From: Isoetes taiwanensis
Lineage: Eukaryota > Streptophyta > Lycopodiopsida > Isoetales > Isoetaceae
Reading direction: 5' to 3'
NCBI GenBank assembly: GCA_021234155.1
Contig: JAJEKV010000025.1
Location: 6,119,310 to 6,183,309, forward strand
Length of the DNA stretch: 64,000 bases
A program made the translations under genes and the position numbers. This document shows, piece after piece, positions 1 through 64,000 of the stretch (its first letter is position 1; every line of letters starts with the position of its first letter). The notes beneath the pieces were generated by a model. The model was not told the origin of the DNA. It ran no database searches and saw only the letters and a program-made list of their open reading frames with translations.

Positions 1-1170
1 CAAATGCCTCGCTTCCTCAGAATTTAATCGCCCATGTCCGGGAACTAATATTGCCAAAATGCAATCCTAAATTGCCGCATTCAAGTCATATGAAATCGTA
101 AATTCTCAAAGGTTGACCTAGTAACTCCCGTGTATTGATTACAAAACCATATGACCAGACATGTATAGAACAAAGATCCAATAATGGGCTTGAAAGTTGC
201 AGCCTAAATGTCTTGGCTGCCAGTATCCGTTAAGCAGTTGAAGGCAATGTTTCATCTCTCGTATGATAAGCACGCTTCTAGTTGGTAGAACCATCGAGCG
301 AGTTATGCGAGATCTAGCACTTGAAGTTTTGCCATCGGGTTATAGGCTACTAGGGGAACTTTTCCCATGATTGTTAGTGGGGATGTAATAAATAACTCAA
401 AGAGCTTCCGCCAAAATTTGGGGGTATGCTTCCTTTTATCTGGTTGAATGCTAAGTCTAAGTACTGAAGATTGGAGGATATGAAGGATGGAGAGTCACTG
501 AAATTGTTTTTTCTAAGAAACGCAAGAGTTGCTTAGTTAACCTAAAAGTCAAAATGGTTCCAAAACTCAAGAGATGATCTAAAACTTCAAGACTTTTCAA
601 CTCTTGGAGAAAAGCGTCCCACCCAAAACGCTAAGCTTGTGTCATGGAAAGATGCTACCAAATCAAGTGCAGTAATAATCAAAGCCGAGACTAACGCCGG
701 CCATTTAGGTAATCTTTGGATATAAAATACTTGAATCCATGGTGAGTCATCCTATAGAAGAAGGGATAGAACCCGTTAACCTGATTGCCGGTTATTAGAA
801 ATATGTCAAACTGGTCGATTGCCCACTCTCCGAAGGGAACCACAGGTTGTTAATGCACTAAGGGTTCACATATATGTGAGCCGAGTGGAGGCTACCTAGA
901 CTCCCGAGAATTGGGCCTTAAGGTTATTTCCCCTAAGATCCGTGTGATTGAGATTTGTGGCAGAGAGCCAATCAGCCTGCGGACCATTCCCGTGAGATTC
1001 ATGGAAGCAAACCTGTTTAATTATGTCGTATCCGCGGTATCACATGGTAACAAGTACGTGAGAGTTACAAGGATCATAGTAGAAGGCAGAATCAACGTAG
1101 CCAATGGCCTCTCCACCGCCTCGAGGGCGCTATTTCACGCCACGGGGAGCTAGCAACACAATGGCAGCCG
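1..1170. other. unassigned sequence, no gene seen
   Basis: I find no domain, intron pattern or terminal repeat here. A short open frame at 911-1153 begins at TTG, matches nothing I know and is probably chance. The stretch lies upstream of a copia-like LTR end, so it may be host DNA or older transposon debris. Confidence 0.3.
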
Positions 1171-1451
1171 GCCGGAGCACCAACTAAACAAAAATTCCTG
1201 AATTTGCCATACGCTAGCCCCTTCATATGAACCTACCTACTTGGGTCCGGCCCCTTTCCCTTGCTTAGATAGCTACTCTAATTTTCCACCACTGCCTCTT
1301 AGTCATCATATAGATGACGCGGTTATAGTGATAGTGATGTGATCATATAGATAGTAGTGTTCATCTGTTCTTATATATGGGGCCAAGGATTGCCATTCCA
1401 TCTAGCTTTTATACAATCCTTATATAATATTCTCTCTCTAAAATAATTACA
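1171..1451 (+). mobile_element. copia-like long terminal repeat (start uncertain)
   Basis: The stretch ends in CA directly before a tRNA-Met-type primer-binding site, as a 5' LTR of a Ty1/copia element does. It has a TATA-like run near 1370 and CT-rich sequence near its 3' end, both usual in plant copia LTRs. I could not find the partner LTR or a convincing TG start, so the left edge is a guess. Confidence 0.4.
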
Positions 1452-1463
1452 TGGTATCAAAGC
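1452..1463 (+). other. primer-binding site, initiator tRNA-Met type
   Basis: TGGTATCAAAGC differs at one base from the TGGTATCAGAGC site used by most plant copia elements for first-strand priming. It directly follows the CA end of the LTR. It shows that a copia element once continued rightwards. Confidence 0.55.
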
Positions 1464-1953
1464 TTAGGCTCCGTTGTGGAGAGAAGACGCCTTCTAATCG
1501 CAAGCAAAAGGGACGACCATTGAGCATTGTTTCTTTTATGGTGATCACCTCCAAATGCTTGGTCTTGGTCGCTTTTATTTTTCTGTATGTGACATTGACA
1601 AGTCAACAAGTGCTTCCCAAATTTCATCCCAATACTTGGAATAAGGTGCGGAGTCAAGCATTTGATTTGGCATCAGATGGCTGTTGTATCCATCTAGCTT
1701 GAAGATTGTGTATCTTTCGTGGTTTGACATTCCTCCCAGAGTAGTCCTCCGTGACTCCATTGCCGCCAGAATAGAATCGCTTCATTACTCTTCATTGCCC
1801 CGCTTCTACGCTTGGATATCTGAGTCTTTATTTTGAGGTAATATTCATGCATAGTTGGTGGTTCTATTCATCGGATCATGATTATCCTCCGAATTTTATT
1901 CCTACATTTGTATCCTGGCTTTGGCTTCATGCTCAACAAAAGCCTTTGTCACC
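1464..1953 (+). pseudogene. possible copia gag remnant
   Basis: About 35 bp after the primer-binding site, one frame near 1527-1555 reads TIEHCFFYGD, like the second half of a copia Gag zinc knuckle. The first cysteines are lost or frameshifted. If real, most of gag is deleted, because the knuckle normally lies about 1 kb inside. The opposite strand is also open over part of this stretch (1575-1760), so this call is weak. Confidence 0.22.
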
Positions 1954-2529
<576 letters not shown>

Positions 2530-4080
2530 TTGCATGCCTGCTCTCCGTATCGATATGGTTCCTTTAAGATACCGGCTTGCAGTAGATGGATTTATGTGAG
2601 CCTTATAATAATTTCTTCACAAACCGGGCACTCCATGACTTACTCAAGAAACCATCTCAACCCAACCACTAATGTCCTCTTTGTGTATCTCCAAACTCGG
2701 GGAGGTCAATCCCCATTTCATAAGCCATCTCGGTTTATATCTCAGACACCCGCCTCATCAAGTTTCCTCTAAAGCAAGCTTCCAGGCAAGCCTAATATTC
2801 GTACATATCATAGGGGATCTTTAGTAATATATAGCTAGTGAGTCTTCAGAAGAGCCTCCCAAATTTCTCGAAAGGTACTCATTCCATACCCTTTCAACTA
2901 AAGATCAGTCATATGGTGTTTGCATCTGCGCTCCAACCTGCATGAAAAAATTTCTTCCAGATTCTTTCCATTCCCTTTGCCACTTATCATTAGTAAGGCA
3001 CTGGGTCCCTTTAATTTCCACGCCCATATAGCACAACCACCCCGGACAAAGCACCCTAGAGCATAATGCTTTATCTCAAAATTCCATATCTCCGTGATTC
3101 ACACACTCTCCTCTTTGTATGGCATACAACGCTTTTAGACCTCGTGATTCACCCTAAGTGTTCCATCGCTTGATTCCACCTTAGGGACTTCAGCATCTAC
3201 CGCTAGCCTAAAATGATGAATTTCTACCACTTCCACTTGCTCTGTCCTTATAGTAGAATGAACATGTTCCGCCTTTTGCCCCAAACACCACCGCTTTGGT
3301 TCTATCCTAGACTGCCCAAGATGCCCTTATCTCAGAAAAATGCCGGGCATCCAAATGCTTTTGCATCCTTCTGTATGCTCCGGACAGCAAATACTACATC
3401 ATCAAGATATAATAGAAGCATGAGTCATCATCTTCCTCGTGAGCGTGTACCATCTCCCATGTGCCTGCACTCCACCCTTCAAGTTATCTATGAATGTTTC
3501 TAAAAGAGAGTATGGACATCCTTTGCCTTTAATTCCCATATTGCTTTCTACCATCTCATCATAATAACTCCACAAAGTGGGGAATGATGAAATGGGTAGA
3601 TCACAGAACCTTGCCATAAAGCACACCCACCGATGTCCGGTGCCTCAATCCTGATGTTCAGTCTACCATCTTCGCCACAAATCTCACTTCTATTAACCAT
3701 ACAAAAGCCTTTGCTTTAAAGTCTACAAAAGTAGCATACAAGTATTTCCTTTTTCTTGCATCATCGAGTCCAATCATATAATTCAGAGGCAACCAAAGTG
3801 GTCACCTAGAATTTTGGCCCAGCCCGCTTCTGTCCAATGGTTTCAGCATTGTTATCCCTCCGTCAAGAATGGCATTCAAGGCCAAGGATAGAAGCCAATA
3901 CCTTGCATATAGACTCCAAACCCATTAGCCACTGATTGACATCTCCCACTTCTGGATGCAGGGCTGCGGTATCACACCTGTCTACACCGTGATGCTGCTC
4001 ATCTCAGCCATATTAAAAGACATTCACTGTACCTGACTCGCTACTTCTTCTCCTGCCCATTTAAGCATTTCCCAGCTCAT
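2530..4080 (-). pseudogene. LINE reverse transcriptase, Jockey/L2-like, frameshifted
   Basis: This is the reverse transcriptase of a non-LTR retrotransposon, read from several frames of the minus strand. In order I see LYATFVDFKAKAF (box A with the catalytic Asp, 3702-3745) and GIKGKGCPYSLLETFIDNL (box B, about 3485-3545). Next comes LLLYLDDVVFA, with the catalytic YLDD at 3398-3409, then RTKAVVFGAKGG (the KTKxxVF motif after the active site). Further on are a YGCEVWG-like stretch near 3030 and QTPY near 2920, both typical of the C-terminal region of this LINE group. Multiple stops and frame changes make it non-functional. The KTK-VVF motif separates it from copia elements, which also have a YxDD box but not this continuation. 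Confidence 0.72.
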
Positions 4081-6480
4081 ATAAGATCATTAAGCTGCCC
4101 TGCGAATAAGCATTAAGTAAGCCTTTAAGCCCATCTTGTACATCGGGCCTAGAGTGAAAGTGTATTCCGATATAGGCCATATGTCTTCATTTGCCTCAAT
4201 ATAGCTTCCTCGGGCCAGAATACTATACGTAAATTTTACGGCATGTGCCATAAGTGCCTCGTACATGTAATCCATCCGTTTCTATATTTCATGGGTTTGA
4301 GCCCTCCAAGTAACTTTCAGATCTACTGAATTCTCCAGGCATCATTTTCTTATGTTTCTTGTATAGGTATGCCTCTTTTATTTTTAATCGCCTCTAATGT
4401 ATATATCCTCCATTCACATGCTTTTCTGCCCTTCTCATTTAAATTTTTGTCTCGATGTTTGTGATCAAGGTGATCGAATCAGCTATTGCAAGGCAGCCCT
4501 CTATCCTCCTTTGGACGAGCATGATGCGAACTATCCTACTGATTGCAAACAGTTCTAGATAATGCATCATTCTTTCCTTGTAAATGTGCTCTCACAATAG
4601 AAGTCAGTTTTCGCCACATATATCACCAGCATTTATCCGCTTATCGTATTTCAAATATATCTGCTTGCTTTATGTATGGCTTTCCACCCTTACAGCCCAT
4701 TGCACCTTAATCTTTATGCATGGGCACATGATTCGGGAATTTATTTTCATATCTCCAATTGACATACCAAATGTGTTTCTAAGAAAAGAGGCTGCAACAC
4801 ATAATTCAAGCACCTACCGCTTGCCCGATCTCAGAATAGTGTTGCCATTAGTGATTATCAAAGCCATTAAACAAAAAGACATGACGCTCGCTGTGTTGGC
4901 TACCACTATCATCCGGAGCAACTGCTCACCATTTTTAGGTCACATTATCCATCATCTCCAACCACTGCTTTCTCCAACTGATTCAACTATAGTCGCCTCG
5001 TTGAGCCCCGTCATTCCATTAAAAATCCCCTAATACCATTTCCCCGTCATGTCATGTTAGTATATCCGCCTGCATGAAAAATGGGTCATCTTTTATCCGT
5101 AAATCCCCTCTTGTTATATATATAGGGCATTCTCCGCGGAGGTAATAATAATCTTGCCAATGATTCTACCAACCGCACTGGAAGCCAATCCAAATGTAAT
5201 GTTTATGTTTTCTTGTCATGAAACAATAATAAACCGTGATGGGTAATGTATCCTCTAGCATATCATGCAATCCTCCTGGGTGAACTTTTTAAGATTCCAC
5301 CTTATTATTCCCATACCCACGCAAGTATTTGTAACCCAAAAATATCCGTAGACCTTTTCTCTATGCTCTATTGTTTCAAGAAAAAATTACATCTACATCA
5401 TCTAACCTTGATCTCGCCATAGTGTAATACCTCATGTTTTAAGGTATTTATTCCAAATATACTCAATCCTGGCGTGCCTTATTTCCTATGCATCTTCTAT
5501 CACCGCTTCCTCCAAGTAGTACGCCTTCCCGTCTCTATCTCCCTTTCATTTTCACAATGTCTCTTTCCTCCGAAATTCATTGCATCCCGGGTTAAATCAT
5601 CAAGAATCCAGATAAATTGGCCCTGCTCAGACTGCTTCTCAGATCACTCCGCTTTAGCTTCTTTTGTTTGCATTGATTTGACTGTAATGCGGTCCCCTTC
5701 ACCCTTTCTTTGCCAATCTGACATGCCTCCTAATATGCACTCTGCTTGATTTGCATTCTTCTCGCAAGGAAGGTATGAACACTCACGTTGTCCCTATTCT
5801 TTTTCTCGTAGGAAGACTCAAATTATTAGCTCATTCCTTTCACGCATATCAGCCAAGTGCTCCATTTTCATTCAAAGCATCAATTGTTCTTTGAAAACCA
5901 TCATTTGAGTCTCTATTCAAGTCTCAAAATTTTGATCCATGACTCATGGTTCTCTGCTAGCCAGCTTTAGTTTACATTTACCTCTTAAAGAATACAAGAT
6001 CTATTCATACCTTTTGCAAAAGCTTAAGCAGATGAAGGCTCCTCACAGCCCTTCCTTTGCAGCTCAAGCCCAAGTTTCCTTCCTCGGATCGCTTCCATGG
6101 ATTCTAGTAGCTTCATCATCACCGTAGAAGTAATTGACTCCATTAGCATTCTCCTCCCAAGAATCCGTATATTTATACCGCGAAATCAGCCCCAAAGACA
6201 GCCCAAGCTCTCCTGATATAAGCCACAAAATTTCAAATCGGGCTTGCTCTCGGCCTGCAGATTCATAAGTACCTGTGAGTCCCCATCCGGGAGGTGTCAT
6301 CCGGGACATGTCTCTCCTGAAGAACTTCCTCTTGCCCCGCTTTTACATCTATTTTTACCTTCACATTGCTCACTACTGCATTTATTTCTCTTATTCCTGT
6401 GGAGCCGGAACTGCCTGGGAGCCCCACCTCCTGGGAGCCCCTTTTCCTAATCTTATCTGTTTCCTTTTTTAGATGTCCCA
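4081..6480 (-). mobile_element. probable upstream part of the same LINE (ORF1/endonuclease region)
   Basis: This stretch is where the endonuclease and ORF1 of the minus-strand LINE should lie. A minus frame at 4090-4275 precedes the reverse transcriptase and may be the start of that domain. I could not find the endonuclease signatures (GDFN, SDH), so the assignment is positional. Plus-strand open frames such as 4584-5033 show no domain and look like antisense shadows. Confidence 0.35.
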
Positions 6481-6612
6481 TCCATACTGGCCTCCGAAAA
6501 TGCCAATACAGACTGGCTAAACTGATTCAAAAGTATTGATGTTATAAGCACCGCTGGAAAGAGCTCTACTGCTTTCCAATGAGCTCCAACCCGCTGTAAC
6601 TGACAATCAGAG

Positions 6613-6615
<3 letters not shown>

Positions 6616-6706
<91 letters not shown>
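6616..6706. repeat. (GA)n microsatellite
   Basis: About 45 GA units with one slip near 6699. The minus-strand frames across it give Leu-Ser runs and are not genes. Confidence 0.95.
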
Positions 6707-6762
6707 TGCAAAGCCAAAGCAAGAAAAAAATGCTAAGAAGAGGCCTGAAAGGCAACTCATGA

Positions 6763-7219
6763 TGTTGGAATATTAATACAACTAATATTAGGACTTAAGC
6801 ATTTTAAGCAAAATCCTAAGAGAACAAGATGCTGTACACTTAAGAGTTGCCCTCTTCCGCGGATCCGGCCAGCAGGTTTTGCATGCTTTTTTGTTTTGTT
6901 GTTTCATAATGGATCTTGTTTGTTTAATACTCTAGAGCCTTCGTTGTTTTCGTGAATGGATCTTCGTTTTAATATCGAGCCTCTTTAAATGTGCTACAAA
7001 CATAGAATTCACTATGTTCTCGTAGTTCATAGATTCTTGCAAACTTGTGAGGCGAACTATATACCAAAGAAAAATAGAGAAGAGAAAGGCACGGATAACT
7101 TCATCGCGATTAGCTACGTATCATTGACCTTCCGCTACAACCTACAAAAGTAGGATCAATTGTGCTACCAAGAACTCCGAAGTTTCTCAAATCAAGTAGT
7201 TCCCTCAACTCCCACGACA
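6763..7219 (+). mobile_element. LTR of an LTR retrotransposon
   Basis: The sequence starts TGTTGGAATATT and ends CCCACGACA, giving TG...CA ends over 457 bp. It is directly followed by a primer-binding site. TGTTGGAATA is a common LTR start in plants. No second LTR is visible downstream, so the element is truncated or its partner was lost. Confidence 0.55.
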
Positions 7220-7221
7220 AT

Positions 7222-7236
7222 TGGCGACTCCATCCC
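7222..7236 (+). other. primer-binding site next to the LTR
   Basis: TGGCGACTCCATCCC lies two bases after the LTR's terminal CA. TGGCGACTCC is a recurrent primer-binding sequence of plant LTR retrotransposons. It fixes the element's orientation as rightward. Confidence 0.55.
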
Positions 7237-7740
7237 TTAAAGATCCGCCGGGGTTTCTCCAAATTTTCTCGTAAATTTAGACGCTAAAGAACTTTGATAC
7301 CGCGAATAGCGATTAAGCTTAAATAAGCTCACGGTAATCGCTCTGAACGGGAGTGACTTCGTACAAAGCATCTACAAAATACGAAGTCGCCGGGTCGTGC
7401 CAACATTTCCAACCAAATTGAAATGGCCCTAAACTCAATGGCGGAGAGATCAAGCGGCCAAGGAAGCGGAATGCTCCAATTGCTTGATTCGAGGAAGGTA
7501 AAGCTGTGATTCCAAAATGCGTCACCAAATCCTTTGATAAGGTCACTAGGGCCAGAATAGGAGGAAAAAGCCGGATGGGCCTTTACTAGAGCTAAGCGAG
7601 CTCTCCTCCTAAGATCAGAACATCTCCGCCGGTCAGGCCTTTTTGTATCATGTAAGCGTTACGTTCAGGTTCAAATTTCCCTTTAAAAAGACCCGCAATG
7701 GGATGATGCGTAACCCCCATATTTCAATAGTTTAGTAGCT
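7237..7740 (+). other. remnant internal region after the LTR
   Basis: A stretch of moderate GC after the primer-binding site. No Gag or Pol motif is visible. A minus-strand frame of 75 codons (7319-7546) has no recognised domain. The region probably belonged to the retroelement's leader or gag. Confidence 0.3.
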
Positions 7741-8690
7741 TTTTATAAGATAACTTTATAATTTAATTAAAAAGCCACCTTCTTAACATACGAAAGTTTA
7801 GCCATTTAAAAATACTAGTAATGGGTGCAGGCATTGCACGTTTATAAGAGTCTGATTTCATGCAGCAACCATGAAGTTGTAGACAAACTTATAAGTAAGC
7901 TAGCTACTGAGGATGGAAGGAAAGGAGAACAGGAGACATGAGATAGTAATAGTTCGTGGCGTTCTTTGAGCTTTTGCAGGACTATGTTATGCATGTAGAT
8001 GTTGGTGTCATAGCTGGGCTTTAATAGTAATGTATGGCCCACATGTTGGAGTTGTGTCTAGGTGGTTCTTCTATATAAAAAGGTGGCTAGAAGAAAGAGT
8101 TGGCCGATAAATACTTGGGCGTTGATGACTTGCAAAGGAATTTAAGAGGAAGGAAGGAAGGGAAGGAAGGAAGGAAGGAAGAAGGAAAGGTTCTTTTACA
8201 TAGATCATGAGAATGAAAATGAGCCTATGGGACCCAAATTAAGAGGGAGAGTCGGAGGGGTTTGTAGGGGTCTCTGATGATATGTTGTCTATCGTGTATT
8301 TAAGGGATATAAAAATACTATCTATCTACCTATTCATCTATCTATCCAATATTGTATATAGCCAATTGAATGATACACAAAGCCAACACAGGGCTAAGTG
8401 TGCTCATGAAATGCTAAGTGGTTGTTGACATGTTGAACCTCCCCATGGCTGAATAATGTCATGATGTTGGAACGACGACCTCAAGTGCAGTTGTCGACGT
8501 GTTGAGGATGCATGAAATCTCAAATAATGTCACACATGTTGTAATGGATGCAACTATGATGTTGATTATAAATGCAGGTATTATGTGGAAGTGCCTATTT
8601 GATTGTGTTGTTGCTAGAGAGACATGCTATTGTGGAAAGAAAATGTTATTGTTTTTTAATTTAAAAAGTTAAGTTGAATCGAACTTGGAG
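7741..8690. repeat. AT-rich spacer with (GGAA)n and (TATC)n microsatellites
   Basis: No gene is seen. A GGAA tract covers 8148-8190 and an imperfect TATC tract about 8305-8345. A TATA-like CTATATAAAAAGG near 8070-8083 could be a promoter of a lost LTR, but no transcript structure follows. Confidence 0.5.
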
Positions 8691-8713
8691 GAAGGAAGGA
8701 AGGAAGGAAGGAA
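8691..8713. repeat. (GGAA)n microsatellite
   Basis: Six GAAG-type units in a row. It marks the junction between the AT-rich spacer and the GC-rich block that follows. Confidence 0.85.
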
Positions 8714-9370
8714 AAATTTTTTAGCGTCCACGGAACCCAATCGAGGGTTATGGGACCAAGTACATAAAGGGACGAAGTCACGGACGAAGTCCAAACAAAA
8801 TTTATGGGCGAAGCCCTTAAACCCAAAAGCACAAGCGTGAGCTAGAACACAACCATCATGACCGGATTAAAAAGCCACACAGAAAGGAAAAACCGCCGTT
8901 GCAGGGATGACTATAGGCGTTGCTCCACTGGAGTCAAATCCATGTTGTTGCACAAACAGCAAGCATACCTTCGCCCTCCACGACGGGCAGAAACGCTTCA
9001 CCAAGCAACTCCGGAACCGTAACCTCTTCTGAAGCTGGGTCTTGGAAAAACGAGCCCCCAAGCATGTCGCCCGGAACCGCGAGGAAGCGGCTTCGGAAAA
9101 AAAGCAGCTCGAGGAAATGTCGCCCATCGGAGGTGCCTCCTCACGCGTCCACGACCTAGCGCCAAAGCGCCCGGCCTTACCCCGGTATGCTGGCGCGGCG
9201 GACATCCACTCGAGCACCTGCGAGCGCCATCCTTCAACTACTTGCATTGCTCCAACGCCATCCATTCTTGCATCCGCTGGAGCAGGCCTCGAGCGCCTGA
9301 GGCGTACGCCCGAGGCGCTTGGCGCCCGAGGCCGGAGAAGCGCCAATAAAGCGAGGGGAGAAAGGATGCA
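8714..9370. other. GC-rich block of unknown origin
   Basis: Base composition shifts sharply to GC-rich between AT-rich flanks. The stretch near 9285-9345 is full of GAGGCG/CGCC words that can pair with each other (for example GCGCCTGAGGCG and CGAGGCGC). Frames are open on both strands (8867-9376 minus, 9042-9479 plus) but none shows a domain, and open frames are expected by chance in GC-rich DNA. It is probably a transposon fragment. Confidence 0.4.
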
Positions 9371-9692
9371 TTTCAACTTTAACTTTCAAACTAGCATATT
9401 TAATATGATCATGGCATGTTGTTATGGAAGAAGTTTGTTTCGTTGCTTTGTTGCTAGAGAGATCTTAATGGAGAGATAAAGTGCTATGAGAGAAAGATAA
9501 ATGGGGGAAGGATGAAACTATGCATTTAGACTGTTTAGATCATTTTAGAAAAAAAGAGTGGTTGTTTTCAGCTTTGCATGCATGTTATTTTATGTCTACG
9601 CATGATAAAAAGCAATACAAGGGATTCACGGTTACATTTCTTGTGTTTTAAGTCACATAATTAACCATTGACCACGTGTTGTTGCATTATTA

Positions 9693-9893
9693 GATTTTTA
9701 ATTCAAGGGATCTTTCATGTCTATTAAATTGTTAAGGGATGGCAGTATCGATCTTTTATGATTTTTAATTCAAGGGATCTTTTATGTCTATTAAATTGTT
9801 AACGGATGGTTCTTTTATGATTTTTAATTCAAGGGATCTTTTATGTCTATTAAATTGTTAAGGGGTGGTGGGATGGCGGTATCGATCTTTTAT
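9693..9893. repeat. three-copy tandem repeat, 59-75 bp unit
   Basis: Copies begin at 9693, 9760 and 9819, each starting GATTTTTAATTCAAGGGATC and running to TTAAATTGTTAA plus a variable tail. The outer copies share the GGCAGTATCGATCTTTTAT-type tail, which the middle one has lost. The copies are close in sequence, so the expansion looks recent. Confidence 0.9.
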
Positions 9894-11473
9894 GCCTCTA
9901 TTTAATTAAGTTATTTATTCTCTAGCTTGAGCTATTAATACCTCTACTTCCAAAGCTAGTTCAACATTATTAGTGTATAGCAGGCCTTCGAATGTTGTTA
10001 AAGAGTTTTAGGAAACAAAAGTCCTAAATATTCTTTGAAGGAGAATTTTTTATGCAAGGAATGGAAGTATATACTAGATGAAAATGTTGATTGGAAACTT
10101 TTGTTTTTATTTTAACTCAACTTTGTTCAAAGCAACCAAGCAAAAGAAATTTAAGTTAAAAGATGTATACTACCTCCACCAAGTTTTGAGAACGTGCCGT
10201 GCTAGAGAATCTCTACACATATTTGGAAAGCTAGGTGCAATTGAGCGCCATTCAACTTCCTATTTCCAGATGTTAATGCACCTTCCATCATTATGTTTAT
10301 ATTTGAGCGTTTGCAATCCCGCCATGTTCCACAGGGCTGAGGCCATCCTATTGTGATGTTTAACCCTTTACACATTATGGATGTGACTCTCCAAATCCAG
10401 CTGCGTGTACTTTCGTGCATCCAAATTATATATTGATTCGTTCCACAGTTTATATAAGAATGCTTTGACCATAACCCCAAGAAATATAGATTCCATAACA
10501 ATCCATGAAGGAGCGACTAAAGATTAGCATTGATGTTTATATCTTTCCCAGTATGCAGATTTGAATTACTTCCAACTACTCCTAATATACAACTACTCCT
10601 GATATGCAATGCCATTGCCTTCTGTTTGGGCCTCCATGTGTCTTGGTTTCAATTTTTGATCATGGCGGTGTTGGCGGGGAATCTTTATAACAATCACCGC
10701 GCCACTTTCACGGAAATCTCCTTATAGTTTAGGATTATTATAAGGGCAGCACTGGACAAACTTAGACAATGTATTAATGTCATATAGAGAGTGCCATGCT
10801 CATAACATTTTCAACTGGAATTTTAAAGTGGCCGCAACACATTTAAAATCTTGAAATCTGTTTGAGATCAGACAAACCAAAGAGCCTTGGGAGAATTGAA
10901 TTGAATTGAATTTGATTGAGGTTGCAAGCGAAAATGTCTGGGTCATGGCTTGCAAATAAAATTTGGGCAATCACAAACATTTGGTACAATTTACGTAGTT
11001 GGAGCATATGTCAGATTGACTTATTTGCAGGTAAGCTCATGAAATATTTACAACTCATGGCCTATGCAAGCTTTCTTTTGTTTGGTAGAATTTGCATATT
11101 TGATTTTGAAAGGAAATGCTACGTTTTGGTAACAGATATAAAATTAGACGAAATAAGACATGTTGAAACTCAAGTGGCATGTCACAACAGGACTTCGGTG
11201 AACGTAATCAAGTCAATGAGAAATTTATAATTGAAATTTTGAGTTTAAAACTCTTCTTCTATATTGACACGCATTTGTACCCTTTACAATGATGACATAT
11301 TCAATAAAATTGGACTTATTCAGATTTAATAGATAGCATTTCAAAGATGCCATTATAAGAATTTATGTATTGTTAATTCTTCTTGATTGTTATAATTTTT
11401 GTAAGTTTTTATTATATAAATTTATCTTTAAATTAAATCTATAATGGTTGTCAAAGAATAAAATTACTTTTCA
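9894..11473. other. AT-rich spacer, no supported gene
   Basis: Short open frames at 10078-10356 and 10916-11230 on the plus strand and 10202-10501 on the minus strand have no domain, no partner exons and no conservation evidence within the window. I treat them as chance. Confidence 0.4.
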
Positions 11474-11482
11474 AACTAATTT
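11474..11482. repeat. 9-bp target-site duplication of the MULE, left
   Basis: AACTAATTT here is repeated exactly at 12335-12343. Nine bases is the duplication length made by Mutator-family transposases. Confidence 0.88.
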
Positions 11483-12334
11483 GGGAAAATTATAAAAATG
11501 GCCCTATATTTTTACTTATTTGTCAAAATACCCCGATATTTTTGAGATTTATTAAAATGCCTTTAATCTTACTGTATCGTGGTTTCTGCCATAGCCAAGC
11601 TTACGTTCCTCATCATCGAGCTCATTTTTATATCTTTTGCCCCTGCCGACCTCAAAATATTCCTCAAACCGACTCTTCAAGTCTTTGGCCAGATTATTCT
11701 CACTTTTTTCGTCCCAATTCCTCCTTGGTAGCCCAAGGACTTTGCATAGTATTGAACAAAAGAGGATTTTGTTGATTGTTAAGGATTGCGAAAGCAGGAA
11801 TAAAAAAGGGAAGGATGGGTACAAAGTTATGGAAGGGAAAAGCTTTCTTTGTATCTATTCCAACTACTTTGGGTTCATAGCGCAGGATTTTTGTATAAAC
11901 TCCAGCGGCTTTGCACAGAGGTATATTAGACCATCAAAAGTTGAAAGATCCAGCAACCCTTCTTTCGGCAGGGTATGTAAGAGTGCAATGTCTCTGTTTA
12001 GGAGCAAAGTGCAATCTGATATTCAACGTCGGAATGAGCAGAAAAATCCAGGTTGAATTTGATGGTAAGAATAGAGAGAAAAATTGCAGTGGAAGCCAAG
12101 CAGAGATGGAAGGGCAAATCTGGTGGTAAGGAGATTGGTTGTAGTGGCACCGTGACTATAAGTAGTCGCCCTACTTGTCTATCTGCGCTTTATTGCATGC
12201 ACGCCATAGCTTTTCCATAAAAAGTTATGAAGAATGAAGAAGAGTATAAAATAAGGGCATTTTCACAAATACTAGAAATACAAGGGCATTCTCACAAATA
12301 AGTTTAAATATAGGGGCATTTTTTAAAGTTTCCC
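11483..12334. mobile_element. non-autonomous Mutator-like element (MULE), 852 bp
   Basis: Both ends start GGGAAA and are inverted repeats of about 60 bp. The left reads GGGAAAATTATAAAAATGGC and the complement of the right reads GGGAAACTTTAAAAAATGCC, with pairing continuing through CTTATTTGT. A perfect 9-bp duplication flanks it. No MuDR transposase motif is present. The interior, about 700 bp, is less AT-rich than the surroundings and carries overlapping open frames: minus 11552-11824 (acidic/basic, protein-like) and plus 11637-12056. Such filler is often captured host DNA in Pack-MULEs, but I do not recognise the source. Confidence 0.85.
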
Positions 12335-12343
12335 AACTAATTT
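12335..12343. repeat. 9-bp target-site duplication of the MULE, right
   Basis: AACTAATTT, identical to the left copy, directly follows the terminal CCC of the element. Confidence 0.88.
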
Positions 12344-13681
12344 TCACTTCAATCTATTTAGAATCAGACAAAATATAAAATTTTAATTTTTAGTGATTTA
12401 ACAAATTTAAAATTGCCAATCATGATAATTTTTAAATTTGCTTTAGGAAAAATTTTAAGTTGAAATTAATTAAATGATAAAGTTAATGTTTTAATAATAA
12501 CTATTGAATAATTTATTATTGATGAAATAAAATATAATCAATAATAAGCTATTTAATTTTTAAAATATAAGTGTAATTAGTTAATTAATGTCAATCTAAA
12601 AGATTCTTCTATGGATATTTCTAAAAAATAACATTTTAATCATAGAGAGTTTATCTTGGATTAAAATTTAATTCTAAATAGAGCAAAGTGAAAATTAGTT
12701 TAGAAAGCAATCTTATACTTTAGTAGCCATCATACTTTTGATCTAAAGGTAAATTGAACGAATTTTTGAAATCAATAAGAGTTGAAAATACTTATAATCT
12801 TATCATGACATCCTTGAAGTGTATCTATTAGATTTGAATAAGTCCAAATTTTGTTAAATATGTCATAATGTTATTGGCATTGTTAGTAGATGATAGTAAT
12901 TTATTATAATGCTTTAAAACTTGCCTTATGGTCCAGAACAACTTCTATCTTCGATGGCTTACTGCTTGCGGTGTTTTGATATGTACTAAGGAAAGCTCAA
13001 TAACCTGTATATTTTACCACGTCTATGCAGCTAGATGGTTAATGTGGCAGGACATCCCAAATATGTATGTACAAGCGAAAATGAATGTGGCAGGGTTGAG
13101 ATAGATCATTATTAGTAAATAGAAATCGAGCACAAGTGCTATTTTTCTTCTAATATATCAAGATCAAATGGTCCCTTATGTTGCTCCATTTGTAAGAGGG
13201 ACGAAAGCACATAGTTTGTGCTTCCGTATGGGCTTCCTTGCACAGTCTTCTCATCTGACCACCCAAATTTGTAGGATTTCTAAGACTGAACTCTTTATAT
13301 TTTTTCTCTATGTTTTTTTCCAATTCACATCCATTGCCGAGTTAGAGCCAAAGATGTACCTCAAGAAGGCTCATAAAAGAAAAGATCAAGAAGAAGAGCT
13401 TTCTTGGTAACGACCACCAAGACAAGGTATGCCAGAAAATGATTAGAACTCTTGAAATGATAACCTCAAACGACATCTTTCACTTCTATCACATATTCTT
13501 CTGTGCCATCTGGGAAATAGTTTTGATTGGCTTAAACATACTATAAATATTGCTTATGTTTGCAGGCTTGCAACAAATTATATGAAATTAGAAGTTATTA
13601 AAATGCAGCATCTTTAAAGCTAGCAGATGCAATGGCAGTTCCATTTATTTCCTTTCAGTGTTTACTTTTTCTGGTGTTGCT
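12344..13681. other. very AT-rich spacer, no gene seen
   Basis: Long runs of A/T with no coding signal. The open frame at 13168-13410 lacks a recognisable domain. It leads into the first R1 repeat copy. Confidence 0.4.
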
Positions 13682-14459
13682 CTAGCCAATGCTAACTGGA
13701 TCCATGTCTCTAAGGCTTTCGAAAACGATTTCTTTGGAGCATTCTATTCCATGCATGTTAAGATCGTCATTTTACTTTTGTATTAATATTTGTTATATTT
13801 GTATAGTTTGCTTATTTGAGGTGCCTATTAATGGTCATAATAAAGCTTGATCACTTGCTGCATTTTTAGATGTCATTGTTGCAATAGTTTGTTAGGGCTA
13901 TAGGTTGCCACTTCATGGTGATATAATGGCGATTTATGCTATGTAGCCCAAGTTTAGTCGCACGAATCAAAAGCTTGCACCCATAGTTATCCCATAACAA
14001 AGTTGTAGTTAGGATTCGATGTCATGTTCTCCACCTCTCATTCATCAGTGACCCATAGTTAAATTTTGATGTCATGTTTCCCATCTAGGTGCTAGAGGCT
14101 TGATCAATAATAACTCTATATAGAGTTGCATGCTCCGATAACATATGCTTTTTCTACGTATTTGGTGTATTTGTGCATAGAATAGACCATATATATATGT
14201 TTATGACTTTTGTTTTGAGCTTCTTAATGTACTACATTTGCTTAGCTAAACATATTTCGCATATGGGCAGTTTACATTTTGTTCATGAACTTTGTTGCTT
14301 TTAAAAATCGCCTCTTGAGATGCTAAAAGGGATACATTTTTTAGAAGATTAGTCATTAATGCCCTTACACGAAAAAGACAAGATTTGTTCTCATCTTCAT
14401 TTTTTCATGCAAATGTCCATTTTCTATCCTTCTTCAATTTCAATCATGTAAGATGCCCT

Positions 14460-14753
14460 TCATTCCACTGCATCTACAAAGATGATTATATATATGTAAT
14501 GTTCTATTGCACTTGCAAAATTTGATATCTTGACCCATTCCACACGTGCTTGAATAATGCCCGGCATTGCCAGGCACGCGTCTCTAGTTTGTAATACTTT
14601 GACACCATGTTGAAACTCAAAGTAAACCAATAAAGTCTCACCAACCAATAAAATTCCACCAACCATGATAGGCATTGGCACCATGTGATAATCCAGCCAA
14701 AGACACTTCAATGGGTTCTTTTGTAATTGCTCATCCACATAATTTTTTTGCAT
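14460..14753 (-). CDS. recurrent R1 ORF, 97 aa, unknown function
   Basis: The frame starts MQKNYVDEQLQKNPLK, is open to a stop at 14460, and recurs with few changes in the other R1 copies. A central stretch reads LVYFEFQHGVKVLQTRDAC and a tail reads RVEWVK followed by an aromatic, Ile-rich end. I recognise no family. Just upstream a CT/AT-rich tract ends in AG (TTTAAATAATTATAAG), which could be a splice acceptor, so this may be a last exon. The same sequence PPIMQxNYVDE appears degenerately further upstream in the unit, so the segment itself has been duplicated. It could also be a non-coding conserved repeat that happens to be open. Confidence 0.4.
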   Translation of the reverse strand: MQKNYVDEQLQKNPLKCLWLDYHMVPMPIMVGGILLVGETLLVYFEFQHGVKVLQTRDACLAMPGIIQARVEWVKISNFASAIEHYIYIIIFVDAVE

Positions 14754-15828
14754 AATTGGTGGATCATATTGCTGTAGAAGATGATGGTTATGTGCTTATA
14801 ATTATTTAAAAAGAAGAATCTTGGTTTCCATTACAATCAAATCCATTCGACATACTAAACATATCCCAGAATCAAATCTACAATCTCTTTCTAATGTCCA
14901 TATTGGTTACAACTTGGTTTCACACTTTGTTAATCCTCATTTGACACTATATTAAAAAATTGTAATTATAAAGGTATGATAAATTTGTACATCTTCACAA
15001 ATGTCAAGAAATTTGAAAGTTGGGTCTGTTTCATACCGTGATGTACTTTATTGACAATTTCTACTATTAGATTGGGTTCTTTTTTTTAATTTTCTATTTC
15101 GTCTAAAGACAATGTCATTGTCATTGATCTATCTTCAACTACTGGTTGATTGATCTATCTATCTTCATCTACATCAATGAAGGGTTGCCTTCTACGCATC
15201 ATCCACCTCTTTTTTGGACCCATCCTTGCATGCCAGACCGAGTTCTATGCGGCATAGGAAGGATAGGACGTTGATTTATTCCCAGAGGCCGCATACAGCA
15301 AGCATAGGAAAAGCGAGGCAGGAGAAGCTGCGGGAGTCTTTGCTAGAAGGGCACGTTAGTAGTATTTGTATCGATTACAACCAACAAATTGTGTGGTCTG
15401 GATCTCTGCCATGTGATAGAGGGACCAGTAAAAGGAAAGGGTCCTTTTGCTCGACACGTGGCGCCAATATTTTGCTACAAATACTACATAGGTTGGGTAG
15501 TTGGTTGTATGCAAATTTGGGATTGCGTGTATTCTTGGGTAGGGCCATGCTAATATTTTCTCCATCGTCTCATGTTTATCGGATGTGCCGAAGGATCAAA
15601 TTCGGATTTGATTCTGGCCTCAAAGCCCCTTCATCTCCAAACTAGCCCTTCTAGTTCAAACTCATCAAACCTGAATCGAAATCCCGTTGCTGACTAATTT
15701 GGGCCGAAAATGATATGATGAGCGTTAATATGTTGAAAGGTTTCAGAAATGGCCAATTGGGTTCGTGTATAATTTCTCATCCACATAGTTCCTCTGCATG
15801 ATCGGCGGATCTTACTGCTTCAGAAGGT

Positions 15829-15928
15829 GATGGTTATGTTTTATCCTTCGCCCGACTACCAATTGATCATTTTCTAAAACCACGAATTTGGATTCCCTCA
15901 TCCGGGCAAAGGATAAAACATAACCATC
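15829..15928. repeat. 18-bp perfect inverted repeat in R1
   Basis: GATGGTTATGTTTTATCC (15829-15846) is repeated in perfect inversion at 15911-15928 with a 64-bp spacer. The same words recur in the other R1 copies, near 19524 and 19604, and as three arms at 27276-27490. The pair can form a stem-loop in RNA or a cruciform in DNA. Confidence 0.8.
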
Positions 15929-16299
15929 ATCTTACTGGCCGAGGGCTCAGCGGAAGGATGAGCACATCCAATTGATCATTTTTCTACCACGGGAATCCCT
16001 GCATAGTCGGCGGATCTCGGTCTTTGCGAAGATGGTGTATGTTCTCAAAATCACGGTGATCTGCAGTTTGCGGCATATCTAAACTTATGGATGGTAAGCA
16101 AATGTCACGGATCGTTATAATACTTTAATTATGAATGTTGTTATCCGCAAAGTTCTACTTGGCTGATGACATTTTAGGGAGCGAGGTGGATTTTATTTTG
16201 CGAACTGTTCAGCGGAAGTCGCGAGATCGGAAAACCTTACAAGTTGATTTTGGCCCCATAAGCAGCAAAGCAGTGCTCTTGCCTCCTTCATAGTAAGAA

Positions 16300-16640
16300 T
16301 AAGGTCACATGAGGAGGTCGACATGGTATAATCCATGTCGACGCGGAATATATAAATTGTCTTGGAATTATGGCAGAATCATATTTGCACAAATGATGCC
16401 ACTGTGTTACATAAGCAGGTTGCATGAGCATTTTGGATGGTCCATCTACTATGAAATCCTTCTACTGCTACATATTCCAATCCAAGGTATTCATGTCAAC
16501 ATGAATCAATTCAGTCGAGGAGGTAAGCCGGTGGAACCGATTCATGTTGACATGAAGCACTCCATGTCAAAATGCCTCATGTGAACCATGTCAAAAGATG
16601 TTTTGATGTACAGTGAGATGTATCTTCGTATGACCTTACC
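16300..16640. repeat. cluster of short palindromes with GTYRAC cores, R1 copy 1
   Basis: Within about 340 bp there are several near-palindromes: GGTCGACATGG...CCATGTCGAC, ATTCATGTCAACATGAAT and GATTCATGTTGACATGAA, plus further CATGTCAA half-sites. Each is centred on GTCGAC, GTCAAC or GTTGAC. The cluster recurs at 20020-20290, 26700-27030 and 30905-31060. Confidence 0.75.
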
Positions 16641-18180
16641 TTAAAAAGCGGGTTCTAAACATGAGACTTTCTTATATAATGAAGCACCTTTTGTGGTATT
16701 TACCTTGTAAAGGTTTGTTTACGGTACTGCACATCTTCTTCAATAAGCAAACTAGTTTTGCGACTTAGGTAGCCAACATGTTTTGTCCATGATTTACGCA
16801 CGCAAAGCCAATATCTTTGAAGTTCATGCATAAAATAAGAATGTTGATGAAATGATCAAACAATGGTGCATACAATTCAATGAAGTTTTAAATGCACTTA
16901 ATTCCTAGCAATCCACTCCAATATTTGCATTCAAATTCTATAGCAATTAACAACATTCAAGAATATTAGACTTAGAGACAGGAAATGTACTTACAATAAA
17001 AATATAGTTGAGGCATGTTTGTATTTTGTGTTGCATGGCTAGAATATCCAAATTTATGTATACATTAATGGCACAATCAATCCCGGGTACACTTTTGCCT
17101 ATTTATATAATGGAAATTACATTCTCGGGATTGCTCCTGCGATTTTCCTCCAACGAATTGGATCATTCCACTTCCATGACTAATAGAAATCTCGGGCAAT
17201 TAGAGTTGAAAGGCGGGTTTGAGTATCATGTTCTCCACCTCTCATTCATCCCATTGACCCATAGTTAAATTTTGATATCATGTTTTCCCATCGGGTGCTA
17301 GGGTTGATCAATAATAACTCTATGTAGAGTTGCATGCTCAGATAACATATGCTTTTCTCATTATTTGGTGTAGATATATATATATATGTAAGAATGTTGA
17401 TGAAATGATCAAACAATGGTGCATGAATTCAATGAAGTTTTAAATGCACTTAATTCTGAAATCCACTCCAATGTTGCATTCAAATTCTATGGCAAGTACA
17501 ACAACATTCAGAATATTAGACTTAGAGACGAAATGTACTTGCGGCAAAAATATAGTTGAGACATGTTTGTATTTTTTGTATTCACGGTGAGATATCCCAA
17601 ATTTATGTATACGGTAATGGCTGATCAATGGTACTTTTGCCTATTATAATGGAAATTACATTCTCGGGATTGCTCTTGCGGAATTTTCCTCCAATTCGGA
17701 TCATTCCACTTCCATATGACTAATAGAAATCTCGAACGAATTAGAGTTGAAAATGGGATTTGATGTCATGTTCTCCACCTCTCATTCATCAGTGACCCAT
17801 AGTTAAATTTTGATATCATGTTTCCCATCTAGGTGCTAGAGGGTTGATCAATAATAACTCTATGTAGAGTTGCATGCTCCGATAACATATGCTTTTTCTA
17901 CGTATTTGGTGTATTTGTGCATAGAATAGACCATATATATATGTTTATGTTCTTGATGTACTACATCTGCTTAGCTAAATATATTTCGCATATGGGTAGT
18001 TTACATTTTGTTTATGAACTTTGTTGCTTTTAAAATTTGCCTCTTGAGATGCTAAAAGGGATACATTTTTTAGAAGATTAGTCATTAATGCCCTTACACA
18101 AAGAAGACAAGATTTGTTCTCATCTTCATCTTTCATGCAAATGTCCATTTCCTATCCTTCTTCAATTTCAATCATGTAAG

Positions 18181-18464
18181 ATGCCCTTCATTCCACTCCA
18201 TCTACAAAGATGATTATTATATGTAATGTTCTATTGCACTTGCAAAATTTGATATCATTGACCCATTCCACACGTGCTTGAATAATGCCCGGCATGCTGG
18301 GCACGCGTCTCTAGTTTGTAGTACTTTGACACCATGTTGAAAAAAGTCTCACCAACCAATGAAATCCCACAACCCATGATAGGCATTGGCACCATGTGAT
18401 AATCCAGCCAAAGACACTTCAATGGGTTCTTTTGTAATTGCTCATCCACATAATTTTTTTGCAT
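18181..18464 (-). pseudogene. R1 ORF copy 2, frameshifted
   Basis: The N-terminal part (MQKNYVDEQLQKNPLK...) is intact from 18464, but about 26 bp are deleted in the middle, where the GETLLVYFEFQ segment lies, and an extra base near 18255 shifts the tail. It is otherwise nearly identical to the copy at 14460-14753. Confidence 0.5.
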
Positions 18465-20561
18465 AATTGGTGGATCATATTGCTGTAGAAGATGATGGTT
18501 ATGTGCTTATAATTATTTAAAAAGAAGAATCTTGGTTTCCATTACAATCAAATCCATTCGACATACTAAACATATCCCAGAATCAAATCTACAATCTCTT
18601 TCTAATGTCCATATTGGTTACAACTTGGTTTCACACTTTGTTAATCCTCATTTGACACTATATTAAAAAATTGTAATTATAAGGTAGCAATAAATTTGTA
18701 CATCTTCACAAACGTCAAGAAATTTGAAAGTTGGGTCTGTTTCATACCGTGATGTACTTTATTGACAATTTCTACTATTAGATTGGGTTCTTTTTTTTAA
18801 TTTTCTATTTCGTCTAAAGACAATGTCATTGTCATTGATCTATCTTCAACTACTGGTTGATTGATCTATCTATCTTCATCTACATCAATGAAGGGTTGCC
18901 TTCTACGCATCATCCACCTCTTTTTTGGACCCATCCTTGCATGCCAGACCGAGTTCTATGCAGCATAGGAAGGATAGGACGTTGGTTATTCCAGAGGCAC
19001 GCCACGAAGCATAGGAGAAAGGCAGAGCAGGAAGCTTCCTGGAGTACTGCTAGAAGACGTTAGTGACTGTATCGATTACAACCAACAAATTGTGTGGTCT
19101 GGATCTCTGCCATGTGATAGAGGGACCAGTAAAAGGAAAGGGTCCTTTTGCTCGACACGTGGCGCCAATATTTTGCTACAAATACTACATAGGTTGGGTA
19201 GTTGATTGTATGCAAATTTGGGATTGCGTGTATTCTTGGGTAGGGCCATGCTAATATTTTCTCCATCGTCTCATGTTTATCGGATGTGCCGAAGGATCAA
19301 ATTCGGATTTGATTCTGGCCTCAAAGCCCCTTCATCTCCAAACTAGCCGCAGTTCAAACCGTAAACTTTGAATCGAAATCCCGTTGCTGACTAATTTGGG
19401 CCGAAAATGATATGATGAGCGTTAATATGTTGAAAGGTTTCAGAAATGGCCAATTGGGTTCGTGTATAATTTCTCATCCACATAGTTCCTGCACTTGATC
19501 GGTAGGATCTTCTGCCTTGAAGGTGATGGTTATGTTTTCTTGGCGGAGCTACCAATTGATCATTTTCTAAAACCACGAATTTGGATTCCCTCATCCGGGC
19601 AAAGGATAAAACATAACCATCATCTTCTGCTTGGCCGGGGCTCCAGCGGAAGGATAGGCTTTGTCAATTGATCATTTTCTACCGATCCCTGCGCCGTCGG
19701 TAGGATCTCGGTGCCTTGAGGAAGATGATTGTTATGTTTTATCCAAAATCCTGTTGATCTCACGGTTGCGGCATAATATCCTAAGCATGGATTAGGTAAA
19801 GCAGATATGCGGATGGGTTACTATCTTTGCTAATTATATGAATATTGTTATCACAAAGTTCTTGCAACTTTATTGACATTTTTAGGGGCGAGGTGGATTT
19901 TTTATTTTCTTGGAGAACTATTCAACGTCTTGAGGATCCGGGAAGCAACCTGAAGTGACATTTGATTTTGGCCCGAAGCTGACAAAAGCGGTGCTCTTGC
20001 CTCCTTCATAGTAAGAATAGGGTCACATGAGGAGGTCGACATGGTATAATCCATGTCGACATGAACCCTTATAAATTGTGTGGGTCTCATGATCATGTTG
20101 CACAAATGATGCCACGTGGCAATAAAAGATGGTCCATCTACTATGAAATCCTTCTACTGCTACATATTCCAATCCAAGGTATTCATGTCAACATGAATCA
20201 ATTGATCAAGAGGTAAGCGGGTGGAACGATTCATGTTGACATGAAGCACTCAGTCAAATGCCTCATGTGGTGCATCAAAGATGTTTTGATGTCTAAGTAA
20301 GAAGATATGCGACATCTTCACGTGACTATACAGCAAAAGCGGAGTTCTAAACATGAGACTTTCTTATATAATAAGAAAGCACCTTTTGTAGGTATTTACC
20401 TTGTAAAGGTTTGTTCTGAACCTTCCACATCTTCTTCTAATAAGCAAGCTAATTCAACTTGAGTAGCCAACATGAACATCCCATGATTTACGCAAAGCCA
20501 ATATCTTTGAAGTTCATGCATAAAACAAGAATGTTGATGGGAAATGATCAAACAATGGTGC

Positions 20562-21546
20562 ATTCTCATTTTGACTCGCGCGGCCTAACAACGTAGAAAG
20601 AGAGGAGCTTCCGTCGATCCGAGATGAAGGCTCGAGAAATGCCCCATAGTGGAGGAATGCGAGGAGTAAGCGAGGCGAAGGATAGGAAGGAATCACGAGA
20701 AGATAGGAAGCGCCGAGGAAGGGATCGCCCGGGGAAAGGTCGCCTTGAGGGCCAAGGTAGAAGAGAACCGAGAGCGATAAGCGCCCGAGGAAGGGATCGC
20801 CGGAAAGGTCAGGTCGAGAGAAACAAGAATGATAGGAAATGCCACGAAAGGTCAACCCATGCAAGAGAAGCCCCTCCTGCGCATGAGCATAAGTATAACA
20901 CGAAACAACTGGCTGAAATGGATGGGGCTTTTCTATTCATCCCAGCCAGTCTTAATTACAATGGTAGAGAGTGGGTAGCTGCATGTCATAAGCTACCCAA
21001 AAACAAAAATACAGGGAATATCCGGTCTGTACACGGACCCCAAAATACAAAAATATATCATAGATGTTTGGCTAGTGTATTTACTGGGGCTTATCATGCG
21101 AGGGATTAAAAACCCAGCCCTTTTGGGTTTGAGGAAAAACCCTAGCCGATAAGCCTAGGCGTTAAGGCTGGGCTGTAGAGTACTAAACTTCCCAAAACCC
21201 GCGCTCCAAAAAGAAACCAGCGTCGTGCAGCGCTTACAATGTACTGCATAAGACCACAAAACACAATAGAGAAAGGAGCAAAAACCTGCAGCGAGGGCTG
21301 ATTAAGCGCGTGCCACGCGGAGCAAACATATATAAACAAAATACTTAGGGAGGGAGGGAGAGAGCATAGAACACCAACACGAAACAACTTCTTTGGCGAA
21401 GAAGCGTAGATGAGAGGTACGAGGCGAATGCGGGGAAAATAGCGATCCCCTAGGATAGAGGAGGCGAAATGCATGCAATGCATGCGAACTAGCGCATGCA
21501 ACTCTTGCGTAACAAATTAAAACTTTCGAGAATGCAGCGATCCGTC
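20562..21546. mobile_element. ~985-bp GC-richer insertion inside R1
   Basis: The host sequence CAATGGTGCATACAATTC is split here: it stops at TGCAT (20561) and resumes with TGCAT at about 21547, so a 5-bp duplication is likely. The insert is much richer in GC than R1. It has an open frame of 161 codons at 20624-21109 with an Arg-rich first half (RKRRGRDRPGKGR) and a less biased second half. It also has a 119-codon minus frame (21142-21501) and the telo-box-like AAAACCCTAG near 21134. Terminal bases are TC...TC, not TG...CA. I cannot assign the class. Confidence 0.5.
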
Positions 21547-22346
21547 GGATCGATCTGCATACAATTCAATGAAGTTTTAAATGCGCCCAATTCACAGCAA
21601 TCCACTCCAATGTTACATTCAAATTCTATATGGCAAGTACAACAACATTCAAGAATATTAGACTTAGAGACGAAATGTACTTGCAATAAAAATATAGTTG
21701 AGGCATGTTTGTATTTTGTGTTACATGTGAGATATCCCAAATTTATGTATACATTAATGGCACAATCAATCAGACTGCACCTGCCTATTTATAATGGAAA
21801 TTACATTCTCCGGGATTGCTCCTCTGATTTTCCTCCAATTCGGATCATTCCACTTCCATATGACTAATAGAAATCTCGAACGAATTAGAGTTGAAAATGG
21901 GATTTGATGTCATGTTCTCCACCTCTCATTCATCAGTGACCCATAGTTAAATTTTGATATCATGTTTCCCATCTAGGTGCTAGAGGGTTGATCAATAATA
22001 ACTCTATGTAGAGTTGCATGCTCCGATAACATATGCTTTTTCTACGTATTTGGTGTATTTGTGCATAGAATAGACCATATATATATGTTTATGACTTTTG
22101 TTTTGAGCTTCTTGATGTACTACATCTGCTTAGCTAAACATATTTCGCATATGGGTAGTTTACATTTTGTTTATGAACTTTGTTGCTTTTAAAAATTGCC
22201 TCTTGAGATGCTAAAAGGGATACATTTTTTAGAAGATTAGTCATTAATGCCCTTACACAAAGAAGACAAGATTTGTTCTCATCTTCATCTTTCATGCAAA
22301 TGTCCATTTCCTATCCTTCTTCAATTTCAATCATGTAAGATGCCCT

Positions 22347-22640
22347 TCATTCCACTCCATCTACAAAGATGATTATTATATGTAATGTTCTATTGCACTT
22401 GCAAAATTTGATATCATTGACCCATTCCACACGTGCTTGAATAATGCCCGGCATTGCTGGGCACGCGTCTCTAGTTTATAGTACTTTGACACCATGTTGA
22501 AACTCAAAGTAAACCAATAAAGTCTCGCCAACCAATGAAATCCCACAAACCATGATAGGCATTGGCACCATGTGATAATCCAGCTAAAGACACTTCAATG
22601 GGTTCTTTTGTAATTGCTCATCCACGTAATTCTTTTGCAT
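22347..22640 (-). pseudogene. R1 ORF copy 3, frameshifted
   Basis: Same segment as the other R1 ORFs, with the start ATG at 22640 and the stop region at 22347. It has the same extra base before the last third as copy 2 (ATATCATTGACC instead of ATATCTTGACC), so copies 2 and 3 share a more recent ancestor than either does with copy 1. Confidence 0.5.
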
Positions 22641-22735
22641 AATTGATGGATCATATTGCTGTAGAAGATGATGGTTATGTGCCTATAAGTATTTAAATTT
22701 GAAGAATCTTGGTTTCCAGTACAATCAAATCCAGT

Positions 22736-23085
22736 GACGCAACCCTTGATGTAGATGAAGATAGATAGATAGATAGATCAATCAATTAGTAGTTGAAGAT
22801 AGATCAATGACGATGACATTGTCTTTAGAAGAAATAGAAATTAAAAAAAGAACCCAATCTAGTAGTAGAAATTGTCAATAAAGTACATCACAGTATGAAA
22901 CAGATCCGACTTCTAAATTTCTTGACATTTATGAAGATGTACAAATTTATTGCTACCTTATAATTACAATTTTTTATTATAGTGTCAAATGAGAATTAAC
23001 AAATTGTGAAACCAATTTGTAGCCAATATGGACATTAGAAAGAGATTGTAGATTTGATTTTGAGATATGTTTAGTATGAGCAAGC
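22736..23085 (+). repeat. inverted R1 segment at the array end
   Basis: This is the reverse complement of about 14858-15190 in copy 1, carrying the (GATA)n tract and the TTGTCAATAAAGTACATCA block. In copy 1 the same segment follows CAATCAAATCCA in the other direction, so about 340 bp were inverted here. Sequence beyond 23085 no longer matches R1. Confidence 0.75.
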
Positions 23086-23446
23086 CCATGTTTTAAACTT
23101 GCTTGCTAAATACCAAAGAAATGTCAAATTCAAAAGCTATTATCACATCTAATCTCCGAACAAGTTGCTATCAATAAGTTCAAAATCCAGCCTGCAGTGA
23201 TATTGTTAACTATGACGTCAACATGTTCATAAGCCAACCTGCAGTTGACATTGTTATCACATCAATGAAGTTTCACCTCCTCCTTAGAACTATGCATTTG
23301 ATTTGAGCTTCAAATTCTGAGAGACCAAGAATTTCTAGAGCATGACTGAAATATTACTTGGCATTGTTTGAATGGAGGCGCTTGATCACTTATAGGAAGT
23401 GTTTAAGCCACGGCTTGTCTGATTTTTGCAACAAGCCCTAACTTAC

Positions 23447-24292
23447 CAGTGCCATTGAGAGGAATTATACATTTTTCATCTTGGAAAGACCACTGCAAAA
23501 AAGATACTACAACCTCTTCCATATGCAAATTCACTTTAAGGATTCAAGGTAGGCGTGTGTGTGATCTGAGTTCCTATAAGCGATTCGCGACTCAGGCAAA
23601 CTCCTTAATTCTTCAACAAACTCCTTAATTGAGAGCCCTGCAATGTAAATAATAGACATAAGCTTAACAATATAAGATGCTAATGCTATGGCTCCACTTT
23701 AAATTCCAATGTAACATTGACCTCACAATCACAAACCTTGTCCAGTACCAACGTCGTAAATCCCAAAGGCATGGCATGATTCAATGGATCATCCATCAAA
23801 TGCGTGACATGGATGTAGTCCCGCACGCAAGTCCCATCCTTAGTAAAATAATTGGTACCCCCTTCACTTAAGGACCGTTCTGAGGATATAATGGGGTATG
23901 TCATAGGAGGTCAGCGTTTTAATCTCAACACATTATACTTGAGTCCAAGAATGACTACCCATTTAGCGTAAAGCATGCACTCCAGAGATACACTCACTTC
24001 CGCGAGCTTTGGATGAGGAGTGCTTCTCCTACTCCCCTTAGGTAATGAGAATCGAGAAGACATTGAAATAAGCTGAGGGAATTTGAAGAGTTGTTTTTAT
24101 TAGAACTCTATATCATAATGCAAAAACAAAGAGCATTCCATTTCAAAGGAATGAGATGATACAGAGCGTATGAGAGAAGAAAGGGGCATATTGCAAGGAA
24201 TCCTATGATCAAATTGAGAGACTTGAGCATAGTCCCACTTACAATGTCTTCCGCCATTTTCTTTGCTTTTCCATATATATGGATTGATGAAG
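23447..24292 (-). pseudogene. UDP-arabinose/xylose 4-epimerase (UXE/MUR4-like) pseudogene, copy 1
   Basis: This is the C-terminal half of a Golgi UDP-D-xylose/UDP-L-arabinose 4-epimerase, a GalE-type SDR that makes UDP-arabinose for cell walls. Minus-strand exons: 24243-24292 reads YGKAKKMAEDI (the YxxxK catalytic motif region) and ends at a GTAAGT donor. Exon 23737-24107 begins after ATATAG, holds YFNV, a degraded GRLGEAPRPEL-like stretch, DGTCVRDYIHVTHLMDD and GIYDVGTGQ, and ends at a GTTTGT donor. Exon 23447-23637 follows TTTACATTGCAG, starts with SIKEFVEE and ends with SKMK near a GTAAG donor. Internal frameshifts and a short duplication in the last exon kill it. Retained introns show it came from genomic DNA, not from a processed mRNA. 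Confidence 0.8.
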
Positions 24293-24474
24293 CTTTTATA
24301 TACAACACAATGTAGCATACCTAATGCAATTAGACAATCATATTCCCAGCATGCTTGGACCTTGATCAAATTACCTCACAGTACTTATACGTGATTGGCA
24401 TTATCTTAGAGTTACCAATATAAATCATTGCCTCCTCAAGCTGTAAGCATGTTTGCTATGATGTCTAGAAGTAA

Positions 24475-25130
24475 TTCAATGGATCATCCATCAAATGCGT
24501 GACATGGATGTAGTCATACATAAGTCCCATCCTTGGCCAAAATAATTAGTGTCCTTCACTTAGGATAGATTACATATATAATGGGGTATGTCATAGGAGT
24601 CCTTCAATTTTAATCTCAACATTACCTACGATCCATAGACCAATGATGCCCATTTAAGCATCAAAGCATGCGAGGAGATACACCCATGTTCCGCAGGCTG
24701 GATGAGGTACTTCTCCTACTCCCTTAGTGTCGAATCGAAGACATTGGGAAATAAGCTGGGGAAATTTGAAGAGTTGTTTTAGTAGAACTCTATATCGCAA
24801 TGCAAAAGGAAACAAGAGCATTCCATTTCAAGGACGGATACAAAAGCGTATGAGGCGGCATATTGCAGATCACAACGGTCAGTGAGAGACTTGAGCACCG
24901 TCCCTTACAATGTCTTAGCCATTTTTCTTTGCTTTCCATATGGATTGATGAAGCACATACAACACAATGTGGCATACCTAATGCAATTAGACAATCATAT
25001 TCCCACGCGTAAGCGGACAAGCAGTCAAATTACCTTTGTGCCTTCTGTGATTGGCATTATCTTAGAGTTGCCAATATTGTATCATTGCCTCCCGAACTGT
25101 AAGCATGTTTGCTATGATGTCTAGAAGCAA
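24475..25130 (-). pseudogene. UXE/MUR4-like pseudogene, tandem copy 2
   Basis: Direct duplicate of 23780-24474 (offset 695 bp). It again carries the minus-strand YDYIHVTHLMDD coding region next to the junction, a better preserved EHGCIS near 24680, and INPYGK with the GTAAGG donor near 24903-24952. The break lies inside the exon after DDPLNH. More indels than in copy 1 show independent decay. It lacks the last exon, which exists only in copy 1. Confidence 0.75.
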
Positions 25131-25839
25131 TTTTATAAGGCTATCTACTGCCAAGAAGCTCAGATGGTGTCTCATTTTCACCACAAGTTGGACACAACTA
25201 GTAAGAGTTGCATTAATCACTAAACAAAACTTGAAGTTTTAATACTTTGATCCTTCTGTTCCAAACCAAAAAAGAAATTTGAATTTTAAGAGCCAAAATT
25301 TGAATTTAATGGGCAAGATCAACTTCTGTCCACCTCCACGTGGCAAAAACATAATGCATACCAAAAGTTTAGATTATCTAATATTGCCCAACTAAAACTC
25401 TTTAATGCATGCCAAAAGTCAATTCATACTTTCAAAGATGTGGTGTAATCTTGCCTAGCGTATGATTCAACCTCATTAATGTCCTTCTAAAACAAGTAAT
25501 TAACCTAGCAACATATTTGCATTCAAAGTATTCAAGTATCGCTTGATTTCTCAAAGATGTCTAGTATTTTACTTGAAAAAATGCGGGTATGTTTAATATT
25601 ATGAAATACTCATTAATATATTATTATCTATTTATCTATAAAAAAGGAACATTCGTGGGAATGTTCCTAAAACCATCCGATTTAATATGCTTTACCATCC
25701 TAAGAAGATTTTTTGATGGTAAGTAGATTTCTAAGAACCACAAAACAAGATTCAAGTATTTCATCACAAAACGCTTGCAAAACAAAATGTCCATCACACA
25801 ATTTTGAGGTAAACTTTTACATTTATCGAACTATCCAAA
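25131..25839. other. AT-rich spacer between the UXE relic and R1
   Basis: No gene or repeat of R1 type is seen. It separates the duplicated pseudogene from the right-hand, oppositely oriented R1 array. Confidence 0.4.
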
Positions 25840-26699
25840 TCTAGAGGGCAATAACCCCATTTTCAACTCTAATTCACCTCTCCAGATTTCATTAGTCATA
25901 TGGAAGTGGAATGATCCGAATTGGAGGAAAATCTAATATGACCTCTCTTAGCACCTAGATGGGAAACATGATATCAAAATTTAACTATGGATCATCGGGA
26001 TGAATGAGAGGTGAAGAACATGACATCGAATCCCATTTTCAACCTAATCTGACCGAGATTTCGCTAGTCATATGAAGTGGAATGATTCAAATTGGAGAAA
26101 ATCTGAGAGAAACCTGAGAATGAAATCTCTATAAAATAGGCAGTGTAACCGATTGAGTGTGCCATTAATGTATACATAAATTTGGGGCATTCCCACCTGT
26201 AACACAAAAATACAAACATGCTTCAACCATATTTTATTGCAAGTACATTTCGTCTCTAAGTCTAATATTCTTGAATGTTATTGTAATTTTGCCATAACAC
26301 AAAAATACAAACATGTTTCCAACCATATTTTATTGCAAGTACATTCTGTCCTCTAAGTCTAATATTCTTGAATGTTATTGTAATTCTGCCATAGAATTTG
26401 AATGCAACATTTTGAAAGTGGATTGCTAGGAATTGGGCGCATTTAAAACTTCATTAAATTGTATGCACCATTGTTTGACCATTTCATCAACATTCTTGTT
26501 TTATACATGAACTTCAAAGATATTGGATTTGCGTGTGTAAATCATGGACAAAACATGTTGGCTAGCTATGTTGAATTAGTTTGCTTATTAGAAGAAGATG
26601 TGGAAGGTTCGTAAACAAACTTTTACAAGGTAAATACTACAAAAGGTGCTTCATTATATAAGAAAGTCTCATGTTTAGAACTGCCTTTAGGGTAAGGTC

Positions 26700-27030
26700 A
26701 CATGAAGATGTCGATATCTTCACTTAGACATCAAAACATCTTTTGACAGGGTTCACATGAGGCATTTTGACATGGAGTGCTTCATGTCAACATGAATCGG
26801 TTCCACCTGCTTACCTCCTCGACTGAATTGATTCATATTGACATGAATACCTTGGATTGGAATATGTAGCACTAGAAGGATTTCATAGTAGATGGACCAT
26901 CCAAAGTGCTCATGCAACCCGTTTATGACACGTTGCATCATTTGTGCAACATGATCATGAGACCCACACAATTTATAAGGGTTCATGTCGACATGGATTA
27001 TACCATGTCAACCTCCTCATATGACCTTAT
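26700..27030. repeat. palindrome cluster, R1 copy 4
   Basis: GAAGATGTCGATATCTTC near 26706, ATGTCAACATGAATC near 26786, GATTCATATTGACATGAAT near 26830 and a paired GTCGACATGG / CCATGTCAAC near 26987-27013. The same order as in the other copies, read on the other strand, shows that the whole cluster is an inherited part of R1. Confidence 0.75.
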
Positions 27031-28523
27031 CCTTACTATGAAGGAGGCAAAAGCACTGTTTTGTTGCTTCCGGGGCCAAGATCAAATGGTACTTGTGTTG
27101 CTTCTGGATCTACACGGTTGAATAGTTCTGCAAAATAAAAATCCAATTCTGGCTCCCTAAAATGTCAATGCTATGAATTCCCATATAACAATATCTATAA
27201 TTAGTGATAGTAACGCATCTAGATATTTGCTTTACCATCCGTGTTTACGCCAAACCGTGAGATCAACAGGATTTTGGATAAAACATAACAATCATCTTCT
27301 CAAAGAGATCATGATCCACGACTATGAGACGTAGAAAATGATCAATTGACAGGCTCATCCTTTCGTTGAGCCTGCTGCAGAAGATGATGGTTATGTTTTA
27401 TCCTATGCCCGGATGAGGGAATCCAAATTCGTGGTTTTAGAAAATGATCAATTGGTAGTCGGGCGAAGGACAAAACATAACCATTACCTTCTGAAGCAGT
27501 AAGATCCGCCGATCATGCAGAGGAACTATGTGGATGAGAAATTATATACGAGCCATTTCTGAAACCTTTCAGCATATTAATGCTCATCATATCATCTTCG
27601 GCCCAAATCAGTCAGTTGGGCGGATTTGTTTAAGCAATGGGATTTTGATTCAGGTTTGATAATTTTGAACTAGAAGGGCTAGTTTGGAGATGAAGGGGCT
27701 TTGAGGCCGGAATCAAATCTGAATTTGATCCTTTGGCACATCCGATAAACATGAAACGATGGAAAAAATATTAGCATGGCCCTGCCCAAGGATATACGCA
27801 ATCCCAAATTTGCATACAACCAACTACCCAACCAATGCAGTATTTGTAGCAAAATATTAGCCTAATGCAGTCGAGCAAAAGGACTAGTCTTTACCGTCCT
27901 CTATCACATGGCATGATCTAGACCACAATAATTTGCTTAGTTGCACCGATGTACTACTAACGTCTTCTAGCAATACTCCAGGAAGCTTCCCGCTTCCTGC
28001 CTTTCCATAAGCCGTAGCTTCTGAATAAATCAATGTCCTATCCTTCCTATGTTGCATAGAACTTGGTCTGGCATGCAAGGATGGGTCCAAGAAAGAGGTG
28101 GATGATGCGTAGGAGGCAACCCTTGATGTAGATGAAGATAGATAGATAGATCAATCAATCAGTAGTTGAAGATAGATCAATGACGATGACATTGTCTTTA
28201 GAAGAAATAGAAATTAAAAAAAGAACCCAATCAGTAGTAGAAATTGTCAATAAAGTACATCACGGTATGAAACAGACCCGACTTCTATACAAATTTATTG
28301 CTACCTTATAATTACAATTTTCTAATATAGTGTCAAATGAGGATTAACAAAGTGTGAAACCAAGTTGTAACCAATATAAACATTAGAAAGAAATTGTAGA
28401 TTTGATTTTGGGATATGTTTAGTATGTCGAATGGATTTGATTGTAATGGAAACCAAGATTCTTCTTTTTAAATACTTATAGGCACATAACCATCATCTTC
28501 TGCAACAATATGATCCACCAATT

Positions 28524-28809
28524 ATGCAAAAGAATTATGTGGATGAGCAATTACAAAAATGCTTCATTGAAGTGTCTATTGATTACCCACATGGTGCCAA
28601 TGCCTTACTGCACAGGATTTTATTATTATGAGACTTTATTGGTTTACTTTGAGTTTCAACATGGTGTCAAAGTATTACAAACTAGAGACGCGTGCCTGGC
28701 AATGCCGGGCATTATTCAAGCACGTGTGGAATGGATCAAGATATTAAATTTTGCAAGTGCAATAGAACATTACATATATATAATCGTCTTTGTAGATGGA
28801 GTGGAATGA
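28524..28809 (+). pseudogene. R1 ORF copy 4, frameshifted
   Basis: Begins MQKNYVDEQLQK at 28524. A deletion then changes frame, and the conserved tail GVKVLQTRDACLAMPG...VFVDGVE runs to the stop at 28809. The tail is almost identical to the copies at 14460 and 62217. Confidence 0.55.
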
Positions 28810-29078
28810 AGGGCATCTTACATGATTGAAATTGAAGAAGGATAGAAATGACATTTGCATGAAAGATGAAGATGAGAACAACCTTGTCTCTTTGGTGTAA
28901 GGGCATTAATGACTAATCTTCTAAAAAAATGTATCCCTTTAGCATCCTTCAAGAGTAAGGATTTTTAAAGCAACAAAGTTCATGAACAAAATGTAAACTA
29001 CCCATATGCTAGGCCATGTTTAGCTAAACAAAATGCAAGTATCAAGAAGCTCAAAACAAAAGTCATAAACATATATAT

Positions 29079-30165
29079 ACAAGAAATTAATACGCCCTAA
29101 TGGCGATTGCTTTCGCTTAAAGACGTTCTTACTAAAGTCTCTATAGTGCTCTGTGATAACCAATCCATTCTACTGGAGATTCTTTAGATTCCTTGGGACT
29201 TCCTCTTAGAATTTTCTATTTTGATCGAGGTGCTTACCCATGAGCATTTAAACCTTCTAAAATAATCTATTTTGGATCTCAGGTAACATTTCAAAACATT
29301 TTCTATTTTTAGATCGAGATGCTTTGCCCCGAAAGCATCTAGAATATTTTTTTTTTTTCAAGATTTTATATTGTACACCTTTTTATTATGAAATATTTTA
29401 GAACATTCATTGTCGCCTTCTTACAAATCTTAAAACTCTAAGATTTCATCAAGATTTTCTTAGATTCTTTAGATATTAAGTGAAGATTCTTAGATTCAAT
29501 TAGATTTAAGAGATTCCATTAGACTTGTATATTTTCCGGATTCTCTTACAATTTATGAGATTTTATATTCCCTTTTAATTCTCCTCGATTCCCTTTACAT
29601 TCTAGAAATTTCTAGAACATTTTAGAATCCCTTCGAACATTTTAGTGCTCTAAAACATCCTAGAATATTATAGTCTATTTTATCTTAATAAACATTACCC
29701 TTAAGTATACGGAAAGCATAAATTTTCATAGAATTAATGCTTGGTCTAAAGTGGTTAGAGTAGGGGTTTGGGGTTGGAGGACTGTGGTCCAATCCTCCCA
29801 ATAACATAAAAATTTTAAAAAGCCTTTCCTTATGTAGCATTCATTTATGAGCCTTTAAGATCTAGACTCCATCAACTATCAAGATCTCTACCTATATAAA
29901 AGCACACGGTTCTCGTAGGGATCTATTAGCATATAATTCCCAAAGCCACGTGGACCGTGAGATGTGTCCCCGCCACGGTGGAGCCGTCGGATCTCGGACC
30001 GACGGCCAGATCGAATTAACTGGACCAGAGGGACCGCCGTACACATATTATATGTAAACTCCCAAAGCATTCGGGCCGTAGGGATACGGCCCCAAACTCC
30101 ATGGTCGCCTGATCTCGAATGGACCAAATGATAAGCTAAAGATAAGAACATATAGAGATCGACAT
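29079..30165. mobile_element. insertion with AGATTCT-rich repeat, at the R1 unit junction
   Basis: R1 sequence stops at AAACATATATAT (29078) and resumes at ACATATATGGTC (about 30160), with an ACATATAT word on both sides. The insert holds a degenerate AGATTCT/TAGATT repeat at about 29160-29690, a tRNA-like segment (29742-29800) and a GC-richer stretch with GTCGG/CCGAC words (29940-30120). A related AGAATCT-rich insert sits at the same R1 position in the distant copy (60506-61967). Confidence 0.55.
29742..29800 (+). mobile_element. tRNA-like SINE head or decayed tRNA
   Basis: TGGTCTAAAGTGGTTAGAG (29742-29760) resembles a pol III A box with its D-arm context, and GGTCCAATCCTCCC (about 29786-29799) resembles a B box. 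Spacing is about 40 bp. Acceptor and anticodon stems are not convincing, so a functional tRNA is unlikely. A tRNA-derived SINE is the likely reading. Confidence 0.4.
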
Positions 30166-31086
30166 ATATGGTCTATTCTATGCACAAATACACCAAATAA
30201 TGTGAGAAAAAGCATATACATTTTGAGTACGCAACTCTATATAGAGTTATTATTGATCAACCTTCTAGCACCTAGATGGGAAACATGATATCAAAATTTA
30301 ACTATAGGTCACTGGATGAATGAGAGGTGAAGAACATGACATCGAATCCCATTTTCAACTCCTAATTCGACCGAGATTTCTATTAGTCATATGGAAGTGG
30401 AGATCCTCAATTGGAGGAAAATCAATGAGAATGAAATTTCCCCCTATAAATAGTAAGGTGCAAAGATGATTGATTGCAGCCATTAATGTATACATAAATT
30501 CGGGGTATCCACCGTGAACACACAAAAATACAAAACACGCTCAACTATATTTTTACTGGGTAAGCACATTTCATCTCTAAGTTCAATATCTGAATGTTAT
30601 TGTACTCCCATATAATTTGAAACATTGGAGTGCATTGCCAGGGAATTCATGCATTTAAAACTTCATTGAATTGTATGCACCATTGTTTGACCATTTCATC
30701 AACATTCTTGTTTTATGCATGAACTTCAAAGATATTGGCTTGCATGTAAGCTCAAGTAGACAAAACATGCTGGCTAGCTATTTTGAATTAGTTTGCTTAT
30801 TAGGAAGAAGATGTGAAGGTCTGTAAACAAACTTTTACAAGGTAAATACCTACAAAAGGTGTTTATCTCTAAAGTCTCAGTTTAGGAACTGCCTTTTAGG
30901 GTAAGGTCACATGAAGATGTCGACATCTTCACTTAGGATATCAAAACATCTTTGACAGTGGTTCACATGAGGCATTTGACATGGAGTGCTCTATGTCAAC
31001 ATGAATCACCTTAATCAAGGCCACCGGATCAATTGATTCATGTTGACATGAATACCTTGGACTGGAATATGTAGCAAGAGAAGGGG
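30166..31086 (+). repeat. R1 repeat, inverted array, copy 5 (truncated)
   Basis: Continues the right array head to tail: promoter region with CTATAAATAG near 30447, leader, and palindromes at 30905-31060. It breaks off after ATGTAGCA near 31075, where other copies continue into the rest of the unit. Confidence 0.75.
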
Positions 31087-33399
31087 TGTAACTTGAGTTC
31101 ACTTCTTCCATTGACTTTGTTCTTTTGAATTCCAGAATTTGGTCATTTAAAGTTATACTCCGTAACAAAGCAAAGATGAAAGAATTCGTGGCATATTTAT
31201 CTTCAAAATTTGTACAGGTAAAAGCTTCATAGTGTTGTTATTTATCTTTAACATTTATGCAAGTTAGCTACAAAAAAAAATACCCCAGACAGTGATGGCA
31301 TGTTTACTTTAACCTATGTGCAAGTTGCTACAGAAAAAAATGACATGTTTATCTTTAACTTATGCAGTGAAATGAAAAAAGCTTGCCTTGCCAAAAAAAA
31401 AAAAAAAAAAAAAAAAAAAACTTATGCAGTGAGCCACATGAAAGCTTCACCAACATTTATTATTATTTAGCTTTAACTTTTGTGCAAGTTAGAGCTATGC
31501 TATGATGATTTTAAAAGCTTTCATTAGGTTATTGCAAGAGCTACAGATTATCAAGAGTTGGTTGGAGGTTACAAATTATTTTGAGCTTAAGCCTGATAGT
31601 TGCAGGTTCTGTTGGCTCCAGTTTAAATGGCTCAAACAAGAGATTTCTAATTGTTATAGAAACGTAGTCACATCCAGATGAAAAATTGTAGCTCTATCCA
31701 GGTCAAACATCAGGTCCAGGTTAATAAGCTTTGTAGCTCGTTGCTTCCACCAGCATCTGTACAATCCATGCTGAATTTTATAGGTTCCTGCTTGTTCATG
31801 TGTACATACTCAAAGATAAAGCGAACAGATTACTTCAATCCCATTTCTATAGTAAACACCTACTGTTATTGTCAACATAGGAGGAGGAATGAAAAAAAAA
31901 AGAATATTGCCTTCAACTGTGAAAGACAATCACAATAAAGATGGATTGTTGATTTAGAAAAAGGCAATGCAGAGTAGATTGTCTAAGTTAAACATTGACC
32001 AACGGGCCTATAACTCAATCAATAATCTAAATATAATCAATAAATTCACCTGGAATTTTGACCTAGAATTAAAACTTATAAACTCATTGTAATTGGATTC
32101 TCTCACAATTATCACTCAGGAACCTTGATGAACCCAAATGGGTTCATTCGTACACTTTGTTTGAAATTCTATTATAGCTCTGAGATAAAGAATTTGTCTA
32201 CAATACTCACAATATGTTGTCCTCCATGAGTGTACATATAAGGAAAAATTTATGAAAAATATAGAAAGCTTCTATTACCAAATATAATGTGGAGCCGAAT
32301 GCAAAGGGGTCAAGTTTATTCTCAAAGTCTTTAATATTTCTCACATTATTTTGCAAAAATGAATTTTTCTAGGAATTCTAATTCTTTCATCTTGTAAATC
32401 ATGATATGAGAAAATCTATCACAAGAAGGATTAGAAAAATCTATGATAGAAGTTTTGAGAAATAATTCCTTAAAGTTTGAAGTTCAGAAGTTCTTTATGG
32501 ACCCAGTTAGGTCCCCCGAGGGTCAAAATTTTGAAAATTCATAGTATTACTCCACTTTTTGAAAAAATGAAATCCATTTAGCAAGACATGTAGTACTTAG
32601 TATCTATTTCCATTGAAAAATAATATTACCTTCATATTCTTATTCTATTTCAAATGTCATGGATATGAAATGGTTCCTAGATGTCTGTTTTTCAGAAATT
32701 CCTTAGGGACCTGACTGGGTCTCTCAAGGATTGAAATTATGATTCGTTGTTGAAAGATATCCAAACCATTGAATTTTGATTTATTGAGGATTTCAATACT
32801 TGTGCCTATTGCTTTTCATCAATAAATTAGATGGTGGGGAACTCTACTGGTAAAATCTATGCCGAAGCTTAGGGTGTGAATATTGACAATAGTTTATAAC
32901 ATTGAAATGTAGTGGTGCTCGTCAATTTCTTAGGTTGGTGCCACTATATTTTACATGGCTCGTATTTCTAATGGCTGAAGGATGTTATGGACTTTCTTCA
33001 AATTTTAAAATGTCAATTTGGCTACGTGGTATGCACTTCTAAATGAGGATGGAAAAATGTATTATAGATTCATGGTTGGATCAATTGTCATTGCATTAAT
33101 GCAATTATGATCGTCGTAAAATTGAAAAATTGGCGTCAAGTACATTACTAAATGGTGACCATTACATACTTACTAGATCTCATGGGTTGCAGTGTGCATT
33201 AGCAAACTGTGATAATGATGTAGTATTGAACCTCATTGAAATTTTCACATATTTTGCTATTAAAGCATTCCCCTTTATAGCCCCCAAATACCATGCGATA
33301 CATGGTTTGGAAATGCCAAAAAACCATAAATAGTAACTTAATCTAAGTAAACGTTCAAAATTGTTGGCTCTCCTAAATCTAATTCAAACTTTTCCACAT
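31087..33399. other. AT-rich spacer with short repeats and an A tract
   Basis: A degenerate 70-80 bp tandem repeat (TTTATCTTTAAC...GCAAGTTGCTACA words) covers about 31220-31480 and includes an A run of roughly 28 at 31393-31420. The open frames at 31678-31938 and 33130-33333 have no recognised domain. No gene is supported. Confidence 0.45.
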
Positions 33400-33419
33400 T
33401 ATAAGTTGTAGATAGATGT

Positions 33420-34800
33420 TGCTTCATGATCTTCGATATTCAGACCATTTTGATTTAATAGATTTGCCATGACTCCATTATAACCATCTGACACCGACTT
33501 CAGTTGACGAAGATCTATACGGAACTTTATGGACCTTCAATGTGCGGGCGCATCCAATCAAGAGGCTTCTGAGAACCTATCCTTTGGTTATCCGGAAGGT
33601 CTCACTTCTATCGAGGTATGAGTTTAATGATTGCCAATCTTGAGTTTGGCTTCGTTTGACCCAATTTCAGCCAATCGTAATCACCGACTTGGAATTCTCG
33701 CTGTTCGATAGTCGACGTGCGTAAGACTCTTTGTCGAAGTTCTTTGCGGCTAATAAATATGTCTGTATTCTTCCACTAGTGCTTGCATATCCGTAGCAAA
33801 CCGCTGGAAAACTTCCACCTTGGAAATCGGATTATGTCAATGGTCCGGGGTAAGGCATTGATACCATAGTTGATCAAGAAAGGAGACATTCTTGAAGACC
33901 TTATCTAGGTACTATTATAGGCGAACTCCACGAAATGGATGTAACTTTCCATTGAGATTGCTTCTGTTCCGCATATAGTTACGAGCATGTCTTCTATTAT
34001 GCGATTGGTACTTCCGCTTTGACCATCCGTTCATGGATGATAAGTCCGGCTTCATGGCAAGTTTAGTTTGACTAGTGCTAAAGAAATATTTCCAAAATGC
34101 ACTAACAAATTTAGGATCATGGTCTGATATAATGATACCGGCATCCCATGCATTTGGGGCCTCAGAACAACAAGGCGTATCCAATGCAAAGGTCCGTGGT
34201 ACCTACGGCGTGAATGTGCCATCTTAGAAAGTTTTGCCTACTCACCACCATTAAGGCATCAACCCTCTTAAGGTGCGAGGCCCCACGATAAAATCCATGG
34301 TAATAACTTCCATTTTGCATTGGGGACATCTAGGGTTGTAACTCCTGAAATACGCGATCGCCAAAATTTCTTTTGTTTGCTGATAGATCTGGCACCGCTA
34401 ATGTACCTATCAATGTGCTTCTTCATTCCTGGCCAGAAATAGCCGGAGCGGATTTGAAATATGTCTTCATAAATCCGCATGCCCCGCTATAGGACTGCTA
34501 TGTATAAGCCGCGAAAAATGAGCTTACAAACTCCCTCATGTCTCGGAACACATAACTTATCCTTATAATAAAGGAGTTCAGCCTCCTTCTTATAATAATG
34601 GCGTATAGTCTCCCTTTCCTTGTCCGTCCCCGGGTTTCCCTTTGAATACACTTTGCCATCTCCTGAAATTCGGTCTATGGAAGATTTATCAGATTCGCTT
34701 CCCAACCACTCAGAGTATGGATATAGCACTACAATGAATTTGAGTGACCTTATGGATGTCTCTGAAAGCGCCACAAGAATAACATTATGCTTGCCTACGA
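33420..34800 (-). pseudogene. Ty3/gypsy integrase
   Basis: Inserts the element's DNA. ELLYYKDKLCVPRHE (34487-34774) leads into the zinc-binding region with YFWPGMKKHIDRYI. The catalytic core shows TMDFIVG (first Asp, 34282-34304) and IISDHDPKFVSAFWKYFF (second Asp). TDGQSGSTNR follows, where the usual catalytic Glu of GQSERTNR reads Gly in the visible frame. The C-terminal REFQVGDYDWLKL near 33671-33705 follows. Confidence 0.82.
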
Positions 34801-34999
34801 GTAGATAACCTCAAAAATCATATTTCTAAGCGAATTCCATCCATCATCTTTTGTTCCCAAGTTGAGATGTGATTGCGAAGATGTATTGGAGATCATTATC
34901 AAGGTCTAACTAGAATCACCGCCAGCAAATAGTGCCTCCAATGTGCGGCACGCCAACAGCTAGCAATTCTTGGTCATGCTTAGGTATCAATCATCGTTT

Positions 35000-36000
35000 C
35001 GCATCATTCACCTTCCGAATCATAATATGACCTCGACCTTCTTGCATTAACACTCCAATCGCCACTTTGCCTAATGTGTCATCAATCCTCAACCTTTTCA
35101 AGCTTGGTGAGGTCCGCTAAGGTGCGTGAGCTTGGCAAAGTCCTGGATAAAACTTATGGTAATAACCGTCAAGTCCAAGAAGCTGCGTAACCTCGTATTA
35201 ATATTGGTTGGAATGGGCCTCATCGGCCTAATCTTAGTCGATTCGCGGGCTATTCCTTCAAGTAGAGCAATATGTCCTGTGTAATCAATCTTGGTAGTGG
35301 TTGCAAATTGACACTTGAGAACTTTGGCATATAGCTGGTGGCATCTCACTTTCTATAAGGCCAACCGTTGCCGCTCATGGCCCTATAATTATATATATGA
35401 GGATATCATCAAAGAATATGATGACAAAATCAAGTGATATTCATGGAAGACATCATTCATCAGCTTCATGGAAGGTGGTTGCATTGGTCAGGCTAAAAGG
35501 CTGATGAATCCTATAATGGCTATAGCGTAGTCCGGAAGATCCCAACCCCAAAGTACTTAGCTTCGCAACTCCATCCATTAGATCGCCGCTCCGCAGCATA
35601 CCGCTTATTCAGCTTGACGCTAAATCGATGCACATTCCCCGGTGCTATCCTGTCTCGAAGAAGAGAATGGGGCCCCAAAGGGTGAGACAATTAGGACCTA
35701 ATGAAGCCTAATTTGAGGAGCTCTTTGTAATTGTTTCGTGAAGCCTGCTAATTCGGAATACTCATTCGACATGGGGCTCTTGCTAGTGGGCTTGGTGCCT
35801 AGTTCCAAGGTAATTTCACATTTCACTTCTCTAAAAGGTGGCACCGCATGAATCTCTTCGAAAAGGTCATGGTATTCCGGCGAACAATCGTATATTGCCG
35901 GTTGGGCAAGGTATCAAGAACTGGCCTTGTTTGACTTGCCTCTACCTGGGCAAGCCTAGAATCATGCCAATGATCTGAGATTTCTTGAGAGCCCTATGCA
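35000..36000 (-). pseudogene. Ty3/gypsy reverse transcriptase
   Basis: Copies element RNA into DNA. Visible in order: YKELLKLGFIR and SHPLGPHSLL (35640-35730), FSLTNATTF (the FGLTNAP motif), MNDVFHEYHLDFV, and the active site VIIFFDDILIY with FFDD at 35405-35416. Next come HQLYAKVLKCQF and a RSFLDL...FIQDFAKL stretch (35098-35349). Protease, expected at 36000-36450, was not recognised. Confidence 0.82.
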
Positions 36001-36499
36001 ACTGTCATAATGAAATACATTGCATAAAGAAAATAACCGGATTTACTCCGCTATGGTCACTGGCCCATTGGCTGCACTAAAGGTAACTTCGCTCACAATC
36101 AATATTGGCCTTGGCAAAGAGCTGAATTCCATTCCCAATGAGATTATGGCGACCAATATCCATTATCTTCCGGCCCTAGAGCAACAAAGCCCTGTAGCCA
36201 AACATTTGAAATTAATACGCCGAATTCTCAAGGCAGGATGTATAGCCCTTACTAGCCAACGTGTGACCGATCGGCTTGACCTCAAGGGAGGAGTCAGAAA
36301 GCCTCCCCATTCTAGGAGATGCAAATGGATGCTGCAAGTATCCAGAGGATAATAGAAGGCTTACATCTACTTGGCCAACCGTGGATGGTTGGCTTGGCCC
36401 GCTTCAATGGCAAAGATAAATATGACTCACCTTTGTATATAGTCAGCATTATCATCGCCAAAGATCGTCCGGATGGTTTGGGACCCTACTCTTCCCAAT

Positions 36500-37250
36500 C
36501 CATAATTTAGCGTGTCCAGACCGCTTGTGCATATAGGGCATTCCTCGCGATAATGGGTATCCCGGGCGGAAGCACCATAGCAAGCCCGTCCCTATGTAAT
36601 TGTTCACGAGCCCTTGGGAATGCATTGGAGGATATCTTGAAAGCTCCCGCCGTGTTGGTGGACTTTATCCGGGACCCTCGAAGGAAACTTTCTTCTCGCT
36701 TTGATATCCGTCGAAGGGAGGCCCCGGACTAGCGAGCATCACGGGTAAGGTGCATACCCCTGCTCAATTTCAAAGGAAGAGGGTCGCTATGGTCGGTGCA
36801 TCGAGGAATGTCCTCTTCTAGGCTAAGAGCTTTAGCTTCCGCTCAAGAATCGCTTTTGGGTCTATTGCTCGAATCCATTTTCCTCAAAGCAGGGGATAAA
36901 CCCTCAATGTACCTCTTCAACTGCTATGCGCCTCATTTATCCTCGACATATATACTTAACCTCATGAACTCATCCGTATATGATCGACGTCATGTTCTTC
37001 TATTTCGTGCCATAAAAAGGTTTGATCCGTTGATGCTAAAGAGCCCCGGCATTTGAAAGCTTTAGCAAAAACCTTGTAATGACACCTTCCCTCACGCCCA
37101 TGAAAGCTGGCATATCCTTCCACCATAATGGTGCTGCACTCGTGAAGATTAATACTGATGGCAATTTTTCCAATATCCTTTCTGGCCATTCCATATGACT
37201 TGCCAACTCCTCGTGATCTCATCCAACCAAGATTCACATCAACTCGACTC
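36500..37250 (-). pseudogene. Ty3/gypsy gag
   Basis: Pieces of the Gag core are visible (EFMRLSIYVED near 36950-36990 across frames), and the zinc knuckle reads CYG...THYREECP at 36538-36581, with the second Cys displaced. Gag binds the element's RNA and builds the particle. Upstream minus frames to 37437 may be its N-terminus. Confidence 0.65.
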
Positions 37251-38299
37251 CGCTTTTCTTGAACTGTGTCAACTTACTGCTCCAAATGGTAGTACAGCGT
37301 AGGTCCACTATTTTCCGGTAATCCTTCTTATCTTTGCATGGTCGGGCCTTAAGAATCGATGAGTCAAGACTCGAGGTAGCATCCGAAGATGAACTACCGC
37401 TCTTAGATCTAGAGTAGCCAGACAGGTACTGCGGCAAAAAGGGTATTGGTCACGATTCGCGGGAAACGGTGAATCTCGTGTCCGTGATCTTGGCGGTATC
37501 CGGGTGGATTTGTTTGTAAGACATACGCTTGGAGCTAAGCCGACGCTTCATAATGGTGAGCTCATACCAAGCAGAAGACGGTCTGGTTGCAATCGGGTAA
37601 GTCGCTTCATGGAGGGGACATGCACCATCTAAAATACAACAAATTCGAGATAAGCATATCATACTGCATAACTATGACGCAGAGTATTACTTAAGAAAAC
37701 TTATTAAGATATTACACAATTACAAAAACATCTCACCAAAAGACTTCACGTAACTGAATTACATTTATACAAAAGGATTTGAACGCAAGGAATAATCTAG
37801 AGTCATGAAGGAGGGTAGAGGATTGAGTATCGATGCTCTCATCGCAGACAAACCATCTTATATTTAGCCCAAGCTTGGGTGATCACATCTTGGATACTTG
37901 CGACATTGATAGTCGAAGGTTGAAGAAGTCACAGTTTATAGAACAAATTCTCCTAAAGATGGTCAATGATCCTCAAAGGCTTGTTTGGTGCATTCCCAAT
38001 AATGCACCATCCTCATTGACTTTAATTTTCGTGTTTTCAAGGCGTATCATTTAAGAATTGTAGCAACCGAAGCCCTTGTCGTCATATGGCTCTTCCTCTC
38101 CCTAATAACCCGAATAGATATATACAATCTATGTCATTTCTTATACTTTTAAAGTCCTCAAAAAGAAAGACAAGTAATGTAGGAAAACACTTTTTTTAAT
38201 ATTGAAAAGGGCATCAAAATGTTGATGCAAGTATACATATTGAGTACAAAGGCCATACTCTATATTGCCTCATATGTATATTTAGGAGCTAGGCCCCGT
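37251..38299. other. expected 5' flank of the gypsy element, unassigned
   Basis: The 5' LTR and PBS should lie here for a minus-strand element, but I see no clear primer-binding site or TG...CA pair. The open frame at 37450-37662 (minus) lacks a recognisable domain. Confidence 0.3.
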
Positions 38300-41130
38300 G
38301 ATCTTGATCCATCGCGTAGGGGATGATGGTGTATGGCCGATGGTGTAACAGTAAACCCCGATCTTACCGCGGTGGCTGCAAAAGAAGCAACCTGTGGATA
38401 AAGAGCTGTGGGCCACCGCAAGGAGTCATGCTCATCCACGGTGTTATGTCCTGGCCTAAGGCGTAAGGGCGAAGTCCCCGCGCACTAGCTCGCGCGTAAA
38501 ACGCGAGCAAGGGAGCTTCTTAGGCCCGCCAGGTGGGATAATGCACGGAGGTTCCACCGATGCTTCGCCTTCGTGCTAGGTCTCTAGCTATAAAGGACTG
38601 CCCTCGCCAAAACAGAAGAAGCGGTGAGGTGATTTGCTCCTCCAAAGGTGACCAGGAGCTACTTCCTATCGAGGTCCATGGTGACTCCTTCCTCCTCGCT
38701 CTCTTTAGATGATCAAGCTAAGGGATAGACTATAATTTTGGCGAATGTCACTATATAATATTTGGGACGTGGAGGTCCCATGGTCGTAAAGGCTTCCCGA
38801 GGAGGTTGTGATGGAGGATCGTGAAGTACAAGACTTAGCCGGTTAGAAGAGTATCGGGTTGCCTCGATGGTTTCTTGATGAACCGAGCAATTGTTGTACT
38901 TCTAGAGGGAGCTCAACCGGTGTGTAAAGTCACAAAATCATCCATGCAATATTTGGCAAGCAAGCTCATAAAGCACTTGGTGCTTTGTTCGCCTTTCATG
39001 CTCTGGGCCACTACATGGTATGTCCAAATAATATCCTCCAATAGGAGGAACTCCCCGCTTCCTTTGCGATAGATAAATCGAAGGGCATCCAATCCGGCCA
39101 CCGTGTCTCCGGTCTCGCGGTGGCAAAGATTCGTTCTCAGCTAACCGCTTCCATCGGATAAAGTCATCCTCTCTCGGGATACCGCTTCTTCCTCATCCTC
39201 GAGGACTCGTGTACCTGCTCCTTCTTTACAAGCAGTGGTGCCATCCTCCATCGTCCATAAGAATGGCCGCAGTAGCTACTTCAAGGTATTGTTATCTCAT
39301 GTCACCACACCGTGGATTGCGCCCCATCTAAGTTTGCCCTTGAGAACGCCGTATACATGTGTGTCTCCACCTTATCTCCCTCACCACAACTCTCTAAGTA
39401 GAGTCAGCGATCCCCTAAAGGAATGCAAAGGGGAAGCATCTCTTGAGTGTAAACCCAAGAAAGCCAAGATAGTCAAGGACTTTGCACGTTAGCTATAAGG
39501 TCTATCTTCTAGAGCAAGAAGGTTTGTAGGGAGCTCAAAGGAAACTTGAGAGTCCTGCTGTTTCCTCCATCCCGATACCATTGGAGCAGGGTTGGATCGC
39601 CATTGGCGCTTGCAACGCGGGAGGAGGAAGAAGGAACAAGATAGGCAAGAGATAAGAAATGAACTGAGTCATCCGGGCCGAGGGCCGCATGCCTTGAATT
39701 GCTCCTCCTCACATCCGGGCTATGTTATCTGCCTCACGAAAATTCCTTGAATATATACAAATTCAGGTATCCTAAACCCTTCAAAGATTTACACATACCG
39801 TAATGGTCACCCAATTCTCTATTGTTCATGACCAATTCTATTGACTTCTATGCCCCCTTCTTCCTAAGGATCTTCATGCCCTTCATCTTACCAAATTGAT
39901 GCCAGCCTCATCAAGATTCCGTGATCCTAGGAGGCCGGAAATTGAACTCATCATAGATTTGTTCTCGCATCAAAGATAGAAGTATCTGTATTCTCTTTGT
40001 GTCATAAAGACGCTACCGAGACACATCTAGTGTCTCAAGATTTTAAGGTAACCTTCCGATGCCCTCCGCTTGAACAGCCTACTATTTACTCCCGGAACCC
40101 GTGGGAATTTCGAGCTGCCCTCCATAGCCACACCGGTGGTCAGCCCTTTCCTGACAAATGGTAGAGTGTAACTCCCCATTCCCCGCCGGCCTGAGAGTGC
40201 CTCCACTGACTAACTCTTCCTCTTAGAGTCGTCAGGATTTGTGGATTACCAAATTGCTTTGTGAGTTATATGGCCATACCCCTTTATTGTTGATTCCGAT
40301 TCCCTTAATCTTCTAGATGCCTCTCTACCCAGATATACCATACTCACTACCCTCATCCAAGATATCCGCCCATTTGTTCTTCAGCTCCATCGCCTCGCTT
40401 TGTTTGGCCTCCTTTGGCATTGTGGGAGATGCGCGATCGACTGCGGTGTCCGACGCTTCCTTTGAGCAGAATCTTTTCCTTGATGTAGGTATTTCATACT
40501 AGCTTCAAAGATCGCTCTCCCGAATTTTGTGGAAACCATGTCTACTATCATCGCCCTCCTCAAAACCCGAGCATCGCTAAGCTTGAAATTTGGAAGATGA
40601 AATTGGCTTTATTCCGCTAGCAGCCAGCAGAGCTTGATTTTCAAATTGGGTTTCTTTAATCGAGGTTATGGAATGGGCGCCACTACCAATCGAGCAAGGT
40701 CGCATTGAATTCTAATTTCTCGGACCGATATGACTCTTAGCCTAACACGCCTACTCCAGTGGGGCGTAACCGCTCCACAATTGTGGACAACAACTATCGC
40801 ATACACCGGAAGTTGTGGAGCCACGCCGAAGGAGTTTCATTGCATCACGATGTATTAAACAGCCGCACTAATAACCTGCAACCGTACGGTACTTTATCGC
40901 CAGAAGTTTTATCACTTCAAGTACCGGGTACCATATGCACGACACCGGACACATGGCCGACGATAACGCCCGTGCCATAACGGATTCAGACGCACATACC
41001 ACTGGTCAAGGTGGCATGCCAAAGGGCCAAGATGGCATGCCACGTATGCATAGTCGCTACCGAGACCGAGGTGTTTAGGTGCCCGAGGGATGTACTGCGG
41101 ATAGGAGGCGCTATGTACCCTATATAGCTC
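38300..41130. other. moderately GC-rich unassigned block, probably transposon-derived
   Basis: Composition changes at 38300 and falls back after 41130. The hairpin CTCGCGCGTAAAACGCGAG lies near 38489. TAGTGGCGCCCATTCC on the minus strand near 40670-40690 resembles a TGGCGCC primer-binding site. A TATA-like CCCTATATAGC lies near 41120. Short frames are open on both strands but none has a domain I recognise. Confidence 0.35.
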
Positions 41131-42176
41131 TCATAAAACAAGTAATGTAAGCTTCTTGTGCATAAGCTTAAAAAGAAAGAGTATCCTCCTCAAATATGTG
41201 AAAATTACCACCTTCATGTCAGATTTCCAATGTCTATTCCATTTTAAGGACCTCTTTCAACCCATGTTCTTCCTTTCTCTAAATATCAAAAGTCTATTCC
41301 TTATTTTATTTCAAATTCATTCTGCTTTGCTATAACAGATTTAAATTATGCATGTCCATTTGATAAGAGGAAGGCTCTTTTTACCTTGGAGTATGGGAAG
41401 AGGACAAGGCTAATTCTGGGAGCCCTGCTTGATTCCAGAATCCAAAGTAAATGCCTTAACCCGCTAGCATCACATATTAACATGGATGGTAACTGCTAAG
41501 ATATCCTCGAACATATTTGCTTTATATAGTTACACAACACTTGAATCCAAAATGATCCCATGCAATAAACTCAGGAATGTGAAAAAGTCAATATAATTGC
41601 TAACCTCGATGCCTACCTAGCTTGCAGGAAGCTAGGCATATAAAGAAAGAAAAGACAAGAAGACAAGAAGACTTAATGTGTAGACACAAATTCTCGGCCT
41701 TCAGATTTTTTAAATGCAAATGCAATGGAATAATTGTAGAGAAGAAAGTACTTCTACTATAGCATTTCAGACTAGGATCAAGGCATTCAAATACCACGCT
41801 ATGGAAATAATTGTAGAGGAGAGAATACTTTTATTAGAGATTCAATGGATCACAGTGTATGTATTTTTTATTTTGAGAGGTAGAATTAACTGAGAGGATG
41901 TTAAAGTGCAGCTACCACAACATCAAAATTATAGAGAGAGATCATATCCAAAAAGACATAGATCAGAGACTTCGGATTTTGGGATGGAAGCATTTTGCCA
42001 ACATCCGCAAAGGTAGAGGAAATGCCATATCTAAAAACGTTTCCGTGTCTTTCAAGGTGAATGCCCGTAAGTGAAATTTAGGCGTGAAGTTGCAATGTAA
42101 TATGGATTAGAATAGCAAGGATGTACAACAACCAGAATGTTAAGTACAAATGATAAATAAAACCATAATGCTCATG
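41131..42176. other. AT-rich spacer, no gene seen
   Basis: No domain, terminal repeat or long open frame. It precedes the 400-bp tandem repeat. Confidence 0.4.
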
Positions 42177-42998
42177 TAGAAATCTCAAAAAGTTATATTT
42201 TCTCATTTTTTCCAGCCTTTAGTCCCCTTCCTTATTCCCTACTAAACTCGACGAATCCATTGTAATTTTGAAATGGTACGCATCATGAAAGCATCTTTCA
42301 TGTAAAGTGCTAGTCAACTTCACATAAATAAAACGTACATGGCTTGCTCCTTTTGCCAACTCAAAGCATAAATATTCTAGGTGCTTTCAATCTTGAGAAT
42401 TGACTTAGAATCAATATCAAGAGGCACAAACCATCCTTAGCCTAACAAATATGCTTCAATGGACACATGATTTCATTGTAAACTAGAACTAGCTATAATA
42501 CTCCATCACTTCCATCAGAACTAGAACTAGAATGTTACAGCCAAAATGATGAAGCAACCAAGACGCTTTCATAGAAATCCTTTCAAAAGCTATGTTTCTC
42601 TATTTTTTCCAGCCTTTTAGTCCTTTATCTTCCCAACAACCTCGATTCAACTACTGTACCTTTGTAATTCTTGAAATTGGCACACTCCGCTTTGCACTTT
42701 CATGTAAGTGCTAGTGAACTTCACAATAAATACATGGCTTGCTCCCTTCGCTGCATAACCTCAAGCATAAAAATATATTCTAGGTAAAGTCAATTTTTGA
42801 GAATTGACTTCTAGAATGAATGTCAAGAGACACAAACCATCCTTAACCTAATAACATGCTTCCTCAATATCAATAATACGACTTCCAATCGTGAAGCAGA
42901 ACTAGCTAAAATATCTATGACTCATTGGCGAAGTAGAATTCAGAATGTTAGCGGGCCAAATGATGAAGCAAATCCATAACGCTTCATAGAAATCTCAA
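42177..42998. repeat. tandem repeat, ~400-bp unit, two copies plus a start
   Basis: Units start at TAGAAATC at 42177, 42572 and 42987 (395 and 415 bp). Both contain TTTTTTCCAGCCTTT, TACATGGCTTGCTCC and AGAGGCACAAACCATCCTTA-type words with many indels between copies. The third copy is cut after about 12 bp where the LINE region begins. No ORF. Confidence 0.85.
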
Positions 42999-42999
42999 A

Positions 43000-45000
43000 C
43001 AAAAATTAAGATGCTTGATGCTCCATCATTCCCCGATCTAAGGGAGGAACGCCTATATCGTCAATATCTTTTCGGGGCCAAATCGTAGTAACACCGTAGA
43101 TGAATAAATGCCCCGAAGATGTGGTGTTCCGCGAGCGTTCTTACATCGACCATAGGAGTCAATCTACCAAGATGTAATGCCCTTTGGTTTAGTTGGAAAT
43201 CATGCTGGGATAGATGCCATGGATGCATCGGGTAGTCCAATGTACTATTAAACAAACCTTTGTAGCCGTGGACTAATGCCAGCTTGAACCTCCCGGACAG
43301 CTTAAAGATACAATGCTCAAGAGTCCGGAATCGTAAAGGCAGAGCGGGCATACTTCCAGATGCGAGGATCATAGCGATGTCTAAGACATTAACACGCAGT
43401 ACCTCGGTGGATAACCAACTCCGCCACCATAGTACGTGACTTTAGGGGTGGAGCAACTCATCCCAAAGCCATCGCCATGTATGACAATAAAATGGGTCGC
43501 GGAACTCAGAGGAGCAATTCTATCCGGGCAACCGAGGGGTTGTGGTGCTAAAGAAGCGACATATAATCGATCCGGCTAAAGTGCTTGTATCAGGAATATT
43601 TTCATGACAAATTGTCACGGCTTGCATATTTTCATGGCACCCTTTCAAGAATACCAATCCTGTAATTATAATGAGACAAATTTTTCAGCGACCTTCTCCC
43701 ATAGACACACATCCCTCGACAAGAGAGCGTGAACTTTGCCCTAAATTCAGGCCAAGACAAGAGGCTTACCCGCTTCATAATTACGCTTGAATAGAGACAA
43801 CACTCTAAGAACCCATCGCCTCTGTAAGGGGATGAACCGGGATGTCGCCTAATGGAGATGCCGAGGATCTCGAGGTAATGGTTCCCACCACCATGGTGGA
43901 GTCTCCACAGGTGGATATAGAGGGCATACGAAAAGATATTTGACTCCTATGATGTCAATAAGCCACTTAAAATGGAAAAGCACTTTGAAATGGGCCGCAG
44001 AGTCGAAATAATGCCCATAGGATCGGGGTTTGACGTTCTTCTTGCCTAGAGGGATAAAGGACCAAAAAGCTTGTCTGCAATAGGCCATGAAACCATGAGA
44101 GTCATCTTCACCATTTGGGAGTCTCCAAACTTGCTCGGCAAAGTACAGTCCACCCATACACCCGCACTAATTCTACCATTTCCGAAAAGATTACCACCAA
44201 GCCACCTTAATCACAATACCTTCCCCAAGACTACCATATAAAGTTTCTAACGACGTAATGAGCTTCCACGACTTGATCTCAGGAGCTATCAAGAAGGATA
44301 CCATAGGTACTACTAAGGATTGACTTAATAATCGTGAATGCTAATCTGCGAAGAGACATTTGTCGACCACTAGAAGAAGTGCTTCTTCAAACCCCACGAT
44401 CTCCTCCCATGCAAACCTATATAGTAACATGGATGCTAATCGAACTCTTAACAACTTGATGGCCTATCCATGCGCAAGTAATTTCCATGAATAATCATGA
44501 ACATCACGAGTCGGAGTATCCAATGTCCGATAAAGTTGTACACTTCCTCGCCAATCTCCACAAGGACACACCGGAAGCCAATGAAAAGTAATCTAAGAGA
44601 ATTCTATGCCGCAAAATTCTCAACATTAGTTGACTAGGAAGGAGGAATGTGTCAGTTCGATATTGATTTTCGTAAACTCTTAGGTGCCATCCTCCATTGT
44701 AAGACCATGGAGAAGTCCTTCCGTATTGCAATGTTGAATAACTCAGCGACAAAACCTTTGGCGACAATTGTAGTGCTACCGTGCTAAAGGGCATCCCCTA
44801 ATAATTAATGATGAGTGAGAAGGCATCCGATGGTCTACCATGGAACATGACACGTCGAAAGTAGAGACATGCAGATTTATAATATCGGATGCGAATTGTT
44901 CCTCAAACTCCCAGCTAACACTGTCATAAGCCTTTGAAAAATTAAGCTTAAGGTATACAACCGGAAGGTTTTGCTTACGTGCCCAATAAATTCCGGACAA
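43000..45000 (-). pseudogene. L1-type LINE, 5'-truncated, frameshifted
   Basis: Plant L1-like reverse transcriptase. The minus frame 44776-45039 holds WARKQNLPVVYLKLNFSK followed by AYDSVSWEF, which is box A. The frame 44504-44794 holds a degraded DD box (TDTFLLPSQL) followed by LLDYFSLASG, as in L1 elements after the active site. Frames 43849-44157 and 43061-43372 fit the C-terminal region. No endonuclease lies upstream. The coding match ends at about 44993, where a direct duplication begins, so the element looks 5'-truncated, as LINE insertions usually are. Confidence 0.7.
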
Positions 45001-47690
45001 ATGTTGGTGAAATGAAAAGCTGGCATGCAGTAAGGGCACTCAAATTTGAAGCAATCTCAAATTCCATATTTGGAGCTCGTGAACTAAAAAAGTTTGATAA
45101 AAAGCTCCGGTAATAAGCGCTAAGGATGCTGACGCTGCATGCACTTAACAAAATGCAGATGGAGAAAAAATGAATCTGGCAGAGTAGCAAATGCTCGTCG
45201 AAGAATTCAGACCAATAGAAGCATTGGAATGGTGCTGAGGAATGATCGAAAGGAAAAAAGAACTCAAAAGAGTTGCCATGCAAATTGAAAGCAACCAGAA
45301 TATACGGCTTTGAAATTATTCTTTGCTTATATTTAATCTGAGCCTTCACATTATCCCGTCATTCCCATCTCTCAGATTGAATACGGAGGGCGTATCCCAT
45401 TTTTGCACAAAGCAGCCCTAGGATTTGCCCTTTGAGCAACCTAGAAAATATTACAAGTTATATCCACACGTAAGAATTGGATTTCTTCACTGATTTATTA
45501 TTGGGAAAATCCATTAAAATATTTCTATGAGTTTAGAGTAATTGTTGTGGTCACCTTATGAGTTTCAAATCACTGTAATGCCCTTGTGTATAGTAGGTGT
45601 GTAGGGGGCATTTTGGTAATTTTAAAACTCATAAGGGCATTTTGGTAATTACACAAACTCATAGGGGTAATTTGATAGTTTTCCCTTTTTTATTTAGATA
45701 TTAAAATACATAGAAAACTGATACTATATTCCTACAAAAAATATCCAGACATAGAATCGCTATAGTTCATTCTAAAAAGGCTTTTTGAAAATCGAACCCA
45801 AACTAGTCCATCGCTCTAGTTCATTCCAAAAAGGCCTTTTAGGAATTGAACCCAAACAAGTCCATCAGGCACTATGTGATCCATCATAAGGAAAAGTGTT
45901 CATGGTGCTTTGAGAAGCCAAGCAGAATAACATTGGCTTTCAAGCTGTCAACAATGTTAATAGATGCTAAAAATCAAAATACAAAGCAATTCTCTAGATT
46001 CCTTCAACAAAGATCCCGTGGCTATCACTAACACTCAGTAAGCAAAACATCCAACTTATCAAAATGAGAGCCCATATTATACCAACTGAAATACGAAATC
46101 ACAAAAGTGCTTGGGGATGGCCTTAGCAGCTTATTTTCATGTAGCATCTTCAAATACCTCCAAAAACAGACTTATGAGAATCAACTCTATCAGAAGCTTT
46201 ATCACAACCCTAATCATTAATGAGTACAAGATTGAAATATGAGTGCCCATCTATGGTGAACCTTGTTCCTTTCCCTCACACAAGGAACCCTGCAAATACA
46301 AACAAATACAAAATCCAATATGGGAATACGAATCCTTTATAGGAAAGTGCATTATTGCATATGCATATTCGTTATAAAAATTTAGAAATGCTTGCTTCTA
46401 TGAATAAAGTCCAAAACAGGCCTTGAATTTAGCAAATAGAGATAATGCATTATTGCAATTGCCTTCTATATTGCACAGGTAAAATGCCTCCCCTATACTT
46501 GCCAATATGTTCACAGGCTGGTTCAACCACGTCAAAGTGCTATAATGGAGGATTGCAACATCTCCATTGTCGTCTTGTAGTGCATTAATAGGAGGGCCGA
46601 ATTTGTTGCACTCAATATAACTGAAGGATTTTCTGGAATCCACAACATCACACTCTACTTCATCATCATTTTCAGAATGATGAAAGTACTTCACAACATT
46701 GTTCTCACATATACAACACCACCCATCGGACTTTTCTCACAACAAATGTACAGAAATGAAGCAAATTTACCTTATTTCAAAGATCACAACAAGCGGATTT
46801 ATCTTATCCCAAAGACCACAATGTTTGCATTGGAGATATCCTGGCTCCCTCCCATGCTAAGCCTGCTAAGCACACATTAAAAGCTTCAAATGAGCATCGA
46901 TTGAAATAGAACGTGAGAGTATAAATGATCGGGAATCAATATGGCAAAAATGTGAGTAATTCCATGGAATTGGATGACGATAAATATAGCACATAGTCAT
47001 AGTCTGCCCACATCTGCATGTAATATTTAATTGCAGTTAAGGAATGTGAGTAATTTTCGCGGAATTGATGCATAAATATAGCACATAGTCCACCAATATT
47101 GCATGTGTGTGTAATCCCGCCCATTTGGTACTTACAACAAGGACGTATCTTTATCAAATAAACGGCAAAAAATTGTACCTACTACAGCTACTAAAGTTAC
47201 TCATGCACCAATCGTCTATAGTCTCATGAACATTGAATGTTGATATGTGCTGCACTTTAGCAAGGTAAAGTAACAAGCATAAGGCATGTAAAGCACTGCA
47301 ATAAAATAGTTTTTTCATATTTAATGAGCATCACAATAGCTTATAATCAAAATAGCTTAAATGAGCATAGCATCTAGCAACCTGTAGGCAATATTTTAAA
47401 CAGAAATAACACTTGCATGCAACCACATGGAACATTAGCAGTTGACTACAACTTACGTATCCCAAATCCACACTTTTTTGCAACCTATCCACTATAAGCA
47501 ACCTAGATGAAAACTCGTGATAAATTACTAATGTTGAACCCACATGCAAGATATACTTGGCAGAGTAAAAACGCTACAAACCAACCAAAGAACTTGAGTA
47601 AATTCTACTTCACCGCCATTTCTAACCGAGCCTAAGCTATGAAAATGCAGCTATAGAAGCTATCAATTGCATTGCAAAACCATAGAATCC
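44993..47690. repeat. direct duplication, copy A (interrupted)
   Basis: 44993-45390 matches 48916-49300, and 47190-47690 matches 49370-49950, in the same orientation and order. Copy A carries about 1.8 kb between the two blocks, including a MITE (45503-45685), while copy B has about 70 bp there. A ~96-bp tandem duplication lies at about 46946-47140 and a ~58-bp one at 45748-45868. No gene is supported; the minus frame 46398-46694 (98 codons) is unrecognised. Confidence 0.7.
45503..45685. mobile_element. MULE-type MITE, 183 bp
   Basis: Ends GGGAAAATCC...TAGTTTTCCC are inverted repeats continuing through CTATGAGTTT on each side. Flanks are TTTATTATT (45494-45502) and TTTTTTATT (45686-45694), an 8-of-9 match, consistent with a decayed 9-bp Mutator duplication. 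Internal GGGCATTTTGGTAATT words are repeated. Confidence 0.75.
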
Positions 47691-48915
47691 TATGGTTCAG
47701 AAATGCATTTTGCATGGATTTTTTTGCCAAAAACAATAGTGCAAAGATGTCTTTCATTCTTCCTTCCAAGAACTTGGAGGTTCTTCATCGACGAAGCACT
47801 CCTCAATCGCAGCTCTTCAGATCAATGATAGAGCATCTATATGACATGATCCCACCAAAGGGAGATGGATCATTGATACGCCTTATCCAGGCTTTTGATT
47901 TTAATTCTATCTAAGCATGCCTTCAAAGATTTTATTCTAATGTTATTTTATTTTTACCATGATTCTAGCATCATGGATAATGGGCATATTTTGGATAGAA
48001 AAACAACAGCAGCATAAATGCTATTAACGTGGTCAACTACTGGTATTTTGGGTTGCCTGTGAGGGGGGGCAACCCTCTTGTTGGAGGGTGGAGTGACATA
48101 TAGAAGGCTTTGATTTGATTTGAATTGAATATATTCTAAAACATTCTAAAAAACGTGGTTGTGGATTGTCTAAGATTAATTAGGTTTTCGTGACACTTTG
48201 TGATACTTAGATGGCAGAGATTATTCGGGGACACCTTTTGTGATGGTGGTAGATAGCTTCTGGTTTTCTTTGTGGCATGGGCGAGGGCAGCAGCAACGAC
48301 AGTGGCATTTGTCATTTCAGGCCATGACAAGGGCAAGGGCAGCAGCAGGGGGAATCGGAAGCGCTTCCGGGCACAATCGATCTGCAGAGGAGCGGGCTTT
48401 GGAAGATCTAATAGCATGCAAACACCCCCCAATTGGGTGAAACGATTGAATCCAGTAATAATAACATGTATGGTTTAAGTTTCATTACATAAAGAACATA
48501 TTGAAAAATCTGTTTTATTATATGCTTAACTGAACAAGACAAGTCAAAAGCAAGTCTCAAAAGTATGCATGCTATTTCTTTGGCGCAAAGTAACAAACCT
48601 TGGATCCTCTATTGTGTAGAGCTATAGAAGAAATCCTTTCAGACAGCTTAAATTCATCAGACTTGAATAAGAAAGATGTTATTGGCAATCTGTGCTGCCG
48701 CAGAGCATTGGGCTTCATACACAATAGGACAAGCTTGAACTTTGAAAATAAATGGCCATGTCTATCAAACTTTGAGGCCCTTCTAACACAGCTCCTCCCC
48801 TTTAATTTCTTAATATACTTCCCCATATTTTTCCCTCATATTTGCAGATTTGACAAAGAAAGATGAAGATACCGGAGCCCATCTGCATGGCTAATTTGGT
48901 TCAGAGAAGTCAATA
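47691..48915. other. spacer between the two duplication copies
   Basis: Open frames exist on both strands: plus 47672-47914, plus 48240-48440 and minus 48136-48432 (both over CAGCAGC-type words), and an overlapping pair at 48572-48866. None shows a domain. The 80-codon plus frame at 47672-47914 (tail IPPKGDGSLIRLIQAF) is the most protein-like but is unrecognised. Confidence 0.35.
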
Positions 48916-49950
48916 TCCAGACAAATGCTGGTGGAGATGAAAAATTACATGCAGCAGGGCCTAAATTTGAAGCTGCTGAAATTAAAACCCCAAATTCTAT
49001 ATTTGAGCTCAGGAACGGAAAGCTTGGTAAGAAGCTCCTAAAATAAGCAGCAAGGAGATGGTCATTGTAGCCAGACTGAACAAGAAAGGAAGCATTTTTA
49101 GAGAGGAAGCAATCGAGAATTTAGAATGTTAGTAGAAGCACTGGAATGGCGCTTGGAGGAATGATCGGGGAAAAAAACTCAAAAGAGTTGCCACTGCAAA
49201 TTGAAGGCAACCGTAAGCACGGGCTTTAAAATTGATCTTCGCTTATATTGAATCTTGATCCTCAAATCACAGTCCCGCCATCTCCACCTTCAAATGGTGA
49301 CAAGGACAGATTATCAGCACAAAGTTAAAGAATCATACTCTAGTTTTACTCATGCATCAATCACAGTTACCACAGTTACTCATGCATCAATCGTGATATA
49401 GAAACTTGTCCATAAACATCGACATCGAATGTTGATATATGCTGCACTTTAGCAAGCGTAAAGCAACAAACTATAAGGCATGTAAAGCAATAAGCAATAA
49501 AACTTGTTTCTATATTTATGAGCACCACGATAGCTATACACTCAAATACAATTGTGGCAAGCACCACTTAGCAAAGTTACTTTCACAACAAGCATTCCAT
49601 AACCCTAGCAGCATAGAATCTTAGCCACCTGTAGGCAGTATTTTAAACAGAAATAACACTTGCATGCAACCATTACGGAACATTATTAGCAGTCGACTAC
49701 AACTTACAGTGCCAAACTACAATTAATCTATCCACTATATGCAACCTAGAGTTTTAATCTATCCAATTATAAGCAACCTAGATGAAAACTCTGCAAAATT
49801 ACTAACAGGAACCCATGCAGTATTATACTGCAGAGCAAAAACGCTGCAAAACCAGCCAGCAACTTGCCAGATTTTACTACTGCCATTTCTAACCGAGTTT
49901 AAAGTTATAAAAAATGCAGCTATAGAAGCTTAATCAACTGCAAAGACCAA
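48916..49950. repeat. direct duplication, copy B
   Basis: Counterpart of 44993-45390 plus 47190-47690 without the 1.8 kb between them. Shared words include CAAAAGAGTTGCCA, AGAAATAACACTTGCATGCA and AATGCAGCTATAGAAGCT. Confidence 0.7.
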
Positions 49951-50469
49951 AAAACTACTTTTATACACATGTTTGATCCTTATCAAAGAAAATAACTAAG
50001 TCACACCTGATTTGTAGAAGCTCCCAGTTTAATTATTGGGATCTTAAACTGTTGAAATTGCTGCTGATCTCTAGGAAAAACGCCAGATATGTCTCCTTCT
50101 TGAATGTAACTCAAAATTATACCAGGCACTACAGAACCAGCATGTTTCATTCCGGCACGATGCATAAAACTTCAATCCGGTATGATGCATTATGCCCACC
50201 TGACCATTAAAAATGCAAAATGAACAAAGCTTAGATTCAAAATGGATGAAAATACCACAGGCTAGGTTCCAAACTTTACCTTCTGTGCTGAAATGCGGCT
50301 ATTTCATACCCATTCCAGTTTCTGGCAATTTCTAGCCAAGAAATAACATTACAAGATAATTTCCATTGCTAACTGTCTACGGGTAGAATGCCTTTATCAA
50401 AAATCAAACCTACTGTGAGTTGAATACAAGTAGATGTGTGCACACCCCATTGCTGCATGCGTCGGCTCC
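49951..50469. other. AT-rich spacer upstream of the kinase relic
   Basis: No coding or repeat signal was recognised. It could contain the kinase gene's old promoter, but no TATA box stands out. Confidence 0.35.
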
Positions 50470-50590
50470 ATCCAACGATATGGTCCAAAGTATTTGATCC
50501 AGGATATTTGTTCCAGGGATCCAACGATATGATCCAAAATATTTGATCCAGATATTTGATCCGCTGATATTTGTTCCAAGTATCGAACGC
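50470..50590. repeat. minisatellite of GATATTTGATCCA units
   Basis: Variants of CCAACGATATGATCCAAA and GATATTTGATCCA/GATATTTGTTCCA alternate four to five times just upstream of the kinase start codon. Confidence 0.75.
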
Positions 50591-50665
50591 GTAGGCTAGG
50601 ATGAATGTGGAATGCAGAAAATATCTGCAACTTTTTTTGTGAGGAAGAACAATGAGAGGGTTGAG

Positions 50666-51010
50666 ATGGCGTCTACGGTGCTTTGTAGAGGACTAGAGAA
50701 GATTTTCGAAATCCATGAGAGTGGCTTCCTTTGCTGGGAAGGGCGCTATGGGCGCGGTCAAGATCTGCACGCATATTAGCAGCGCCACAGAATTCGCCTG
50801 CAAAATCATTCCAAAACAAAACATCTCCAGCCAGACTCCACACAGAACCTTCCTCAGAATCGGCCGCCTTGTTTCCAAAAATCCACATTTTGCTGCATGT
50901 CGAGATTGTTACCAAGATGCCCACAATGTATATCTTATCATGGACCTTTGCCATGGCGGATCTCTGTTACACTACATCAAAACAGGGTTTTCTGATACGA
51001 AGATATGTTT
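50666..51010 (+). pseudogene. Ser/Thr protein kinase, N-lobe exon
   Basis: Candidate start ATG at 50666 (MASTVLCRGLEKIFEI). After a frame change the glycine-rich loop reads GKGAMGAVKICTH (from about 50736), then FACKIIPKQ with the VAxK-type lysine. HNVYLIMDLCHGGSLLHYI follows, matching kinase subdomain V (hinge) of CDPK/PEPRK-like kinases. The exon fades after GFSDT near 51000. The two frames would need one indel to join. It pairs with the catalytic exon at 54047. Confidence 0.72.
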
Positions 51011-54000
51011 TTATAGGTTTATGGGTTTCAAGGGGATTCCTAATTCGAGGCGTTGGATTTGGTTATGAATATTCTCGACATTGTGCCAAATGAAAGGCCA
51101 ATGTTTTTACGCAGCAAAAGTCTGCCACTTTCCAAGGTCATGTTCAACCATAGGCACATTTAGCTTCAATCTTCATTCCACGTAGAGCCATTTCAATAGT
51201 CATACTCACATTATATTCATACATTACATTTGCGCAATAAAACAGATTGACAGAGAGCGTACTCAGGCACTCCACAACACATACGTATAAAAATAGCATG
51301 TCCACGTCTGGAATAAAACAGAACCATCACTTCTTCAACATGCACAGCATGCCCATCTCTCCACTCGCTAACTTGCTACTGCGGACCATTTCCTCTTCCT
51401 TGAGCATCCAATGGTGGGATCATGTTCCTCACCGAGCGATCCAAATTTCACTCTAGCTCCTTCGCAGGGAGACTCCTATGAAGATTCGATGCGATCTAAA
51501 GAAGCCACCTTCCAAAGATAATGGAGCCGACCCTGCCTCTCCATTAAGATCCACGCTGAATACGGCCCAACACCCTCCGCGAAGTGCTGGAACGGAAGTT
51601 TTCCTACAACAAGTGGTAAACCTCTTTAATTGATCAAGTCATTCTCCCCGCAAATGCCGACAAGAGTATCCTATTCCGCATCAAGGAGCGCCCATCTCGA
51701 CACTCCTCTTCCTCGTAGCTGCCGCCAAGACAACGAATTTCTTACATCACGCCTCCTATCAGCCCGTGATGTATCAGAATAATATAGTACTAGCAATATG
51801 TAAACGGCGAGAGCACTACCTCAAATCCAACATCAAACGCCCAATCATGCATGTCTAATCTGAATGAAGTCACGCCATCGCTAGGATCTCGCACAAGCTC
51901 GACCTACTATCTACGAAATGAACTCATCCTCATCATTGCCGCCATCCTCCTCTTCCTTCCATCATCGAACACCCCGCCTTTATCCTACATGCGCTCTTCT
52001 TGCCGATCTTCTAATCGACAATGCCCTGGCCCCCAAACAGCACTCATTCCTACATCTTTTGTGGCACATGTCTCGTGAGCATTATCCTCCATACGCTTGC
52101 ACCTCGGCCTACCGATACATAGGCGGAGTTATTTGGCAAAACCTACCTAACTAGCAAGTTTTAAACTTGCCACCAAGAACATACTTTGACCGTATGGATA
52201 AACGAGCGCGGTCCTAACCGCCACCGTGGTATACCGTAATGATACGCCTCACTTCATGATATTCCTATTGTCAAGGAGCACTAAATTTTCACGCCCGCAC
52301 CATATAGCGATATAACTCTTCCGTCTTCACTTCGTTTCCACATTATGTGTAAATGCATCTCGAAATGCAATTTACCCAAGTCTTTAAACAAGAGAACTCA
52401 ATTGCCTTCAAACAAGGGAGGCGCATTTCTTCGCCAAAGCTTTTACATAGAATCATTGTTCCCCTCATGTGGGTTCCATTGCAGGATCTAAATCCAAGGA
52501 AATTTTTATCCTAACGCTCACGCCAGAGCGCTTTAGCATGCGTTTAAAGACAAATTTCAGACGGCAGATGATCCAAGGAGGAGCCCTTTCAAGCTTCACA
52601 ACACTTTGCAATTCTCCTCATGAACTGCGACTACACGCCATACAAAGGTGTACGGACATCTCAGACTTCAAAGACAATCACACCTACACATCCAAAACCG
52701 TAAGACACATCAACAACCTCCGCCACTTCCTCCTCCATCGTCCATACCAACATGTTCTTCAAACATACGCTGCTCTCCTTCCTCCTCGGCCCCTTTTGCC
52801 ACCTCCTCGACCTCTTGTGACATATGTGATTCCTCCCCGCCTTCTTCCTCGCATGGTCATGAATGGGCTCACAACCTGACTGCCTCCCTTCCACGCCCAC
52901 CCCTTCCACGACACTGCACTAAATGACCCTCCTTCCCTTCCAACTCCATCACGCTCTACACCGACCTTCCCTCGCTGCGCCTGAAATACAAATGCTCTTC
53001 GACTTTCATATACACCACCGGGCAGATCGGGTACTACCAAGCTGCCTCCTTTCCCCCCACTCATCCCCTTTACTCTCGAGAAGCACTCTCCCCGGCCTAT
53101 TGTCAATAATCCACTGACCTAGCCCAAGCCTATCCCTAATCGCCATACCTTTCCCCGGCCCACTAACAAGCATCAAGCATCCGTACTCGAGCACTTAACT
53201 CACCTCCCCGACTCCGCAGACCTGCTTTCATATTCCGTGACTCACCACATGCATCAGCTTCGCAGCCTCCCTCCTCATACAAGGTAATGATGCAACTTCG
53301 TCCTATCCTAATTCTCTCAGATCGCGAACACCGAATTGTTTAGAATGACTCTTGGCAGAGTCAACCGATGCACTTTCACTCTCAATTCGGCCGCTTCTAC
53401 CGATATCCATACCCAAAGAACTACAACAACAAGAATATTCCGCATTTCACACCACCCTACTCCACCCAAATACGCCATTGTGAAAAACTTCTTCAAAGCG
53501 TAAGGCCAATCTTACCTCTCGAGAACCCATTTTAAACCTACATGCATGGACACATCGCTTGCATGCAGCCTACAATCGCCCTAACCGCTACCTAAAGGTA
53601 ATAATTTTAAAATGCATACACATCGCATTGCACCAAATTCTAATGAGAACAAGAAATTCAAACATTCAAACATTGTGGATTAGATATCTTCACTCTCCAG
53701 CGCCTCCTCCCGCTGACATCTTTCGGTAAGTAATAAACCACTTCTCCCCTTCCTATGCTCATCGCTTACACTCCAAATTTCAGCCGTCACGTGTTCCCAA
53801 CTCCATCACGGAAGAGGCCCCATTCTATTTGCGTATATGATAATGCCTGCTCCCACAAACATCTTAAAATGACAAGAAGTCAGCCAAACCCCAAAATATA
53901 CGACTGGACATAATACACAAAAATCTTACTCCGCACTAATCGCAGAACCCAAATACTAAACAAAACCGCAAGTAAGTTTATCCGCGACGAACAAAATGCC

Positions 54001-54046
54001 GACGAATTTTTCCAAATCGCATGTAATGGAGTATTACATTTTCTAG
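51011..54046. other. ~3 kb C/T-rich stretch separating the kinase exons
   Basis: Acts as the intron of the kinase relic or as later insertions into it. From about 51300 to 53600 the plus strand is strongly enriched in C and T, with CTCC/CTTCC words, giving Pro/Ser/Leu-rich plus frames and Gly/Arg-rich minus frames (52759-53106). No known domain appears on either strand. The sequence between subdomains V and VI of the kinase is missing. Confidence 0.4.
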
Positions 54047-54450
54047 GAATAATTCACAGATCTTAAAATGAGAATATCTTATCGGGCCGATGATAGCGAT
54101 GTAAAAGTGGTTGATTTTGGTTTGTCAACAATTTTATTACCCCCGTATTGCTTCAGGACCTAGCGGGTTAATTTCTTTGAGTTATATGGCACCCGGAGGT
54201 GTTGAAAGGATGTTCCACCGTTGATGTATGGAGGCAGGATCTGTTCTTTATGAGATGTTGTGGTATAAGCAAAGATTTCCACACCGTGACTTCCAGAAGC
54301 TCGCCTTTTTCATAACATCCGCAACCAATTGGATTTACATCAGCTTAATGTCTCAAAAGAGGTCAAGGATCCCATCTACTTATGTTGCTTAGGGACCCTC
54401 TCTAGGCCTAGTTTCTCTCAAGTAAGCAACATCCTTGGTTCGGCCTCTAG
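54047..54450 (+). pseudogene. Ser/Thr protein kinase, catalytic exon
   Basis: Starts after the acceptor TTTTCTAG and reads GIIHR, then a degraded catalytic loop (HRDLKPEN-like, near 54047-54080). DDSDVKVVDFGLSTIL follows, with DFG at 54113-54121, then LSYMAPG (the APE motif, E lost), GSVLYEML (subdomain IX) and a C-lobe end resembling RPSFSQV near 54400. Frame breaks at several points make it inactive. No EF-hands follow, so it is nearer to a CDPK-related or PEPRK kinase than to a full CDPK, though loss of the 3' part cannot be excluded. Confidence 0.75.
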
Positions 54451-54489
54451 CATGAATTTACCGCGATATTAACGGGATGAAATTAACCG

Positions 54490-54975
54490 AATTGGCAATG
54501 GGTGTAAATAAGCACCATAAGTAAATACTGCAACTAGAGTAATGATGACTTTATCTTTATCTTATTGTTATGAATTGATGCAAAATTATTCTAAATAGGC
54601 TTCAAAAGGAGATTGTCTTAGCATTTTCTCGCGGTATCAATGGCCATTGTACTAAGAACCTATGGTCAATTTCTATAAGTCATTCTATAAGTGCTAATTT
54701 ACCAGTGATAGCTTAAGAAAGTTCAGGACAGAAATCTCAAGAACCTAATTGGCAATGGGTGTAACATTGGCTTGCACCATAAGTGTAAATACTCTAACGC
54801 CAGGAATAACAATGAAGATTCTCAAGCCCCATTGTTATGAACCGGGATGTAAAATTTTTCAAATAAGCTTCAAAAGCTGAATATTTTCATTTTGTGGCAT
54901 TTCCAATGTCTATTACCCAAGAACCTATGGCCTCCATCGGCTAATTCTCAGAGGAAAATAGCCTCACGGGCTCGC
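54490..54975. repeat. tandem duplication, 257-bp period
   Basis: AATTGGCAATGGGTGTAA starts at 54490 and again at 54747, followed in both by ACCATAAGT, TTATTGTTATGAA, AGCTTCAAAA-like and AAGAACCTATGG words. It lies directly after the kinase exon and may be part of its old 3' region. Confidence 0.8.
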
Positions 54976-55860
54976 ATAGTCCACTAATTACTATAACTAA
55001 AGTTAAGGTAAGATGGGATCTCACCCAAGTAAATCTTTGAGCAGCCTCATCGTATTCAAATGTATTGGGCCATCAAGGGGATTTCGTGCTTGATGATAGC
55101 TCTCCCGTGAGTCTGTGTAAAATATATTCATACCCCCCGGTACTGGTCACCCGCTCCATTTCCCTTAGTGTCATCTCTGCGATGGCAAATAAAGCTGTAA
55201 TGTCGACCAAGAGAATCTAACCTTAGTAGAGTCGAAGCTAGATGCTCCGAAATGGCTAAAATTTGAGGCAATGAATGCACATAGCTTTGGGTATTTCTTT
55301 AGTGCTGGCCCCATATTCATGGGCCAGGTGGTGTTAAGGAAGGGAGACGCCGGGTGTATGCCATGCCATTGAGGCAAGGTGCGGAGCTTTAGGTCATGCT
55401 ATGGCGACTGCTGAGGCGATGCTGAAGGTCAAGGCAAACACACATAAAAATAACATCACTTTAATACAGTTGGGCGCCGCCTTGATTATATGTGCTCCAA
55501 TTCAATTTCTAAGTTGCTAAGACTGAAAGGCCCAACGACTTCTCTTGGCCCGCTTCATACGCGGGTGATAACGCCCTAGGGTATTTGGACTATGCCCCAT
55601 TATCGCTGGAGAAAAAATTTCTGTCCATCCGAAAGCACTGGAGAAAGTTATAGTGCTTGCAAATCTCGAACCTCTAGCTCCACCATCTGAACCTAACCAC
55701 TCTACTAAAGAACACTCTCCTACACAAGTAAGTTATTCTTCCCATAGCTAGGTCAACTCACATGCCAACTACAGAGTTGGAATTCTTTAACCTAGGAAGA
55801 AGTACCGTCAACTAACGAGTTAGGAGGTGGTCAGGACAATGATTTGGTCTACCAAAATCA
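54976..55860 (-). other. possible leader/gag side of a minus-strand LTR element
   Basis: Lies on the internal side of the minus-strand primer-binding site at 55864-55875. The open frame 55171-55377 (minus) has no recognised motif. No Gag domain is clear. Confidence 0.3.
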
Positions 55861-55863
55861 TGC

Positions 55864-55875
55864 TCTGATACCACT
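55864..55875 (-). other. primer-binding site, tRNA-Met type, minus strand
   Basis: The plus strand reads GCTCTGATACCA, the exact complement of TGGTATCAGAGC. It directly adjoins an LTR edge (TGGACGCCCCAGACC), so a minus-strand LTR retrotransposon starts here and runs leftwards. Confidence 0.65.
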
Positions 55876-55876
55876 G

Positions 55877-56440
55877 GACGCCCCAGACCCATAACATGCT
55901 CCCATCGCATTAAATACGAATCCCCATGGCGGTACTAAAATCACCATGGTAAAGCCCTCCATCACACTCGGACCACTTGGGATGGCCAAGTGTCTGGTCG
56001 AGGAACACGGAGGTAAAATCCTATACGCCTAAGCATACGCATATCGCTAGTATGCCAAATAACTGTTAAAATAATATACCACCATTTAAGGGTGGCCCAT
56101 CCATCTTCATCCATCAAAAGAGAATACATCCATAATAATATAAGCTCAACACCATGACAAGGCACTACCAGGCCCGTGACTAAGGATCTAAACTGGTCGT
56201 GGCCTCAAGATATCAATATCTAGCATTATAATGTGGGGTTTCTTTTGTGATTTTATACGCTTTTTGGCATGGTTTTTATATGATTTCATGGGCTGCATTG
56301 CACGAGGGCATACTAATCTCGCGATATCTAGAGTGCATAATCGGATTCTCATGTTTGAATGGCATTTTATCTATGGCTTTTGCAAATGGTTTTGCCTCGC
56401 ATGTTTTTGTTCTTTAAAAACCTAATTAATTTAATTTTAG
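55877..56440 (-). mobile_element. 5' LTR of a minus-strand retrotransposon (far edge uncertain)
   Basis: The LTR's inner end, read on the plus strand, is TGGACGCCCCAGACCC. The complement GGGTCTGGGGCGTCCA resembles the GGGGCGTCACA-type LTR ends seen in many plant gypsy elements. The outer end is not resolved. The frame 56231-56425 has no known domain. Confidence 0.4.
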
Positions 56441-58497
56441 CGCCATGCAAGCAATTCCAGGCATTCAACTTAGGGGTCGAATTTTAGGGTTCGTGGAGGA
56501 AGTGATCTAAGAAATCCTATTTTAATGCGTAATTCACTTAGATGTTCACGCTCGCATTCATGCCAATTTAGGAAACAAATTGCATGATGTAAGTATACTG
56601 AGTTTGCGGGTGGCAGCAGCCAAGCATGGATGCATTGATCACAGCGTTGACCGTATGGTTCGACAACGCCATGTGCGGTTGTCTCGCTTACATAAACCGG
56701 GAGATAGTGCCAACTTGTCCAAAGGAACCGGAGGAATTACAACTTGCTGATATGAGGTTATCATTGTTTCGTGTATTATATTTTGTCAATCAAGAGAAGC
56801 AATTATTTTGCGATTCCCCTCGCTGGCTCTTTTCTAACCATTCTCGGCCAAGAAGGTAAGATGGCCGGAATCTGCAGTAAAGGACCGTAAAGGGTCGAGT
56901 CCGGACATGAGCCAAAAAGATGGGAAAATGATGTACGCAAAGATGCCTAACCCAGGCATGGCTTATGCTTATATCGGACCGGTAGATGAGTCTTACTCAA
57001 CGATGACATGTGACTCTTATTTCTCTCCCATCCCTTAAATTTCATGCTCGCTTTTATTATGGTACGAGGAAAGCCTTGGAGTAATTCAGCTTCATGGAAA
57101 GCCTTTTGAGTAATGCAGCTTCATGGATTGCACTAAGCAATTCATTGCATATTGCCATCCCTCAGAATAAGGGGGAACTTTTAGCAAATTCAAAGCCCTA
57201 AGGTGCAATTTATCAAAGGTGCATGTCTTACACCATCACTTACATTATGCATGACTTGGTACAACATTGTTGGGCGTACTTGGACATCAAACATCCTTTG
57301 AGGTATGCAAAAATTTGTTTCTTCAATAAAGATAAGTCTTGTGAAAATTGAGATCTCTTTGCAAATGCTTTCACATGGTCGTGGATGTAGATTCTCCTCT
57401 TTCAAATAAAATCTAAAGAAGCATGCTAACTTGTAATCCAAAAAGACCGATTTCAATTTGTTGTCAATTTTCCACTTTTACTTGCACCCTTTGAAGAACC
57501 TAGGGTATTTCCGACAGGTGAGACAGCTTGCAAATTTGACTTTTTGGATGTAACCAAGGAACTATTAGTGAAAGACAACTATCTCAGCCGCAAATACCGC
57601 TTTATTGTACATGGTGATACAATTTGGGAATTTATGGGAACAATTGCTTTCAATTCAACAATATATTTGGCTTGTTGCTTTGACATCAAATCACTAATTT
57701 ATTTAGTTTGTTGCTTCTAACATTTTGAGTTCTAGCTTGTAAATTGCAATGACATGGGCGTACCATTCTCTTCACAGCTTCGTGCAGTTTATAGAAAGAT
57801 CGTGCAGCAAAGATCCATATTGTTACTAATACTAAATGCTAAAGATGTTCACCGTGGTCATTCTTGTTTGGGCTCATGCATAGATGGCCAAAAGAGAGGC
57901 GTAAAACTCCACCACTCCTCGTATATGGATTAGAAATCGTGCTCTTTAGCAATGAGGGGTACAATGGTGCAACCGTCTCAAGAAATCGCATTCTATTTGC
58001 GATCTCTTCGCTTATTATTCGACACGAGCATTCAGACAATGTCGTAAGGTTGGTCTACACACGCTCATTAAATCTCAAAGGAGGTTTATTTCGCATCTTA
58101 TTATGGTATTACAAACCTATTACAATGTAGCAAGATGGGCTAAGTCCCGTGAGTACCCTATTGCATTGCTTGCCTTTTCAGGTTTCATATTCCACTGTTG
58201 GTAATGTCTACTTTGCATACTTCTATATGGTAGTGCAGATATTTCATAATACGTTGAATGTTTGATGCTACAAGATTCGCTATGCCATGCATATTCAATA
58301 TGTTTATATTGATGCTACGATTTGCCATGCCATGTAAGTTCAATAAATTGTTGCAATATTGATATCTCTATCGATTCTCACATAATCATACATGAGAATT
58401 ATGCAAGTGCTTTGGTTTGTAATAAATGCTTTTCTATTTTTCCATCAATCTTTACACACCCTAGGCATTAAAGTTTACCTCCTTTGTTAGGGGCCCG
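56441..58497. other. spacer, no supported gene
   Basis: Short frames at 56626-56859 (plus), 57190-57456 (minus) and 57864-58130 (plus) are unrecognised and unconnected. No terminal repeats were found. Confidence 0.35.
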
Positions 58498-58915
58498 GCT
58501 TCTTTTAGTATACTGTTAACACATAATCACATTAACATTAATTAATACAAACCATTGCATCCCACACTTAAAATAAAATTCCCCTTAAACCCCTTTGGCT
58601 TGGGTGCATCTTCAACATTACTGTCTCAAATCTTATAGTGCGCTTTTTAACCGTATATACAGATAACAAATCTCTGTGGCTAACGATACCCTTACAAATG
58701 AGGATCTCTATGTACGGTATAGATCGAGGAATAAAAGGCATATATGCTCATCCAATGTACCGATGCCCGAGTCACCCCCTGCAGGAATATGCACCCAAAC
58801 CAAAGGGGGTTTAAGGGGAATTTATTTTTGGGCGTGGAAATGCAATGGCTCAGACACTAATGTTAATGGTAGTTATGTAGTTGGTTGTTCAAAAAGTATG
58901 ACATGGCATTATCGG
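58498..58915. mobile_element. fold-back / Tourist-like inverted-repeat element
   Basis: 58552-58613 and 58785-58848 are inverted repeats of about 62 bp. Left is CCATTGCATCCCAC...TTCCCCTTAAACCCC...TTGGGTGCAT; the right is its complement. Weaker pairing extends outward through ATTAACATTA and AGTATAC to about 58498 and 58915, where ends read GGGCCCGG and CGGGC. GGGCCCG-type ends recall PIF/Harbinger MITEs, but a clean 3-bp duplication is not evident. The open frame at 58676-58921 lies inside the element and is not a gene. Confidence 0.65.
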
Positions 58916-60062
58916 GCATAAGACAATGGCTAGGGTAGTCCACTCCATCCGCTCTCCCGCACACTTTGCGCATAGGGTCAATCATGCTATGACGGTTTGT
59001 AGCTCTCCGTGAGACGCATCCTTAAGGAATCACTCCCACGGACTACTCCGGTTATATCTCCTCGCACCGATGAGGCAGCCGTAGAGGCCTCCCAAGGCAT
59101 GACGGATCCCTCGGGTGTGCTAGGAGAACGCTGCGGCCACATCAACACCCCCCGTGATCCGCATCCACTTCTTACCCCCTAAATCTAAAGCCCAAATTCA
59201 CCACTGCTCTCAAGTCCGTATGCCCATATAGGCACGCTTTAAGGAATTCGTGTGAGTGTCGTAATCTATAATCTCGACTCCACACACGCGATTCGCCATA
59301 AGCCTAGCACACTATAGGAGTCCTCAGAGTCAGCTGCTTAGGCAAGACCCCACCCTCGACTCACCATCATACTCGCGGTCCGGTGCTAAACCATCATAGC
59401 ATCTCAACAAAGTGTTGGCTCTTGTGCACAAATGATTTATTGGGCTTTAAGGGATCTAACTAGAAGCATCTCTAGTTCTAAGGGGCTTTCAGGTCTCTAC
59501 CCTTTCCTTAATTCCCAATTCATGGATGGAGCAGAAAGAAAGAATATAAATACTATCTATGTATCCATCAACACCAAAACAACATAAGAAAGAGAATCTA
59601 ATCATTCCATCTATTCAAAGAATGGTTGGCAGAAATAGAAGCTATCTAGGGACTAACCGCCTCTCATAGAGCTGCTATCACTCTGGCTGCATCCATAGCT
59701 TGGGTTTGTTGGCAGATCGGGTAAGAACTGCTAACTGGTAGTCACGCCCTCCACACTTCCCAATTCGAATTTGGGCAGAAATGGGGGTAGGACCCCTATT
59801 TCTCCACCCAAAATAGCAAGTCCCACTTGGCCAATCGATTTGGACCAAGTGGCACTCCCTTGGTGACATTTAATTAATTATACTCTAATTAGCATAATTA
59901 GGTTAATTATGCTAATAAAGTCCATAATTATCCATTTATTTTATTAGTATAGCTAATAAAATCCATTATAAGTGACCCCAATTGACCCCTAGGGCCGACT
60001 CACATGTTGGTGACGTGTCATAGTATGCATACATATACCGTATAAATACCTGGAATGCCACA
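58916..60062. other. retroelement-like spacer with a TATA box at its end
   Basis: The first half (58930-59400) is GC-richer with CTCC/CGCC words, and the second half is AT-rich with TAATTAGCATAATTA-type inverted words near 59870-59960. ACCGTATAAATACC near 60038-60050 is a good TATA box pointing right, 15 bp before the R1 edge. It may be an LTR, but no TG...CA pair or PBS was fixed. Confidence 0.35.
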
Positions 60063-60505
60063 CTAGCCAATGCTAACTGGATCCATGTCTCTAAGGCTTT
60101 CGAAAACGATTTCTTTGGAGCATTCTATTCCATGCATGTTAAGATCGTCATTTTACTTTTGTATTATTATTTGTTATATTTGTATAGTTTGCTTATTTGA
60201 GGTGCCTGTTAATGGTCATAATAAAGCTTGACCACTTGCTGCATTTTTAGATGTCATTGTTGCAATAGTTTGTTAGGGCTATAGGTTGCCACTTCATGGT
60301 GATATAATGGCGATTTATGCTATGTAGCCCAAGTTTACTCGCACGAATCAAAAGCTTGCACCCATAGTTATCCCATAACAATGTTGTAGTTAGGATTCAA
60401 TATGTTCTCCACCTCTCATTTATCAGTGACCCATAGTTAAATTTTGATATCATGTTTCCCATCTAGGTGCTAGAGGGTGTATTTGTGCATAGAATAGACC
60501 ATATA

Positions 60506-61967
60506 TCAGTTATATATATAAAGGTATATCATAAACTTTCTATATAATGTGTTCGATTTTCATATGCCCCTGGATGTCGTCTGTTGAAGGTGGGTCCAAA
60601 GTGAGGTGTATGCAAGACGAGCCATCCATTCCTTATGGGCACGCATGGGAGGCAATGGCTAAGTCATGATGGGGCATGCACCATTAACCCCTAATCGCTG
60701 ATCAAAAAGGAGGATAAATCCTACTTGGTTTTTATGAGGAAGGTGCAAGGGAAGGTCCTTGAAGTGACTTTGGTGTAGCAGATCTTAACCGCTAGATCAA
60801 AAAGGTGAGCATAAACTTTAGCCATTGACTTTTTAATATTAAATTGACTTTTTAAAGGAGGTGAGGTGTCACCCCACACAATAAAAAAGGTAATGAGGTG
60901 GCAAAAGCATTTTATGAGTGGACTTTCTATGAAGCCTTCATTAATCAAAGATTCAAATAAGTATTATACTTGCAAAAGTAGAGGGCCTACGAAGTGGGAC
61001 TCCATGCCATTGGACTCTCCTTAATGAGCTTCCAATGAGCTGCATATCAAGACTGCTGTAGTTGGAGCCAATGATCAAACTCTAAGGGAATCCATAGAAT
61101 CCCCGAGAATCTAAAGGAATCTCTTCATGTCACTTGGATAATCTTATATGAATCCTGGGATGCAATCTTGAGAATCTAGGTGAATCTTCATAGAATCTAG
61201 AGAATCTAAAGGAATCTCAAGAGAATCTTAGGGGAATTCCAGGGAATCTCAAGAGAATCTTAGGGAATCTATGGGAATCTCAAGAGAATCTTGGGAATCT
61301 ATGAGAATCTCAAGAGAATCTTGAAAATCAAAGGAATCTCAAGAGAATCTTTGAAAATCAACGGAATCTATAGGAATCACGCAGAGAATCTTTGAGAATT
61401 TAAGGAATCCAAGGAAATCTTTATAGAACTCAAGAATCTGCAGGAATCTTGATGGAATCATGTCAAGTCTAAGGGAATCATAGGATCTTGCAGAACAGAG
61501 AACTTTTAAGAATCATGGGAATTAAAGGAATCTTTCTAAAAGCTTTGAGAATCTAGTGAAATCATGATGGAATCTTGAGAATCATGGAGAATTTTCCTAT
61601 AATCTAAAAGGAATCTAGAGAATCTTCATCAAATCTTGGAGAATTCAATAGAACTACATAGAATTTTGGGGAATCTAGAGGAGTCTTGGGATAATCTTTG
61701 GGAATCTGTAATTTAATATCAAGAGAATCTTTGGGGAACCTAGGGAATTAAGGGAATGTCTCATAAAATCTTAAGAATCTGATAGAATCTTTGGAACGTA
61801 GGAAATCTTCATAGAATCTTAGGGAATCTCTATAGAATCTTGGAGAATCTTACACCTTTTGAAATCAGGAGATTCTAAAAAGAATCTTGTTAACATAGAT
61901 TCATAAAGAGCCTAGGAAATGCTTATAGAATCTTCATTGAATGACTCAAGATTGGCTTCCTAATGAA
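60506..61967. repeat. insert with degenerate AGAATCT repeat
   Basis: Between 61080 and 61910 GAATCT recurs every 10-13 bp in variants such as GAGAATCT, GGAATCTC and AGAATCTT, a decayed short-period tandem repeat. The first 550 bp contain GATCTTAACCGCTAGATC and AT-rich sequence. It sits at the same AT-rich R1 junction as the insert at 29079-30165, whose repeat is the complement, as expected for the opposite orientation. Confidence 0.75.
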
Positions 61968-62216
61968 TTTGTTTTGAGCTTCTTATGTACTACATTTGCT
62001 TAGCTAAACATATTTCGCATATGGGTAGTTTACATTTTGTTCATGAACTTTGTTGCTTTTAAAAATCGCCTCTTGAGATGCTAAAAGGGATACATTTTTT
62101 AGAAGATTAGTCATTAATGCCCGTACACAAAAAATAAAAGATTTGTTCTCATCTTCATCTTTCATGCAAATGTCCATTTCCTATCCTTCTTCAATTTCAA
62201 TCATGTAAAATGCCCT

Positions 62217-62525
62217 TCATTCCACTCCATCTACAAAGACGATTATATATATGTAATGTTCTATTGCACTTGCAAAATTTAATATCTTGACCCATTCCAC
62301 ACGTGCTTGAATAATGCCCGACATTGCCGGGCACGCGTTTCTAGTTTGTAGTACTTTAACACCATGTTGAAACTCAAAGTAAACCAATAAAGTCTCACCA
62401 ACCAATGAAATCCCACCAACAATGATAGGCATTGGCACCATGTGATAATCCAGCCAAAGACACTTCAATGGGTTCTTTTGTAATTGCTCATCCCACATAA
62501 ATTTTTTGCATAATTGGTGGATCAT
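62217..62525 (-). CDS. recurrent R1 ORF, distant copy, unknown function
   Basis: The conserved body (DEQLQKNPLKCLWLDYHM onwards to VFVDGVE) is open from about 62500 to the stop at 62217. Only the first residues differ, because of a small indel near the ATG (MIHQLCKKFMW instead of MQKNYV). With the copy at 14460 it is the second essentially uninterrupted version. Function unknown. Confidence 0.4.
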   Translation of the reverse strand: MIHQLCKKFMWDEQLQKNPLKCLWLDYHMVPMPIIVGGISLVGETLLVYFEFQHGVKVLQTRNACPAMSGIIQARVEWVKILNFASAIEHYIYIIVFVDGVE

Positions 62526-62799
62526 ATTGCTGCAGAAGATGATGCTTATGTGCCTATAAGTATTTAAATTGAAGAATCTTGGTTTCCATTACAATCAAAT
62601 CTATTTGACATACTAAACATATCCCAGAATCAAGCCTACAATCTCTTTCTAATGTCCATATTGGTTACAACTTGGTTTCACACTTTGTTAATCTCAGTTG
62701 GCACTATATTAAAAAATTGTAATTATAAGGTAGCAATAAATTTGTACTTCACAAACGTCTTTCCAAGCAAATTTTGTGTTTCTATTATAAGGAATTTGT

Positions 62800-62975
62800 A
62801 GCACTTCGACACCATGTTGAAACCCAGTCTAAATCAATAAAGTCTCACCAACCAATGGAATCCCACCAACCATTATAGGTAATGGCACATGTGATAACCC
62901 AGCCTAAGACAATTCAATGGGTTCTTTTGTAATTGCTCATTCACATAATTCCTTTGCATAATCGGTGGATCATAC
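62800..62975 (-). pseudogene. extra partial copy of the R1 ORF
   Basis: A second, more diverged copy of the ORF's first half lies beside the previous one: PPIMQRNYVNEQLQKNPLN is readable on the minus strand. The ORF segment alone has therefore been duplicated in tandem here. Confidence 0.6.
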
Positions 62976-63052
62976 ACTGGGACTTCCACCTGCCCACGTT
63001 TGCCATACACGAAAAGGGTCACCGCTTAAGACCTTACCACTAAGACTATGTT

Positions 63053-63867
63053 CATGGGAAAAATTAGTGGCTATTAATAGCCAAATGTCGATTTTTTAGA
63101 GGGTCTAGACAATTTTTGCGGCGAATCTTATGAAGGGAGATTTAAAAAATAAATAAATAAATAATAGCCATAGTTAAAACAAGTACTCTATTATTTTTTT
63201 AGGATTAGCCAAACTATTTTCCCCCTTTTCTTCAAAGAAAAAGGGATTAGCCTTTTTTTATATTACAATAGTTATATATTAAATCATTAATAGCCAAACA
63301 AAAACTAATTCTTATAATAGACTTTTACACATCCCCAACTACCATCATCAGTGATAGTATTTTTTCAAACTATGAATTTCTATTACATATACCACATATG
63401 CATCTTCAAAAAAGAATTGTAAGAGATGGCTAATATCCCTTTAGATGCCCGAGTTAGTTGTATAACATCTAAAGGGTTAGAGATAAGTGCAATTTGATCA
63501 CCATGTCTAGAAAGTGTCATTGCATTGAATGTAGTTCAGACTATGGATATTATAAGCTATGTTATGAACTTATGTTAAAAGTTTTCTAATATTATTGTAT
63601 CTTCCTTAATTTTGATTGTTGATTATTATTTGTAATTGTAGTACAAAATATCTAAAGCTATAGAATTTATATTTGTTTCTTTGTCCAGTTAGAAAAAATA
63701 GCTAAGTGAAAATTTATAGTATTTAATTCAAAAACTTTTTCAAGTCCAAAATTACAATGATAATATTAACTTTAGCCAATTGTATATCATAAAATCTTGT
63801 AAAAGTTTGAAAAATAGCCAAACCATTTTCTATGAAAAAATATATAGTATGCTTAATTTTTTCCCTG
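63053..63867. mobile_element. hAT-like non-autonomous element, 815 bp
   Basis: Left end CATGGGAAAAATTAGTGGC and the complement of the right end CAGGGAAAAAATTAAGC are imperfect inverted repeats with the CA(x)GGG start common in hAT elements. The flanks ACTATGTT (63045-63052) and GCTATGTT (63868-63875) match in 7 of 8 bases, the duplication length of hAT transposases. The interior is very AT-rich with TAGCCA words and has no transposase. Confidence 0.65.
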
Positions 63868-63875
63868 GCTATGTT

Positions 63876-64000
63876 CCAATGCGCCACCGACTGGAATCAA
63901 GATTCAAGGCAGGTGATAGAGAGTTCAGAAACCCCCTCCATTTCTAAAAAATCCAAGCTTGACTTAGAAGTTCACCTCAATTTTGAGGTTAAATATGAAC
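63876..64000. other. window end, nothing recognised
   Basis: Flanking sequence of the hAT-like element. No feature can be supported. Confidence 0.3.

Follow-up and report, generated by a model that had tools for sequence, protein, structure and literature searches.

Long-monomer satellites that include transposon sequence form one general category of repeat, and U6 snRNA pseudogenes form another. Tandem Cassandra arrays are known in plants, going by the accessible part of one report (PMC7215508), and the accessible parts of two others give the 3' geometry of plant Helitrons, in which a palindrome and a gap precede CTAG and then T (PMC2702305, PMC6591975). Read-through beyond the end of an element has been demonstrated in a bat Helitron, as far as the available text of that study goes (PMC4778049). 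Here we compare with these systems the repeat family R1, which lies in the window, the whole 64-kb stretch of DNA that was analysed. Probably, with roughly two chances in three, R1 is a tandem repeat of plant-like nuclear DNA, composite and non-coding, whose ~3.2-kb monomer consists of nested, decayed transposon debris that was duplicated and then reshuffled. It looks like ordinary genome clutter, not a new mobile element. Among the papers listed by literature searches, no title or abstract opening described R1.

Self-BLAST of the window recovered six copies or fragments of R1 (c1-c6; Table 1), five of them at 13,682-31,084 and the sixth at 60,063-62,974. This bears out the at least six copies or fragments of the initial annotation, whose interval for the family (13682..31086) misses the sixth. 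Long alignments between copies have identities of 80-97% with E near 0, which excludes chance; aligned globally and with indels counted, c1 and c5 are only 69% identical. The 5' half of c1 and c6 is unlike that of the other copies. Most outer edges differ between copies, and the body copies match on both sides of every internal landmark, which argues against the proposal that R1 is one mobile unit, though c1 and c6 do have a common left edge (13682/60063) with unlike flanks. That edge could be a true element end, and dispersed copies with common ends elsewhere in the genome could reveal a mobile unit, R1 having been counted in the 64-kb window only.

Table 1. Coordinates of R1 copies and of the features within and between them (window positions).
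Feature	Position	Strand	Details
R1 copy c1	13682..17388	+	5' half 'a' 13682-14013, body 14013-16836, u 16836-17225, second body begins (to 17372); self-BLAST
R1 copy c2	17389..20563	+	head to tail with c1; mosaic, left c3-like, right c1-like; self-BLAST
R1 copy c3	21556..23078	+	self-BLAST
R1 copy c4	about 25853..29079	-	self-BLAST
R1 copy c5, fragment	30164..31084	-	self-BLAST
R1 copy c6	60063-60506 and 61968-62759	+	spacer between; self-BLAST
c6b	62795..62974	+	divergent version of post-CTAG sequence (14588-14768); preceding base A
Helitron-like 3' end, c1	14558..14587	+	palindrome 14558-14576, 7 nt, CTAG 14584-14587
Equivalent CTAG starts	18311, 22471, 62341	+
Equivalent CTAG start	28685	-
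U6-derived stretch, c1	15498..15599	-	Rfam 21.8 bits; alignment score 67
U6-derived stretch, c2	19199..19300	-	Rfam 22.3 bits; alignment score 67
U6-derived stretch, c4	27727..27826	+	Rfam 26.7 bits; alignment score 67
ORF of the initial annotation	15181..15645	+	interrupted in c2 and c4; not counted as gene
Foldback, MITE-like	15822..15935		arms of about 30 bp; c4 counterpart 27385-27486; fold z = -6.1
18-bp inverted repeat, c1	16490..16556		arms 16490-16507 and 16539-16556, exact
992-bp insertion inside u	20564..21555		TGCAT flanks 20559-20563 and 21556-21560; single TGCAT at c1 site; read by eye
Inverted 340-bp block, c3	22739-23078		inverted counterpart of 14851-15188
97-bp tandem duplication, c4	26200-26393
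1,084-bp spacer between c5 and c4	29080..30163	-	GAATCT-type words; site equivalent to c1 14194/14209
1,461-bp spacer in c6	60507-61967		same site as c4/c5 spacer

Copies c1-c2-c3 on the plus strand and c5-c4 on the minus strand form head-to-tail series. Later events would have interrupted them: the 992-bp insertion with its TGCAT duplication, the inverted 340-bp block and the spacer. The body start repeats after 3204 bp in c1; the c2-to-c3 period is 3147 bp after removal of the 992-bp insertion and its duplication, and the c4-to-c5 period is 3232 bp after removal of the 1,084-bp spacer, with the 97-bp duplication still included. By this arithmetic on alignment coordinates, R1 has the near-constant head-to-tail period (3147-3232 bp) of a tandem amplicon, with just two to three units per array in the window. 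The form that holds the spacer, present in c4/c5 and c6 and absent from c1-c3, measures ~4.3 kb, and the spacer contains minisatellite words.

Copy c2 is a mosaic, agreeing with c3 up to ~14,590 (c1 coordinates) and mostly with c1 beyond. Among the informative sites for these three copies, c2 matches only c3 at 26 and only c1 at 38, and c1 matches only c3 at four. Up to 14572, all 16 sites of the first two kinds unite c2 with c3; the interval 14591-14660 is mixed (four sites with c3, two with c1), and from 14698 the remaining sites unite c2 with c1, save a run at 14972-14978. Eleven of the 38 c1-like sites lie in 14588-14845, and the others fall inside the block inverted in c3 or on its borders. 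Given the head-to-tail order, the ~3.2-kb period and the mosaic of neighbours, the satellite-like amplicon fits best among the three options offered initially, whereas a LARD is weakly supported at most.

The debris in the monomer would include a Helitron-type 3' terminus, a U6 snRNA-derived stretch and foldback palindromes. The array was perhaps seeded by Helitron read-through; the monomer would have been duplicated, after which unequal exchange or gene conversion, deletions at TA repeats, local inversion and subsequent insertions would have reshuffled it. We infer the recombination mechanism and, likewise, the direction of the spacer change.

Part of this divergence between copies may come from elsewhere. 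Copies c1 and c2 have a perfect run of 309 bp, yet some 100-column blocks are only 51-54% identical; the assembly may therefore be unreliable here, with some of the divergence being assembly noise. Clustered differences also occur in c1/c4, c2/c4 and c1/c5, and in a 0.7-kb duplication at 23779. Much of the array might then be an artefact, assembled from noisy or misjoined long reads of fewer real copies. We regard this as very unlikely: the differences between copies in segments A-C are distinct and clean, the insertion and the inversion yield unique junctions, and the 'a' segment of c1 versus c6 is free of such clustering, the control duplications without clustering being short or diverged and thus weak controls.

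A Helitron 3' end was taken to be CTRR followed by T, with a GC-rich hairpin some 7-15 nt ahead of it. The motif scan located such an end (a 19-nt palindrome, 7 nt, CTAG then T) in 5/5 body copies, as well as at two sites outside R1. The palindrome is 9-1-9 in the inferred ancestor and has at least one change in each present copy; with zero mismatches in the arms, the scan found no real Helitron-like site. With one mismatch allowed, shuffled windows gave 0.03-0.18 expected sites versus one independent real site, which is only a modest test because the five ends are copies of one site and the settings were picked after the motif had been seen. The single-strand fold of the c1 palindrome is unexceptional (z = -1.6, 15/200 shuffles as good). 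Based on its sequence, the palindrome-CTAG-T signature may represent a former Helitron end. Neither this end nor the U6-derived stretch appears in the initial annotation.

R1 as a whole could be a non-autonomous Helitron that spread by rolling-circle transposition, overrunning its own 3' end and taking downstream sequence along, with the ends later hidden by rearrangement. The geometry of the 3' end is that of plant Helitrons, overrunning has the bat precedent, c6 lies some 29 kb away from the cluster, and c6b begins at the exact base after the CTAG. We nevertheless consider this origin unlikely. The five copies with the Helitron-like end have one common 3' flank and so give no sign of independent insertions, and no partner for the left flank of c6b turned up in 13400-31100. 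No 5'-TC end and no fixed 5' boundary were found in R1: at the left edge common to c1 and c6 the sequence is TCTAGCC in c1, without a preceding A, and ACTAGCC in c6, and a Helitron 5' consensus matched the R1 region just once, at 22859 (in c3), with two mismatches. A RepHel match was likewise not obtained, although RepHel is expected in autonomous Helitrons only and a non-autonomous member would lack it.

It is less likely still that the head-to-tail units arose by rolling-circle replication beyond a Helitron terminator, which would make R1 a Helitron-generated tandem repeat with U6-derived sequence amplified inside. If true, R1 would preserve the trace of a long-monomer satellite being seeded by a Helitron; such an origin would matter more because, in our judgement, the transposon-to-satellite step is seldom caught with its junction preserved.

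The RepHel result belongs to a Pfam search, with X at each stop, that gave nothing above cut-off in R1. The frames scanned were those outside the minus strand of 17389-20399 and outside much of 32-50 kb and 55-59 kb, with parts of the flanks covered on one strand only. In these frames and at Pfam sensitivity, the absence of transposase, reverse transcriptase, integrase and Rep/helicase reported initially is upheld. Matches to Stealth_CR2 (14.6 bits, cut-off 39.4), to DUF4028 (15.1 bits, cut-off 25) and, in a flank, to a repetitive-protein model (19.5, cut-off 100) were set aside.

Non-coding tandem units also recall arrays of an LTR retrotransposon of LARD or TRIM type, similar to those of Cassandra. 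On the minus strand, TGTTATCGGAGC matches a primer site with two mismatches at each of 14132, 17876 and 22020 and is present as a variant at 17336; in c1, by eye, it follows CATA near the expected LTR end. However, about 1.3 two-mismatch sites are expected by chance per 17.4 kb on both strands (arithmetic), the sites in R1 are copies of one, and for the four tRNA primer-binding patterns tried, every match inside R1 had at least two mismatches. In the self-alignments, no pair of LTRs bounded by TG..CA and flanked by a target duplication of 4-6 bp could be recognised, and the 5-bp duplication that was observed is that of the 992-bp insertion. We therefore hold this origin to be highly improbable. 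A motif scan for CACTA ends gave nothing convincing in R1, and Rfam gave no 5S match at gathering scores. No relatives of R1 were matched in plasmid or phage collections, and neither a 23-mer (genome and viral contigs) nor a 30-mer (viral contigs) had a match; these negatives say little, since the collections are described as covering bacteria, archaea, phages, plasmids and viruses.

The U6-derived stretch was identified by Rfam and by alignment in 3/3 copies that extend that far. The Rfam scores (21.8-26.7 bits) are all under the gathering score of 44; the alignment score of 67 compares with a maximum of 35 when 40 shuffled versions of U6 were aligned to the whole window. The stretch in c1 is ~80% identical over U6 nucleotides ~4-77 (59/74 columns, derived from the score), a similarity that would place it among U6 snRNA pseudogenes. 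Part of the c1 ORF frame is antisense to it.

The remaining landmarks follow one another in c1, along the plus strand, as the 19-nt palindrome, a TATC tract (15155-15169), the ORF, the foldback, a short palindrome (16322-16337), the 18-bp inverted repeat, a TATA-like site, a leader and the next body. Around 15,980-16,300 R1 has a scrambled stretch. The features described initially do recur, but not in the linear sequence given for them there; the copies being in tandem, the order is circular and its start point arbitrary. Which palindromes were meant by the earlier "palindrome cluster" was left unspecified. The putative TATA box is real as a motif, with CTATTTATA exact at 17099, 21785 and 30445 (-) and a variant at 17641. 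So is the 18-bp inverted repeat (fold z = -5.4, 0/200 shuffles as good): both arms are exact in c1 and c2, c4 has one exact arm and one with a single mismatch, and c5 has one exact arm. Rfam matches of the foldback and the inverted repeat to miRNA precursors were rejected, being under gathering scores and mostly on both strands, as expected of a long inverted repeat. The ORF described as recurrent is not shared as an open frame: in c2 and c4 the region of the c1 frame is interrupted by stops whichever of the three frames is read. In c2 the latter half of the c1 reading survives in a different frame, broken by a single stop, and an assembly error could thus have closed the frame. On the minus strand, 14460-14795 forms an open frame in c1, c4 and c6, but it is broken in c2 and c3 and was set aside.

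R1 adds another example to the composite repeats of plant type, and it cautions that a shared internal order need not mean a mobile unit. Like long-monomer satellites, it has tandem multi-kb monomers, mosaic neighbours and nested insertions; unlike them, it has arrays of no more than two to three units here. Its U6 stretch differs from U6 snRNA pseudogenes in lying inside a larger repeat with which it was amplified. Compared with Cassandra TRIM arrays, as described in the accessible part of PMC7215508, R1 has no LTR, good primer site or 5S match found, its monomer is ~3.2 kb and its U6 stretch is decayed; like them, it is a non-coding, head-to-tail plant repeat with small-RNA-derived sequence. 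Unlike plant non-autonomous Helitrons, R1 is in tandem, with one 3' flank throughout and no 5'-TC end located. Like the Lolium GIGANTEA-fragment Helitron, as far as the available text describes it (PMC2702305), R1 is non-coding and carries other fragments, and its palindrome falls inside the reported 14-21 nt and is followed by a 7-nt gap, CTAG and then T.

Self-BLAST recovers all six copies or fragments of R1, the 3-4 kb repeat family described in the initial annotation, together with a divergent extra piece, c6b, near c6. Over segments A and B (14209-14845 in c1 coordinates, part of the body), pairwise identity is 94-98% among c1, c2, c3 and c6 and 86-89% between any of these and c4; c6b matches the same four at 85-88% and c4 at 76%.

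Coordinates of the R1 copies and their landmarks
Feature	Coordinates	Strand	Basis or remark
c1	13682-17388	+	self-BLAST
c2	17389-20563	+	self-BLAST
c3	21556-23078	+	self-BLAST
c4	~25853-29079	-	self-BLAST
c5	30164-31084	-	self-BLAST
c6	60063-60506 plus 61968-62759	+	self-BLAST
c6b	62795-62974	+	self-BLAST; extra piece with c6
Body	14013-16836		c1 coordinates
Segment u (390 bp)	16836-17225		c1 coordinates; between body and next body start
CTAG starts	14584, 18311, 22471, 62341	+	R1 bodies
CTAG start	28685	-	R1 body

The order along the strand is body, u and then a new body start, with head-to-tail runs from c1 through c2 to c3 (plus) and from c5 to c4 (minus). The spacing from one body start to the next is 3204 bp in c1, 3147 bp between c2 and c3 (minus an insertion and its duplication) and 3232 bp between c4 and c5 (minus the spacer, with a 97-bp duplication still included). 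An alternative 5' half is found in c1 (13682-14013) and c6, the c1 version matching at 60063 with 97.4% identity over 417 columns. The left edge is common to c1 and c6; otherwise the outer edges vary from copy to copy. A composite tandem repeat of transposon debris, reshuffled by recombination, fits the evidence better than the single mobile unit initially proposed.

In a three-way site comparison of c1, c2 and c3 there are, up to 14572, 16 sites where c2 matches c3 but not c1, and none where it matches c1 but not c3. The counts are 4 and 2 within 14591-14660, and from 14698 there are 6 sites shared with c3, forming a single run (14972-14978) that we take for an alignment shift, against the remaining 36 shared with c1. 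Altogether c2 sides with c1 at 38 sites, 11 of them in 14588-14845 and the others within or bordering the stretch that is inverted in c3 (the counterpart of 14851-15188); c2 is the odd one out at 4. Such a mosaic would be expected if copies had exchanged sequence or converted one another. Differences are also clustered: c1 and c2 share a perfect run of 309 bp versus 39 expected with differences spread evenly, while certain 100-column blocks are only 51-54% identical. Weaker cases are c1/c4 (106 versus 31), c2/c4 (75 versus 25), c1/c5 (41 versus 16) and u of c1/c2 (40 versus 26). Clustering is absent from segment a of c1/c6 (105 versus 104) and from two other duplications (16 versus 12, 18 versus 16), whose short length or divergence makes them weak controls. 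Either noisy repeat assembly or inter-copy conversion could produce the clustering. Between c3 and c4, a tandem duplication of ~0.7 kb (23779-25132; 78% by BLAST) has block-like differences in the style of R1 (23779/24474, 41 versus 16).

A 992-bp sequence (20564-21555) splits u between c2 and c3, with TGCAT on each side and a single TGCAT at the c1 equivalent. No ends or protein were recognised in this insertion, which may be a transposon in its own right or a solo LTR that has decayed. Its GC content is higher (0.488, first 988 bases); that of the window is 0.32-0.47 in 2-kb steps. The spacers of c4/c5 (1,084 bp) and c6 (1,461 bp) lie at one site, after the equivalent of 14194, where c1-c3 have TA repeats. 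They contain 6 and 38 exact GAATCT words, respectively, and align weakly to each other; on the simplest reading, the spacer would have been lost between TA repeats in c1-c3. A GAATCT-type minisatellite occupies 61080-61850, inside the c6 spacer.

The 18-bp inverted repeat noted initially holds up (fold z = -5.4), as does a foldback at ~15822-15935 (z = -6.1), with 0/200 shuffles as good in each case. The proposed recurrent ORF does not: the c1 frame (15181-15645) is closed by stops in all frames of c2 and c4, although its latter half can still be read in c2, in a different frame and with a single stop. Pfam was empty above cut-off in the R1 frames scanned, in agreement with the reported lack of a transposition protein, and the features tested give no support to LARD membership. 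In c1 and c2 the minus strand matches U6 snRNA nucleotides ~4-77; in the inverted c4 it is the plus strand that matches, over ~10-77. Each alignment scores 67, whereas the top score among 40 shuffled U6 sequences run against the whole window is 35. Rfam U6 scores (21.8, 22.3 and 26.7 bits in c1, c2 and c4) fall below the gathering score of 44, and at gathering thresholds Rfam lists nothing in the whole window. The U6-bearing part of the body is beyond the reach of c3, c5 and c6.

In its general character the window resembles plant nuclear DNA. Elsewhere in the window there are a protein-kinase exon at 50733-50999 (+; Pkinase 36.5 bits, cut-off 31.7) and two long GA dinucleotide repeats (2023-2117 and 6616-6706); the window scan found no tRNA genes. 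An exact TGGTATCAGAGC, a tRNA-Met primer-site motif, occurs at 55862 (minus) and may mark an LTR retrotransposon unrelated to R1.

All five bodies carry a Helitron-like 3' end: a version of the palindrome TGCCCGGCATTGCCGGGCA that differs at one or two positions, followed by seven bases, CTAG and T; the same scan gives two further sites outside R1. In four of the five copies one CG pair of the right arm has become CA or TG, and the change in c6 sits in the left arm; the CG-pair changes may reflect decay of a methylated site. With nine-nucleotide arms and one mismatch, two settings give 5 and 4 window sites, four in R1 each time (c2 missed), versus averages of 0.18 and 0.03 over 60 dinucleotide shuffles, a modest support because the R1 hits represent a single site in several copies, and because the settings were picked post hoc with the motif already seen. 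Perfect arms give zero sites in the window at both settings, and the fold of the palindrome piece is unexceptional (z = -1.6). The first base of c6b is the one directly after CTAG, and an A precedes it, the appearance expected of an unoccupied A|T site; a search with the left flank of c6b found no partner in 13400-31100. The most interesting rival to the composite repeat is that R1 arose from a Helitron running past its own 3' end, which would account for this precise junction; such read-through is shown for a bat Helitron (PMC4778049). A Helitron 5'-TC end was looked for in R1 and not found. At the 3' end, the geometry of R1 is that of published plant Helitron ends (PMC2702305, PMC6591975).
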